Shown here one piece after another: positions 1 through 64,000 of a stretch of DNA of 64,000 nt. How positions within the stretch are numbered: the first letter of the stretch is position 1; the number at the start of each line of letters is the position of its first letter. The notes below the pieces were generated by a model. That model ran no database searches and was not told the origin of the DNA. It saw nothing but the letters and a program-made list of their open reading frames with translations. The stretch is from NCBI RefSeq assembly GCF_039555335.1, contig NC_092644.1:43448667-43512666 (forward strand), in the 5' to 3' direction. The stretch comes from Amphiura filiformis. Lineage: Eukaryota > Echinodermata > Ophiuroidea > Amphilepidida > Amphiuridae. The position numbers and the translations under genes are program-made.

Positions 1-1456
1 CAAAGTTCAAGTTTCTTAATTCTGTTTTGGAAAAGTCTAGTGATTTGAATCACTTCAAAATTTAGAGATGTCCTTACCTTTTTCCCAGGGGCTTGTAAAC
101 TGACAAACGGATCAATGTCTTACTAGCTAGATGGCTGATAGACATTGGCCGTTTTCCCGTCACCTCGCCGTCTCTGTATCTTTTACCAATTACGGAAACC
201 TCCCCATGATTTAGGCGTAAATGAAGTTTTTTTCTTGTGTTTGTCCCAGACATTATAGAAATCAGATTAAGGGATTTTTACCCTTAGTTTAACTGATTTA
301 TTTAGGAATAGGCAAAAGGAGAGACAACAAAATAATCCTGTTGAGGTTGGTTTGCAGCTCGAGTACCGAGCAAACATGTTGCGAGTTTTTGATGCCCGAG
401 CTTGAGCGGGGTGTACGTGTGAGGGTAGCCCGCACAAGTACCGTGAACTTATGGGTGCAAGTGTGGCAAGAGTAGGTTCACGGGGTTGTTGTTTTTCAAG
501 CTCAAAAAAAAGTTTTCTGGTTGCCTCATGGATTTACTTGTGTCTCCTTTTCCTATAAAATAATAAAAAGGCTAGGAACAAAATACAGTACAAAAATGAG
601 GAAACTCATTAGCTAGGGAAAATTAGAAATAAACATGGTTTATTCACAACTATTTCAACTCAATTATTTTCAATGCATGCCTCCGGCATGCAAGAGACTT
701 GTATGACACATGAAAAGTTACAAAATATAATATATGAACCAACAGTGCAGAATCTACGAAAATGTTTGCTGTGTGTTTCTTTTTTTAGGCCGTTTAATAC
801 CAGAAAAGAATTGGAGAACTTCTTCAAAATTCTTGGATGTCATGATTCAATTTAGATGTAGGATTGCAAGCTCTATTCTCCCCGTCATTTAAATTTTAGT
901 CTCTCATTTTGTATGCGAATTTCCATGGTGAAATTTATGCACAGTAAAATACGAGCTCGATACTTGTGCAGCAGGTGCTGCAGCAGGGCTGGTGTGAGGT
1001 TTTGCCTGCAGAATTAATTAGGGTCCTGTGCTCGTCTTCATTCAGGGACCGTCTTGTACACGCTAAATAGCTGAGATTACTGTGGATGGCGAGAATGGAG
1101 AAGCAATTCCTACTCTTCGAATAATTAAAAGTTCTTTAGCAAATAAATGCTGGAAATTGGCAAATAATTTAGCCATTGCCTCTCACGTGCCTTGGTTTAA
1201 TTAAGACTTTAGTATTTTAGCACTTTAATCCAGAAATGATTTGGATTTCTCTCGGTTTGTCTTCATAACCAAAATACGTGTGTAGACATGGATCTAACTC
1301 TAAACAAGAAGTGCCTTTTAAAAAAGACAGCGTCCCGTTGGAAGTCCATGTTAATCATTTTGTTTCGACAAGTCATCGTGGAAAGATTTTAGGCTTGTGC
1401 TCGTGTCGTTTTAGTTATTGTATCTACCCCCCTCCCAGGTTTATTACAATAGTCAT
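1..1456. other. No recognisable gene
   Basis: I find no convincing exon, transposon end or tandem repeat in this stretch. Short open frames (for example 673-855 and 1278-1511) show no family signature and look like chance. A GC-richer patch at about 350-480 stands out from the AT-rich flanks but has no coding or structural signature I recognise. Confidence 0.5.
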
Positions 1457-1712
1457 GCTAGCACTAGCAGGGATGAAAAACCTGATCCGAAGGAAATATT
1501 GTCAAAAGTGACTCACTCCTTCATTTATGAGCAGGTGAAAATGGCAGAAAGATTGTTCCATATGCTCTCACAAGTCTAGAAGCACAGAGGAATCTCTATT
1601 TGACCTTACTCAAAGATTCTAAAGCAGTACTTTCAGTGAACCTCCAGAGCAGGAGAGTTCTTTCACTCTTAGCCCAAGGATACAACTTCGCAGTGCAAGC
1701 CAGAGTACCTAG
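1457..1712 (+). repeat. Solo copy of the 247-bp coding-like repeat
   Basis: This copy matches the tandem units at 5944-6620 (shared words include CCGAAGGAAATATTGTCAAA and GAGGAATCTCTATTTGACC) with scattered substitutions and small indels. Read in pieces, the unit suggests a decayed protein segment (SLEAQRNLYLTLL), but no copy is open throughout. It lies directly before the possible retroelement remnant at 1777-2386, which may be its parent context. Confidence 0.7.
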
Positions 1713-1776
1713 AGATTGAAAACATAACTAAAGTGCAGGATAAGGCATATGTCACAGTTGAACGGACGATCTAGTT

Positions 1777-2386
1777 ATGAGAATTATCCCAGAATGCAAA
1801 AGGGCTTGTACAGACACAGTAAAGAAGGCAGAAAATAAAATCACAGAAGAATGCTTGCCTCTTGAGCTCGATAATGCCACAAAAATTTTCAATAATGAAA
1901 TCTCCAAAAAGGAGAGAAACAGAGGTGCCAACTTCAAAAGAAAGAACTCGTCAAAAAGTACAAAGAAACCTCTTATCTTCGCCAACAGCGAAACGCCAGC
2001 AACAGAAGAGACATCGATCGGGCTACCAGGCCCTGTCGCACTTTTATCCTCCACCATTGCGGAACTGGGGACCAAAACCATATTGGAACACCCTAAAAGA
2101 TGTAAACAGCACAGTGTGAAACCACAATTTAGTGGACCACTGCAAACCAGTCTTGCGCCATTTCCACAGGCACCCTCACAGGGAATCTACATACATTAGA
2201 CGTAAGCAAAGAAAGTCTAATCTACTGAAAAAACCACAAATCAGATGCTTAATTAGGAAGCAATTGGATAATAAAGCAAAACAATTCCTCAAGAATCTTT
2301 CTGCCTATGAACTTACAGACTCAGAAATTATTGCGCTTTCTGAGAACCGAATTAGCAGACATTCTGAGCAAGCCAGCAAATGTTGA
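1777..2386 (+). pseudogene. Possible retroelement coding remnant
   Basis: Three overlapping open stretches in different frames (1777-2199, 1862-2119, 2132-2386) give basic, Arg/Lys/Gln-rich peptides, as in a decayed coding region with frameshifts. The last one contains FLKNLSAYELTDSEIIALSE. This resembles the short motif of the form NLS-x-x-x-LT-x-x-E that precedes the reverse transcriptase core in Penelope-like elements. No RT catalytic motif follows, so the assignment is tentative. It could instead be a DIRS-like or unrelated repeat-derived frame. The upstream 1457-1712 repeat is contiguous with it and shares its decay. Confidence 0.3.
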
Positions 2387-3660
2387 TGGCAGCTTCATCA
2401 TGTATGTAAATCAGAAGCAATAGAGTCCAATAACTACAAAGAGATGCCCGAGATATCCGCAATGATTATGAAGTCACTGAAATAGAATTAGAATGCCTGA
2501 CGACTCAGGTCATCATTTTCCCCATGTGAGCCCTCACCAGAGCAAATGGAGACAATAAACCTGCTCCATGAACAAGCAAATCAACTGGTAAGATATAATC
2601 TGGAAAACTCTTTAAAATATACTAGTGGTGTGAGGGGATGTATGTATGATTGGTCTAAAGGGATGTATTGACAAAGTGGATTCATTGGCAGTCATCGCTA
2701 TCCCCTCTCTGTTCGATCTCCCAGGGGCTCAATCCAATTGGATGCCCCCTGATTTCCACCAGGTCATCAACAGAGCGCAGGAAGAGATGGAGACAGCTGG
2801 AGAAGGCAGCGATAGAATGCACAGGAGATACAGCAATTTCGAGGTTGTGACGGAGATGGTGTACATGGCTGACCACAGCACATTCAAAGTCAAAGGATCA
2901 ACTTTTAATAATTTTTATTAATAATTTTCTAGAAGGCCATAAGCAAAAAAATCTACAGGGTTCTCTTTCCAGCATAATTTTTTTGTTTTTATATACCAGA
3001 AAGTGCTTCATCAAAACTTTTAAATTTAAAGTCTGTATGTCTGTTACATTGTGGAAAAGATTTGTCATTACTTTTTAATAAGCTCAAAGTTCATAAAGTT
3101 TACATTAATTTTAATCTACCCATCAAATTTGACCACTTTCCCCAACTTATCATGTCGGCAGATGCCAGCAGATCAGTTTATACTGAAACAGTCAAGTTAA
3201 AGAAAGAGGTGAGACAGCTGAAGAAGACCTTGAGCCAACAAAGAATATGGCGTTGACAGAAATTGACCAAGTAAATGGAAGGTAAAAGATATAATGTGCC
3301 ACTTGGAAAATTAGATCTTGCATAGATACATATGATATGTGAAACACAAAGTTTCATAGGGTAAGAAAAACATACTAGTGTTTTTTCCGATAACTGCTGA
3401 GAACAAAATAAAGAGTCGGAATACAGCCCTGATGTACTTGCATATATATTATGATGAAACTCAACACAAGTAAGTATAGTAATCCTGGTGTGTAGTAATT
3501 TTACATATTTTACAAAATAAACATTCATATTTTTGTATATTATATTTATTTAATATTGACACAGGTGTTTTGTTCGCAAGGCTTAGCATGTTGATTGAAA
3601 GATTGAATGTCACGGCTTCATATTTTAGGTTTGAATTAGCCCTGTATCCACCATCCTTCC
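2387..3660. other. Non-coding or unrecognised sequence
   Basis: A 91-codon plus-strand frame (2646-2921) encodes an acidic peptide with no family I recognise. At 3152-3256 there is a short Lys/Glu-rich stretch that could form a coiled coil. Neither has clear splice context. The rest is AT-rich with no repeat structure. Confidence 0.35.
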
Positions 3661-3888
3661 TTATTTTCCAACAGATTTATGCGTAAGCCTGACAAGTCTT
3701 GTTTGTGTAGGTCTTTCATAGCCACACCTATTGCAGCATCTGTCGACTCCACTAGGATGCACCACATTCTTGATGGTGGAACACTACTACATTGTGTCCG
3801 TTGGAAGTACAATGCTACATTTATGATCAGCACATACCTGGGTGTAGTGATTGAGAGGGAATATTTGATTTATTATCATAATGGATAA
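3660..3888 (+). pseudogene. Exon-like fragment with a DGGTLLHCVRW motif
   Basis: A 69-codon open stretch follows a pyrimidine-rich tract ending in CAACAG near 3674, a possible splice acceptor. It contains HHILDGGTLLHCVRW. As I recall, a motif of the form DGG-x-LLH-x-V-x-W occurs in uncharacterised proteins of marine invertebrates, followed there by a conserved FDGY segment. Here the frame closes before that segment, so this is at best one exon or a broken copy. No function can be assigned. It lies just upstream of the zinc-finger frame at 3891 on the same strand. Confidence 0.3.
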
Positions 3889-3890
3889 CC

Positions 3891-4728
3891 TGTGTTCGTA
3901 CACATGCAAACTCCTACGAGAAGCATAAGAGTTTGCAAAGACACATCGCAGATAAGCACAAACCAAAGAAAAGGCTAAGGTGCTCTATGTGTAATTATAC
4001 TACACCCAGATACAGCGACCTCAATAGGCACAGAAAAAGCTGCCAGGCAAAGCATGCCACTTGTACGCCCAAATCATATGCTGTCATTTGCAGGCAGGGC
4101 CCTTTTCAAGGCCAGGGCAAGGCCTGGACTCCAGGCTATGTGATACCAACGGTCCAGCAGTACATGTATGACTCTGAATCTCAAGCTGGAGTGCATGTAT
4201 GAAGACATTTCAGAGGATGACCACCAGACCAGTACAACGAGTGAAGTGGCAGTGCAACCAGCTACCAATCCACCATCGTTGGCAGTCCAGCAACCAGTCA
4301 ACAACCCACCACATGCGACAGTGCAGCCAACGATGATGCTACCAGACCTCACCAGCGACAGTATCAGTGACGTACCAGGCAGCTCATATATAGCCGTGCC
4401 AGTTGTGGAGCAGCAAGACTTCAGCGTCACCTTCGACACCAACCCAACAGAGGATGGTAACCATTACACTGTGAAGACCAAGCCGCTACCAACTGATCTG
4501 AATTTCTTCATAACTTTTGAAGACCACCAGCCTTCACCTACCCCCAGAGGAGAAGCAGGAAAGGTGTGTCGTCAGACGTTGCAGGATCGCTCCAGAGAAG
4601 TCAACATTGACAAATGTATAACTGGGACTGTGATGGTGAAAATAATGGAAGAATGCAGCTTCACCGACGGTACCAAGTGCAAGTACGCTGAGGAGCGTAT
4701 TTATCATCCACCAGGAGCTGATTATTAA
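3891..4728 (+). pseudogene. C2HC zinc-finger protein, frame broken near 4200
   Basis: The first frame (3891-4202) has a degenerate finger-like segment ending in a paired-His motif (SLQRHIADKH). It is followed by a clear finger CSMCNYTTPRYSDLNRHRKSC with C-x2-C-x12-H-x3-C spacing (C2HC). A second frame (4168-4728) carries on with an acidic, Pro/Thr-rich linker and ends in EECSFTDGTKCKYAEER and YHPPGADY. The two frames overlap around 4168-4202, so one small indel or an unseen intron separates finger from tail. The tail is repeated at 7311-7445, where the frame reads five codons further. Here a TAA replaces the codon after the final Tyr, and the DNA beyond still encodes KQLGF before the next stop. 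The zinc finger suggests nucleic acid binding; the tail domain is unknown to me. Confidence 0.55.
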
Positions 4729-4749
4729 AAGCAATTAGGATTTTAACTT

Positions 4750-4870
4750 TGTGTTTCACCAATTTGACTCATTTTCGCCTTGTTATCATTTTGTTTTTTA
4801 TCTTATTAATTTTGTTAATCTTATCTTATTAATTTTATCTCATTAATCTTATTAATTTTATTAATTATAC
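4750..4870. repeat. AT-rich simple repeat
   Basis: Repeated words such as TTATTAATTTTATTAAT and CTTATTAATT make an imperfect low-complexity tract directly after the zinc-finger frame. Confidence 0.7.
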
Positions 4871-4889
4871 TTGCTCCCATTTTCTGTTA

Positions 4890-5120
4890 GACTCTGAAAT
4901 TAAAGTCATGCGAGTGACACGTTCGCACAAGAAAAAGGGCGGAAAGTCTACAAAATTGAGAAGATTAAAAGAGCTGGCAAAAGTAACTACAGAAATTGGA
5001 CAAGCTAGCCCAAAACACAAGACATGTACCAACCCACGACTATTATCTCCAAAGTCCAGCTGGGCATGGCTGAGCGACACCAACAAAAAATGGAATACAT
5101 TTCGCAAGGACAGGAAGTAA
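4890..5120 (+). CDS. Possible 3' exon, basic peptide of unknown family
   Basis: An open frame follows a T-rich tract ending in CTGTTAG at 4889, a plausible splice acceptor. From the Met at 4908 it runs 70 codons to a stop at 5120. The peptide is very basic at its start (RVTRSHKKKGGK) and ends with SWAWLSDTNKKWNTFRKDRK. I recognise no domain. It may be a last exon of a plus-strand gene that also uses the zinc-finger frame upstream, but no transcript evidence is available. A chance open frame is possible. Confidence 0.25.
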   Translation, partial: DSEIKVMRVTRSHKKKGGKSTKLRRLKELAKVTTEIGQASPKHKTCTNPRLLSPKSSWAWLSDTNKKWNTFRKDRK

Positions 5121-5739
5121 TTTCATATCAATATCTCTACATCTACACAGAAAGAACTTAATTTTCACATTCAGGCACTTTGAGGCATTAGCCAGAGACC
5201 AAATCAAAGAAATTCAAAATATTTGGCATATGTGTGCAAAATAGGCATCTAAATTGAGCACAAATGAAAATATTGTAGATGGTAAAAACAATTTATGAAT
5301 TTAGGCCCAAAATACCCACAAAAATCCATGTCAAAAATTGGACCCCTCAAATATGGAATATATGCCATATCTTCATCAACTGAAAAGTGCAAGGAAGACA
5401 TTTTTGCAACTTTTTTAAAAGCTGATATCATATAGGGTGGAAATGTTATATAATATTGGTTCAAAAAGTATACAATTTTGTGTTGAATTGGATCAAAATT
5501 TGTGATATTTTTCTCATTTCAAATCATGTTACACAAAAGATGACTAATTCATGGCATGCGACATATTTCGGCATATATATATCAAGGTTAATACTCCATG
5601 AAAATCATGCTGTGATCAGTGTTATTAAAAAAGAAGGGAATATCTTTAGGAAAAAAATTAACTTTTGAAATCATAACCGCAGTCATCAAATAATGTTTAA
5701 TCAAAATCTAAAATGTTTCTTTTTTATTCCATCTTTTAG

Positions 5740-5943
5740 ATATCTGCAAGGTAGACATGGTAGTGCTACTGAGTATTCAATGAGGATGCTACAAGCCAAA
5801 ATTAAGAAACATGTCAACATCAAGCTTGAAAGAATTACATTAAAAAATTCATCTAAAAGCCCCAATGCAGTCGACGGATTCATAGAAATACAGCAGCCGC
5901 TAGCGTATATAGACAACATAGAAGAATTTCTCTTCTATTACAG
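5740..5943 (+). CDS. Possible exon, unknown family, fused to repeat
   Basis: A long pyrimidine tract ending in CTTTTAG at 5739 precedes an open frame. It reads YLQGRHGSATEYSMRMLQAK and then a Lys-rich and acidic stretch ending FLFYY. The frame runs directly into the first 247-bp repeat unit at 5944 and stops there (GISI, stop at 5957-5959). The abrupt junction suggests that the repeat truncated an older exon. No family is recognised. Confidence 0.25.
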
Positions 5944-6620
5944 AGGGATCTCTATTTGACCTTACTCAAAGATTCTAAAGCAGTACTTCCAGTGAACCTC
6001 CAGAGCAGGAGAGTTCTTCCACTCTTAGCCTAAGGATACAACTTCTCAGTTGATGGTCATGCTAGCACTAACAGGGATGAAAAACCCAATCCGAAGGAAA
6101 TATTGTCAAAAGTGACTCACTCCTTCCAGTATGAGCAGGTGAAACTTGGCAGAAAGATCGTTCCATGCTCTCGCAAGTCTGGAAGCACAGAGGAATCTCT
6201 ATTTGACCTTACTCAAAGATTCTAAAGCAGTACTTCCAGTGAACCTCCAGAGCAGGAGAGTTCTTCCACTCTTAGCCTAAGGATACAACTTCTCAGTTGA
6301 TGGTCATGCTAGCACTAACAGGGATGAAAAACCCAATCCGAAGGAAATATTGTCAAAAGTGACTCACTCCTTCCAGTATGAGCAGGTGAAACTTGGCAGA
6401 AAGATCGTTCCATGCTCTCGCAAGTCTGGAAGCACAGAGGAATCTCTATTTGACCTTACTCAAAGATTCTAAAGCAGTACTTCCAGTGAACCTCCAGAGC
6501 AGGAGATTTCTTCCACTATTAGGTCAAGGATATAACTTTTCAGTTGATAGTCATGCTAGCACTAGCAGGGATGAAAACCCAATCCGAAGGAAATATTGTC
6601 AAAAGTGACTCACTCCTTTG
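5944..6620 (+). repeat. Tandem 247-bp repeat, about 2.75 copies
   Basis: The word ATCTCTATTTGACC recurs at 5949, 6195 and 6442, giving a period of 246-247 bp. Copies one and two are almost identical, which implies recent duplication. The third has more substitutions and reads as a 71-codon open frame (6393-6608) ending IRRKYCQK. The array is related to the solo copy at 1457-1712. Confidence 0.9.
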
Positions 6621-7310
6621 AGTGTGAGTCTTTCGAGTAATCTGCAGGGGTACGCCTGCGTATTGACCTGTACAAGCAACAGCAGACATCTTGAGCTGAA
6701 ACTTCTGAAAATAGTCCTTATTATTTGACCAATTCTGACCTGTAAATCGACATTTTGAAGTAAGAATTTTTAAGATAAAATTAAATTTCAATGGCAGTTT
6801 TTAGAGAAAACATGACAGTTTTGTAACACTGTCTACATCTTTATCTGTCCGATACAATGGTTTTTGCTGTGTGTGCGTTAGGTTTACATATGTGTGCGTT
6901 TGGCTGAAGTTGTTGTCTTTACCGATAATTTTTCACAATGTAACCGGTTGAAGATTTATTTAAAATTCAATTTTTGTCACTAACAATTATATTTATTGTT
7001 ATTATTATACAATAATAAATAAATTTGTTTGTTATAATATCAATTTTTTATGGAATCGTTATTTATTATATACTTTACTTGATATATTCAACTCTGTTAT
7101 GAATACACAATGCTACATCATCTATCCGTTACGTATTTTACTGACCTCATGCTGCCTAGGTCATTCGGGGTCAGAGATCAGTGGTTCAACCCAGCGTCGA
7201 ACTTACTGCGCATGCTCAAATTATACTGCCATCGCACATTGGAACTGAGTAATTATTATCGATGTTGACCGACAAAGTTTACGATGTGTGCACGTGAAAT
7301 TTGTGTTTAG
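6621..7310. other. AT-rich, no gene seen
   Basis: A strongly AT-rich stretch (about 6950-7080, with ATTATTATACAATAATAAAT) and no supported exon. The final 10 bases, ending TTGTGTTTAG, form a possible splice acceptor for the exon at 7311. Confidence 0.5.
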
Positions 7311-7445
7311 CAGCTCAAAAATGGCATTGTGATCATCAGAACAGTTGAAGAATGTACATTTTATGACAGCACACATTGCAAGTACGCAGAAGAGCGCACC
7401 TACCATCCTCCGGGCAGTGAATATTTCAAAAGTTTAGGATTTTAG
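7311..7445 (+). CDS. Last exon of a CKYAEER-motif protein
   Basis: After TTGTGTTTAG, 44 codons plus stop are open. The peptide includes VEECTFYDSTHCKYAEER, then TYHPPGSEYFKSLGF and a stop. It aligns without gaps to the C-terminus of the zinc-finger frame ending at 4728 (EEC, CKYAEER, YHPPG, Y and LGF all shared), on the same strand 2.7 kb away. The spaced Cys and His could bind metal, which is an inference only. I do not know the family. No zinc finger is visible just upstream, so this is either a duplicated terminal exon or the remnant of a second gene copy. Confidence 0.5.
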   Translation, partial: QLKNGIVIIRTVEECTFYDSTHCKYAEERTYHPPGSEYFKSLGF

Positions 7446-7693
7446 GCCCAAACTTTCAATTTTAAATTAAGTTCCAGCATCTTAAAATGTTTTTGCATAT
7501 TTCTGTTTTGTTTATGCTGCAGGAGGATCATCATTCATCATGAACTGAACTCTTTTACGTTTATTTGACGTTTATGCTTTTTGAGTCTTTTTCAAGACTA
7601 GAGCATAAACAGAAGATCGACATAAAGATTTAATAGCAGAAGGATTTTTATGAACTGTGATTATCTTAAAAATTGTATTATCAGATTATTGTA

Positions 7694-7935
7694 GGGTAAG
7701 TGTAACTCGCTCCCTTCTCTGATAAATGTTACAAATTGTATATTGATTGTTTTGGCACTTTTGGCAATTTCGCTTTTAGGCCTGGCTGTTGTTCTTATAA
7801 CGTCCCCTTGTATCCAAAATTTGTGATCGAAATTTATCTAGGCCCTAGCTACCATTCTTGGCCTAGTGGTATTTTTCTGGTTTTCATTGGTTTAAAAAAA
7901 AATTGTAAACAACAGCTAGCAAGTTATATTTACCC
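7694..7935. mobile_element. Miniature TIR element (GGGTAAGTGTAACTCGCT ends)
   Basis: The left end reads GGGTAAGTGTAACTCGCT and the right end is its imperfect inverse (AGCAAGTTATATTTACCC). A related copy in opposite orientation lies at 40735-40925 with better preserved ends. Internal words are also shared (GGCCTGGCTGTTGTT against GGCCCGGCTGTTGTT). It has no coding capacity. The superfamily is undetermined. Confidence 0.7.
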
Positions 7936-8025
7936 AAACTTCGGCACCACTGACATGACAGCGGTTTGAAAAAAATTAACCAATTTTATATTATAAGATC
8001 GTACATTATACCTTTAATTGATCAT

Positions 8026-8215
8026 GTATTTACTATCATTGGCACACCAAAGCAACTACACTCTGACTTGGGTAGTAACTTCTGGAGGGAACTTTTTCCT
8101 CTGTGAGGTCTGAGAAGTCGTTGGTATCAAAAAGTCAAGAAGATCTCTATATCTACAAACTCAAATGGGTTTACTGAAAGAATAAATTGTACCATTCAAT
8201 GTAACTAATCTAACA
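8026..8215 (+). pseudogene. Ty3-type integrase core fragment
   Basis: One frame reads IIGTPKQLHSDLGSNFWREL, the second catalytic Asp region of an LTR-retrotransposon integrase core. After an in-frame stop, a shifted frame gives GIKKS and a third gives SNGFTERINCTI, the third catalytic block with its Glu. The order and spacing match Ty3/gypsy integrases, with at least two frameshifts. Only about 60 codons survive. Confidence 0.75.
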
Positions 8216-8522
8216 AAGGAACCTCAATCTATCACATGCATGGTAAAGTGTGCATACCAGAAGCCTAGTTTAAGCCTTTGTTAAGCCTTGTCTCGAGCAA
8301 TGGGTTGAGATAACCCAACAGTTTAAAGAAAAATGGCAATTCCCACACCATATTGGGGCTTTGGACAGGAATTCGGAAATACACAATAATGCAAGCCCAC
8401 TATATACAAGAAGCAGATTCTTAATTACAAGAAGAGTCACTCAATTGTGCCAATGGCAGTATGCGATGCTAATTATTCCTGGCAGAAACGGCAGAAACCC
8501 CACAACAGTGAATTTGCAAACA

Positions 8523-8770
8523 GTGGAGTAGGGAATACCCTCTGCCAACAGCATTACACCTGGGACAAGACACCAGCATAAATGAATTACATTATTTCTT
8601 GGGGAAAAAACACTTAATGCACCCTTCCCCTGCAATCCCTGGTGTCAACTAAAGAAAACCCCGATATAATTATCAACTTTTAAAGGCCAGAAGAATCATT
8701 GAAAATGCTTTCGGTATTCTAGTTGCGAGAAGGAGGATCTTCAAGTGTTCAACAATAGCCCAACCACACC
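8523..8770 (+). pseudogene. PIF/Harbinger transposase C-terminal fragment
   Basis: A frame with one internal stop contains LMHPSPAIPG, then NYQLLKARRIIENAFGILVA and RRRIF. This is the hallmark C-terminal region of Harbinger (DDE_Tnp_4) transposases, where an LMRPYPG block precedes a YRLSRARR-x-VENAFGIL block. The third catalytic acidic residue would be the Glu of IENAFG. Upstream parts are not recognisable. It lies between two Ty3-derived scraps and is clearly inactive. Confidence 0.75.
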
Positions 8771-9129
8771 GTCCTGTATCATGTTAAGACTGCAGTGCAG
8801 TGGTACTACACAATTTTTGGATAAATACTACAAGGGATATCACACCTGAAGAACAATCTTACCGTCCCCTAATTTCCTACGTAGAGATGAATATATAAAT
8901 GGTCACCATGTGTTTTATCCATCTCATTTGTCTACATTCAATATTTTTTCTTGTATTTTCTGTATGTCCCTTTGATTTAGGGCATGATTTAATTTAATGC
9001 TCCTTGGTCACTTGACCGAATTGGTATAAATAAGTAAAAGATTCCAATAAGTAGGTTTACTTGCAGATGAGCCTTGGTAGTTTTATCAAAGCCTATCCAT
9101 CAAGTACACACTTTATGGTGACTGTCTTT

Positions 9130-9240
9130 GTGATTGGATCCAAAGTGAGGTTAGAAGTCCTAGCCATGATTGATCAAGGAATCATTACAGAGAGTCCCAG
9201 TCCCTGGGCATGAAATTATGTCAAGATGTTACTGAATGAT
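9130..9240 (+). pseudogene. Start of a Ty3-type reverse transcriptase domain
   Basis: The frame encodes EVLAMIDQGIITESPSPWA, then a stop and NYVKML. This corresponds to the conserved entry of gypsy-type RT, where an M-x-x-x-GII-x-x-S-x-SPWA pattern precedes the palm. None of the catalytic Asp motifs follow, and the next recognisable piece (9341) is the far end of integrase. The intervening domains are therefore deleted. Confidence 0.65.
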
Positions 9241-9340
9241 TAATAATTTTCATCACAAACATGAGTTTATTTTAAACTTCTTTTAGTGATTTGAGTGGTT
9301 GTTGCTGTAGAAATTTCTTACGGATATTCTGTATAGAATA

Positions 9341-9510
9341 CAGATTGCGGAACCGAGAAGCAAAAGACAAAAGAGACAATTGGTAGTACATACCGATAAA
9401 CTAAAAAAGTACCTTCCCGAGTTAGAAACTCAACAAGAAAATACTCAAGTATATAATTCTCCTGTACCTGAACTTAAAACTGTTCAGGGAGAGTTAGTCA
9501 AAAACCACAG
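9341..9510 (+). pseudogene. Ty3-type pol C-terminus
   Basis: The frame reads VVHTDKLKKYLPELETQQEN, the basic tail that closes many gypsy integrases (VVH-x-DKLK). It sits about 100 bp after an RT entry fragment, which implies an internally deleted retroelement. The frame remains open and runs without a stop into the zinc-finger exon at 9578. Confidence 0.6.
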
Positions 9511-9577
9511 TGGTATGGTATACCAAGATAAGCTGTGGAAGCTATTGAGTTCTTGTTCTTTCTTTTCCTTTACAGAA

Positions 9578-10480
9578 ATGGCACCAGACAGAGACAGTGT
9601 GTGTTCCATATGTGGACAAGTATTTGTAGACTTAAAGTCGCTACTTCGCCACACTAAGATGGCCCACGTGAAGAAACCGAGAAGATCTGCTACAGCTACG
9701 CATAAATGTTCCATATGCGGGTGGAAAGCCACAAGTCGTCGTAAGCTGAAAGCTCATTGTTTTAAGGAGCATAGTTCACTGCTAGTCAGCAGCGCTTCAG
9801 AGCCCATTCGTATCTCTCCAGCAAATGCTAAAAGAAGGGACGAGGCAAGAGTGAAACGTCAACTAATAGCCACAATGGGTCTGCCACCACCTATGCCAGT
9901 ATTCACCTTGGTGCCTAAGGGCTCAACAGAGACAGCGGTCGCAGCACCAGTCTCCGATAATCCAGCAACCTTGGATAGCCAAGGCATGGCAGGGGAGAGA
10001 GCTCCACCTGCAGAGGTACCACAGGCTACACATGACCTGGAAAACGAGGAGACCTGTGACAGCTTGGAATTGCATCCGTCGCAAGACGAGAGGTTTGACT
10101 TGGAGGAGAACAGCCAACCAAGTCCCTCTACGTGTACCAAGGCCAAAGAAGACAAGGTTACCAATTCATCTACCACATCCACAGTACAAGCCAAGGTGAA
10201 AGTTGGACCCCGCACTGTCCCTTTGACTTTGTCCTTCAATTTGGTAGCCAAGATCGATGAAGACCAGGAGATAAGTTTCGAAATAGCAGGGTACAAGTTA
10301 ACACAGCCATGCACCAAGGATTTCAATAGAAAGCCCACCATGGGAAGGATGGCGTTGCCCAGATCCAACAGCACCGCCAAATTAATTGCTCCGCAACAAG
10401 TACCAGCTAGCAGAAGAAGTCTGATGAAGAAGATAAAAAATTATAGTTCCCGTCGATCATGCCACTGTTTTTCCGTGTGA
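9578..10480 (+). CDS. Two-finger C2H2 zinc-finger protein (or large terminal exon)
   Basis: A polypyrimidine tract ending TTTACAG at 9575 is followed by AAATGG and a 300-codon open frame. Residues 9-30 (CSICGQVFVDLKSLLRHTKM then AH) and 44-65 (CSICGWKATSRRKLKAHCFK then EH) are C2H2 fingers with C-x2-C-x12-H-x4-H spacing, joined by a basic linker. A long acidic, Pro/Ser/Thr-rich region follows. Near residue 210 is a hydrophobic segment (TVPLTLSFNLVAKIDEDQEI), and the C-terminus is basic with two Cys. It is probably a nuclear nucleic-acid-binding protein. The frame is also open upstream through a retrotransposon pol tail, so a chimeric start cannot be excluded. The Met at 9578 is preferred because it directly follows a splice acceptor. 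Length and lack of breaks argue for a functional exon. Confidence 0.6.
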   Translation: MAPDRDSVCSICGQVFVDLKSLLRHTKMAHVKKPRRSATATHKCSICGWKATSRRKLKAHCFKEHSSLLVSSASEPIRISPANAKRRDEARVKRQLIATMGLPPPMPVFTLVPKGSTETAVAAPVSDNPATLDSQGMAGERAPPAEVPQATHDLENEETCDSLELHPSQDERFDLEENSQPSPSTCTKAKEDKVTNSSTTSTVQAKVKVGPRTVPLTLSFNLVAKIDEDQEISFEIAGYKLTQPCTKDFNRKPTMGRMALPRSNSTAKLIAPQQVPASRRSLMKKIKNYSSRRSCHCFSV

Positions 10481-12114
10481 AGATAAAGAAGATGGAGTCT
10501 TAATTTGAACTTTAATTCTTAGTTTATGCCATTATAAATGTTCATCTTCATTCTTCACAGGCTTTATATTGTTGTTGCTACCTCAAAATGTCTAAAGCTA
10601 TTGTAAGTTAAATTGTGTTGGAATACCAATTTACCATGTATTTGTGGTGCAGAGACAGGGAGTAATTGCCCTGTAGTGAGGCTTGGTCATCCTCTACCTC
10701 TCTGAGACCCTCCTCTGTGATGAAAATTTTTTATTAAATATTTCTGGGCTTTGGCCATTCTAGGCAAAACAAAATTTTAATAAAATTGTCTAGAGTTATT
10801 TTTACCCATTTCACCTAAAAAATAAAGTGACTGGGTAACACAGAGGTGCAGGTAATTTATTTTGTATTCCAAATATTTCAACACAAACTTAGACTTACAA
10901 TCTTTTGATACTCATATTTAACATGTTTTTATACCATTGCCATTATTTTGTATTGCTTTGCTTTGTATACAATGTTTGCATTATAAAGTGTGCATTAAAA
11001 AAATAAGTTTATAGTATGTGACAAACCATGTTAGCATAGAATTAAATCCACTTTATATGGTGAACTTTGTGTACATAATTATACATAATTATGTGACTCA
11101 TCAGATCAAAATGATACAGTTATCATCCGCTACATGTACCTTCTTTCATGAGATACAGCTCACAATAATAATTGAATTCAATCATAAACCTGTAATAACA
11201 AATGTGCATGATTATAGCCAACCCGTTTGCTGCATCCGCACATGTGAGATTCACAATTGAAAATGGTGTGCTTTGTCTCAGTGCCATTAGCCCCTGTACA
11301 TATTCCATGTAAGAAAGTACAAACTACAACATTTAACATTGACAAACAAAATATACTTAATGCTGTGCTTCGAAGCAATGGGTCACATATTTGTATGTTA
11401 TAGGTTACATTTATAATTAACAAAACAATATTTATCAATGGCCCCCTTATACTGATAGGCCAGGAGTTCTCAATTACAAATGTTCAAGCACCATAAAGGA
11501 CCAAACATATTTCAAAGGTACCTGCTGTATATAGAGTTTTCCTTTATCTTTTAGAGCAATTTAAGGGCTAAACACAATTGGTTGGCGGTGAGCCGCCTAT
11601 TGAGAACCCCTGTAATAGGCATTAGTATGCCTTCATAAATGTATCTACCTGTTCCCTACTTCAAATGATTCCTGGTACATTGTATCTTACCACAATATTA
11701 TTATGTTTCTAGGCAAACATAGACTCAAGTTTTAAACAGATATCCTCTTGTATGGTATGCTGGGTAAGAGAAGAACATTTCACCTTCCCTTCCCATTTGT
11801 GACAAACCTGGAAGTACATGTAAAATCACATCAGTGTTTTCAGTTCAGACTACTGACTGCATGCAATAGGTCTTGTGTTTCCATCCACTTGAAATTTTGA
11901 GCTCAGATGCAAAAGGTCATGTAAAGTCAATTCACTTATATTGTTCAGAGTTACATACTGTGCATCGAGTGCATTAGAGCGTGAACGGAGAAGTGATAAA
12001 CAAGTACGCTGATTGGCTGATCAACAATTGTGACAAGACGGTTGGCCCATTAGTATTCCACATGCTCGATGATCATCATCACATACGCACCTGTAACTCT
12101 GAACAATTAAGACA
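10481..12114. other. No gene recognised
   Basis: AT-rich sequence downstream of the zinc-finger exon. Short frames at 11018-11260, 11178-11438 and 11981-12190 overlap on both strands without family signal. No transposon ends are evident. Confidence 0.45.
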
Positions 12115-13702
12115 TTTACTTCCGACCATTATCCATGTAAGCTGCTTGCTACGAAAAATAGATCTTGTAGATGGAACAAAAAATAAGTGATTTATAGTGC
12201 ACTGTGCAAACCCCATAGGGCCTTAACTGACCAATAAGGTCCAAAGGTGATGATACACATCTTGCTGCAATTTTGATGATATATCTTGAGCAAATGAATC
12301 CAGCAAATTTACTGCAACGTATGACAGTAGCAAAATTTTTGATGGGCTTACATTGGGTTTTGCATCAAAACGCTTCACTTACTTCCGACCATTATCCATG
12401 TAAGCTGCTTGCTACGAAAAATAGATCTTGTAGATGGAACAAAAAATAAGTGATTTATAGTGCACTGTGCAAACCCCATAGGGCCTTAACTGACCAATAT
12501 GGTCCAAAGGTGATGAAACACATCTTGCTGCAATTTTGATGATATATCTTGAGCAAATGAATCCAGCAAATTTACTGCAACGTATGACAGTAGCAAAATT
12601 TTTGATGGGCTTACATTGGGTTTTGCATCAAAACGCTTCACTTACTTCCGACCATTATCCATGTAAGCTGCTTGCTTACTCTGAAAAATAGATCTTGTAG
12701 ATGGAACAAAAATAAGTGATTTATAGTGCACTGTGCAAACCCCATAGGGCCTTAACTGACCAATAAGGTCTAAAGGTGATGAAACACATCTTGCTGCAAT
12801 TTTGATGATATATCTTGAGCAAATGAATCCAGCAAATTTACTGCAACGTATGACGGTAGCAACATTTTTGATGGGCTTACATTGGGTTTTGCATCAAAAC
12901 GCTTCACTTACTTCCGACCATTATCCATGTAAGCTGCTTGCTACGAAAAATAGATCTTGTAGATGGAACAAAAAATAAGTGATTTATAGTGCACTGTGCA
13001 AACCCCATAGGGCCTTAACTGACCAATAAGGTCTAAAGGTGATGAAACACATCTTGCTGCAATTTTGATGATATATCTTGAGCAAATGAATCCAGCAAAT
13101 TTACTGCAACGTATGACGGTAGCAACATTTTTGATGGGCTTACATTGGGTTTTGCATCAAAACGCTTCACTTACTTCCGACCATTATCCATGTAAGCTGC
13201 TTGCTTTCTGAAAAATAGATCTTGTAGATGGAACAAAAAAAGTGAGTGATTTATAGTGCACTGTGCAAACCCCATAGGGCCTTAACTGACCAATAAGGTC
13301 TAAAGGTGATGAAACACATCTTGCTGCAATTTTGATGATATATCTTGAGCAAATGAATCCAGCAAATTTACTGCAACGTATGACGGTAGCAACATTTTTG
13401 ATGGGCTTACATTGGGTTTTGCATCAAAACGCTTCACTTACTTCCGACCATTATCCATGTAAGCTGCTTGCTACAAAAAATAGATCTTGTAGATGGAACA
13501 AAAAATAAGTGATTTATAGTGCACTGTGCAAACCCCATAGGGCCTTAACTGACCAATAAGGTCTAAAGGTGATGAAACACATCTTGCTGCAATTTTTGAT
13601 GATATATCTTGAGCAAATGAATCCAGCAAATTTACTGCAACGTATGACGGTAGCAACATTTTTGATGGGCTTACATTGGGTTTTTGCATCAAAACGCTTC
13701 AC
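12115..13702 (+). repeat. Tandem array of a 262-bp unit, six copies
   Basis: Each unit starts ACTTACTTCCGACCATTATC and ends GCATCAAAACGCTTC. Starts fall near 12115, 12377, 12639, 12906, 13168 and 13437. Copies differ by a few substitutions and short indels. Copies 3-6 share an ACGGTAGCAAC variant where copies 1-2 have ACAGTAGCAAA, so the array grew in steps. After the last unit the sequence continues as ACTGCCACAAAGGCATGC, which may preserve the original single-copy context. The array sits about 0.7 kb beyond the EXOSC2 stop codon. Confidence 0.95.
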
Positions 13703-14402
13703 TGCCACAAAGGCATGCAGTTGCTTGGCCACCATGGGTGTCATAGTCCATTAATCACTGTGGTCTTCCAGTATGTAAACCATTATTGCTCCCACAATAT
13801 GGTGGGCATGATATGACATCCTGACATTAATATGAAATATCATCAGAACACTTTTGTCATTTAACATTGTACTCGTATGGTATCGCTGCAAGATGACACC
13901 ATGTCACTAATATTATAACATTATTTTCAGGTGCCATTAATACAGTAATTTTAAAGCAGCCCACATACTTCCTCTCTTGGGTAGTCTTAGTTGACAACGG
14001 AATTGTCCCGAGTTGACAATGGAATGTAACATCAATAAGAAATGGTATAACATAAATTGAGTGCAAACGTCCTGAAATAACACATTTTATCAATGATATC
14101 AGATTTGATGCAATATTTCATCTGTGAGCAATAAACACATACCACATGGTAAAATGGACAGCTCTCCTAAACATCCTAGAGGTGTCATATATGGCTCGCC
14201 TAGAATTTTTAACATTTGAGCTTTACTCTCAAGTTAAAACCCATCTTTAAATCCTGGCAGCAACCTCCCAAAGCAACAAACAAATACCACATGTGGTAAA
14301 ACTGACAGCTCTTTTAATCATCTTCACATGTGTTATTTACAGCTCACCTACACTTTCATAACACTCAATCTTTGTGAACCTTTCTGTTAATCCTGGTGAA
14401 TG
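13703..14402 (-). other. EXOSC2 3' flank and probable 3' UTR
   Basis: This stretch lies directly downstream of the EXOSC2 stop on the minus strand. I did not find a clear AATAAA signal on that strand close to the stop, so the transcript end is unknown. Two related minus-strand segments (near 14140-14180 and 14275-14315, sharing ACCACATG.GGTA and GAGAGCTGTC-like words) suggest a local duplication. Confidence 0.45.
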
Positions 14403-14489
14403 CTATGACTGTTTGACTTCCATCTGTATTCTTGTCCTCACTTCTTCAATAATGATGTCCATTATATCTGACTTGAGAAGTTCACCTGC
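14403..14489 (-). CDS. EXOSC2: EXOSC2 exon 8 (residues 267-294 and stop)
   Basis: The acceptor is GTGTTTTGCAG. The exon encodes [20 protein letters not shown] and IQMEVKQS, then TAG. It matches the C-terminal helix of human RRP4 (DILKPEIMEEIVMETRQRLL). A second AG four bases into the exon would shift the frame and is not preferred. Confidence 0.92.
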   Translation of the reverse strand, partial: AGELLKSDIMDIIIEEVRTRIQMEVKQS

Positions 14490-17400
14490 CTGCAAAACAC
14501 AAATAATTATACACACTATAATTAAAGACAGAATTAAAAAGATTAGTTTGCGTCTCACGTCAGTGTCAATCAAACTCCCTACGACCCTTGATTGGTTAAT
14601 AGCGCGTAAAAGGAAGGTCAATTTGTCTGGTGCCAATCAGAGAACAGGAATCGTAGAAAATGGCAAAAAATTACGTACTTTTACAAGGCAAAAAGCAACT
14701 TTTCTTGTCAGTGTTGACATGGTGCCTGTCAAAGAAAGTTTCCTACTATAAAGAACTAACTTTTGAGACAGTTTGTATATCTGAAGGTGCAAAATTTAAG
14801 GCGCCTGCTTTTACCGCCGCGTTCAGCAACTCATCATCAAGACTCTTGTAAACAAACCAGGTTCCAGTTTGATTGACTAATCACAGAGTGTCCGTCCGTC
14901 CATGGGCTATCGCGTTCAGCAGGTGCAATATCGCGACGCTGCGATGCGATATCGCGTGCTTCACGGTGTGCTATCGCGAGTATCAACGGGATGTACCTTG
15001 ATTTTTTAACTTCTAAATAATTATGTTACACATAAAATTTAATCAATATCAAACATATGGTGGAAATAGGAAGCAAAATGCAAATCTTCGTTATTTTTTG
15101 GCACAAATAATGTTGACAAATTGACAAGGTAAACATTGATTTCTTAAACAAGACATACCACACACTTGTTTACATAATAATATGTGTGATGTATTTAGAA
15201 CTAAGTCAAGAAGCATTACACCATTCAGCAAATTACTTCAGCAGTATCAGTATGCTCTGTCTGATTACCGTGTAAAAAGAACTAGATCACACGATGCTAT
15301 AGTACGACGTCCATTGAGTGACCTCGGCGATTTATTAGCTATGATGGCGCCCTTCACATTTTTAAATTTTTTAAATTTTACTGTCGCAAATTTTATAATG
15401 CACCAAGGCACAAACACAGTGAATTCCTTTCAAAATCGGAAGACCTGTTACAAAACTGCTTACCTATATTGTGAAATATCATTCCAATGCTTGTCTTAAA
15501 TGTATTCAGGAGGAATTTCGAGATGATTATATCGGAAAAAATCGCCGTGTTTTGGCTGCAAGTCATGTCATGAAATCACTAAAATCTGGATGTTCGTATG
15601 TTAATAATTTTTTTTAAATATTTCCCGTATTTGCTCAAAAATTTGAAGTAAATCCAGAGGTAGCCACTGTCATAATAAACACTATAATGAAGTTTCCAAG
15701 TACTCTCCAGGGATAAGACAGCCATAAATCATATCAACGCATGAAGATTAAGCAGTGCAAAATTGAAACCCGTGCGCCAGACGGAGATTCGCGGAAGTTT
15801 GAGTTGCGGCTGAGCCTCTATGACCTTGGTCACGCATCCCCATCTTAAATGTTCCAATAAATTCAAATTCTCACTTACGCTCATAAAGAAATGATAGAAT
15901 TAAATATTTTTACATGAAAAATATTTATTTTTTATTTTTACCTATCAAAATCATTGTTTATTTCACATTTTCGTAAATAACTTAAAACAGTCAAATCAGC
16001 GAGGTCGGCTACGTCACGGGGAATCACGATTCGGGATTCCCAAACTATGTAAATAAACAAAACGTATCCCGAGCAGAAATGTTAGATTTGAAGTATTTAT
16101 TTATTATGAAGAGACTTCTAAATTACAGTTTAGTGAATTTCCCTGAATGCTGTTTTCAATATCCGCAAAAATTAAAATTCCTCGCTTTCACTATTAACTC
16201 AAATATGCCTATCAGATGACATTCACAGGTACGGATGCTGAACAGGCTTTGATGAGTAGCAGCATTTAGTAGAAGTGATAATAGGCCTATCATGCCAAAA
16301 GCCCCTTCATAACGAGTACCCACTATTTCTATGAAGGACAGATATGAACCCACTTGGGGAATAGCTGGGAGGGAAGCATATTGGACTCGGGGGGATGGTA
16401 CTTGATGAACCCGGCAAGTAATGATATAAAATTGGATCGATTGAGCCCATATCTATTGGTAGAGCTATGGTCGAGTACAATATTTTAAAAATCATAGCAA
16501 GACCAATAAATATTGGGCGAAAGCATCTAATTTTATCATTATTATGTTTTGGCTCCGATATTTTCACACACTTGGATTCATCAAAACATAATGAGTCCGA
16601 TCGGATCCTAAAATTTGGTGGCCTTTTTTTACAGTGATTTTGAATTTGGATGATCAACATGTCATTATACTTTTGCTGGATACAGACTCGCTGGACTCGG
16701 TTGTACTATAGTTTTGGGACTCTGCACCGACTTCACTGGATTGCAGATACAAGAATACACAAATGGCCTGTGCTTGCTCGGATGAGATTGAGATGGACTC
16801 TGTGAAAGACTTAACGGCGCGTGCCATGCCCACCCTCATTGGAATCAAAATTTGACAAATTCTATTTAAAAATAGTGCCCCCCCTCAATCATATCCAGCG
16901 AGTCCCAAGGCCTGGAATGAGCCCTCACCAAAAAAAATTTGATGACTCACTTTTGGTTCATACATAGGTTAAAAAAAGTCCCGTCTCAAAGCGCCCATGC
17001 AAATTTTGTTTTTCTTAGCACATCCATTTCGGTTGAAATGACAAAATAATTTTTGTTTCCTTTTTTTATAGTTTTTTGCCGTTTTTCTTTGTGTAAAAGA
17101 ACCTAAATTTTATGCTGTGTACTTTTAAGTAAAAAGAACACTAGCAAATGACATATTAATTAATTCAAATTTTTTTTTTTATCTTTTATAAAAAATCTTA
17201 AAAAAACAACCGCATTCGTGTTTGGAACTGCCAATTGCTTTGAGACATAGCTTTTTTTTTTTATAGTTTAGCCTCATCAGGACATTTGCTGGATCGAATT
17301 ACATCTCCTGCTCTTGGTCAATCACAACTACAGCTAACAAAACACACATTGGTTCAAATATTTTCTAATCACATTTTATTTTGTATCAAACAGAAATTTG

Positions 17401-20400
17401 TCACAAATTTCTTAACAACTATATGAGTTCTTCACAGCCATTTTATTTACCACAACATGGGTCAGTCACCTACATTAAACATTACACTTATCACTTAAAA
17501 TTCACTCTATCATGACAGTTTATGTCATTTGAATTCAAGTAGCACATTTTCAAAAATACAAATGTATTTTGGGTTTTAGCATGTCTCCATTTGATGACTA
17601 ATACCATTCCAATTCTTTGAGGTAATTGTATCATTCATATCAATGGTTCATGCTCTTGACCACCATATGCCAGGGACATGTTCTTATACATTTACATTTC
17701 ACTTTGTATTAACAATACATTACAATTCTTTGCATTTGCATAATACACAAGCCATTCACCATTTTAATACCACCATGCACCACATTGTAAACAAACAGTC
17801 TGTACGACATAACAGCACAAATTCAAGTACCATTACTGAAGATGACGGTATCATAAATCGTCATATCATCTACAAGCCATTCACCATTTTTCATACCACC
17901 ATGCACCATTATGCACCACATTGTATCAACAAAAGTTTATACTAAAAAAAAGCACAAATTCAAGTACCATATCTGAAGATAAGGGTTACACAAGTCATCA
18001 TTATTTATGTAACAATACATTTCAATTCTTTAGATTGCATACACATGCCATTTAATACCACAATTATGCACCACATATAAAACAAACACTTTTTTCTGAA
18101 ATGAGTCTTCATTGTCATACCCTCCATGTACACCTATCCAATTCACATTTTTGGTAAATCCCATAAGCCTTTGCATGTAGACCTGAGATGTGGTCCTTTG
18201 ACACCACGCCAATGTGTACATCATTTAGCGAACATCGTTACTGTGCATCAGTGTTGCCAAAACTTTTCAGCGTCAAGGCGCGGCGCATTGACTCGCCAGG
18301 GCGCGGTAAAGGAATCTCAAGTAGCCCAATTTTTAACCTTCCAAAAAAAGCACCCAATACCGGATATTTGGGCGGATTTACCCGAATTTAGAACGCAAAA
18401 CACCCAATTGGGCGGAAAAGCACTTGACTTTAAAACTTCCGGTACTTACTGGGAAGACTGGGAAGTTACCGACCGATCAATAAATGGTCACAAAACCCAT
18501 TGTAATTGCAATTTGGAGCTTAAAAAACTCAAAACCTTTATAAATCGCCGAAAAGCGGCTAAATTGAAAGAAAAATACATCAAATTGCTGCCGCGACTGA
18601 GACTGACAAAAGTAGCCCAATTTTAGGCAAGTAGCGGCATGCTTTTTTGAGTAGCGGCAAGTGATCGCCAAGTAGCCCAATTGTGCGCCTAAGGCGCGGC
18701 GTTGGCATCACTGCTGTGCATTTGAAAGCCATGAAGTGCGCAGTAACAATGTGTACATCGGCATGACAACATCAGAGGTCTACCCACAAAGGCTTATGGT
18801 ATTTCCCGAAAGGTGAATTGTGTCTTACCCTTCCATCTATATTACATTTCTATCTTACAATCCATTTCCATTGATTACTGTCTTACCATCCCTCCCCATT
18901 CCTGTCGTACCATCCCTGTCGTACCCATCCCTACCCATCCCTGTCGTACCATCCCTACCCATTCCTGTCACACCATCCCTCCCCATTCCTGTCGTACCAT
19001 CCCTACCCATCCCTGTCGCACCATCCCTACCCATTCCTGTCACACCATCCCTCCCCATTCCTATCGTACCATCCCTGTCGTACCATCCCTACCCATTCCT
19101 GTCACACCATCCCTCCCCATTCCTGTCGTACCATCCCTGTCGTACCATCCCTACCCATTCCTGTCACACCATCCCTCCCCATTCCTGTCGCACCATCCCT
19201 GTCGTACCATCCCTACCCATTCCTGTCACACCATCCCTCCCCATTCCTGTACCATCCCTGTCGTACCATCCCTACCCATTCCTGTCACACCATCCCTCCC
19301 CATTCCTGTTGCAGCATCCCTCCCCATTCGTCGTACCATTCCTCACTATTTTCCTGTCTTACCATCCCTACCCATTGATCCCCCTCTAGTCTTACCATTC
19401 CTTCCCATTCCTGTTTTACCATCCCACCCCTCTCCATTTCTAAATTACTCCTTGCTCTCATTTAGATATTTAGGGATTTGTAATTTGATGAAACCACAAT
19501 TTGGTGTAAACATTGTATTGTATTCCAGCACTTCAAATTGATTAAAAAAAAATTTTATATGGAATGGATTTTGGATTCTGAAATTTAAAAAAATGCATTT
19601 GCCTAAAGAAATTAGCTATATACATGTATAATAAGGTATTAAATTAATTTTGTTTAATGAATTTCTGAAATAAATCAAACCAAAAATTGAGAGCTTTCAA
19701 ATCATATAACTTAATTTGGCACGTATGATTCTTTATGATTTGTTAGTGTAAATTATATATTAGTAATAACAAGACTAATGTGCAAGTGAAATTAATTCTA
19801 ATAATATATAAAACAATAGATCTGAAAAGTTTTTATACAGTGGAAACTTGTTAACACACTCTTAACCAAAATGTCTGATAACAGTGATTTTAGAGTCTCA
19901 AGTTTATAAATAAACTCATGATGCCACAAACTTAATTCATTAGCCCCAGCAATTTCGTGTTAACAAGTTTCCTGTATTTTGCAACATAAATTACGGTATA
20001 TAATCTCATAAAGTACATTATACACAAAAATAATAATAAATATTTGTAATTATCACTAAATAAATTTTGAAAGACAAACAATAAATTTAACAATTACTTT
20101 TTATTTGACAAGTCGGTTTACCCATTGGTTGTTGGCGCGGCATAGTAGACGACCTTGTCAAGTTGTCCCTTCTGTGATCGCAATTCACCAGTGCGTATCT
20201 GCATTTCCTGGACTGGAACTAATAAAAAATTAACTTTAGACTCATATTCCTTGATCATGATATATTTGTATCCAGCTTCACACCATTGGTGATTGGTTGC
20301 AAACATCTCACTAGTGTGGCAGCTATTTTCCAATCACTGGTTAGTATAATAAGGTGGCATAGTTGTATCTCAAGCTTCACATCACTTTATTGGTTGCAAG

Positions 20401-23400
20401 CATTGGGCATAGTTTATACCATTGTGAATCAAATAAAAAGGTGGCACATTTGATCCAGCTTCACACCACACATCATTGGTTGCAAGCATTGGTCATCATG
20501 CCACCGTAAATCAAATCAATAAAAGGAAGGCAGTATTCCTCCAGCTTCACAACATGAGTTTCCACGAATGTGTAGGTTGTAAGCATGGCACTATGCCTTA
20601 AATTGTGTTGAGTCAAATGAACTCCATATGTACAAACCTTTCCATCTGCAAGACAAAAACAAAACAGAGATAGATGGTTAATATAGTACCTTGCACCTTT
20701 TATTTTTTAACAGTGATACATTTTTCTCCATGCATACCAACTTCCCAGTTTGTTTCTTGTGGGGCTTCCACAAATCAATGCTTATTTGGCTTCTTTTGCT
20801 TAGGTTTGGGCTCACCACTTGATTCAAATTCTTGATTAGACAAGTGAATTTTGCACCTAGTACAAACACAATCAGTTGGCCCAATTCCCCTTTTGGTCAA
20901 GTTATTCACAAGTCTGGTATGATGTGGCAGGCCATCACTTTGAATAATGTGCCAGTACTTTGATGGGAGGTTTTGTTTATGGCACACTGCACATGGTCCA
21001 CGACCAGGGGCGGTCGGGGTGGCTTTTGTCACAGGAAGATTTTGGTGCCATGATTTAAAGGGAATTTAAATTGAAACAGCTGTGCATTAGTAGAAGTCTT
21101 GACCTACAATTTACCTTACAATATTTACATTACCTTACTTTACATACTTACCTTACACAAATTACATTACAATATTACAAATTACATTACAATATCATAC
21201 TTGCATGAAAAGTTTTCAGTATTATATGGACTTGCAATATAACAAAACACAATTTAATGCAGTTTTATATTTTAAATTTCAACAGCTGAAGAAAGCAAGT
21301 TGCTGTTGCAATGTTGGTGTGAATCAATTATCAGGACAGAATTTTGACAGTCAATGTATACATGCAGCAAACATTAGAAAAATATATTGCATTGTAAAGT
21401 ATACATACCTTCTCCGCACTTCTCAGTTGGGCACACCCGTTATTCAACAACAGTTCCTCTGAAGTCTGAAAGCATAATGCAACAAATAAATTAATCAGGC
21501 ACAATCAGGAACAGCATTTTCTACAGTACAGCTCCTCTTCAGTTGCATTTGCAAGAGTGATTTATAGCTCCTCTTGATGACTTGTTAAATTCATAACATT
21601 TGGCTACATACATCAGGCATGAGACTGCACTTTCCTAAAAGCAAACTGACAATGCGTGTGAAATTGGGCAAAAAGTACCAAAAACAGGCCTAAATTTAAT
21701 AAAGTTACAGAATTAATATTTTATTGAAAGACTAGTCTTAAATTGATAATCTAACAAGTATCCAGATTAGTCAAAATTGACAAATCTCCCTAATGGAAAA
21801 AGAATTATTTAATATGTGGGGATTTTTAAAACTGAAGACTGTCTAAAAAAAAAAAAAAGGATAATCGACCGACCGACCCAAATTTCTATTTTTCCCACTT
21901 GAGGGCAACACAACAAAAAAAATGTTTTGCCTAATAAAGAAGTTGAGCTGCGGGCGCCCGAAATTGTCGAGTGCAATGACGTCCCAGTTAAATACAATGA
22001 AGGCTGACGACACAAATAACCATTACGTCATTGCACTTACACAATTTCGGTAGCAGGAATTTTGAATATCGTGTGTTGATGAGAGCCGACTGTTTTTATT
22101 CGCTTTTATGGTCAATTTGAGTTTGTTTTAAATAAAACCATGTGATTCGTGCTTGATAATTGTTTTTGTAACATAGGAATAATGTTCAGGGTTCCAGCAC
22201 CTTTTTAAAATTCAAGGACTTTCAAGGTCCAAAAGCACGATTTTCAAGGACTTACCACAACACAAAAATCATGGTCGCTCTCCATGCGGCACATATTAAC
22301 AAAGTGACAGCTCCTCCCCCAAATTTTGTCAAAATTATATTTTAAATTCCAATTTGCAAGGACTTTCAAGGACTGTGTGCAGTTTTCAGGACTTTAAAGG
22401 CCTTGAAAAGGCGTTTTTCAAATTCAAGGACTTTCAAGGACCGTGGGAGCCCTGAATGTTATGATTGCCCGAGACTCCTTTTAACTAAAAGTTGTCAAGA
22501 AAAAAATTGTTGGCGCAAGAAACAAAAAATTAGGAACGAAATAAAAATAAAAAATGTTTGCGCTTGGTATGCATCGGTAACCATAACTTGCGTCAGTAGC
22601 CATACATACAGTGTAATGTTGATAACTTGCGCCAGCAAATTGTGTATCAATTTCATCTGATACACGCGACCACAATAGCATTTTAGAATAAAAATGAAGC
22701 ACACTTGAATGCGACTGCAAAGTAACCAACACGCCATCTTCAATTAGTCCAACCGAGAAGTTGTTAAACTACATTATTACTGAAGTTCAACCGAATAAAA
22801 GAAATTGTTGCTCCATAAATTATAATCATTTTTCATAACAAAATATGATATGAAAACACAGGTGAGCAATGTATGAATATATGGAGAGGTTAAACAGGTT
22901 GTAAATTATCAATATTAAAGGCCTATTCAGTGATTTGCTCATCCGGACGATAGTAAAAATCATCAAAATTCAGATTTTGGTACCTTTGTCATTGTCATAG
23001 ATGTGCTGACATAGTGACATAGGCTGCTAGTGGTTCAGCCGAAAGCTGTGTATTTACGACAAAATAAAGGCATTTACATGAATCTGTAATTTCTGTACTC
23101 TCAGTACAGAAATTAGCTACATGTATTTGAATGGGGCTTCAACTTCTTCAATATTGCTGTTTGCTTTTTGTTTTTTTCAAAATTTTTCATTTCAAAAATA
23201 CCAAATGACAATTTGAATGCCTTATCCTTCACTTTTAAAGCAATTTATAAACAATTTTAATTTTTTTACACTTTCGCTGGGATCACTGAATAGGCCTTTA
23301 ATACTTTGTGACATTTATAATGAAAACATAATTAAAACAGTCAAAAACGTTATTTCGATAACTTCACAAAGAATTGTTTTAAATTTAATATATTTGAAAA

Positions 23401-26400
23401 TTGGTGACGATTGAATGAATTGAATTGTCTACTTGTATTACAAACGGTCACCGAATCTGAAAGTAACAGGAGTTGTACACACGTCCACTTGACAGTACAT
23501 GTAGATACATTGTAGATTTCTCGAATATTGTACCAAGTCATGAAGTCCAAGACGGCAAGAGCAAACCAAATGAAAAGTCAGTAAAATTAGGATTTAGGTC
23601 ATAGCAGCTGAATGCTATGCTGGGATCTTGTCTCGTATCATAATACATGGACATGGTAATTCATGAATTGGTATAAATATGTTGAATTTGTTTGAGTTTG
23701 ATTGACATTCGACATTCAGAACTTGTCATTGACCCGACAGAATTATCGAAAAATTGACATAATGGCCATCAGGATCAGCATTGTAAATTACGAATAAACA
23801 ATCATGACAATACCTGATGTAATGCAGCAGTGAGTTTATGGCTATTTAATACATGTATAAGCTTACCAATCATGTTACAGTACAATGGTTGTTCGGCGAA
23901 TCGCCATATTCGTGCACTGACAACACATGTGAAAGAGCATATCGCAGCGCACATGTCATGCACGCAGTCGAATTTTGCTCCAATTTTGAGACACTTTTTC
24001 TCTACAATCCGTATCTTGCTCATTAACGGTTTTACAATCAAAAGTTGCCTAAAATACTAATGAAACAAATGCATGCATGTAATTTAGGCTCACAGGGATA
24101 AGACAAGAAATATTCTAATCAACTTAGCGTAAACAATCGTAAAATACCACTTACCAGTACAGTCAAGGACGCCGCTGCTGGGGATGATATTTTCCTAACC
24201 GGATTAGCAAGGTTAATCCCAGATATATATTAAGAAAGTTCCTATAACTAGGTTTATTTTAAAACAAACCCGGTTTAAAACAATCAATCTGACCTTTTAG
24301 AATCGATTAGAGAAGTAAACCCGCTTATGACGCGCGAAAATATATCGATCTTGATACCCACGAGGGCTCAGTTCGTCAATGCGAAGTTCGCATCGTAAAA
24401 ACTTGACCTTTAACGGTCAAATCGCGAGTTGGACGTCGTACTACTACACAGCTTGACCAGCGATTGAGGTGCCGATGTGATGATGTGATTCAATTAGCCA
24501 ATCAAAACCCCACACCATAAACTGTGCCAAAATGACAGACCGCTGGAGTACTGTGCTGCTGTGCTGAAAACTATAATTATGGACAAATGGAGAATTCAGC
24601 ATTGATTTTAGCTGCCTGATAATTCAAGTGTACAGCATGAAATGAAAAGATAGACATTTAGAAAATATGTACGAAAGAGCTATATCAATGAAATTTTGTC
24701 AGTGCAATCACTGGTCCTTATGTACACTATGGTGCAAAAATGGTCTCATAAGTATGTTTACTCTTTTTACAGGCGACGCTAGATGCTAATAACCTGCTGC
24801 CCCAGTTACTGCGCATAAACTGCAAGATTGAGAAAATTGAGGCAAGCAGCGTTATTAAGATCCTGCATTTGAAGGGTTGCAGTGCCTAGAAAATCGATGA
24901 TGAAATTAAAGTTATTTTCGGTGGTGATTGTGAGATTGTCACTGTTGCTTTTTGGAAAATTAATTTTTATTTCATCACAGATTTTTTGGGCACTGTAACC
25001 CTTAAAATGGAACTTAATCATGCTACATGCCTCAATTTTCTCCATTTTGCTGGTTATGCGGTTACATAGGCAGGTACTGACATCTAGCGTCTGTAAAAAA
25101 AGTAAACATTCTTATGAGACCATTTTTGCACCATAGTGTACATTTAAGGACCAGTGATTGCACTGACAAAATTTCATTGATATAGCTCTTTCACTTCTGG
25201 GCGATTTCTAAAACTTTTTGATACCCCCTCGTACTTACGTCAAAATTGCTAGATGCCTCATACGTGTAGAGAACACTTGTATCATAAAGCAGCATTCTGT
25301 GTTCTGCTAAGCCAACAATACAGTTCCGTAATCTGGCTATCACCTCACGATCTGAGAAAGATACAGGCTGCAACAAACAATGACATTTATAATTTTAGTT
25401 AGTTGATAGTTGATTAAAAAAACTATTTATTTGATGGGGATTATTTACCAATTTGCTAACTGAGTTTATTGGAGAGAAAAATTAGAAGTGTTGTTTGGCG
25501 GTCACTTGCCGTATGAGAAAACACTGAAACAGGGTTGGATTTTACTATTTACTTTTTGTGATCAATCTGCAATGTTTAGGGTCCCTTTTTTACAACCTTC
25601 CCTGTTTTAGGGTCAATTCTGTGCTAAAATTGTGATTTTTTTCCCTCGATTATGTCCATTTGTAATAACTTGCCACATCTAGTTTGCAAATTCACCTGCC
25701 TGTTCAAAGTCATGATCATCACCCCACAAAATCAGGTCCAACACTAACTGACTGAAAAAAAAACACATCTGGTTGATCCAAATGGGGAAAAAAGGTTGGA
25801 AAGAAGGCTGATGTGTCAATTTTTTTGGTAATAGATGTGCTTTGTGGTTGTTTGTCACAACATCTAGCCATAAAAAGATCAAAATTGTTACAATTCTGAA
25901 ATTTGAGACACATTTTTGGTTCACCACATGACATGACTACATGTATGGAACCTGCGTGCTGTAAGATTGATGTGCATGTGATATAAGTCTATGATACCCC
26001 AGTACCGCCACTGCAATAAATGGGGCAGTTCAACTTACGCATCTTTTAACACCTAAAAGTATTAGGTTGTGAGTCAAAGTATATTGGGAAAATATACATA
26101 CCTGTAAATTTTGCACAAATCCACCTGCATGCTGATGTTCGTCATCTTTGCTGGCTGTAGGGTAGATCCACACATAGCCATTATTGCCTAGTATGATGCT
26201 AGCACCACATGGTAGGTTGTGGAAATGGGTCTTACACCTCTTGATGAGGGATGGAGATATTTTGATCATTACACCTTGACCAAGCTGGGAAAAAAGGTAA
26301 AACAAATTCAAATAATAAAACTAGAGCGGTTCTCGGGTTGCGCGGTTTTCGGCATACGCGGTTGGTGTGTAAGGTTGTTGGGTGATGGTATGGTAGTGGT

Positions 26401-29400
26401 TGTGTTTAAATGTGAGTTTCTTTTCAGAACCCTGTATGGGCGAAGCACGGATGGTGGATGGGGAGTGTGGGGTGATTAAAGAAGGAAATAATATGGCAAT
26501 GTAATAGGCCGCACAGCTGTGTAATGTTTATGTTTTACAAGATGCCCAGAGCACGGGTTGGGATATGGAAAATCCCCTCGTGGTGTCGAGTTCACAACAG
26601 GTGTTGGTATTGCTTTACCAAAACAACCTGAGCCGTGTGTTGGAAGATTTTGTATGTTTAGACAGTTTTCTAGCAATGTTGACTGTACCCACCAAGTTTC
26701 ATGCCCATACGACAGATTTTAGTAATTTGACCTCAGATGACCCATGAGTGACCTTGGATTACCCCCAAAATGACCTTCCAAAATTTGACTCTTAATGTTG
26801 ACTGTACTCACCAAATTTCAAGCTGTTATGACAGTTTTTAATTTGACCTCAGATGACCACTGGGTGACCTCGGATGACACCGAAATGACCTTCCAATAAC
26901 TTGACTCTAAATGTTGAATATACCCACCAAGTTTCGTGCCCATATAACAGTTTTAGTAATTTGACCTCAGGTGCCCCTGGGTGACCTCGGATGACCCAGA
27001 AATGACCTTCCAAAAATTGACTCTAAGTGTTGACTATGCCCACCAAGTTTCGTGCCCATATGGCAGTTTTTAGTAATTTGACCTCAGATGAACTCTGTGT
27101 GACCTTGGATGGAAGGGGGAAATGGGGAGGAACGGGAGGGAAGCTATGATTTCCTTTCTCCATGCTCAAAATTAAATGTTGAAATTAAAGTTTTCATTTT
27201 TCGTTGGAAAGGGTGTGCCCGAGTGATTGCGTATTAAAACAGACGTTAACAAACAAAAACAAAATTCCCTAAATTGTTATGCCAAAATAAAAAAATTCAT
27301 CTTGTAAATTTTTGGCTCTATGTAAAGTTTGGAAGGATTTTTGTTTCTCAAAAAAGAAAAGAAAATCTGGTGTCATAATGAATCAAAAGATGTATGTTTT
27401 ATACAGTAAATGAAGTAAAAATTATGATGAGCAGTGATTATGCCATCTAATCTAATCTTAATATTTCGTCTTTTTGTCAAATTGTCAAAAGTATGTGATA
27501 GCCGATTTATTGCTCAACCGCACCAAGTATTTAGTTTTGTTTAGTTGTGTCGTTAAAATACCCAAACAATTAAGTTTCCGACGATACAGTTCTTTCAGGG
27601 ACACCCTGTATATAGCATGTTTGTACTACAGTATCGATTTTATTGAAGGTCACTGGTAAACAAACACTTGATAGTCTGTGCCTCGGGGCAGACTGTATGT
27701 GGCTATCACGATGTTTGTTCGGATCGCCCGACATAAATTGGATGTGTAGGAGACTAGGTACATGTATGTGCAAACAAATGAGCGTTTCCAAAAAGCAACA
27801 CAAAAGCAAACAAAAAATACACCCATTGCCCGCTATTTACTGCACGAAATGAACGACTCTAATCAGGTACCGCACGAAATGAACGACTCTAATCAGCTGC
27901 GGCAATTCCACAATCATGCACAATGGTGCATAGGCCTATCTTATACACGTATTCTTATTTGTGCATTTGACGGACTTGGGTGTTTTTGTTTTTGTTAAAT
28001 ATCTCCTCTCCTGAACACATATTATTATAGAAAATATATCTACTTCTTCATTCGCTTACATACTATATACCCTGCAACTTTCAATCTACACAGTGGTTAG
28101 ATAACCCCTTAAACGTGCGAACAAATATTGCAAAACAAAATTAAAGTATGGCTACGCCCATACAACAAGTGTTTTGTTCTTGTCAACAAGATCAAATGAA
28201 ACTACTGAAACATTCATTCAGCTAGCTCTTAATCAGAGCTTTCATAAGATGCAGATGACATAAGTACAGTGAGCGCTAAAGTCTAGTGTGTCACTGGGGT
28301 GCAAACCCTCTTGATTGATGAAGTCCTCTACTGTGTGACTGCCCCTTCTACATGTATGACCATGGTGCCAATTACACTGATCATAAAACCGCCATCAAGC
28401 CAAAGCAGATTCACTGGCCTGTTTAGTACACCTCAGAGAGTGCAGGTCTTGGGTTTTAAGATAGCAACTTTATTAAGGACTCATCTAGGCTCAGACTACA
28501 TGATCTTAACTATAATTCTTGTGTCTATGCCTTCATGAGTTGCTGCAGGACCAATTTATTTGAATTGAAGAGTCACATAATTTTAGATGTCAGTAAAAGT
28601 AAAACGCAATACCTTTCCGTATTTCAGACTTCTTGTATGCAATGAAAGAGCACCATCTTGAAACACAGTTTGTACTTCTGCCTGAATTAAAGATACTGTT
28701 AAGGAAAATAATGCATTTTCAATACACAATAGCACACATGATCAAAAAACCATTTTAAGCACTGTCCTACACAGTGAATGAAACAATTTCAGTGGCTCCT
28801 ATGGGCTGTGTTGTATAAGATAGTTAAAGGATTTAAAATGTCCTTGCATAAGTTTTGTCCTTTGCGACATAGATGCAGCGTACCAATAATTTTGCCGCAA
28901 CATCAACACAATTGAAGCGGAACTTTGGGGTAAAGTGCGGAAAACATGGTATTTGTTGCAAAAGAAAACAGAAGAAACGTTTGACTATCTGCTGACCCTA
29001 ATGCAGTTGCCACAAGCCAGTTGTGAAGGATACATACTTTTGTCAAATTATTGCTTACCAAATATGAGGGCCTCAATATTATTATTTCAGTTTCATAATT
29101 TAAATGAAAAAAAACCTAGTTAGTCTGATCACACAAATAAAAAAAAATCATGTCCACCCATCCCCGGGATGTCCACTGACACGATGGCTATTCCGACCAG
29201 GGGGGGCTGGCCAAGATTGACTGACGTCAATTTTGACGATTTTGACGTCGTCATTGGTTTTACACGGAAACACGAAAATGTCTCAAATAATTCCAAAAGT
29301 GTATGCATGTTATAAGCACTATTTTATCAATATCAAAATGGTGATTGTTGTACTTGGCCGTGTGTCCTGAACTCGCCACCCTTAGCGTTACATGACAAAT

Positions 29401-32400
29401 ATTATGAATTTTTACACCAACCGGGTTTCTAATTAGATTATCTCGACAATCATCAACCCTAAACTAGCAAAAGTATACATTTTTGGAAAGCTGAAGGCAT
29501 CAGCAATATATACATTTCAACTCATTATACAGGGTGACCTGCAAGTTATACAGGGTGGAATAAAAACGATTTTGATAAAAAATGGGTCACGCAATGCATT
29601 GCTTATTACCAACTTACAGTAATAAACTGGAAGTAAACAACATTCATTTGGTTAGAGGAAATGGAGAGCCAACTGACATCGGAAGAAACCAAAATCACAG
29701 CTGTTTGGTAATCTCGGAATATAGGGTGTCCCAAAGTATGTTAGATTTTTTTACAATTCAGCATATTTTGAACCTAAACATTTTCCCCCTAACCCATACA
29801 GAAAAATATGTCCATATTTAGATTCCTCGTCAAATTTCCCTTCAGAAAATCTATACTTTGACTATGATAGGATAAGTAATTAAAATTTTACAGTAACTTT
29901 CATATTTTGAAGACATCTGTAATTTACTTACTACAGTGTTTAATATGACAACGAGTAGTTTTGTATGGAAAAGTTTGTATTTTCTACACTAAACCAATCA
30001 TAAATGATTAAAAACAATTAGTAGAATTGTTTAGCTGTAAGGCCATGAGTTGTTTAGATGCTAAATAGAGTCCAAATCCAATTTACAGCCTTTTACAGCC
30101 TTTACAGAAGCAGATTATATTAGTGACAGTAAAGGTAAAGTGTACATAGGCTTATATTATTGAATGCAACATATCATAATGTCATAATTGTATTGGCACT
30201 TCAATACTAAACAATTCTGATTTTAGAATCTGCCTGTTTATTAATCGCGAAATTCCATGTTAAAAATAGACTATGGACTATCAATTTTAAATGGGATTTT
30301 GAACAGGCAAAGTCCCTAACACTCACACTGTCAATCATACTTGTTTATCAATCAAATTTAACCGCAAGCAAATACAAGACGCGTTCATGCACTTATTGAC
30401 ACGCTCATGCAATTACACAACACAAAGGCGGGGTAGGCCACATACTTGTGTACCATGTAGTTATTAATGGTAATGACAGGTACCCGGAGAATTTAAACCA
30501 TAACGAGATCGGGGCGACCAATCACAAGCCAGATCCATTTAAAGATGCATTACATCATGACCAATTTTAGTAGGCCAGATTTCCGACAATCTCTCATCCA
30601 TAGAAGCTCATAGACAGCTGTGTTAAGCATCTCTGACCGCAATCCAAAGTCAGTAGTCCACTTGGGAAGCTAACAAACAGAAGGAGTAGGGTGACTGAAA
30701 AGAACAGATGTGAAAATCTATCAATTGTGCACACATTAATTAAATCAGAGTTTTAAGCTTAAATACAATATCCAGAGTATGCACAATGGGCAAGTGGACT
30801 ACGGGGTAGTCTAGCCAAAAGACGGCTGGACGGGTCTCTGGCTAACACTTTGCTGAACATGTACAACTTCTTTCGAAAATAATTGAAACAATGACTGAGT
30901 GGAAAGGATACACTAATAAGATCGCCTTCTGTAAGATACTCCCTCATGAGTAGCTCATCTTCAGCTGATCGCCTCCTAAGTTCACCACCAGGTAAATTAA
31001 CTGATGATAGCATTAAGATGGAGTTAAGACGAGAGTTGGTGTCCACACGCCATCTCTTCTGACCAACCTGTATGTGGGTGAGAAACAGATCAACTTTTTT
31101 GTCAATACTTGGTACAAAAGGACTATACATTACTATTTTTACATTACACAGAAACACAAACACCCCCACTCTTGTAGACGCTATATCAAGTGTAGTTTTC
31201 ATACATGGAGACACCACGCACACAGTCTAAATGTGGAACTCATCCATACACAATTGACGGACTATGGTGCTATTCGAATCACAAAATGAAAATGGGGGGT
31301 GTGTTATACCCCCTCTATGGCTCAAAGATTTCTCCAACTGTGGAGCTCCACAATTACGATAAGACTCCACAGTTGGTATATAAAATACACCTTGTTTGAA
31401 TGCAGTTGCAAACACACACCTGTTTGTAAATACGTTCAAACCAGGACCTCGGCTTAACCCTTTGAACCCTGGCCTACCACGTAGTTCCGTACATCCAACC
31501 CTGAGCTTCCTAATGCACTCGAAAATCGCCTCATCATTTTGCCCGTCACGCCAAAAGAAAAGGTCTCCGACCCCTGAACCCCGGTCTCCCAGATAGCCAA
31601 AGTATTCCGATGTAAACAAAACATATCGCAATTTATGTTACGTGAGCCGCTTTAGCGACTCTTCGAGTTTTTGACACACCATGGTAGAAGCCTCTATAGT
31701 GGCTCGTCGGGACTACGGTACAGGTTACCGTGAGCCGTTATGGCAGCTCGTCGGGTTCAAAGGGTTAAGGAGGACCTAACCGAGGACTCACACACCCGTT
31801 TTTAATCGACACACTGTGGACCTTACATAAACACACCAGACAACTTACTATACAACAGTCTGTGACCCGTCCTATACCCCCATGGGGGACCAATCTTATA
31901 TGCTATCTTATGCATATTTGCCAGCCCTCGAATTAAGGATTGGAAAGTTGAAAATTGCCTTGGATTTTCACTGAAAAGGCAAGACAGCACGGCAGTTTGT
32001 AATATTTCAAGACGGCATCATGGCAACTGTTGAAAATTTGAGAAGGGCACCAAGGCAATTTCTCAAAAGTAAAGAAAACACACACAAACATAGATAGATG
32101 ATTTTTTAATGAAGGGGCAGGGCTGGGGCACCGACGGCAACTTCATTAGAGGGCACAGCAAGTGACTGCCTTGGGTAAAGGACATATTTTGAGGGCATTA
32201 CGGCAGTGGCATACTCGGCAGTGGGGTTTGACTCCCACCCTTTTTATTTTACCCCCACCCTTTTTATTGAGGCACCCTTTTTATTGAGGCACCCTTTATA
32301 CTGAAAATTCCTGACCCCCACGCTTTTTACTGAGGCACCCTTTATACTGAAAATTCTTGACCCCCACCACTTTTTGCTTTTTCCGCTATTTGTAAACTGA

Positions 32401-35400
32401 CAAAATCGCACGCAATTTGGTTCGAAGTATCAAGTATGCCGAATTCTGCACCTATTTCACATGTGCGAGTCCAATGTTTTTCTCTCCATTAAGTTGATAC
32501 ATTACGTGAACAATGCAAATTATATGTGAAAAACTACTACTGTACTGTAAAATAAGCATTTTAATGAGTAACTGTACTTTTATGGCGTTCAAATGTTGTT
32601 CTTGTCATGAAACTTGACGTACGCTGTGTTCAGCGACTATATCTTACTTCTTCCGTGCTGCTTCGCTCAATCAATTATGCATGTTAATGACGTCTTTCGT
32701 ATACGATCAATGTAAAGAAAATAACACGTCATGGAAAATCGGACATTTGCATATGACGTGGTGTTTTGGCAGCGCTTCCGGGAGGATATTGTGTACATTG
32801 CACTGGATTCACGTAAACAAGCGCGAGCCTGCATCAAATGGAATTTTATCTTGCGACATAGTGTGCAAGTTTTGGTGATTTTTCTCGAACTATGATTATT
32901 TTATCATTCAATAAAAATATACTGTAAGTTGGAAGAAGCCCCACGCTTTTTATTTTAATCCCACGCTTTATATCAGTCCACGCTTTTACCCAAAAAGTTT
33001 AAACCCCCACTTTTTCACCAATTTTCAGAATTTCGAACCGCACGCATTATAAAGCGTGGACTGCCGAGTGTGAGTGGGGATGGGCACCCACGGCAAAATG
33101 CCATGGGTGCCGTGGGTTAATTAGAGGGCTGATATTTGCATCATTTACGTCATCCTGGTCATAGTAACAAACCGAGGACGTCCTCGTTTGGAGGTGTGTC
33201 CTCGTTTTATGGTGTGTATCCATATGGAGGTCCTTGTTTGGAGATATTTACAAACACACCCCCACTTTATTACTTTATACACACCCACACACAGTACAGA
33301 AAATATAATAAATACTGAATTTGCAAAAGAAACCAATTGTGTTGATGTTATTGGGTTACTTCAGGTGGTATGCATTTTATCTTAAATATTATTGTTTTGT
33401 TGTAGAGGGTACGTTACGTTAGGATTTATGTTTGTTTCTTTCTTTCTTTTTTCTTCACTTACATCTGCAATTCTTCCAACAACAACATCTCCCACTTCAC
33501 CATTGTACCTGATAAAGACAAAAGACAATTAGAGAAAAATAATTCAACTGACAAATAGATGTGTATCTTTGCAGTAAAGTCTACCACATATTCCTTTCAT
33601 CAATAATCAAACAAAGTGAGGCACCACATTCAATTTGGTCCTATAGAACTATCGGTGCCCGGTTAGGTACCGATGACTCTTAACATCACTCCCTGGAGAT
33701 ATAATAAATTGTATAAAGCATAATAATTAACAATTGCATAGTGTTATTGTTTTTCATTGAAATAAAAACAAATGCACTGTACAAATATTCAGGGTACGAT
33801 AAAAAGTGTTATCGCTACCTCTTCGGGCACCGATAGCGCTATAGGACCAAAAAAATGTTGTGCCTGACTTACTGGCTTTATTTTCATGAGAGCTGACAAT
33901 GATGAAGAGACACAAAAAATTGTCACTTGGATTCCTCTGTCTTCTTTCTCTTTGCATGCAACTATATTACCAATTTTGTTTTGTTTTCCTAAGGACATAT
34001 AATTCAACATATGGTAATACACTGGCAAAACTCTATGGTGTCATACTTCAGAATAATACATTTCTTGCCAAGATTAAATAATGTTGATTGAAAACTGAAA
34101 TCTCCAGAAGGAATGGCTTCAATGTGTCAGCACTGAAATAATTATATCATCAGATGAAGCCGGATGAGTATGCGCTTACCTTGTTTTGAGCGGTTTGACA
34201 CAGATGAGTTTATTGACTGTTTCAACCACACCAGCAACAGAAGCATGTAGGCTGTCATCTTCCATGTATGTTCCATGACCTCTACATTCGAAAAAGAGAG
34301 AGACAGAGAGATTACCAATTTGTTTTTAACAGACTTCAATGTGTAAATTACAATGTAAGTTGTCATTCGGGCCAGTGTCTGAAATAAGGAAAATATGGAG
34401 GTTGTCCTGAGGACAAAAAAACAATTTGGTTGTCCCCAAAATGTGTCACATTTTTAATGCAAAAAAATCAAATTTGTTTGATGTCTTTTGCTCTGGAAAA
34501 TTCGTAGCCACAAATTGGTAAACCTGTGCAGATCTTTTAAGCAATGGCACCACTGGGTAACTCAGTGAAATGGTTAATTAAAATTAAAATAATCAGAGAA
34601 CTGGACATGCTGAACAAGTGGACATCAAAGCATATAAATAATACGTGCTAGCAGTGGTCCAGATATCTCTCTTAAGGGGGTACTACACCCCTCGATAAAT
34701 TTGTGTCTATTTTTGCATTTTTCTCAAAAACTAATAACACAGTAGTAACAAAAGTTATGTATATAGGGGCAAGGAATCCAATTACTACCCTGGAATTTCA
34801 GTGACCCAAGACAAGCGGTTTGTTATTTATGATCAGAAATAAGGTACCGCTAGGATGTACCTCGTTTCCTATCATATATACTGAACCGCTTGTCTTGAGT
34901 CACTGAAATTTCAGTGTAGTAATTGGATTCCTTGCCCCAATAATAAACATAACTTTTGTTACCAGTGTGTAATTATTTTTTGAGAAAAATGCAAAGATAG
35001 TCACAAATTTACCACATGGGTGTAGTACCCCCTTAAGGATACAAGTTACAATCAACATGACAAGTCAAAACTTAGTGTCAAGTTTTATTTAAATTTATAA
35101 ATATATTGTATAAATCATAATTTTAGAAGTAAAATATAGTGGTTGTCCAGGGGATAAGTACATCTAGCTAAATATGGTTGTCCTCAAGTGATTTTTGGAC
35201 AAGAGGATAAGTGCTTATTTCGAACACTGATCCGGGCAACCTGAGTGAAGCCCAGATTTGCTGGCGGATGACCAGAAATTCACTGCAGGATATCCATCAG
35301 ACACACAATCAAATACTTTAAAAAAAAGTATCATTCATGATGGTTGATTTTGAAAAAAAATGTGTTTAAAATATGCAAAGTTGAAAATTATAATTCCAAA

Positions 35401-38400
35401 TATACGGATCACCAAATCTGCTGGATCACCTGATTTTTTTTCTGAAAATGTAAAACATAGTTTTATCAGGACTCCGTGTGGAGGGGTGTGTGCCCGGGGC
35501 CACGGGGGGGGTCACGGGGGGGGTCACGGGGGATCACGGGGGTCACTCCCATTGTGGCCTGTACACCATCCGCATTAATGAAAACGCGTAAAGGATAGTT
35601 TTTCGTGGGTAAGCACGATACACGCGTAACACGTATAGGCTTGAGGTGTCAAAAACATTAAATATGGTCATTTTCACGGTAAAGGGTGTAACTTTGGATT
35701 TTTAACATTTTGATCCGTAGTGTTCTAATAAAGCCACAGAATTCCATGATTTTTGGCTACATAAGTCATCTAGTTAGCAGCTACCTTGGGTAGCATAGTC
35801 ATCTTGGGGAGTTACTGCGTTCAGTTTTAGCAGGCTTAAATGTACTTAATATTGCCATTTTGAAAAACTATAAAAAACAGTAACATTTTTGTAAAACCCT
35901 GTGTTTTCTTCAGTTACTTCATGGATAATTTTTCTTATCCTGAAAGTATGGTCATATGTTCAGTAAACACTGCCACATTAGATTTAATTGTGAACAGCCC
36001 TGTATTTTTGAGAACCGGACTTCGATATTTGTCGTTTCGGAGGCTTCATTTTCCGTTAACAATTGTTAACAAACTTTGTGGGTATAGCTTTGGTTCATAA
36101 TTCTTGGTTATTTCTTCACTTCTTCATGATTCATAACTGTTGATATCTTAACTTGAAATGGGTAACAAAAATTAGTTGATTTGCAAGCTTTTAAGATTTT
36201 TATAAAATCTTGACTTCAAAGAGCCCTTTTTCCGTTAACTTTTTTGAAGCCTCCGAAACAAACTGTTCAGCAAGCTTGGGCAAATATAAATAAAAGAGCT
36301 CATCCAATCTATTTATCAAAATGTAGCAAAGTAGATCCTCAAGTCACTTGTTTTTAAATCGTGGAGATATATATCACCGTTTGAAAATGGGACCCAATAC
36401 AAACTTTCCGTTAACAATTGAAGCCTCCGAAACAAATGAAGCCTCCGAAACAACAATAACATTAATTATCATCTATGCATATGGTCATTTTCACGGTAAA
36501 GGGTGTAACTTTGGATTTTTAACATTTTGATCCGTAGTTTTCTAATAAAGCCACAGAATTCCATGATTTTTGGCCACATAAGTCATCTAGTTAGCAGCTA
36601 CCTTGGGTAGCATAATCATCTTCGGGAGTTACTGCGTTCAGTTTTAGCAGGCTTAAATGTACCTAATATTGCCATTTTGAAAAACTGTAAAAAACAGTAA
36701 CATTTTTGTAAAACCCTGTGTTTTCTTCAGTTAGTTCATGGATAATTTTTCTTATCCTGAAAGTACGGTCATATGTTCAGTAAACACTGCCACATTAGAT
36801 TTAATTGTGAACAGCCCTGTATTTTTGAGAACCGGACTTGATATTTGTCGTTTCGAGGCTTCATTTTCCGTTAACAATTGTTAACAAACTTTGTGGGTAT
36901 AGCTTTGGTTCATAATTCTTGGTTATTTCTTCACTTCTTCTTGATTCATAACAGTTGATACCTTAACTTGAAATGGGTAACAAAAATTAGTTGATTTGCA
37001 AGCTTTTAAAATTTTTATAAAATCTTGACTTCAAAGAGCCGATTTTCCGTTAACTTTTTGAAGCCTCGAAACAAACTGTTCAGCAAGCTTGGGCAAATAT
37101 AAATAAAAGAGCTCATCCAATCTATTTATCAAAATGTAGCAAAGTAGATCCTCAAGTCACTTGTTTTTAAATCATGGAGATATATATCACCGTTTGAAAA
37201 TGGGACCCAATACAAACTTTCCGTTAACAATTGAAGCCTCCAAACAAATGAAGCCTCTGAAACAACAGTAAACTTACTTATCATCTATGAATATCTAAAT
37301 TGGTATGTTCCATATTGATATCTGCATTGTAATTGTTGCATGATATGTGCAGAATGTCATAAATTTAAAAAAAAATTGATATTATGGTTAATGCTTGAAA
37401 AATATACTGATATCCAAGAAAGACCGTTTCGGAGGCTTCACATGCAAATAACACCATACTTAACAAATGGGTGAAAAAATTACCATGTTATAAATCTACA
37501 ATATCTGCCGCATAGAATCATTGATTCAATACACACAAGAAAATAACAGCTTAGATGATCCCAACAGTGTTGTTTTCAAAAAACTACTTCTGCAATGTTT
37601 AACCATTGTTAACATGAAGCCTCGAAACAAAAAAAATGACTTGCTGTGATAATTTAATTTTTGTCACAACTGAAATTCAATACTTAGAAGCAAAGCATGG
37701 AAATTGGTAATTGTGATATTTTTTACCTATTTTTTCATGTCAACTTGTAGTAGTTAGCCAAATATTTTACTTTTATGATCACCTGTGTTGTTAACTGAAG
37801 CCTCCGAAACACAAATCGCTTGAATTGCCAATTCTAAAAAAATAACTCCAATTTCTGTGAAACTTGGCTGGGAGGTTCCTTTCATCAAGTAGTATTTGTA
37901 CATGAAGTTATACATTTAAATTATTTTAGGAACCCAATTAAAACTTAAAAAATATGTTTAAGGTTGGGAAATTTCCATTGGAAATGACCCTTGATGTTAA
38001 AAATTTTCAAAATTGCAATTACAAACATAGCAAAACATGGTATAAAATTTAACTTATATCTGTTGACTTACTTTGGAATGGGATTTCACATGTATTCCAG
38101 CTTTCATGTCATAATTTTCTGAGCTTATGTAAAATACATTTTTTCTTAGATTTAAACCAAAATGTTATGGAAATGTCAATTTTTTTATCAGAAATCAAAA
38201 GGTTTAAGCCTTGAAACACTATTTTACTCGAATTTAAGTTGCTTCTATGCATGATTACAGTAAACAGAAACATATTTAAGTGGTTTGAAATTTTGACCCT
38301 AAAAATCAAAAGTTACACCCTTTACTGTGAAAATGACCATATCTAAATTGGTGTTTCATACTGATATCTGCATTGTAATTGTTACTTGATATGTGCAGAA

Positions 38401-41400
38401 TGTCATAAATTTAAAAAAATTTTGATATTATGGTTAATGTTTGAAAAATATACTGATACCCAAAAAGCCTGTTTCGGAGGCTTCACATGCAAAAAACACC
38501 ATACTTAACAAATGGGTAAAAAAGTTAACATGTTATAAATCTACAATATCTGCCACATAAAATCATTGATTCAATACACACAAGAAAATAACAGCTTAGA
38601 TGATCCCAACAGTGTTGTTTTCAAAAAAACTACTTCTGCAATGTTTAACCATTGTTAACATGAAGCCTCCAAAACAAAAAAAATGACTTGCTGTGATAAT
38701 TTAATTTTTGTCAAAACTGAAATTCAATACTTGGAAGCAAAGCATGAAAATTGGTAATTGTGATATTGTTTACCTATTTTTTCATGTCACCTTGCAGTAG
38801 TTAGCCAAATATTTTACTTTTATGATCACCTGTGTTGTTAACTGAAGCCTCCGAAACACAAATCGCTTGAATTGCCAATTCTAAAAAAATAACTCCAATT
38901 TCTGTGAAACTTGGCTGGGAGGTTCCTTTTATAAAGTAGTATTTGTACATGAAGTTAGACATTCAAATTATTTTAGGAACCCAATTAAAACTTAAAAAAT
39001 ATGTTTAAGGTTGGGAAATTTCCATTGTAAATGACACTTTATGTAAAAAAATTTCAAAACTGCAATTACATGTATAAACATAGCAAAACATGGTATAAAA
39101 TGTAACTTATATCTGTTGACTTACTTTGGAATGGATTTCACATGTATTCCAGCTTTCATGTCATAATTTTCTGAGCTTATGTAAAATACATTTTTCTTAG
39201 ATTTTAACCAAAATGTTATGGAAATGTCAAATTTTTATTAGAAATCAAAAGGTTTAAGCCTTGAAACATTATTTTACTGGAATTTAAGTTGCTTCTATGC
39301 ATGATTTCAGTAAACAGAAACATATTTAAGTGGTTTGAAATTTTGACCCTAAAAATCAAAAGTTACACCCTTTACTGTGAAAATGACCATATTGGAAAAA
39401 AGGGTAGCAAAATTGCAATTGCTAATCCGCGGAAATGAAATTTAGGGTATGAAATGGGAATTTGATGCAAGGAATAAAATCCCTGTTTTAGGGTATTGTA
39501 ATGATTTACTCAGGGTGTGATATGGATGATGCGTGATTTCCTGATAAATAACTCAGAGAACGTAAAACATGGAGCAAAACGACAATGGAAGTACAATCAC
39601 AAAATAACACGATTTATTAATAAAACACGAATCCTAACCATACAGAGACTGCCGCTTATATTGAAAGTCATGTCTCTAAACAAATGGTCAAGCCGTTTTT
39701 GCACAGAAACAAAGGTACGTGTTAACCCAACAAGCTCCAAATCATAAGTGAAGGTGCATCGGATGACTGGCCACCGCGCACGCTCATGGCACGCCCCTCT
39801 CACATGCCAGTCGACCCAGCAACAGCACCAACCAATCAGGGAACGGCGACGTAAAAGTGCGGCCAAAGTGCGTCGACATAGTCGCCAAGCATCTCTCCGT
39901 CCCCATTGCAGAAATGCGTCTACCTTCAGCTGCATAATGCATACCACAAATGCAGACGCATCCACAATGACGAGGAAGAGAAGTAATGGGACAATTAATA
40001 TGCAATTAGCGTCAATTAATTAACAAAAGGAATAATTTGGGTTTCATTTATGAAAGTCCGAAAATATGCAAACAATCAGGAATGTGCGCCTTGTGCAAAT
40101 ACAGCAAGTAAACAAGTCAACAAACTCTCCTGGGTCAATGTCCGTTCGTCAGTCGATGGCGATGCAAAATTGCATCGCCAAAGTCATTACATTTGATGAA
40201 TGTTTCATACACAAGAAAAAGGTAAAGCCTGAAAAAGATAGGGAGACACCCGTAGGCTCAGGGCATTTCACTCTCCCCACCTATAAAAAAAAGATTTGTA
40301 CTCAAATCTTGTACAATAAATCAAATTTCAAATTGATGCATATAATTTTGTGAAAACATGCATTGAAAATTTTGTTCTACAAAAACAAGTATTTACATTA
40401 AAAGCAATAATTTTGGTAGCTCACACAGTGGCCAAATGTAATTTAACATTTCATTTCAATCAAAAATACAGCGGCGGCAAAGCCCCGCAAATTTGCGTCT
40501 ACTGAATACTGGTGCTAAATTTGTTTATGTCATTCAATTCAGTTCAACATGTTCAAAAATCAAAGAAAGTGCATATTATCAAAACAAATGCCGAAAACAT
40601 TGCAAGGAAAACGGGCCTAAATTTGGGGTGCCTACAAATTTGGAAATTTCGGTTAAAATCTTAATAACTACGCCCTAAACTCAACCTAAAGGCCTAACGT
40701 TGAGTTCTGTCATGTCAGCGGTGCCTAAAGATTTGGATAGGTGTAACTCGCTAGCTGTTGTTCACGGAAAAACAGATGAAACTTTGGATACAATTTCACA
40801 AACATGACAAAATTTTATGTGGACGCATAAATGCGTCTACTCGGGAATGAAAACAACAACAGCCGGGCCTAAAGGGGAAAATACAACAATAATTAATTCA
40901 AAAGGGGAGCGAGTTACACTTACCCTACATACAACTTACACTACATGTCATAAATTAATTTCAATCTAGTAAAATCCAGTCCGAAGAGTTCAAAAACTTA
41001 TCGGTGATCGTTGTCGTTGAACGTGGCATGGCGATGCTAGCCTAGGGCTTCGACAGTCATGACAGTCAATGTTCGTTGCATGCATCGTGCATGGCTTGCA
41101 TGCAAATTCACTCAAGTTCATCGGTAGAAATACAAATCATTGTCCAAAGACGGTGAAAGATAGTTCAGCTTCAGGAGATTATATAAAAATTCCACGGCAC
41201 TTGGTCGATATATCCATAGAAAAACAACAAGCTGTATTTAAAAGTTCCCAGTCAATGAGTCTTGCAAGTTCAATGGCAATGTTGCGTCTCCATTCGTGTC
41301 CATGTACAATTAATAGCAAATGTTCAAAATCCAATTCAAGTCGCAGAAACCATCATCACAGCAGCGTCAGCATTTACCCTAGTCATTCAGGGTCTTGTAG

Positions 41401-44400
41401 CCTCGGTGCCCGCACTTTTGCGTCGACATTTGCGTCGAATTCTTCATCAAAATTTGTTGTTTTCACGGAGACATGCAGCTGTTGTCATCAGATGTTGCAA
41501 ACTCGCTCTCTGTGTCGCCAAATTTGGCGGTATAGGAGCTGTTCGCTTCCGGGGTGACATTACTGAAAATGCGTAAATTCGCATGTAGACAGCTTTTGGT
41601 GCCTTTTTCTATAAACTTCATAGAAAACTTCAAAACTTCTTGTGCGTTTTGTTTTTGCATGTTACTTGTAGGTTATTAAAACATCTTGATTTGGCTTCAA
41701 CTTTTCGATTTAAAAATTCACATCTCCTCGCTTGAATGGCTAGACAGACCAAACTTATTATGCATTATTAATCAATTAGATTTCTTTTAAGTTCTCTCAT
41801 AAAAACTCGACCAGCAAGTTCAGAACTTTTTAATTAAATCTGATGAACATACATTGCATGGCATCCAGAACATTTGCGCGCTTGCTCTGAAATGCCAATT
41901 TCAGCAATACCTTAAGGCTTTCAAGTTCATCATAACAATCATATAGGCCACAACCCATTTCACTACAAGTTGGTTGTCATCTTCAATCGTTTTCATTCAA
42001 TCAAGCAACTTTATCATGCGTTAAAGCCAACATCAATTTTCATATACATGCATAGACCTATACAGGCCTACAAATTATATTCCGACTTGTTTTCACGGAA
42101 TAATCAAACATCCACGCACATGAAGGGTCTTCAAAGACTTCAATTAAAACCCACAAAATGGTAATGGAGAAATTTTTATCTCCATTCTTCATGTTCTACA
42201 GCTGTCTTTCTTTATTTCTCACGGGAGGCTTATTTTAGGCCTTTTTATATGTCGAACCCGGTTTCTTGTAATTTTCATGAAATCGACTTTTTGGAGATTC
42301 ATTGTTTATGCCATTAAATCTTTATAGGCCTATTTAGACCTACTTTTGTAACGTGCAGGGCCGCAGGCTACTGTATAATGACACGAGTTTTACTATATTA
42401 ATTTATATGCGACAACTTCCTCTTCCTGTTCTGGAAGGGCATGGTCCACGAAGGATCCATTTTTGATTCATTGTCACAATTAGGCAAAAATGGCATAATG
42501 GCATCAATTATAAATTGATGTTCAAGCGGTAGTTCATCATTGTGATATCTACTTTTTGTAGGTTTTCTGGCATATAACTCGCACTTTTTACTAATGCGTT
42601 TCACATCTGCAAGCCATTTCACCCACCAATACCGCTTGCCAATAATTTTCATTATTTCTGGGTACCTTCAGAGTGTTCTTGGTGTTTATTTGTATCTTCA
42701 AACACCTTCATGCGCAGATGCGGTGGAACTACAAGTTTCATTGAAACTTTGTCTCCACAGTCTGAGTCGCAGCGTTTGGATAGAACACCTTTGGCAATTG
42801 CCAATTGGTCCCAAAAGGACCAATATGTTTTCAGAGTTAGATTTTCTTGTGAAATGTCTTCCCATTTCGGGCGATCACAATCTAACTCTTTCCAAGACAT
42901 AATTTGGTTCAGGACTTGGTCTTCCATCTGTTCCTTCCTCAGGTCTTTAGCAGACCATTGATAGAACTTTTTACTGATATCTTTGTCCTGGTCTTGACAA
43001 TTTTGACTGTTGCACATGAATTCATCATGTTTCACATGATTTACATAAATGGATTTTTCAGTGTCATCCTTTTCTTTTGGTTCCTCTGCAGTTGGAGTTG
43101 GAGATGTCGTCGAGTTAATTTATAGGCCTACTCACTTTGCAGTGTCTTTGGAAGTGACCAACTTCTCCACATTTAAAACAGATCAGATCTTTTCTGTGTC
43201 TTTTGTTTTCATAGTTACCATGGTTACGGCGTTGGTTTTCGTAACTTTGGTCTTTATTTTGCACAGACTCGATCTTCTGGAGAATTACCATGAGAATTTC
43301 CAGCAGGGACTGTAAGACTATTTGGTCCTTCGACATGAGCGAGTCAACTTGTTCAGATGACTCCAATTTGTCCGACTGTAGGTCTAGGCCTACTTCAAGA
43401 TTGCTCACAGATCTGACGTACTGACATGACCTCTGATTTTCGGCCAATTTGAAGGCCTCGCACTCGATAGCAACATCAAGTGCTTCATCCAGGGTCTTAG
43501 GCCTGGTTTGAAATATGCTCCATCTCATATCAGGGTCCAATGCGTCTAAGAACTGATCTTTAGCCAGAATGTCTTGCATACTCCTAGGTGCATTTGGGTA
43601 TGCATATTTGGTTAATCTCACGCAAATTTTGTGCCAGCTCTGGAAGTGACTCGCCCTTTTCACGGGTTCTGTTCTTTAATAGCGTCTTATTCAACTCTGC
43701 TTTATTTTCAGAGTTGAAACGCTTTTCCAGCTTTTCCACGCTGGATAGTGATACCTGGAATGTTCTTCCAAATCACTCAGAACCGCAAGAGCAGCCCCTC
43801 TAAGGCTGGTAGCCAAAAATGCTGCTTTGACATCATCAGGCCAAGCATTTAATTCACACACAATTTCAAAGTGTGCCAAATAATCCTGTAGCGGTGGTTT
43901 TTTTTTTGGTTTTTTATTTTTTTTTTTATGTCAAGACATATCAAGGCATTAACAGCTGTTATCGTTGCAATAAAGCTGACGGGTTGGCGCCTAGATAGCT
44001 ATTAACCTCCTTTTTGAAACTGTTCCTTTTCGCAATTCCAGGAATGTGAGGCGGGCGTGCATTCCCTGTGCGGGCTGGAGATGGAATGAAAGACCGCTCA
44101 TGACTAACAAGGTTAGATCTTGGAATTTGAACTGCAAGGTCGTGAGATCTAACTGAACGGCGAAGGCGAGGGTCAGTCTGGAGCCGTCATATTCTGATGG
44201 CTTCATCAATGGTTTTGTCATTGATGTGCACCTCGTCTCATCAGGACTTACAGGCAACATCGTACATGTTTTGTACGGGTACGGCCTTCTTGTTTTACAC
44301 AAGGGACTTTGTTGTGTGCTCCCTTCTAAATCGGAGAGCCTCGGCAGTTTCGTCGGTTCACTTTCAGACTCAAAGTCAAAATCAAAATAAGCTGTCCCTG

Positions 44401-47400
44401 TAGGTCTAGTAGGCCTACTACCACAAGCGTAGTCGCTCAGATATCTGAGGGGAGACACTATTCACGGCTTTTTATTTCTTGCAGCCGGACTTTGGTCTGT
44501 TCCAGAAAATCACGCATACTGTAAAAGTCAATATTTTCGCGAGAAGATATTTTCGCGATTTTGAAAATTGCGCGCGAATTAAATTTCGCGGTTTTGATAT
44601 TGATACAATAGAAACCTAATGCAAAAGGTTATTTTCGCGAGTATTTATTTTCGCGATTTTATGTCCGCTCGCGAAATTCGCGAAAATAAAAACCTCGCGA
44701 AAATTTCTACTTTTACAGTATTTAATTCATCCTTACCTCTGGTTATACCAGTGGGTTCACTAACGATTTCAGAAGTCATATCGAAATCGCACCGCTGCTC
44801 ACCAATGTAATGATTTACTCAGGGTGTGATATGGATGATGCGTGATTTCCTGATAAATAACTCAGAGAACGTAAAACATGGAGCAAAACGACAATGGAAG
44901 TACAATCACAAAATAACACGATTTATTAATAAAACACGAATCCTAACCATACAGAGACTGCCGCTAAATATTGAAAGTCATGTCTCTAAACAAATGGTCA
45001 AGCCGTTTTTGCACAGAAACAAAGGTACGTGTTAACCCAACAAGCTCCAAATCATAAGTGAAGGTGCATCGGATGACTGGCCCACGCTATGCACGCTCAT
45101 GGCACGCCCTCTCACATGCCAGTCGACCCAGCAACAGCACCAACCAATCAGGAACGGCGACGTAAAAGTGCGGCGCAAAAGTGCGTCGACATAGTCGCCG
45201 CATCTCTCCGTCCCCATTGCAGAAATGCGTCTACCTTCCGCTGCATAATGCATACCACAAATGCAGACGCATCCACAATGACGAGGAAGAGAAGTAATGG
45301 GACAATTAATATGCAATTAGCGTCAATTAATTAACAAAAGGAATAATTTGGGTTTCATTTATGAAAGTCCGAAAATACGCAAACAATCAGGAATGTGCGC
45401 CTTGTGCAAATACAGCAAGTAAACAAGTCAACAAACTCTCCTGGGTCAAAGTCCGTTCGTCAGTCGATGGCGATGCAAAATTGCATCGCCAAAGTCATTA
45501 CATTTGATGAATGTTTCATACACAAGAAAAAGGTAAAGCCTGAAAAAGATAGGGAGACACCCGTAGGCTCAGGGCATTTCAGTATTGTTTTAGCCAAGGG
45601 TTAAATCCTTGTTTAGGGTGCTTTTCAAAAGTTGATTATCGCGGATGATGTACAGGCCACAATGGCAGTGAACCCCCCCCTGGGGTATGTGCCCCTCACT
45701 AAGGGGCTGTGCAATAATTATGAGCCCTGGGGGAGGGTAAAATTGGGGGGGGGGCAAGCAATTTTTGGCAAGCCGAGAGGGGGGGCAAGCGATTTTTGGC
45801 GCACATTCATGGGGCGCCTTTTTAATAAAACGCTCTAAAATGGCTTAGGGAAGCGATGCGGAAACGCTTAAATATGCAAATTTTCCTGCTCGATCGCTTC
45901 ATAACATACATCTAGACCATTTAAAGTTTGGAATTTGGGATCCCAAAAATTTGGCATGTTCAAAGGTAGTCAGGCTCACATCACACACTATAGGTGGCGC
46001 TATTCGTCCATAGGGAAGTGGAATGCAGACGATGGTGGACTACATTATTCACTGTGGCAACAGCCAATATCGTAAACAAAACAGACAATATGACGGCAAC
46101 ACTGCCTGGACATTGGACGCCCCGTGTTGAGTTGTGTTTTTAGCTCTATTGGCCAAAAAAAAAAAAAAAAATGCACAAAATATATTTTTCAGTGAATGTA
46201 TAAATTTTCACATAAAAATAAATATTTTTGGATTCAAAATAAATGTGAAGAAAAAAAAATTATAGCCGGGAGTGAGCGGGACTCGATCTCGGGACCCTAT
46301 GCACCGCAGGCGAGACCCGTTACCGCTAGACCAAGCGAACCGCGATACACAATGGGGGAAATTTTAGGTATATATCATAAACATACAGTGCGTTATTCAT
46401 ACAAAACATTCAAAAAACAGTACTTACAATGAGGTTCACTGGCGAACCTCAACGGATTTAGACTGATAAAATAGTGCTTTAAAATAACATACGTACAGTT
46501 TTGGAATAATTTGAGACATTTTTGTGTTTACGTGTAAAACCAATGACAACGTCAAAATTCAGCCAATCTTGGCCGGCCCCCCCTGGTGGAATGTGCCTGT
46601 ACGGTCCAAAAATGGCTTTACTGCACCGTCACATACAGTAGTGTACATTGTACATGTGCCTGCTGTCACAATTTCACGCACAAAATTTTGGACAATTTGG
46701 TGACACTATTTTTGTCGGTAACTTCAAAAGTATATGCACTAGAAACATGATTGACCCCTTATTGTGTAGGTAATTTGATTCTCTTTCAAATGAAAGAACT
46801 TTCAGCTAAAAATATTGAACTTCAAAATTTTATGAACATACCTATCAAAGGGGGGGGGGGCAAAGAATTTTTGGCGGGCGAGAGGGGGGGGCAAGCGATT
46901 TTGGCAGGCCGAGGGGGCAAGCGATTTTTGGCGGCGGTTTGGAAATTTTAAATCATTTGCAATGTCAATGACAATGTTTGATAAGCCCTTTCGCAAATTC
47001 AGATCATGGTGCATCATGGGTAATATTTGCCGATAAAATTGGAGATAAACATGATGAGGCTACTGTACATTTTCAATGGGGTGAACTTTGACGTTTGCAT
47101 AAAAATGTTTTGTACTGGAATTTCGCTGACAGTTCGGTCTTCATTCCTTCACAGTATTTGTATTTCACAGGAAATATTAACATATGTAGGAATGAATAAA
47201 AAATGTTTTACAGAAATATGTTTTTGAAGGAAGTGCAAAGTTCGCCACCATTGAAAATGCACTGCAGCCTCCTCGTGTTTATCTCTCGTGGAAGATTGTG
47301 TGACGATGTCTGAGCATGCGCAGTTGCAATGATCTGAATTTGCGAAAGGGCTTATTCTCACAAATCAACTTCTCATTCAATTCTGTAAACTACAATACAA

Positions 47401-47886
47401 ACAAACGTTTGCGGGAATCAGTTACATTATTCAAATAATAACATCCACAACATACACATGATACATGCAATTGCATACATTTAGAAGTCAATGACAACAT
47501 ACAAATCAATGTACAATAATATTGTGGTGCTCATGAATGTCGTCTGCGCGCTGCGACAAAGTTGTTTCACTAACCGCACTGCCAATTTACATATTGGAAA
47601 ATTTCAACGAAAATCCTCATTGCTTGGATTTCGATGAACAATACACCGTGCACTTGTTGTAACATGCCTGAACATGCCGAATGACACGTGAATCTTGATT
47701 GGATAGAATTACATAAAACATCATTTCTGTAAACTGCATGACCTTCTTTATGTATTTAAAAGATTACAAGTACCTCATAAAATCCGTGTCAGAAGTAATA
47801 ACATCTCCAGGTGTCACCAAACGGCTTGGTTCTTCAATATCGGTGACCACTTTCCGTCGCTTCACAGCTTCTATGGAGATCGCCAT
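14403..47886 (-). CDS. EXOSC2: Exosome complex component RRP4 (EXOSC2), complete, 8 exons
   Basis: This is a cap subunit of the nuclear and cytoplasmic RNA exosome, the 3'-to-5' RNA processing and decay complex. It helps close the hexameric ring and guide RNA to the nucleases; it is not itself a nuclease. Eight exons joined at GT-AG sites give 885 bp, or 294 residues (human is 293 as I recall). The N-terminal domain has VTPGDVIT at 24-31. The S1 RNA-binding domain spans roughly 75-160 ([12 protein letters not shown], then [20 protein letters not shown] and [13 protein letters not shown]). The KH domain has the diagnostic GNNG loop at 195-198, followed by YVWIYP. The C-terminal helices include [20 protein letters not shown]. 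Splice phases agree at every junction and no residue is missing, so the gene looks functional. Introns total about 32.6 kb and are crowded with transposons. Confidence 0.96.
14490..17640. other. EXOSC2 intron 7, distal part: nothing recognised
   Basis: No supported exon. A CpG-rich patch at 14890-14990 repeats ATCGCG words (GATATCGCG, GCTATCGCG). Frames at 15182-15499 and on the minus strand at 16156-16848 show no family signature. Several poly-T runs occur at 17050-17270. Confidence 0.4.
17690..18090 (+). repeat. Diverged direct repeats (about 120-160 bp)
   Basis: Related blocks contain CAATACATT-CAATTCTTT, CACAAGCCATTCACCATTTT, ACCACCATGCACCA and GCACAAATTCAAGTACCAT. They recur two or three times with substitutions and length changes. 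This is an old, imperfect tandem duplication within intron 7. Confidence 0.65.
18249..18713. mobile_element. hAT-type miniature element with 8-bp TSD
   Basis: The ends are CAGTGTTGCCAA and TTGGCATCACTG (inverted), bounded on both sides by CTGTGCAT (18241-18248 and 18714-18721). An 8-bp duplication and a CAGTG terminus are typical of hAT transposons. The 465-bp interior repeats AAGTAGCCCAATTTT-like words and encodes no transposase. Confidence 0.9.
18882..19440 (+). repeat. Minisatellite, about 21-24-bp period
   Basis: Units of the type CCATCCCTACCCATTCCTGT alternate with CACACCATCCCTCCCC variants and shorter GTCGTACCATCCCT inserts, giving a higher-order pattern of roughly 60 bp. The plus strand is strongly pyrimidine-biased. 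All frames stay open for long distances because stops are absent from the unit, so the 150-240-codon frames here are artefacts. Confidence 0.95.
19838..19974. mobile_element. Tc1/mariner- or pogo-type MITE, TA target
   Basis: The left end CAGTGGAAACTTGTTAACAC and right end GTGTTAACAAGTTTCCTG are inverted copies flanked by TA on both sides. It is 137 bp with no coding capacity. The CAGT-GGAAA-like terminus is reminiscent of pogo/Tigger elements. Confidence 0.8.
20265..20570 (+). repeat. Degenerate tandem repeat, about 90-100 bp
   Basis: The block CAGCTTCACA-CCA followed by ATTGGTTGCAAGCATTGG recurs about three to four times with variable spacing. It is moderately diverged. Confidence 0.65.
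20775..21060 (-). CDS. Cys-rich open frame (CxxC ... CVCTRC), possible exon
   Basis: The minus-strand frame is open from about 21060 to a stop at 20775. It contains [20 protein letters not shown], then [14 protein letters not shown] and a Lys/Pro-rich basic tail. Four Cys in two C-x2-C pairs about 40 residues apart suggest a treble-clef-like or other zinc-binding fold; this is an inference. It lies inside EXOSC2 intron 7 on the same strand. I do not recognise the family, and no start codon or acceptor is secure. It may be an intronic gene, a transposon-encoded fragment or an unrelated exon. Confidence 0.35.
21061..22186. other. Intron 7: one transposon fragment, otherwise nothing
   Basis: At about 21616-21720, AGGCATGAGACTGCACTTTC and GTGAAATTGGGCAAAAAGTA match the complete small element at 53771-53932 in opposite orientation, so this is a one-ended fragment of that family. 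The rest is AT-rich. Short TTACATT repeats occur at 21105-21200. Confidence 0.6.
22187..22454. mobile_element. MITE rich in CAAGGACTTT repeats
   Basis: The ends CAGGGTTCC and GGGAGCCCTG are imperfectly inverted and flanked by AATGTT on both sides (22181-22186, 22455-22460). The interior repeats TTCAAGGACTTTCAAGG several times. The terminus suggests a hAT relative, but the visible duplication is 6 bp rather than 8. Confidence 0.75.
22919..23297. mobile_element. TTAA-target MITE (AGGCCTATTCAGTGAT ends)
   Basis: AGGCCTATTCAGTGAT at the left and ATCACTGAATAGGCCT at the right are perfect inverses. TTAA stands on both sides (22915-22918, 23298-23301). It is 379 bp and non-coding. TTAA targets are used by piggyBac and Kolobok transposases. 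A non-CCC terminus leans towards Kolobok, which is an inference. Confidence 0.85.
23302..24672. other. Intron 7: nothing recognised
   Basis: No supported exon or repeat. Short frames at 23802-24060 overlap on opposite strands and have no family signal. Confidence 0.45.
24673..25192. mobile_element. Palindromic mariner-like element (two 5' ends head to head)
   Basis: The two arms (about 24673-24930 and 24935-25192) are inverted copies starting GAAAGAGCTATATCAATGAA. Each arm carries terminal sequence, leader and the start of a mariner-type transposase frame. The right arm on the minus strand reads [20 protein letters not shown]; the left arm on the plus strand reads [19 protein letters not shown]. 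This fits the N-terminal helix-turn-helix of mariner transposases. The catalytic DDD region is absent. The element can fold on itself and sits 46 bp from the exon 7 donor of EXOSC2. Confidence 0.8.
25239..25367 (-). CDS. EXOSC2: EXOSC2 exon 7 (residues 224-266)
   Basis: The acceptor is TTTGTTGCAG and the donor is GTAAGTAC. It encodes [40 protein letters not shown] and NFD. The donor lies only 46 bp from the edge of the mariner palindrome at 24673-25192. Confidence 0.96.
25368..26101. other. EXOSC2 intron 6
   Basis: A 734-bp intron with no recognisable insertion. Overlapping short frames near 25679-25934 are not supported as genes. Confidence 0.7.
26102..26284 (-). CDS. EXOSC2: EXOSC2 exon 6 (residues 163-223), KH domain
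   Basis: The acceptor is TTTCCCAG and the donor is GTATGT. It encodes [36 protein letters not shown] and YVWIYP. The GxNG loop (GNNG) identifies the KH domain. A His/Asp-rich insert (SKDDEHQH) replaces a short Glu-rich loop of the human protein. Confidence 0.97.
26677..27120 (+). repeat. Tandem repeat of about 117 bp, four copies, intron 5
   Basis: Units begin at ATGTTGACTGTACCCACCAA-like words near 26677, 26794, 26912 and 27028. Each contains TTTGACCTCAGATGACC, GGTGACCTCGGATGACCC-like and AATGACCTTCCAAAA. Copies are diverged by perhaps 10-15%. The TGACCT-rich unit is built of nuclear-receptor half-site-like words, probably coincidentally. Confidence 0.9.
27121..28612. other. EXOSC2 intron 5, remainder
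   Basis: A 29-bp block (GCACGAAATGAACGACTCTA ATCAG) is directly repeated at 27842-27897. Otherwise no supported exon. ACACCCTGTATAT at 27600 is a word common at transposon ends but has no partner that I could place. Confidence 0.5.
28613..28681 (-). CDS. EXOSC2: EXOSC2 exon 5 (residues 140-162)
   Basis: A 69-bp exon after TTAATTCAG, with donor GTATTG. It encodes [20 protein letters not shown] then YGK, the last strands of S1 (human [20 protein letters not shown]). Both boundaries are in phase 0. Confidence 0.95.
28682..30911. other. EXOSC2 intron 4
   Basis: About 2.2 kb without a supported gene. Sequence at 29190-29330 (GGCCAAGATTG, GTCATTGGTTTTACACG, AATGTCTCAAATAATTCC) is shared in inverse orientation with 46470-46590, showing a dispersed repeat. 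ACAGGGTG words near 29530-29560 resemble transposon termini but no full element is defined. Confidence 0.5.
30912..31067 (-). CDS. EXOSC2: EXOSC2 exon 4 (residues 88-139)
   Basis: The acceptor is CACATACAG and the donor is GTATCC after the Ser139 codon. It encodes 52 residues of the S1 core, including [34 protein letters not shown] and [10 protein letters not shown], which are nearly invariant in animal RRP4. Confidence 0.97.
31458..31764. mobile_element. piggyBac-type MITE with TTAA duplication
   Basis: The termini CCCTTTGAACCC and GGGTTCAAAGGG are perfect inverses. They are flanked by TTAA (31454-31457 and 31765-31768), the target used by piggyBac transposases, and the CCC start also fits that superfamily. 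Its 307 bp have no transposase and contain subterminal GAGCCG-TTAGC-GACTC and GGCTCGTCGGG words. Confidence 0.85.
31922..33132. mobile_element. hAT-type element with 8-bp TSD, containing a nested element
   Basis: The ends CAGCCCTCGAATTAAGG and TTAATTAGAGGGCTG are inverted. ATATTTGC is present on both sides (31914-31921 and 33133-33140). The left part repeats AAGGCAA and GGCACGGCA words. A second copy of the left half lies at 60249-60432. The middle (about 32213-33072) is a separate insertion. No transposase frame is visible. Confidence 0.88.
32213..33072. mobile_element. Nested element with ACTCGGCAGT ends
   Basis: ACTCGGCAGT and ACTGCCGAGT are perfect inverses bounding 860 bp inside the hAT-type element. 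Both ends carry repeated CACCCTTTTTATT- and CCCACGCTTTTTA-like words that are inverse or direct echoes of each other. A clear target duplication could not be placed. A 65-codon frame at 32681-32878 has no recognisable family. Confidence 0.65.
33463..33508 (-). CDS. EXOSC2: EXOSC2 exon 3, 46-bp micro-exon (residues 72-87)
   Basis: Only 46 bp between CTTTATCAG and GTAAGTG. It completes Arg72 and encodes [15 protein letters not shown], the first strand of the S1 domain. Standard open-frame searches would miss it. Phase and conservation make it secure. Confidence 0.93.
33614..33872. mobile_element. Fold-back MITE in EXOSC2 intron 2
   Basis: The left arm AAGTGAGGCACCAC followed by TTTGGTCCTATAG and ATCGGTGCCC is matched inversely on the right by GGGCACCGATAG, CTATAGGACCAAA and GTTGTGCCTGACTT. 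It fills much of the 671-bp intron 2. It is non-coding. The superfamily is not assigned. Confidence 0.75.
34180..34281 (-). CDS. EXOSC2: EXOSC2 exon 2 (residues 38-72)
   Basis: The acceptor GAATGTAG precedes A-GGT-CAT-GGA, completing Arg38 as AGA and giving [20 protein letters not shown] and then [13 protein letters not shown]. The donor is GTAAGC in phase 2. This matches the end of the N-terminal domain of RRP4. Confidence 0.95.
34373..35229. mobile_element. hAT-type element with near-perfect 8-bp TSD
   Basis: CAGTGTCTGAAATAAG at the left and CTTATTTCGAACACTG at the right are inverted. The flanks are ATTCGGGC and ATCCGGGC (7 of 8 bases). Both subterminal regions contain GGTTGTCC words. The middle is occupied by a TTAA-target MITE (34676-35032), so the hAT element is older. 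Confidence 0.85.
34676..35032. mobile_element. Fold-back MITE, TTAA target, GGGGGTACTACACCCC ends
   Basis: The ends GGGGGTACTACACCC and GGGTGTAGTACCCCC are flanked by TTAA on both sides. The two halves are inverted copies (ATTTTTGCATTTTTCTCA, GGCAAGGAATCCAATTACTA, CAAGACAAGCGGTT), so the whole 357 bp can fold into a hairpin. Relatives lie at 58348-58694 and 59470-59825. The GGG terminus and TTAA suggest a Kolobok-like transposase in trans. Confidence 0.9.
35478..35550 (+). repeat. G-rich GGTCACGGGG repeat
   Basis: Short runs of GGGGGGGTCAC repeated about four times give several G-tracts within 70 bp. G-quadruplex formation is possible but untested. Confidence 0.7.
35662..39392. mobile_element. 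3.7-kb TIR element with internal duplications and 14 copies of a 14-bp motif
   Basis: The termini ATATGGTCATTTTCACGGTA and its inverse (ACTGTGAAAATGACCATAT) continue as inverted repeats for about 45 bp. The left half is duplicated in tandem (35662-36478 and 36479-37290). The right half is also duplicated (37291-38338 and 38339-39392), so each internal junction contains another terminus. GAAGCCTCCGAAAC or its inverse, allowing one mismatch, occurs 14 times (four, four, three and three per block), often beside TTTCCGTTAACAATTG. No transposase frame exists. The motif layout suggests protein binding sites. No clear TSD was found. Confidence 0.85.
39497..40270 (-). repeat. 3' LTR (minus-strand element)
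   Basis: 774 bp, matching the 5' LTR except for roughly ten small differences such as one- to three-base indels around 39770-39890. It is preceded on the plus strand by the target duplication GTAT. Confidence 0.92.
40271..40285 (-). promoter_or_regulatory. Polypurine tract
   Basis: On the minus strand AGGTGGGGAGAG ends exactly where the 3' LTR starts (TGAAATGCCC). This is the expected primer for plus-strand DNA synthesis. Confidence 0.75.
40286..42397. other. Non-coding 3' part of the LTR element
   Basis: No pol or env signature on the minus strand. A plus-strand frame at 41069-41557 is Ser-rich with no family resemblance and is judged non-genic. It includes the TIR element at 40735-40925 and repeated GCGTCTAC words shared with the LTRs. 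Confidence 0.5.
40735..40925. mobile_element. Second copy of the GTGTAACTCGCT element
   Basis: The ends GTGTAACTCGCTAGCTG and GGGAGCGAGTTACACTTACC are inverted copies. Sequence between them matches 7694-7935 in reverse orientation. The copy lies within the LTR element's 3' non-coding part. Confidence 0.75.
42398..43035 (-). pseudogene. Pol remnant: pre-integrase linker and zinc-binding domain
   Basis: The first frame (43035-42652) has [20 protein letters not shown] and ends [20 protein letters not shown], the region between RNase H and integrase in Ty3-like pol. The second (42652-42398) has [20 protein letters not shown], the distal half of the integrase H2C2 zinc-binding domain. The catalytic core is absent. 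Gag joins this piece directly, so about 2 kb of pol was deleted. Confidence 0.75.
43115..43890 (-). pseudogene. Gag capsid and zinc-knuckle segment, two frameshifts
   Basis: Successive frames give [20 protein letters not shown] and the capsid-like [21 protein letters not shown] basic nucleocapsid follows with [14 protein letters not shown] (C-x2-C-x4-H-x4-C), a retroviral-type zinc knuckle. Breaks near 43700 and 43620 move the frame. The order is normal for Ty3-like gag. The frame ends shortly after the knuckle. Confidence 0.8.
43891..44178 (-). mobile_element. LINE 3' end inserted in gag
   Basis: On the minus strand a frame reads [20 protein letters not shown], then [30 protein letters not shown] and LGAN, the C-terminus typical of LINE ORF2. 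It is followed by a short 3' UTR with GTTATCGTTGCAATAAAGC and by an A-rich tail (the poly-T at 43898-43930 on the plus strand). It is 5'-truncated, as expected for target-primed insertion. Gag sequence continues on both sides. Confidence 0.8.
44180..44458 (-). pseudogene. Gag N-terminal segment
   Basis: An open frame rich in Asp/Glu, Arg/Pro and Ser ends in MKPSEYDGS, a motif common at the entry of retrotransposon capsid regions. It is cut by a LINE fragment at about 44178. The rest of gag resumes at about 43890. Confidence 0.6.
44520..44718. mobile_element. CpG-rich mariner-type MITE (TTTTCGCGA repeats)
   Basis: CTGTAAAAGTCAATATTTTC at the left and its inverse (CGAAAATTTCTACTTTTACAG) at the right are flanked by TA. 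Inside 199 bp the words TTTTCGCG or CGCGAAAA occur about seven times. It is inserted between the primer binding site and gag of the LTR element. Confidence 0.82.
44788..44805 (-). promoter_or_regulatory. Primer binding site
   Basis: Directly inside the 5' LTR, the minus strand reads TTGGTGAGCAGCGGTGCG. TGG followed by a sequence complementary to a tRNA 3' end is the expected primer site. The matching tRNA was not identified. Confidence 0.6.
44806..45581 (-). repeat. 5' LTR (minus-strand element)
   Basis: 776 bp with TG...CA ends. On the plus strand it begins TGTAATGATTTACTCAGGG and ends GGCTCAGGGCATTTCA, followed by the GTAT target duplication. It should contain the element's promoter, but no TATA box was assigned with confidence. 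Confidence 0.92.
45586..46982. other. Intron 1: G-rich dispersed repeat fragments
   Basis: TGTGCAATAATTATGAG near 45710 and several GGGGCAAGCGATTTTTGGC words (45760-45800, 46850-46935) are related to the fold-back element at 48246-48566. This suggests an older copy expanded by insertions. 46470-46590 is shared in inverse with 29190-29330. No exon is seen. Confidence 0.55.
46264..46343 (-). repeat. tRNA-derived SINE or tRNA pseudogene
   Basis: The minus strand has an A-box-like TTGGTCTAGCGGTAACGGG, a seven-base loop CTGCGGT with T before a would-be GCG anticodon, and a B-box-like GAGATCGAGTCCCGC. The anticodon stem is imperfect and no CCA or clean acceptor stem is present, so a working tRNA is unlikely. 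Confidence 0.55.
46983..47352. mobile_element. TA-target MITE (AGCCCTTTCGCAAATTC ends)
   Basis: AGCCCTTTCGCAAATTCAGA at the left is inverted at the right and flanked by TA. The inversion continues for over 100 bp with GAGGCTGCAGTG-like and GCATAAAAA words. A one-ended relative lies at 55090-55270. It sits 0.4 kb from EXOSC2 exon 1. Confidence 0.82.
47774..47886 (-). CDS. EXOSC2: EXOSC2 exon 1 (residues 1-38)
   Basis: The start codon lies in AAGATGGCG, a good initiation context that also matches a YY1 site. The exon encodes a variable N-terminus, then [17 protein letters not shown], and ends within the Arg38 codon at the donor GTACTT (phase 2). The human protein has the equivalent VVPGDTIT and GFMR. 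Confidence 0.93.
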
Positions 47887-47892
47887 CTTGAA
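47880..47892 (-). promoter_or_regulatory. EXOSC2: YY1-like site over the EXOSC2 start codon
   Basis: The minus strand reads TTCAAGATGGCGATC. AAGATGGCG is the core YY1 recognition sequence, often found at translation starts of housekeeping genes. Functional use here is inferred. Confidence 0.45.
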
Positions 47893-48054
47893 ATACGCCA
47901 CCTATCGGCGACTTTTCGGCGTTGGGTGTTGCCACAATGAATAAATTTATTTAACGGATTTTGTACCGGTAGGTATTTTGGAACTCAGTTTTGAATCAAA
48001 TGTTACCGGAAATCGAAGTTTGCCTTGCCGTTGTAACAAAACTGAGCTAAATCA

Positions 48055-48200
48055 AAATTGATTGATTGATTGATTTCCCTCCCTCACTCACTCAATCACT
48101 CACTCCGATTCACTCAGTCAGTCAGTCAGTCACTCTCTCACTAACTCACTCACTCACTCGCTCACTCACTCACTCACTCACTCACTCAGGCTCCCCTACT
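48055..48200 (+). repeat. Microsatellite (CACT)n and CAGT-rich tract
   Basis: Imperfect CACTCACTCACT runs with a short CAGTCAGTCAGT section, preceded by three TTGATTGATTGA units. About 150 bp. Confidence 0.95.
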
Positions 48201-48245
48201 CACTCCCTCACTTTGGAAGGCAAAAATCAAAATCATTTAGGACCA

Positions 48246-48566
48246 AGTCCCGGGATTGGGGGTTGTGCAATAATTATGTGTAGGCCTACCCTCGGGGTGG
48301 TGAATTCTCAAAATGGTCTGCAAAAAATCGCTTTCCCCCCTGTGGCCGTGCCAAAAATTCTTTGCAGGTTTCCCCCCCCCCTTTTTTATGGCGTAATATA
48401 GAAACGGTGCCCAAAATATATGTGCCAAAAATCGCTTGCCCCCCCCCCTTTCGACCTGCCAAAAATTCGCATGACCCCCCCCCCTTGACCTGCCAAAAAT
48501 GCTTGCCCCCCCCCCCCCCTATAAATAACCACCCGGGGGTACACATAATTATTGCACCACCCCTTA
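48246..48566. mobile_element. Fold-back G/C-run element
   Basis: TTGTGCAATAATTATGTGTA at the left is inverted at 48540-48562 (TACACATAATTATTGCACCA). Between them are poly-C runs and CCAAAAATCGCTTGCCCCCC words. It is related to fragments at 45700-45800 and 46850-46935. Length polymorphism of the C-runs is likely. Confidence 0.75.
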
Positions 48567-48616
48567 TTTCTTACTATTACTTACTTAGGCCATTTTAATT
48601 AAATTATGTGTCTTAA

Positions 48617-48931
48617 AGGAGTATTTAGTGATCCTAGCATCCTCTTGTTATGACATTTTTCAGTACATATCCACGAAAAAAGCATCATTCCCAAAATTTT
48701 CAGTTGATTCCGATATTGCGTTTGCGAGTTATGCGAATTATGTGTATTAGGCCTACACTAGAACGAAATTCAAATTTCACGATATCTTTCATGTCTTTGC
48801 TAAACGAATTAATCTGCAAGAAATATTGTGTACATAAACATTATGTAGCCAGAGGTTTCCAGTGATATAAAAATCTCAACTTTTTTTGAGAAAAGTGGGG
48901 GGGATGAGGCTGTGGATCACGAAATGCCCTT
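48617..48931. mobile_element. TTAA-target MITE (AGGAGTATTTMGTGATCC family), copy 1
   Basis: The ends AGGAGTATTTAGTGATCC and GGATCACGAAATGCCCTT are inverted. TTAA is present on both sides (48613-48616, 48932-48935). A second copy in opposite orientation lies at 50409-50659, inside another MITE. Shared interior words include AACGAATTAATCTGCAAGAA. Confidence 0.88.
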
Positions 48932-49013
48932 TTAATTGAAATAATGCGGAATGTGGTACGGTGTTTTTTACTGTATTTTTTTTTATGTGTCAGTATACGT
49001 ACAGGATTTCGGA

Positions 49014-49092
49014 CAAGCATTTTGTGCAAAAAGATTTCCAATGTTGCAAATGTTGGATTTGTGCAAAAAGATATCCAATGTTGCAAATGTTG
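49014..49092 (+). repeat. Two tandem copies of a 38-bp unit
   Basis: GTGCAAAAAGATTTCCAATG TTGCAAATGTTG recurs once with a single change. This is a recent local duplication. Confidence 0.8.
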
Positions 49093-49464
49093 GAATAGTA
49101 GACAAAAAAGTCACTTCTACAAAAAATTGTGTCCAAAGTTTGCAAAAAAAATCGAAAACTTGAAATCAAATACAAATTTTGAGTTTAATTTTCGCCTATT
49201 TTGATAAAAAAAATATAAAAAAATTAAAAAATGAATTTCTTGATTTTCAAAGAGGACTACGTGCACTAATGCATGTGGCAGCTTTGAGTATTGCCTTACT
49301 TTTTTGTAACTTTAGGCAAAACCATAATAGGAGCAAGTATTATCTGTCAATGGGGAAGGGTAAATTTTGTGGCATGCCAAATATCAGACAATGCAGGATC
49401 GTGCCCCCTCCCCCAGACTGGTTGAGAAATGTTAAATCAGAGTACGGTATATACTTTCATGCGC

Positions 49465-49684
49465 GTATTTTGGGGGGGGGGGGCTTTGGGGGCGCCAGCC
49501 CCCCGGGGTCAAAGTAGGGGGCGGCAAAAACGAAGGGGCGGCGGAAGAAGAAGGGGCGGCAAAAACAGGGGCGGCAAAAACGAAGGGGGCGGCTAATGGA
49601 ATTAGCAAAGAAAAAGGGCGCAAAAAATTGAAAAAGCATAAAAAAATTTGAAAAAATGTTGCTTTTGGGACGCTAGCGCCTAAA

Positions 49685-49721
<37 letters not shown>

Positions 49722-49840
49722 CTTCACTTTTCAAACGACCGTGAAAAAATTGGGTCAACCTTTTCGGGCTGTTAAGGAAGGGGCGGCAAAATTGTTTCTT
49801 CTTCAGCCCCCGGGGTTGGGGCGGCCACGGTACGCCACTG
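49465..49840. repeat. GGGGCGGCAAAAACG repeat and long poly-T
   Basis: Repeated GGGGCGGCAAAAACGAAGG words and a run of about 30 T (49690-49718) characterise this stretch. It ends GGCCACGGTACGCCACTG, whose inverse (CAGTGGCGTACCGTGGCC) is a terminus typical of hAT-type repeats. The matching left end could not be placed. Confidence 0.6.
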
Positions 49841-50131
49841 ACTTTGGTTAAATGCTCAAAAATCATTTTAAAAAGCCTGACTTTCACAAATTTCAACCAC
49901 TTTTGGTGCAAATTTCTCAATGTTGGTCAAATTTTATCTGGTTTTTAATAATTAATTTTAAAAAAATTTACTCAAGAATTGTTTTGTTACGTGTTCCGAA
50001 AAAATTGGGCCAAAAATAATCATTTCTTGGGATTTTCTCCAAAAATTTGCATTTTTGCCTTAGTCACAGATGAAATCATCAGGTCTTTTCTAAAATAGAC
50101 CAACAATTTTTTTTACATAAATGAATAGGAG

Positions 50132-50849
50132 GGGGCTGGCATTTTCTTCGGAAGGGGGGATCCCAAAAATGCAGGGGGATCATAAAATTTTCAGACCAAA
50201 ATAGGGGGGTCATAATTTTTTTAACACCCAAAATAGGGGGGGTTATAGAATCATTAAGGGATGGTGACTCAAAATTTTCAAGCTTTTTCACAATCGAAGT
50301 GCGTACAATCTATGCAAAATGTTTACGAGCTCAGCGCGCCTTCTTTATACACTTAGGCCTATGATAAAAAAAAAATTAACGTGCTCCGCACACTTTCTTC
50401 ACTCTTAAAAGGGCATTTCGTGATCCACATGCAGCCTCACCCCCCCCCACTTTTCTTTTAAAAAGTTGAGATATTTATACCATTGGATCACCGCTGGCTA
50501 CATAATGTTTATTTACTAAATATTTCTTGCAGATTAATTCGTTTAGCAAAAATATCGCCAAATTTGAATTTCGTTCTGGTATAGGCCTACTAGAACGAAA
50601 ATACAACAGTACCTCAAAAATGTTATAAAAAGAGGATGCTAGGATCACGAAATACTCCTTTAAGTTCGGGCAATGAATAATTTTTCTTGAGTCTGTGTAG
50701 GTGGAAGGGGGTTATAAAAAATTTTCGACCCAAGATCGATAGGGGCGTCATAAAAATTTTTTACCCGCGATAGGGGGGGGGGGTCATAAAAAATTGACTC
50801 CGGTCACTGACATATTTGGGACCTCCCTGCCGAAAAAAATGCCAGCCCC
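50132..50849. mobile_element. GGGGCTGGC-ended MITE, with nested insertion
   Basis: The ends GGGGCTGGCATTTTCTTCGG and CCGAAAAAAATGCCAGCCCC are inverted. Repeated GGGGGTCATAAAAA words fill the interior. It is the same family as 51098-51586. A TTAA MITE at 50409-50659 interrupts it. Its 3-bp flanks (GAG, CTG) do not match, so one end may be altered. Confidence 0.8.
50409..50659. mobile_element. TTAA-target MITE, copy 2 (nested)
   Basis: Flanked by TTAA at 50405-50408 and 50660-50663. The ends AAGGGCATTTCGTGATCC and GGATCACGAAATACTCCT are inverted. Removing it restores continuity with the sister MITE at 51098-51586 (the CACTCTTAAGTTC region). It is inverted relative to copy 1. Confidence 0.88.
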
Positions 50850-51097
50850 CTGAGCAGCTGAGGCCCAAAAGTTTCTTGGAAAGTCAAAGACAAATTGAAA
50901 TGGGGCTGGCTTTGTGATATGGAAAGTTCTCTAGAAAAATGTAATATGAGTATATTTTACAATTACGGGTTCACCGACCAATCAAGCAATGCAGATTGGT
51001 CAAACACCTTTAAGAATGTAAATAAAGAGCTTGATTATGACAATTGGAGAATCAAAGCCTTGAATAAATCTTCTCTTGACGATTATGTTAGGTACAA

Positions 51098-51586
51098 GGG
51101 GCTGGCATTTTCTTCGGAAGGGGGGGTCACAGATATACTGGGGGGGTCATAGAATTTTCAGACCAAAAATAGGGGGGTTATAATTTTTTAACACCCAAAA
51201 TAGGGGGTTAGTTATTATTTAGGGCTGGTGACTTAAAATTTTCGCGCGCTGCGCGCGCATTCTTTAACTTCACAGTCGAAATGTGCGTACAATCTATGCA
51301 AAATTTTTACACGCTCCGCGCGCCTTCTTTACACTTACAATAAAAATTTTACCGCGCTCCACACACTTTCTTCACTTTTAAGTTTTGATGCGCTCCGCGC
51401 CTTAGTTCCGGCAATGAATAATTTTTCTTGAGTCTGTGTAGTTGGAAGGGGGGGTCATAAAATTTTTCGACCTGCGATAGGGGGGGGGGGTCGTAAAATT
51501 TTTTGCCCGCGATAGGGGGGTCATAAAAAATTGACTCCGGTCACCGACATATTTGTGACCCCCCTTCCGAAGAAAATGCCAGCCCC
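51098..51586. mobile_element. GGGGCTGGC-ended MITE with 3-bp TSD in LINE ORF2
   Basis: The ends GGGGCTGGCATTTTCTTCGG and CCGAAGAAAATGCCAGCCCC are perfect inverses over at least 20 bp, flanked by CAA on both sides (51095-51097, 51587-51589). Taking out the element and one CAA leaves the host LINE frame uninterrupted (VRYK then ERPSLEP), which confirms both boundaries. Interior GGGGGGTCATAAAATTTTT and GCGCTCCGCG words recur. A 3-bp target points to a Harbinger- or CACTA-like transposase, not resolved here. Confidence 0.92.
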
Positions 51587-52156
51587 CAAAGAGCGACCAT
51601 CACTAGAACCATACCTACTTGAAAAACTGAATTTTTATGGGTCAAGCTTAAAATTCAAAGCCCGCTCTAATTCTTTAGATTTGGAAGGAAGGAAAAGTCA
51701 TGGTCAGATATAAACACGGGTCTTTGTAAGTTATGCAATTTAAACCAGGAGGAATCAGTTGATCACTTTCTATTCAATTGTACAAGTTTGGACTACATAA
51801 GGAATGACCACTTCAAAAGACTTGAAAAAGATCTATGTTCTAAAGGGTGGGAAGCGGGGTGGGAAGTAATTTGGCATATGTTCTCGGTTGGGGATGCAAA
51901 TATTAGACACAATCTCCTCTTAGATAACATCTTCGAAGATAGCTATGATCTAGGGTCTATACTTGATAAATGTAGTAAAATGTTTCTCACTGATGCGTGG
52001 AAAGAAAGGAGTAATATATTGAAAGACTTATGATCTCATAATTATAACCCATATTAATGTATTGATTTATGAAGCTCATACAAACATGTATAATATATAT
52101 AGTATAAGTATATCTGTATGACACTGTACGTGTGGTTTTTTTTGTAACAATCGATT

Positions 52157-52222
52157 AAGTTATTTCTTTCTTTCGTTTTTCTTTCTTTCTTTCTTTCTTT
52201 CTTTCATCCGTTCTCTTTCTTT
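52157..52222 (+). repeat. Microsatellite (CTTT)n
   Basis: TTTCTTTCTTTC runs within the 3' UTR of the LINE fragment. Confidence 0.95.
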
Positions 52223-52572
52223 AACCCTCTTCCTCACTTTAGATTATTTATATGTACCCTTTGCTTGAGTATATTTTTACTTTGTTATATAATTGTTGAT
52301 AATTATTAAGCTTTGTTTGTATATTTAATGTCTTGGATGCACCATCAGATAGATGAGTGCCGCTGATGTAAAAGTGAATTCCAAATAAAAACTTGAAACT
52401 TGAAACAGTGCTGGATTTCTCTGTTTTGTTTGAGTGCACTAATTATGAAATCAACCAAACAAAAACATTTTACTGACTGGCAACCTTGGGTCAATGTGGC
52501 AATTTTTTTTCCCGAAGGTTCAGAATTCTCTGTAATTTGTAGACAATTTTGCCAGTGATTTCCTGCTTAGAA

Positions 52573-52649
52573 ATGGCGTTGGATTTCATATACGAAGCCG
52601 ATTCTCAGTTTCTTACTGACAATTTTCTCTCTGCTGAAGATTGGGGTTA
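52573..52649 (+). CDS. Possible first exon of an unknown plus-strand gene
   Basis: GAAATGGCG gives a good start context. The frame reads MALDFIYEADSQFLTDNFLS then AEDWG, and the last full Trp codon is followed by GGTTAGT, a plausible splice donor at 52648. The peptide is not low-complexity and begins just beyond the LINE tail. No downstream exon with matching phase was recognised in the window and no family comes to mind. It could be a chance open stretch. Confidence 0.25.
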
Positions 52650-55089
52650 GTAATGTTGTTTTTACATATTTAAAATTGATTTGATGATGTCTGTGTACTG
52701 TGTTGTTTATTTCCGTGAGCCTTTTAAATGATGCCCATCCCCCCTTCATTTGCCCTTATCTGCCTTTTTTAATAAATGCCCACAGGAGCTGTAATACTAG
52801 GCCTAGGGCGCCTACACTTATCATAGTTATTCTGTATTGTTCCTGAAATTATTTTTTCAAGGGAAAACTTACCAAAATGCAGTTAAATTTCCATGCATGC
52901 CCACGTACCGTCGTATCATGGTTGTAACTGTTTACTGTAGCCGAATTGGTCAAGATGGGAGATGCCGCGCTTGTTGATAGAAAGACAGCTTAGGCTAATA
53001 GAAATTGGCACTCCTTTCGTGGTGGATAATAATCAAGTATAAAACATGCAGGCATATGTCCGGCACTTAGGCCCGCACTTAGGCAGGGTGATTCTTTGTT
53101 GGATTATTTTAATTGATCCTAATTTGTGACCTCTTCTCATAATTTATTACTTTCTTTTTCTCACAAGTCTGAAACATTGAGTCGCAGACTCGCAGTACTG
53201 TCCATGCGAATTTGGATGTAAGCTCCCTAGGCCTATATCATGACGGTGTTGACGCAACTTAGAAAACTTGGAAGTATGATATATCTCCTTAAATTTGCCT
53301 CTGTGGGCCTACTTAAAATACGAATACAGAGTAGGCCTAGCCTATGTCTATGACTGTGAATTAATTTAGATGCCAAGACAAACAGATATCGTAAAAGTCA
53401 CCGGCGCTTGCAACAGTTATGACTGAACGCTGTACAATGGTTTTTATACTCGCCATTTATATCTCCATGGTCGGGGCACGTACATGTAGGCCTATTTGCA
53501 TGCTTGTCGTGGACGTAGTCGACCTGCCTGGCTAAAAATCCTGGCGTTTTCGGGCCGAATGTGGCTACCCAAAATTTACGGTCGACCTGGGAGAAACCGA
53601 TTAACGATAACTTAGGTGGTCTATCGTGTGCGATACGATATTTTAGGTCGACCTGGGATTTTTTTCTCCCAGCTTGACCCAAAACGCTTTACTGTATGTG
53701 TAAGCTTTAAAACGGCCAACCAAGTCCCTCATCATGTCCTTCAGTACGGGTGTTTTTACGAGACATACTCCAGGCATGAGAATTTTCAGTTTAAAAACTG
53801 AATTCAGTTTTTTTTATAGTCAAAATTTCCGCAACTTTATTTAATTTCAGCCTGTTTTTGGTACTTTTTGCCCAATTTCACGCGCATTTTCAGTTTTTTC
53901 AGTTTTTATAGGAAAGTGCAGTCTCATGCCTGATACTCACTTTGTCCCGCAATAACAGGAATTCCTTTACCAACAGAACTTTGCTGTACTGCAATATCGG
54001 GTAATCCTAGCGGGGATTATGCACTTTCAGTTTCCCACGCGTTTGAACGGGAATTGGATTGCGTACTTTTTCAATGTCTAGTGAGCAAATTTCTTCAATA
54101 TTTTGAGAAAATGATGTCAAATTTTCTATTCTATATTGTTTGGTAACAATGTTTTTTGCCAATAGTATGTTTAAAGTTGTAATTTTGTGTTTTTGATCGC
54201 TAAGATCGGATATTTTCGTTCCCGATTCGAATTCTGAACCGTTCGCAAGGGTGCCGATTTTGGGAGAACTTTGACGATAATTTTGCCCTTTTGGAAACTA
54301 AAATGCATTCGATCCTTAATTTTGTTTCAACTGAGTCTTAAATTAGCAAGCACAATAAGGTTGGTACCATATACATTGATGAAATTTTAAAGATTTTTTT
54401 TCAAGTTTCTAACCGGCACAAATCGTCAAGTGTGTATTTCCCATTGACATCCAAAATGGCGTAAGCCAGTCCTAGTACGAGGAACCCATACCGTAGTAGC
54501 TCTGCACAACAGTATGGGATGAAGTGTAAAAAGCTAGTGCAACGTTGCACTAAAAAATACAAGGCTCCTGTAGCTTAAATAGTTGCATGTTTGTCATAAT
54601 ATTAATTACACAGCTTCTTGTACTTCTTGTCTAAACTCTTATGCTTGTAATTGTAATTAATACCCCATTATTTATCCAGAATAATAAAAATTCATTAACA
54701 CATGATCCACATCGGCGCACCAAAACTGAGATGGCACTTCAGTGCAAACTTAGATAGGGCAGCACTAATACGAAAATGTCATACCGATACAAAAAAATGT
54801 AAATGATGTGTCTGTTTTGCCCGTTATTTTTTATAAGTTTGTGTTGCGAACTAAGCCAGTCCTTAATATACAGAGGTACGGCGTATATAGGTCTGGCAAG
54901 CGACTAGGTAATCCTGTCGTAACAAGACAATGTTTTTATCATGCTCTTCGGGCTAAACGATTGAGTATTGCATGTTGTGAATAGCGCCATTGTGTTCAGC
55001 ATGAAAAGAACCTCTAATAGCCTCCAGCATACTTTCCTGCCGCTTGCCGCAGCGGCGTTTCAACCAATTGTGTCCGTTTGTCTGCAATA
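52650..55089. other. No gene recognised
   Basis: Frames at 53398-53682 (minus) and 53616-53801 (plus) overlap in a stretch with three GTCGACCTGG words near 53519, 53581 and 53646 and are not supported. The stretch is rich in TAGGCCTA words. One MITE is described separately (53771-53932). Confidence 0.45.
53771..53932. mobile_element. Small MITE (CAGGCATGAGA ends), 6-bp TSD
   Basis: CAGGCATGAGA and TCTCATGCCTG are perfect inverses, flanked by ATACTC on both sides. The interior repeats TTCAGTTTTT words. A one-ended relative is at 21616-21720, inside EXOSC2 intron 7. Confidence 0.82.
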
Positions 55090-55270
55090 AGCCCTTTCGC
55101 AATTTCGGAAAATTGCAACTGCGCATGCTCAGACATCGTCACACAGTTCTTCAACGAGAGATAAACAGGAGGAGGCTGCAGTGCGTTTCCAATGCGGTGA
55201 ACTGTGCCGTTTGCATAAAAACATCTTGTACTGGAATTATGCCGATTATTTTGTCTTTATTTCTTCATGA
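55090..55270 (+). mobile_element. One-ended copy of the AGCCCTTTCGC MITE
   Basis: AGCCCTTTCGCAATTTC, CTGCGCATGCTCAGACATCG, GAGGCTGCAGTGCG and GCATAAAAACATCTTGTACT match the right arm of 46983-47352. The partner end is missing. Confidence 0.75.
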
Positions 55271-56526
55271 TACATTGTATTTGATTAAATATATACCGTA
55301 TTTGTAGTGTCTCTGGACCTAGACCTAAATGCTAGGATCCATGGAGCTATTATAAGATGGAGAGGAAATATATTACGTAACGCATTGAAACCTTGTGCCG
55401 ATTTGAAATCTGACAAGCTATTCATCGAAAGGTACCTTTTGTTTGGGACAAAGGGCTTCCACCATTAAATCGGTAAGCTGACCCGACAGTGTATTAACGC
55501 TTTACCTAGGAGGCTACTGTCAATAAGTGATCAAATGCAAGTCGCGTGAAAGCGCTTAATGGAATGAAAAGTACCTATTGTTATACATAAACCCAAGGGT
55601 GTGATTGAGTAGCCGTAAGCACAAAAGGCACACATTAGCCGCTAATGCATAGTTCGTTGTCACCCCACTTCATAAAAATAAATTGAATGCGCCTGCTGAA
55701 TGATTACACATCATGGCTGCCATGTCTATAATGGTATTAAATAGCTACGTCCCGGGAGCTACGATACATGTAACATATAATAAGTATACCGGTATAGGCC
55801 TATATAAAAGTTGTTTTACAAATTGAGATTTTATTTTATTTTATTTTAAGAAGGAGAATGTCATAATCAGTGGCGTACTGAAGGGGGCAGCTCTTCTGTG
55901 AGAGGTCTTGGGAGGGATGAGGTTGAAGGAGGGATATGAAGAATGAGAGGGACTGGAGGAAGAGAGAAAGAGGAAGAAATAAAGAGAAATAAATAAATAG
56001 ACGTAAATAAATAGAAAGGTAAGGAAAATGATAGGAATGAGAGGGGACAAAACGTAAGAGGGGGTGGAGAAGGGAAGGGCGATAAGAAGAGGGAGTGATA
56101 CTATAGCAAGTACAGAGAAAGGAAAAGAAATGAATGACAAATAAATGTAGGCCTTATAATAATAATTATTATAGAAACTAAACACAGCCCCTCCCCCGCC
56201 CACACACACACACACATAGGCCTAACACTATAACAGCACTATAGGCAGCCATTCGATGATGCCAATGCCTTTATGCGTTACGTATTTAAAACGCCCAGTC
56301 AGATGTATTTTACACCTGCCAAGCACAAGTCACCTAATTTCAAAATTGGACGTTGAATGTACACTCTCATGAATATTGATTGGCAACATTTTCCAATATG
56401 TCAGCGCTCAAATCGGACACAATAGAACAATAGACCATTCAGTGCGTTGCTAGGATCATTCATGGTTGACCTAAAAAAAAATTGAATTTTGCACATTGTT
56501 TTGTGTTTTTAAGGGGGTATATGTGT
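55271..56526. other. No gene; purine-rich tract and CA repeat
   Basis: 55900-56120 is almost pure purine on the plus strand (GAGAGGG, AGGAAGAGAGAAAGAGG). The 124-codon frame opposite is low-complexity and not a gene. A short (CA)n lies at 56200-56216. CAGTGGCGTACTGAAGG at 55869 looks like a lone hAT-type end. Confidence 0.55.
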
Positions 56527-57617
56527 GTAGGTACTCTGTGATCCATGGATATCAGGGTTAGGATGTGGGTACATGTACAAAGTCATAAGGTTGCAATGTG
56601 CATCAATGTTACAACCGTTAGAATGTTACAACTGTTACAACATTAAATGTTATGAAACATTAAAACAATGAATGATATTTCATCATTTTATCCAGGTTTG
56701 TTTAAATAATAAGAGGAACTATGACAATCATAAGACAAAACCTTACTGTGATTATTTGGTTCATTTTGTAAGTTATATGTCATTTTGACATTGAGCACAG
56801 AAATATCCCACTTTTGTGCGTCCAGAGATCTCCTGAACTATATATTTACATAGAAGTGACAAGTGAGTATTTCATAATTTTCATAACTTTATTACATGTA
56901 TGACACCTTGGATAATATGGAAAAAAAATGAAATATTGTTAATTTTTTAGACATGACATTTTGTCTTAAATTGTAACGGTTGTAACATTGACGCACGTTA
57001 CAACCGTTACGACATTGTAACCCATCTCCTAGCCATGGTACAATGTATGGATCAAACAGTGTCAGTACCTGGTTTATTATGAAGCAATCAATTTTTCTAT
57101 CACAAGTATCGAACTGCAAACCCAAAGTGTCTATATTTCAGCAAAACGTCTAGAATTGGTTTAGCAGTAACAATGAGGGATTAACTACTAAATATAGACA
57201 CAAATTTAGACCACTATATGGTCAGTATACCTCAAATGTAGTCTGATAAATAGACTCAATATTAGACACTAAGCCCAAAACGGCATTGGGTGCATTTTAC
57301 ACATGGGTGATTCTGGAATAAGAAGCAAACATGGGTTCTTATAAATCAGTGAAAAGAAGCAATTTTCCAGTTCAGCGAATTGCTAACAAACATTAAGCAT
57401 GGATTTCAATGGGGTACATGTATGTTTAAATAGTATTATTTGAACAGTAATTTTACATATGTAGTTGTGCAACAATCAACATTGAATAATAGTTAGTGAT
57501 CTTCAGAAAAAGTCGACAACAAAACATTTGGGCTGGTAAATTGGGAGCTAGCAGTCCATGAATGTGTCTATAATTGTGTCCATAATTTTGTCCAGTGTCA
57601 GTTTAACAAAAGCTTAA

Positions 57618-58279
57618 GGGCTGGGGTATGAGCGTTTGGACAGTATTTATTTTGGGACATTAGAGCACATCAGACATATCAATTGCATTCTGAATATATG
57701 AAGAATGTCATTCCGATATCAAATAATTTTGATTTTTTGAAATTCGCAATTTAATACACATTTTATGGCAAATCATTAAAAATTGATATTTTTGACATTT
57801 AACAGTACTTGAAGTAAACTTTATAAATCTGATGATTTATACTTAAAGTGTGTGTAGGTGGGATGAAAAGTCACGACGATCAATTGAAAATTTTGACCTT
57901 TCAGATTAAAGATATGGATTTTTTCCCAAAACACAAAAAAAAAATTAGGGTCTTTTTGGGGGAAAATCCATATCTTCAATATGAAAGGTCAAAATTTTCA
58001 ATTGACCATCGGCTTTTCCTTCCTGCTACATACACTTTAAGAATATATCATTAGATTTATATAATTTACTTCGAGGACTGTTATATATCAAAAATTTGAA
58101 AATATCAAATTTTTATAAAATGTCATAAAATTTGTATTATATTGTGATTTAAAAAAAAAAAATTATTTGATATCAGAAAGACATGCTTCGTATTCAGAAT
58201 GCAATTCGATAGGTCTGAGGTGCTCTCATGTCCCACAAAAAATACTGTCGAAAGGCAATAAACGCTCATTTTGGATCCC
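57618..58279. mobile_element. Full-length hairpin MITE, TTAA target
   Basis: Flanked by TTAA (57614-57617, 58280-58283). The outer ends (GGGCTGGGGTATGAGCG against its diverged inverse) and the whole interior are inverted, with symmetry centre near 57945. Examples are GATATCAAATAATTTTGA, ACTTAAAGTGTGTGTAGG and AAAATTTTGACCTTTCA. It could fold into a stem of over 300 bp. Confidence 0.88.
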
Positions 58280-58347
58280 TTAATACCCTATTCATATCTA
58301 ATCTCCAATACTAGACGATTTGCTGAATTATAGACGTTTTGGGTTTG

Positions 58348-58694
58348 CACCCCTCAATAAATTTGTGACTATTTTTGCATTTTTCTCAAAAACTAATAAC
58401 ACCCTGGTAACAAAAGTTATGTATATAGGGGCAAGGAATCCAATTACTACACTGGAATTTCAGTGACCCAAGACAAGCGGTTCGATACTTGTGATAGAAA
58501 ATGAGGTACTGCTAGGATGTACCTCATTTCCTATCATATTTACTGAACCGCTTGTCTTGATTCACTGAAATTTCAGTGTAGTAATTGGATTCCTTGCCCC
58601 AATAATATACATAACTTTTGTTATCAGTGTGTTATTAATTTTTGAGAAAAATGCAAAAATAGTAACAAATTTACCACAGGAGTGTAGTACCCCC
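58348..58694. mobile_element. GTACTACACCCC fold-back MITE, copy 2
   Basis: It matches 34676-35032 along its length. The right end GTAGTACCCCC is followed by TTAA. The left terminus is truncated (starts near GCACCCCTCAATAAA). It is nested in the giant inverted repeat. Confidence 0.88.
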
Positions 58695-59469
58695 TTAATA
58701 TGAAAATTGATACATAGTTTTCATGCCATACTCTATTAATGATATCAAAATGCATTGAACATATTTGTTGTATTGACAGTTCTTGACGCACAAGAGGACG
58801 AAAAATGAATAAAAGACTGAACGTTGAAAAATTGACTGTGTATGGTCTTTGGTTTAATTTTTTTAGGTTTTAAACACCATTGATTGCTTCATAATAAACC
58901 AGGTACTGACACTGTTTGATCCATACATTGTACCATGGCTAAGAGATGGTTACAATGTCAGTAACGGTTGTAACGCAAGGTCAATGTTACAACCGTTACA
59001 ATTTAAGACAAAATGACATAAAAAATTAACAATATTTCATTTTTTTTCCATATTATCCAAGGTGTCATACATGTAATAAAGTTATGAAAATTATGAAATA
59101 CTCACTTGTCACTTCTATGTAAATATATAGTTCAGGAGATATCTGGACGCACAAAAGTGGGATATTTCTGTGCGTCAATGTCAAAATGACAATGATCCTC
59201 TTATTATTTAAACAACCTGGATAAAATGATGAAATATCATTCATTGTTAATGCATCATAACATTTAAATGTTGTAACATTTTAACGGTTGTAACATTGAC
59301 GCACATTGCAACCTTATGACTTTGTACATGTACCCACATCCTAACCCTGATATCCATGGATCACAGAGTACCTACAGTCCTACACTTGGTTTGTATTGTA
59401 TAGGAATCAATAATGTTAACCTAGGAAATCCATAGAACAGACCATACAAAAAATCCAAAAAATCAATTG

Positions 59470-59825
59470 AAGAGGGTACTACACCCCTGCCTAATTCTGT
59501 GCCTATTTTTGCATTTTTCTCTAAAATTATAGGGCATTGGTGACAAGTAAGATATGTATATTATAGGGACAAAGACTACAACTACTGCACTGGAAATTTT
59601 ATTTCAACACAGACAGCAGTTGTGGAGTTACAGTCAAAAATGAGGGAAAACCAATATTTGATCAATAAATCAATAACTACTTGCCTTGAGTTGCTGAATT
59701 TTCAGTGCAGTAGTTGTAGTCATTGCCCCTATAATACATGTATCTTACTTGTCACCAATGCGCTATAATTTTTGAGACAAATGCAAAAATAGACACAAAA
59801 TTGACCAGGGGTGTAGTACCCCCTT
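59470..59825. mobile_element. GTACTACACCCC fold-back MITE, diverged copy 3
   Basis: AGAGGGTACTACACCCCTG and CAGGGGTGTAGTACCCCCTT bound a hairpin whose interior differs from copies 1 and 2 (ACTACTGCACTGGAAA, inverse TTTTCAGTGCAGTAGT). It represents a separate subfamily. Confidence 0.88.
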
Positions 59826-59987
59826 ACATCAAAATAATCTGATGAAGAATTAAAAAAATCTGATTTTTTTGAAAAAATTTTTTAAATAAAAAAAATCAAC
59901 AACCCTGTTTTGAACTTGATGGACATGACGGTTGGTTGGACTCGCATCTTTTGTCGCCTACCAACCTGCTGCCATGTCAAATAAATG

Positions 59988-60188
59988 CAGTGCCGCCGAG
60001 AGCCATTACGGGCCTGGGGTAAAATGAATGTCAGGGCCCTTTTTTATACAGCCCTTCCCCCAGGTCTCTTTTCTTTGCTTTTATGAGACCCTTAAACTTG
60101 TATGCTTTCTTTGTTGTTTTATGGCCCCCTAGGACCCCAGGCCCGGAGGTAACGCCATCCCCCCCCCTTGGCGGCGGCGCTGGCACTG
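59988..60188. mobile_element. hAT-type MITE with perfect 8-bp TSD
   Basis: CAGTGCCGCCGAGAGCC and the inverse-related GGCGGCGGCGCTGGCACTG bound 201 bp and are flanked by AATAAATG on both sides (59980-59987, 60189-60196). Subterminal GGGCCTGGGG and CCCCAGGCCCGG are also inverted. Confidence 0.9.
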
Positions 60189-60248
60189 AATAAATGCCAT
60201 ATATGATATACCTGTATCAAGGGGTTGCAGAGCTACAGGCCTCTGGGC

Positions 60249-60432
60249 CCAGCCCTCGAATTAAGGATCTGAAGGGGCACGGCAACTTTTTTAGGGCAAG
60301 TTGATAATTGCCGTGGATTTTCACTGAAAAGGCAAGGCAGCACGGCAATTTGTAATATTTCAAAAGGGCATCAAGGCAACTGTTGAAAATTTGAGAAGGG
60401 CACCAAGGCAATTTTTCAAAAGCGAATAGATG
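60249..60432 (+). mobile_element. Left-end fragment of the CAGCCCTCGAATTAAGG hAT element
   Basis: It matches the left part of 31922-33132 (CAGCCCTCGAATTAAGGAT, GGATTTTCACTGAAAAGGCA, TTGAGAAGGGCACCAAGGCA). No right end was found nearby. Confidence 0.85.
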
Positions 60433-60519
60433 CATTACCGTCAGCTGAATTCGACACCAAAGAAAAATTTGACTCTCAACTTTACACTAAAACTAACCTG
60501 ATTGCTTAAAAAACCTGCT

Positions 60520-61092
60520 TTAGTTTAGTTTAATATCTTTATTGCACAAAATATCAAAATGCGGTGTGTGGTGCAAAAGGGCAACCCCGAACAGGCACGC
60601 AGGCCCACTGGATGGGGGCCCTTATACACACACCAAAATAAAAGAACTAAAATTACACAGTACATAATTATAAGCATATTTAAAAAACACTATAAAATAC
60701 ATTAAAAATACAATATAATACTAAAATTGAGTTGCCAAATATAGCGTAAAGACATCGCATAATTCAATAAACATTAGTGAAATTGCACAAGGTAGGTAAA
60801 CTGACAAGTTCACAATTTGCAAATGTTCCCCAAGCACAAATCCAAGAACACCTCGGCACAAAGATCCCCTACACACCCCAATGACGCCCGCACCACACCG
60901 TAGCACCATATCAAATTGACTGATCACACTCACACTCCTCGCCTGATTCCTGCTGGAACTTGACGTTGGTGGCGTCAATCTGAGAACGTACCACAGTGCA
61001 GCACGAAACGCCACCGAGGCATGCCTAAGCATTTCCGGACATGTACAGAAGAAACATTTGCAAATTGTGAATTATGAACAAACCCGATGACA
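60520..61092 (-). other. LINE 3' UTR and tail
   Basis: The non-coding end of the LINE. A 103-codon minus-strand frame at 60721-61032 has no family signature and is not called a gene. The tail GCAATAAAGATATTAAAC is followed by an A-rich stretch. Confidence 0.7.
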
Positions 61093-61569
61093 TTATTTAT
61101 GGATACTGACAGGTGAATTTGAGATGTAGTAATTTAGGATCTCGGATTTGAAATATTTGAAAATTTGAACGCTCCTAACGTCAGCAGGGAGGTTGTTCCA
61201 GGAGTTGTACACACGGTTAAAAAATGTCTGCTTGAAAATATTGGTATTGCACTTATTTGGGATAATTGTAGGTGAGTCAGAAGATCTTAAAGAAATGGAT
61301 TCAGTGCCACGGAAATTCACTCTATCTTGCAATGAGATAAAAGACATGCCATGTAAACCCTTGAAGAGCAGGATGTTATCTTTAAACTTGCGACGGTCCT
61401 CAAGACTAGAAAGGTTGAGTTCTGTAAGACGCTCTTCATAGGGGGCAGAACTTTGAAGGATAAATCTGGTAGCACGCCTTTGAACTCTTTCAATGGCAGT
61501 AATGAGACCCTTTGTAGATGGATTCCAAATTTCTGACCCGTATTCCAAAATAGGTCTGACATGAGCCAA
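61093..61569 (-). pseudogene. LINE ORF2 C-terminal domain
   Basis: AHVRPILEYGSEIWNPSTKG and VQRRATRFIL form the conserved thumb/C-terminal region of CR1-like ORF2. SWNNLPADVRSVQIFKYFKS and ISNSPVSIHK follow before the stop at 61093. It is joined to the RT by a frameshift near 61595. Confidence 0.85.
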
Positions 61570-61574
61570 ATAAA

Positions 61575-62715
61575 GAATTTTACGAGTAAGGGGTCTTTTA
61601 CCTCATTGCAAGTGTGACGGATCAAGCCCAAAATACGGTTAGCTTTGCAAATCATATGATTAATATGCATTTTCCAATTCAAATTATTAGTGACCATGAT
61701 ACCAAGATCGCTTTTGACTAGTAACAGAAAGTAAATTGTGGTTACCAAGTTTATAATCAACAGGATCAACATGGTGACGTTTGCAGTTTTGACCTGAAGC
61801 ACCACACATTTTTTGGCATTAAAATCAATATCCCATGTTTTACTCCAGTTATTCAGAGCATTGAGGTCATTTTGCAGAGCCACTTGATCATCAATGGAAG
61901 AAATTGTTCTATATAATTTTGCATCATCCATAAAGAGAGCAATGCGTGTCTCAGGTGAGACACAGGATGGCATGTCATTGATGAAGATAACAAAAAGTAA
62001 GGGCCCTAGGATAGAGAGCCTGTGGGACACCGGATGTGACTGGTAATAAGTCAGAATGAGCACCATTGATGACCACTCTCTGCAATCTGCCCTCCAAATA
62101 ATTGTTGAACCAGGCAAGGAGTGAGCCACCGATGCCTGCATACCTGAGCTTCTCAATAAGCTTGGAATGGTTGACCGAGTCAAATGCCTTTGAGAAGTCC
62201 AGGTACACAACATCAGTGTCACACTCCCTGTCATAGATAGAACCAAGATACTGGGTAAAATCAACAAGTTGTGTAACACAAGACCGATTGGGCATAAAGC
62301 CATGTTGCCCATCGGAAATAATTGGCTGTAAAAGGGCAATATTTTCTTGTGGATGCAGCGTTCCCAGAACTTTGGAAACCAGGCTGAGCAGTGATATTGG
62401 ACGGTAGTTTTCAACGCAAGTGTTGTCCCCTTTCTTAAACACTGGTGTGACATTTGCCAACTTCCAGGCGGATGGAACCTTGCCTTGCTGTAGAGAAGCA
62501 TTAAAGATGACAGTCAGGGAGTGCGACAGCTCAAAGGCACACTCGCGCAACAACTTGCCTGGAATACCGTCCGGACCACATGCCTTGCCTGGATCCAATG
62601 CTCTCAGAACGTCAAAGATGTCTGTAGCAGAAAATAAAATAGAACACAAACTATTGGTATCATTATTATTATCAGATATACAAGCAATGTCAAAGGAATC
62701 TTTGTTTCTAAACAC
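61575..62715 (-). pseudogene. LINE reverse transcriptase domain, one internal frameshift
   Basis: GPDGIPGKLLRECA and NYRPISLLSLVSKVL open the domain. YLDFSKAFDSVNHSKLIEKL carries the first catalytic Asp. The frame breaks within the GVPQ...ILGPLLF block near 62020. The next frame has FMDDAKLY, the catalytic Asp pair; FADD is the usual form, so Met replaces Ala. LNNWSKTWDIDFNAKKC closes it. It copies LINE RNA into DNA at the target site. Confidence 0.88.
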
Positions 62716-62995
62716 ACTGTGGAAATATTTGTTGAAGAGACTGGCTTGTTCAGCTGGAATGCTGGTGGTGGAATTATTGTATGTAATTGAATGGGGAATT
62801 TTACCAGGGTTTTAATCTTGTGGAATGACCAAAACCTCTTTGGGTTGTCTCTAAGTGAGTCTCTAACTTCAAAGAGAAAATCGGCACGCTTTCTCTTGAT
62901 GAGGGATTTGGATTGCTTACGCAAAGATCGAAATTTATCCCAATAAGTGCTGTTGCCAGTTTTTTTAAACTTAACCCAAGCACGTTCTTTTTTCT

Positions 62996-63990
62996 TCACA
63001 ATATTAATAATTTCTGAATCAATCCAAGGAGCAGAGTTTTGGATTTTGCAGTGCACCTTAGGAATAAACGTATCAACAATGTCACACAAACTAGTGTTCC
63101 AATTGTCCCATAAAACATCAATGTCATTGTCGTCCAAGTTCCAAGAGTGAGAAAGGAGAGCATTTTTTGGGCCAGACCAGTCGGCTCGTTTGAAATTGTA
63201 AACGGTGCGCTTTGGTTGCTTGACACGTTTGCACAAGATGGGAATTGAAAAGGTAATGGCAGTATGATCCGAGCCAATATTATCACACCCTTCTCTAAGA
63301 TCATCAACAAGAGTAGGATCCCACAGCAAAACAAGATCAAGGATGTTACCGTGCCATCTTTATTAAACCTAGTTGGGAAATTCACCATCTGGTGCAAATA
63401 GCAAGCATTAGCAACATCACAAAATTCTCTTTCAAGTACTCTACTGTCATTAGTATATTCGCTTAGTGTCCAATTAATGCGTGGCAAATTAAAATCACCT
63501 ACTATAATTTTATTTTTAATTTGATGAGATTGAATAGAGTCAATAAAAGAACTCAGCATATCCATGTCCTCCATGCCAGCATTGGTGTACACAGGTGGAC
63601 GATACACAACGGAGAGAAGAACACTTTTCCCTGGCTGTGGATTTACTTCAACAACACACGACTCAGGATACGTTTCTAACTCAACATGGCGATGAGACGC
63701 GCAAGTCCATTTTCACTGCAATCAACACCCCACCACCACGAGTACCGGTACGATCATTTCGGTACACAACATAACCAGAAGGAGAATAAAGCTGTCAGGA
63801 ATAGTTGAGTTCAACCAAGATTCAGTAATTAAGATAACATCGTAATCAAGGCTGTATACAATGGCTTGAAGATCAACGGTTTTGTTCTTGGTACTACGAG
63901 TATTCAAATAAAAGCAAGTCATATTGTTGTTACTACTGTCAGCAACAGAACTAATGGAGCTGTTGGAAACTGACAGAAAGGATCCTGAAG
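62996..63990 (-). pseudogene. LINE endonuclease domain in three frames
   Basis: TCFYLNTRSTKNKTVDLQAI and DYDVILITESWLN form the N-terminal block (the catalytic Glu is in TESWLN). After a shift near 63770 and a new frame from 63607, MYRPPVYTNAG and IIVGDFNLPRINW follow (the DFN metal site). After another shift near 63360, NIGSDHTAITFSI holds the SDH active-site His. All key residues are present though no single frame is open. It nicks target DNA for insertion. Confidence 0.85.
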
Positions 63991-64000
63991 AGCCTGGTTC

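Follow-up and report, generated by a model that had tools for sequence, protein, structure and literature searches.

Introduction

Nested MITEs, elements that have inserted into others of their own kind, are well known in plants. In the CACTA (En/Spm) and hAT (Ac/Ds) elements, subterminal repeats crowd the ends, where they are bound by the transposase, and insertion duplicates 3 or 8 bp of the target. For Tc1/mariner elements the target duplication is TA (PMC7913693).

The locus described here lies within a 64-kb stretch of DNA that was analysed as a whole (the window) and very probably comprises one copy of a terminal inverted repeat (TIR) element that sits inside a second copy of the same element, inserted at a TA. 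It resembles the non-autonomous Tc1/mariner elements in the TA flanks at both insertions, in a TIR of 43–44 nt and in having no recognised transposase frame. It differs from them in being longer (1.86 kb) than typical MITEs, in ends (TGGTC...) that are not known to match a named family and in a central array of seven motif sites. With the nested MITEs it shares insertion into an own-family copy at the normal target; in this respect there is no difference, and the nesting itself is ordinary. Like the CACTA and hAT elements it repeats a short CpG-containing motif in both orientations, but its repeats are central, no closer than ~370 bp to either end (370–1333 of 1865), and the element duplicates TA, at most ATAT, rather than 3 or 8 bp. 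To our knowledge, no TIR element with a central array of this kind has been described, and the seven-site array is the sole unusual part of the locus.

Nested architecture of the locus

The repeat listing and a reading of the junctions revealed the order L-A-[L-A'-B-R]-B'-R across region 35662–39392 (Table 1). The listing contains the direct repeats recorded in the initial annotation, with the left halves offset by ~817 bp and the right halves by ~1047 bp, together with all four TIR ends (35662, 36479, 38342, and 39392). The element L-A-B-R measures 1858 bp in the uninterrupted inner copy and has the ends TGGTC...GACCA. At the first internal junction, outer A runs from ...ctatgcaTA directly into the TGGTC of inner L, with the TA at 36480, and at the second, inner R runs from GACCA into TAtctaaattgg of outer B', with the TA at 38340. 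The corresponding middle region is intact in the inner copy, where it reads ctatgaaTAtctaaattgg with a single TA at 37292. Consequently, comparison of the junctions with the intact inner copy places both breakpoints at the same TA, which is present once in the inner copy (37292) and twice in the outer copy (36480 and 38340). The outer copy is itself edged by a TA on each side, at 35663 and 39390.

With the inner copy removed, the outer copy measures 1865 bp, one TA included, and aligns end to end with the 1858-bp inner copy (1786 of 1871 alignment columns identical). The first 40 and last 40 bases are the same in both copies, including two mismatches between the left and right TIR, and the TIR pairs of 43–44 nt are 95% complementary. 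Self-insertion with duplication of a TA target accounts for all four junctions at once. The nesting serves as an internal empty-site control, which fixes the ends and the target of an otherwise unnamed element.

The initial annotation had instead proposed that the left and right halves were tandemly duplicated independently of one another. The repeats do read L-A-L-A'-B-R-B'-R, as such duplications would produce. Two events would be needed, however, whose outer breakpoints both fell at TIR ends and whose inner breakpoints coincided by chance at the same TA (816–817 of 1865), and the TA on each side would be left unexplained. Unrelated breakpoints would be expected of independent half-duplications, whereas a shared TA breakpoint was observed; what had been taken for two duplications is a single insertion, and the proposal, which retains very little probability, was rejected.

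Both insertion sites lie in the context ATAT, so that TA and ATAT are indistinguishable as targets, and the target duplication could equally be the 4-bp ATAT instead of TA. This context is found at 10.7% of the TAs in the window and at 13.2% of the 152 TAs of the inner copy. No further TIR was found in the rest of the 64-kb window with up to 3 mismatches, and blastn of the element against the rest of the window gave at best a match of 46 columns (E 0.029). Because neither another genomic copy nor an autonomous partner came to light, the superfamily placement is drawn from the target and the TIR.

Table 1. Positions of the element parts and motif sites within the window
Feature	Position	Strand	Remarks
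Outer element, left target TA	35663..35664	.	context ATAT
Outer element, left part L-A	35665..36481	+	through the TA hit by the inner insertion
Inner uninterrupted copy L-A'-B-R	36482..38339	+	1858 bp, TGGTC...GACCA
Inner insertion, left TA target duplication	36480..36481	.	
Inner insertion, right TA target duplication	38340..38341	.	
Uninterrupted TA within inner copy	37292..37293	.	empty-site comparison
Outer element, right part B'-R	38342..39389	+	
Outer element, right target TA	39390..39391	.	
Inverted-repeat arm, outer left	35661..35704	+	44 nt, 95% complementary to outer right, includes flanking TA
Inverted-repeat arm, outer right	39350..39393	-	44 nt
Inverted-repeat arm, inner left	36479..36521	+	43 nt, 95% complementary
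Inverted-repeat arm, inner right	38300..38342	-	43 nt
Motif site 1, outer	36034..36047	-	exact
Motif site 2, outer	36246..36259	+	exact
Motif site 3, outer	36420..36433	+	exact
Motif site 4, outer	36438..36451	+	exact; 18-bp doublet with site 3
Motif site 5, outer	38471..38484	-	exact
Motif site 6, outer	38662..38675	+	one substitution, CCG to CCA
Motif site 7, outer	38844..38857	+	exact
Motif site 1, inner	36850..36862	-	minus one base
Motif site 2, inner	37060..37072	+	minus one base
Motif site 3, inner	37233..37245	+	minus one base
Motif site 4, inner	37250..37263	+	one substitution
Motif site 5, inner	37426..37439	-	exact
Motif site 6, inner	37616..37628	+	minus one base
Motif site 7, inner	37797..37810	+	exact

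The motif array within one copy

The motif TGAAGCCTCCGAAAC is seen 14 times at the locus because self-insertion has doubled an array of seven internal sites. The motif or a close variant is present at all 14 positions listed in the initial annotation: eight are exact, two carry one substitution and four lack one base. The order and orientation of the sites (-,+,+,+,-,+,+) are the same in both copies, and in the 1865-bp outer copy the sites start at 370, 582, 756, 774, 947, 1138, and 1320. A search of the 64-kb window with up to 3 mismatches returned 11 matches, a count that leaves out three of the four one-base-shortened forms; all 11 lie within the element, as compared with 2.51 expected, and no shuffle out of 100 gave as many.

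Within one copy the seven sites are nearly identical, and beyond the sites and short adjoining stretches the flanks show no alignment between sites, so that the earlier description of a motif held while its surroundings drift applies within a copy. An adjoining feature is GTTAAC, found 0–6 bp upstream of TGAAG at five of the seven sites (1, 2, 3, 6, and 7), with sites 4 and 5 having none of their own. It occurs seven times in the 1865-bp outer copy, where one occurrence (at 1000) adjoins no site, versus six times in the 59 kb of the window outside 35001–40000.

The sites are spaced at ~189 bp, the best period for all seven being 189 (R = 0.96) with P = 0.006 when positions were drawn uniformly and P = 0.0047 with the ends fixed; with the doublet of sites 3 and 4 counted once, the values were P = 0.014 and 0.011, respectively, and all four take in a scan of periods 60–500. 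A test of gap variation with the doublet as one site gave P values of 2.5e-5 and 4.5e-5, where the doublet was merged post hoc and the 2.5e-5 run used positions mixed from both copies. A test on the smallest gap (no gap below 171 bp) gave only P = 0.02.

The similarity of the sites admits of more than one origin. The motif sites are putative protein-binding sites, the leading reading, which is given slightly less than an even chance. Its main rival is functionless copying of a short stretch, in which 20–60 bp of the ancestral element were recently duplicated by slippage or by template switching during gap repair; this is on balance unlikely, but it draws on several observations. Sites 3 and 4 form an 18-bp tandem doublet, self-matches around the sites take in GTTAAC and extend to 34 bases (at 88%) or to 60 columns (at 77%), and in comparisons of the flanks (20 site pairs, upstream and downstream) z exceeded 2.5 in 4 of 40, all of them upstream, where GTTAAC lies. 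The decay of the motif between the copies, described below, is also in keeping with it. On the other hand, the sites lie in both orientations with a spacing near 189 bp, and the distance from GTTAAC to TGAAG is not constant (0–6 bp), in contrast to what a freshly copied block would show.

The middle of the element might alternatively be a decayed array of ~190-bp repeats, or a doubled block of three sites (-,+,+), in which nothing but the motif can still be recognised. The orientation order -,+,+(+),-,+,+ fits such a block, the top upstream local scores came from site pairs 1-5 and 2-6 (z of 5.1 and 5.7), and the halves align at z = 5.96 versus base shuffles, which preserve base composition only. 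The reverse-complement control was nearly equal, however (584 vs 620), and with the motifs masked the alignment of the halves fell to the level of shuffles (z = 0.94, P = 0.16), and further to z = 0.22 (P = 0.40) when GTTAAC was masked as well. A decayed block inside the element, which appears improbable, was rejected as its support was gone after motif masking.

Motif conservation between the two copies

The initial annotation also held that the motif is better conserved than its neighbours. Between the two copies this did not hold: five of the seven motif pairs differ, by six events that all fall inside CCG (four one-base losses and two substitutions), and the frequency of all events was 6/98 bp in the motif versus 68/1767 outside (P = 0.28). 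Those 68 include 59 substitutions and seven one-base indels. One-base indels are enriched in the motif (4/98 vs 7/1767, P = 0.002), and substitutions alone gave 2/98 in the motif versus 59/1767 outside (P = 0.77). These counts follow realignment of motif site 2 by eye, where the aligner had wrongly opened a gap of 2 bp and called five substitutions; without the realignment the frequencies are 10/98 versus 68/1767 (P = 0.006), again with less conservation in the motif.

The location of the events on CCG raises the possibility that errors of sequencing or of the consensus, to which CpG methylation may have contributed, and not a biological change, account for the base missing from each of four inner sites. 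All six motif differences lie on CCG and four of them are one-base losses, and a further one-base loss is found at a CpG at outer position 359. This reading is compatible with the others and is plausible, if some way short of probable. The one-base losses could be consensus errors, and CpG decay could be the source of the motif substitutions.

The motif shows no extra conservation between the copies, being hit no less often than the sequence around it, which argues against selection on both of them; this is an outcome that the initial annotation had itself named as refuting its interpretation. Both copies appear to have been decaying since they landed, and any function of the sites would have been exercised in the source element.

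Proposed mechanism

A non-autonomous TIR DNA element of ~1.86 kb has very probably landed at a TA in another copy of itself and duplicated that TA. The enzyme responsible, a TA-targeting transposase most likely of the Tc1/mariner type, would act in trans on the ~40-bp ends and would be supplied from elsewhere in the genome. The seven central sites would be bound by a sequence-specific DNA-binding protein and kept in the active source element; after landing, the sites would decay along with the rest of the copy.

The initial annotation had suggested a transposase or a host factor as the protein that binds. The position of the sites in the middle of the element (370–1333 of 1865) rather than near its ends weakens the former suggestion: because the sites lie far from the ends, unlike those of En/Spm or Ac, binding by a transposase appears less likely than binding by a host factor, which is possible. 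The ~189-bp spacing may also have a role. It is conceivable, though quite unlikely, that a DNA-binding protein, either of the host or derived from the element, reads a seven-site array at nucleosome-like intervals of ~189 bp and sets the chromatin state or aids mobility. If the array holds in other copies, the element would be an uncommon case of a non-coding transposon whose protein sites are kept in its interior, well away from the ends.

Coding content and search for relatives

The reading of the locus as a non-coding TIR element that carries a repeated motif was supported. The element is overlapped by 48 stop-to-stop frames of at least 35 amino acids, the longest being 78 amino acids, and a Pfam scan of 10 of the 48 identified no family at E 0.1 and recognised no transposase. 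Searches for RNA families and tRNAs in the 64-kb window gave none at or above threshold.

The TIR pattern was found in no stretch of the viral contigs or the prokaryote genome contigs, where a eukaryotic relative is not expected, and the pattern GTTAAC-N{0,8}-TGAAGCCTCCGAAAC was likewise found in neither collection. The inner copy had no blastn match to phages and plasmids at 1e-5. The 14-mer alone matched at least 120 viral stretches, with one match per stretch among the matches listed, and these are taken as chance given the size of the collection. Consensus sequences of elements are mostly deposited in databases and less in papers, so the fact that the motif and TIR strings were not found in the literature searched says little. 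Excerpts of the literature on nested or internally repeated elements contained nothing about this motif.

Elsewhere in the window, a Pfam scan of 10 of the 30 longer frames identified a reverse transcriptase, an endonuclease-reverse transcriptase domain, and a CCHC zinc knuckle. With these domains the window has a eukaryotic look, and the relatives of the reverse transcriptase make an invertebrate animal the likely source. The reverse transcriptase has 1666 relatives in all, and the four nearest among the matches listed share 82–87% identity over 40–62% of the query. The best 120 of the 1666 include eight named as the octocoral Paramuricea clavata (45–50% identity) and two labelled as Cytophagales bacterium assemblies (44–45% identity).

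Motif sites of the inner copy

One base is missing at CCG in four of the seven 14-bp motif sites (36850, 37060, 37233, and 37616) of the inner, uninterrupted copy of the TIR element and in none of the seven in the outer copy, which the inner one splits. These losses possibly represent a consensus error or a CpG-linked change.

Other repeats and retrotransposons in the window

The ~775-bp direct repeats start with TGTAATG, end with TTTCA, and share 97.8% identity, with GTAT flanking the pair on each outer side and a CCHC zinc knuckle frame located between them; the full span reads as an LTR retrotransposon. The region at 61093–63712 is a remnant of a non-LTR retrotransposon, broken up among several frames and including reverse transcriptase and endonuclease parts. 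Among the matches listed, ENA contigs carry relatives of its reverse transcriptase at 82–87% identity, covering part of the query only.

The arms of the long inverted repeats are 85% identical overall, with blocks at 93–99%, and a hairpin repeat is nested within the inverted-repeat structure. Two copies of the foldback or hairpin family are 93% identical, with the third at 71–72%.

Positions of repeats within the 64-kb window
Feature	Position	Details
Tandem array, 247-bp unit	5940–6618	2.8 copies
Tandem array, 263-bp unit	12116–13703	6 copies, 97% matches
Near-palindrome, ~520 bp	24673–25192	48-bp inverted ends, perfect
Foldback or hairpin repeat family, ~350 bp	34671–35037; 58348–58698; 59470–59826	
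Direct repeat pair, ~775 bp	39497–40270 and 44806–45581	span 39497–45581
Long inverted repeats	56517–59385	arms ~56526–57092 and ~58879–59376
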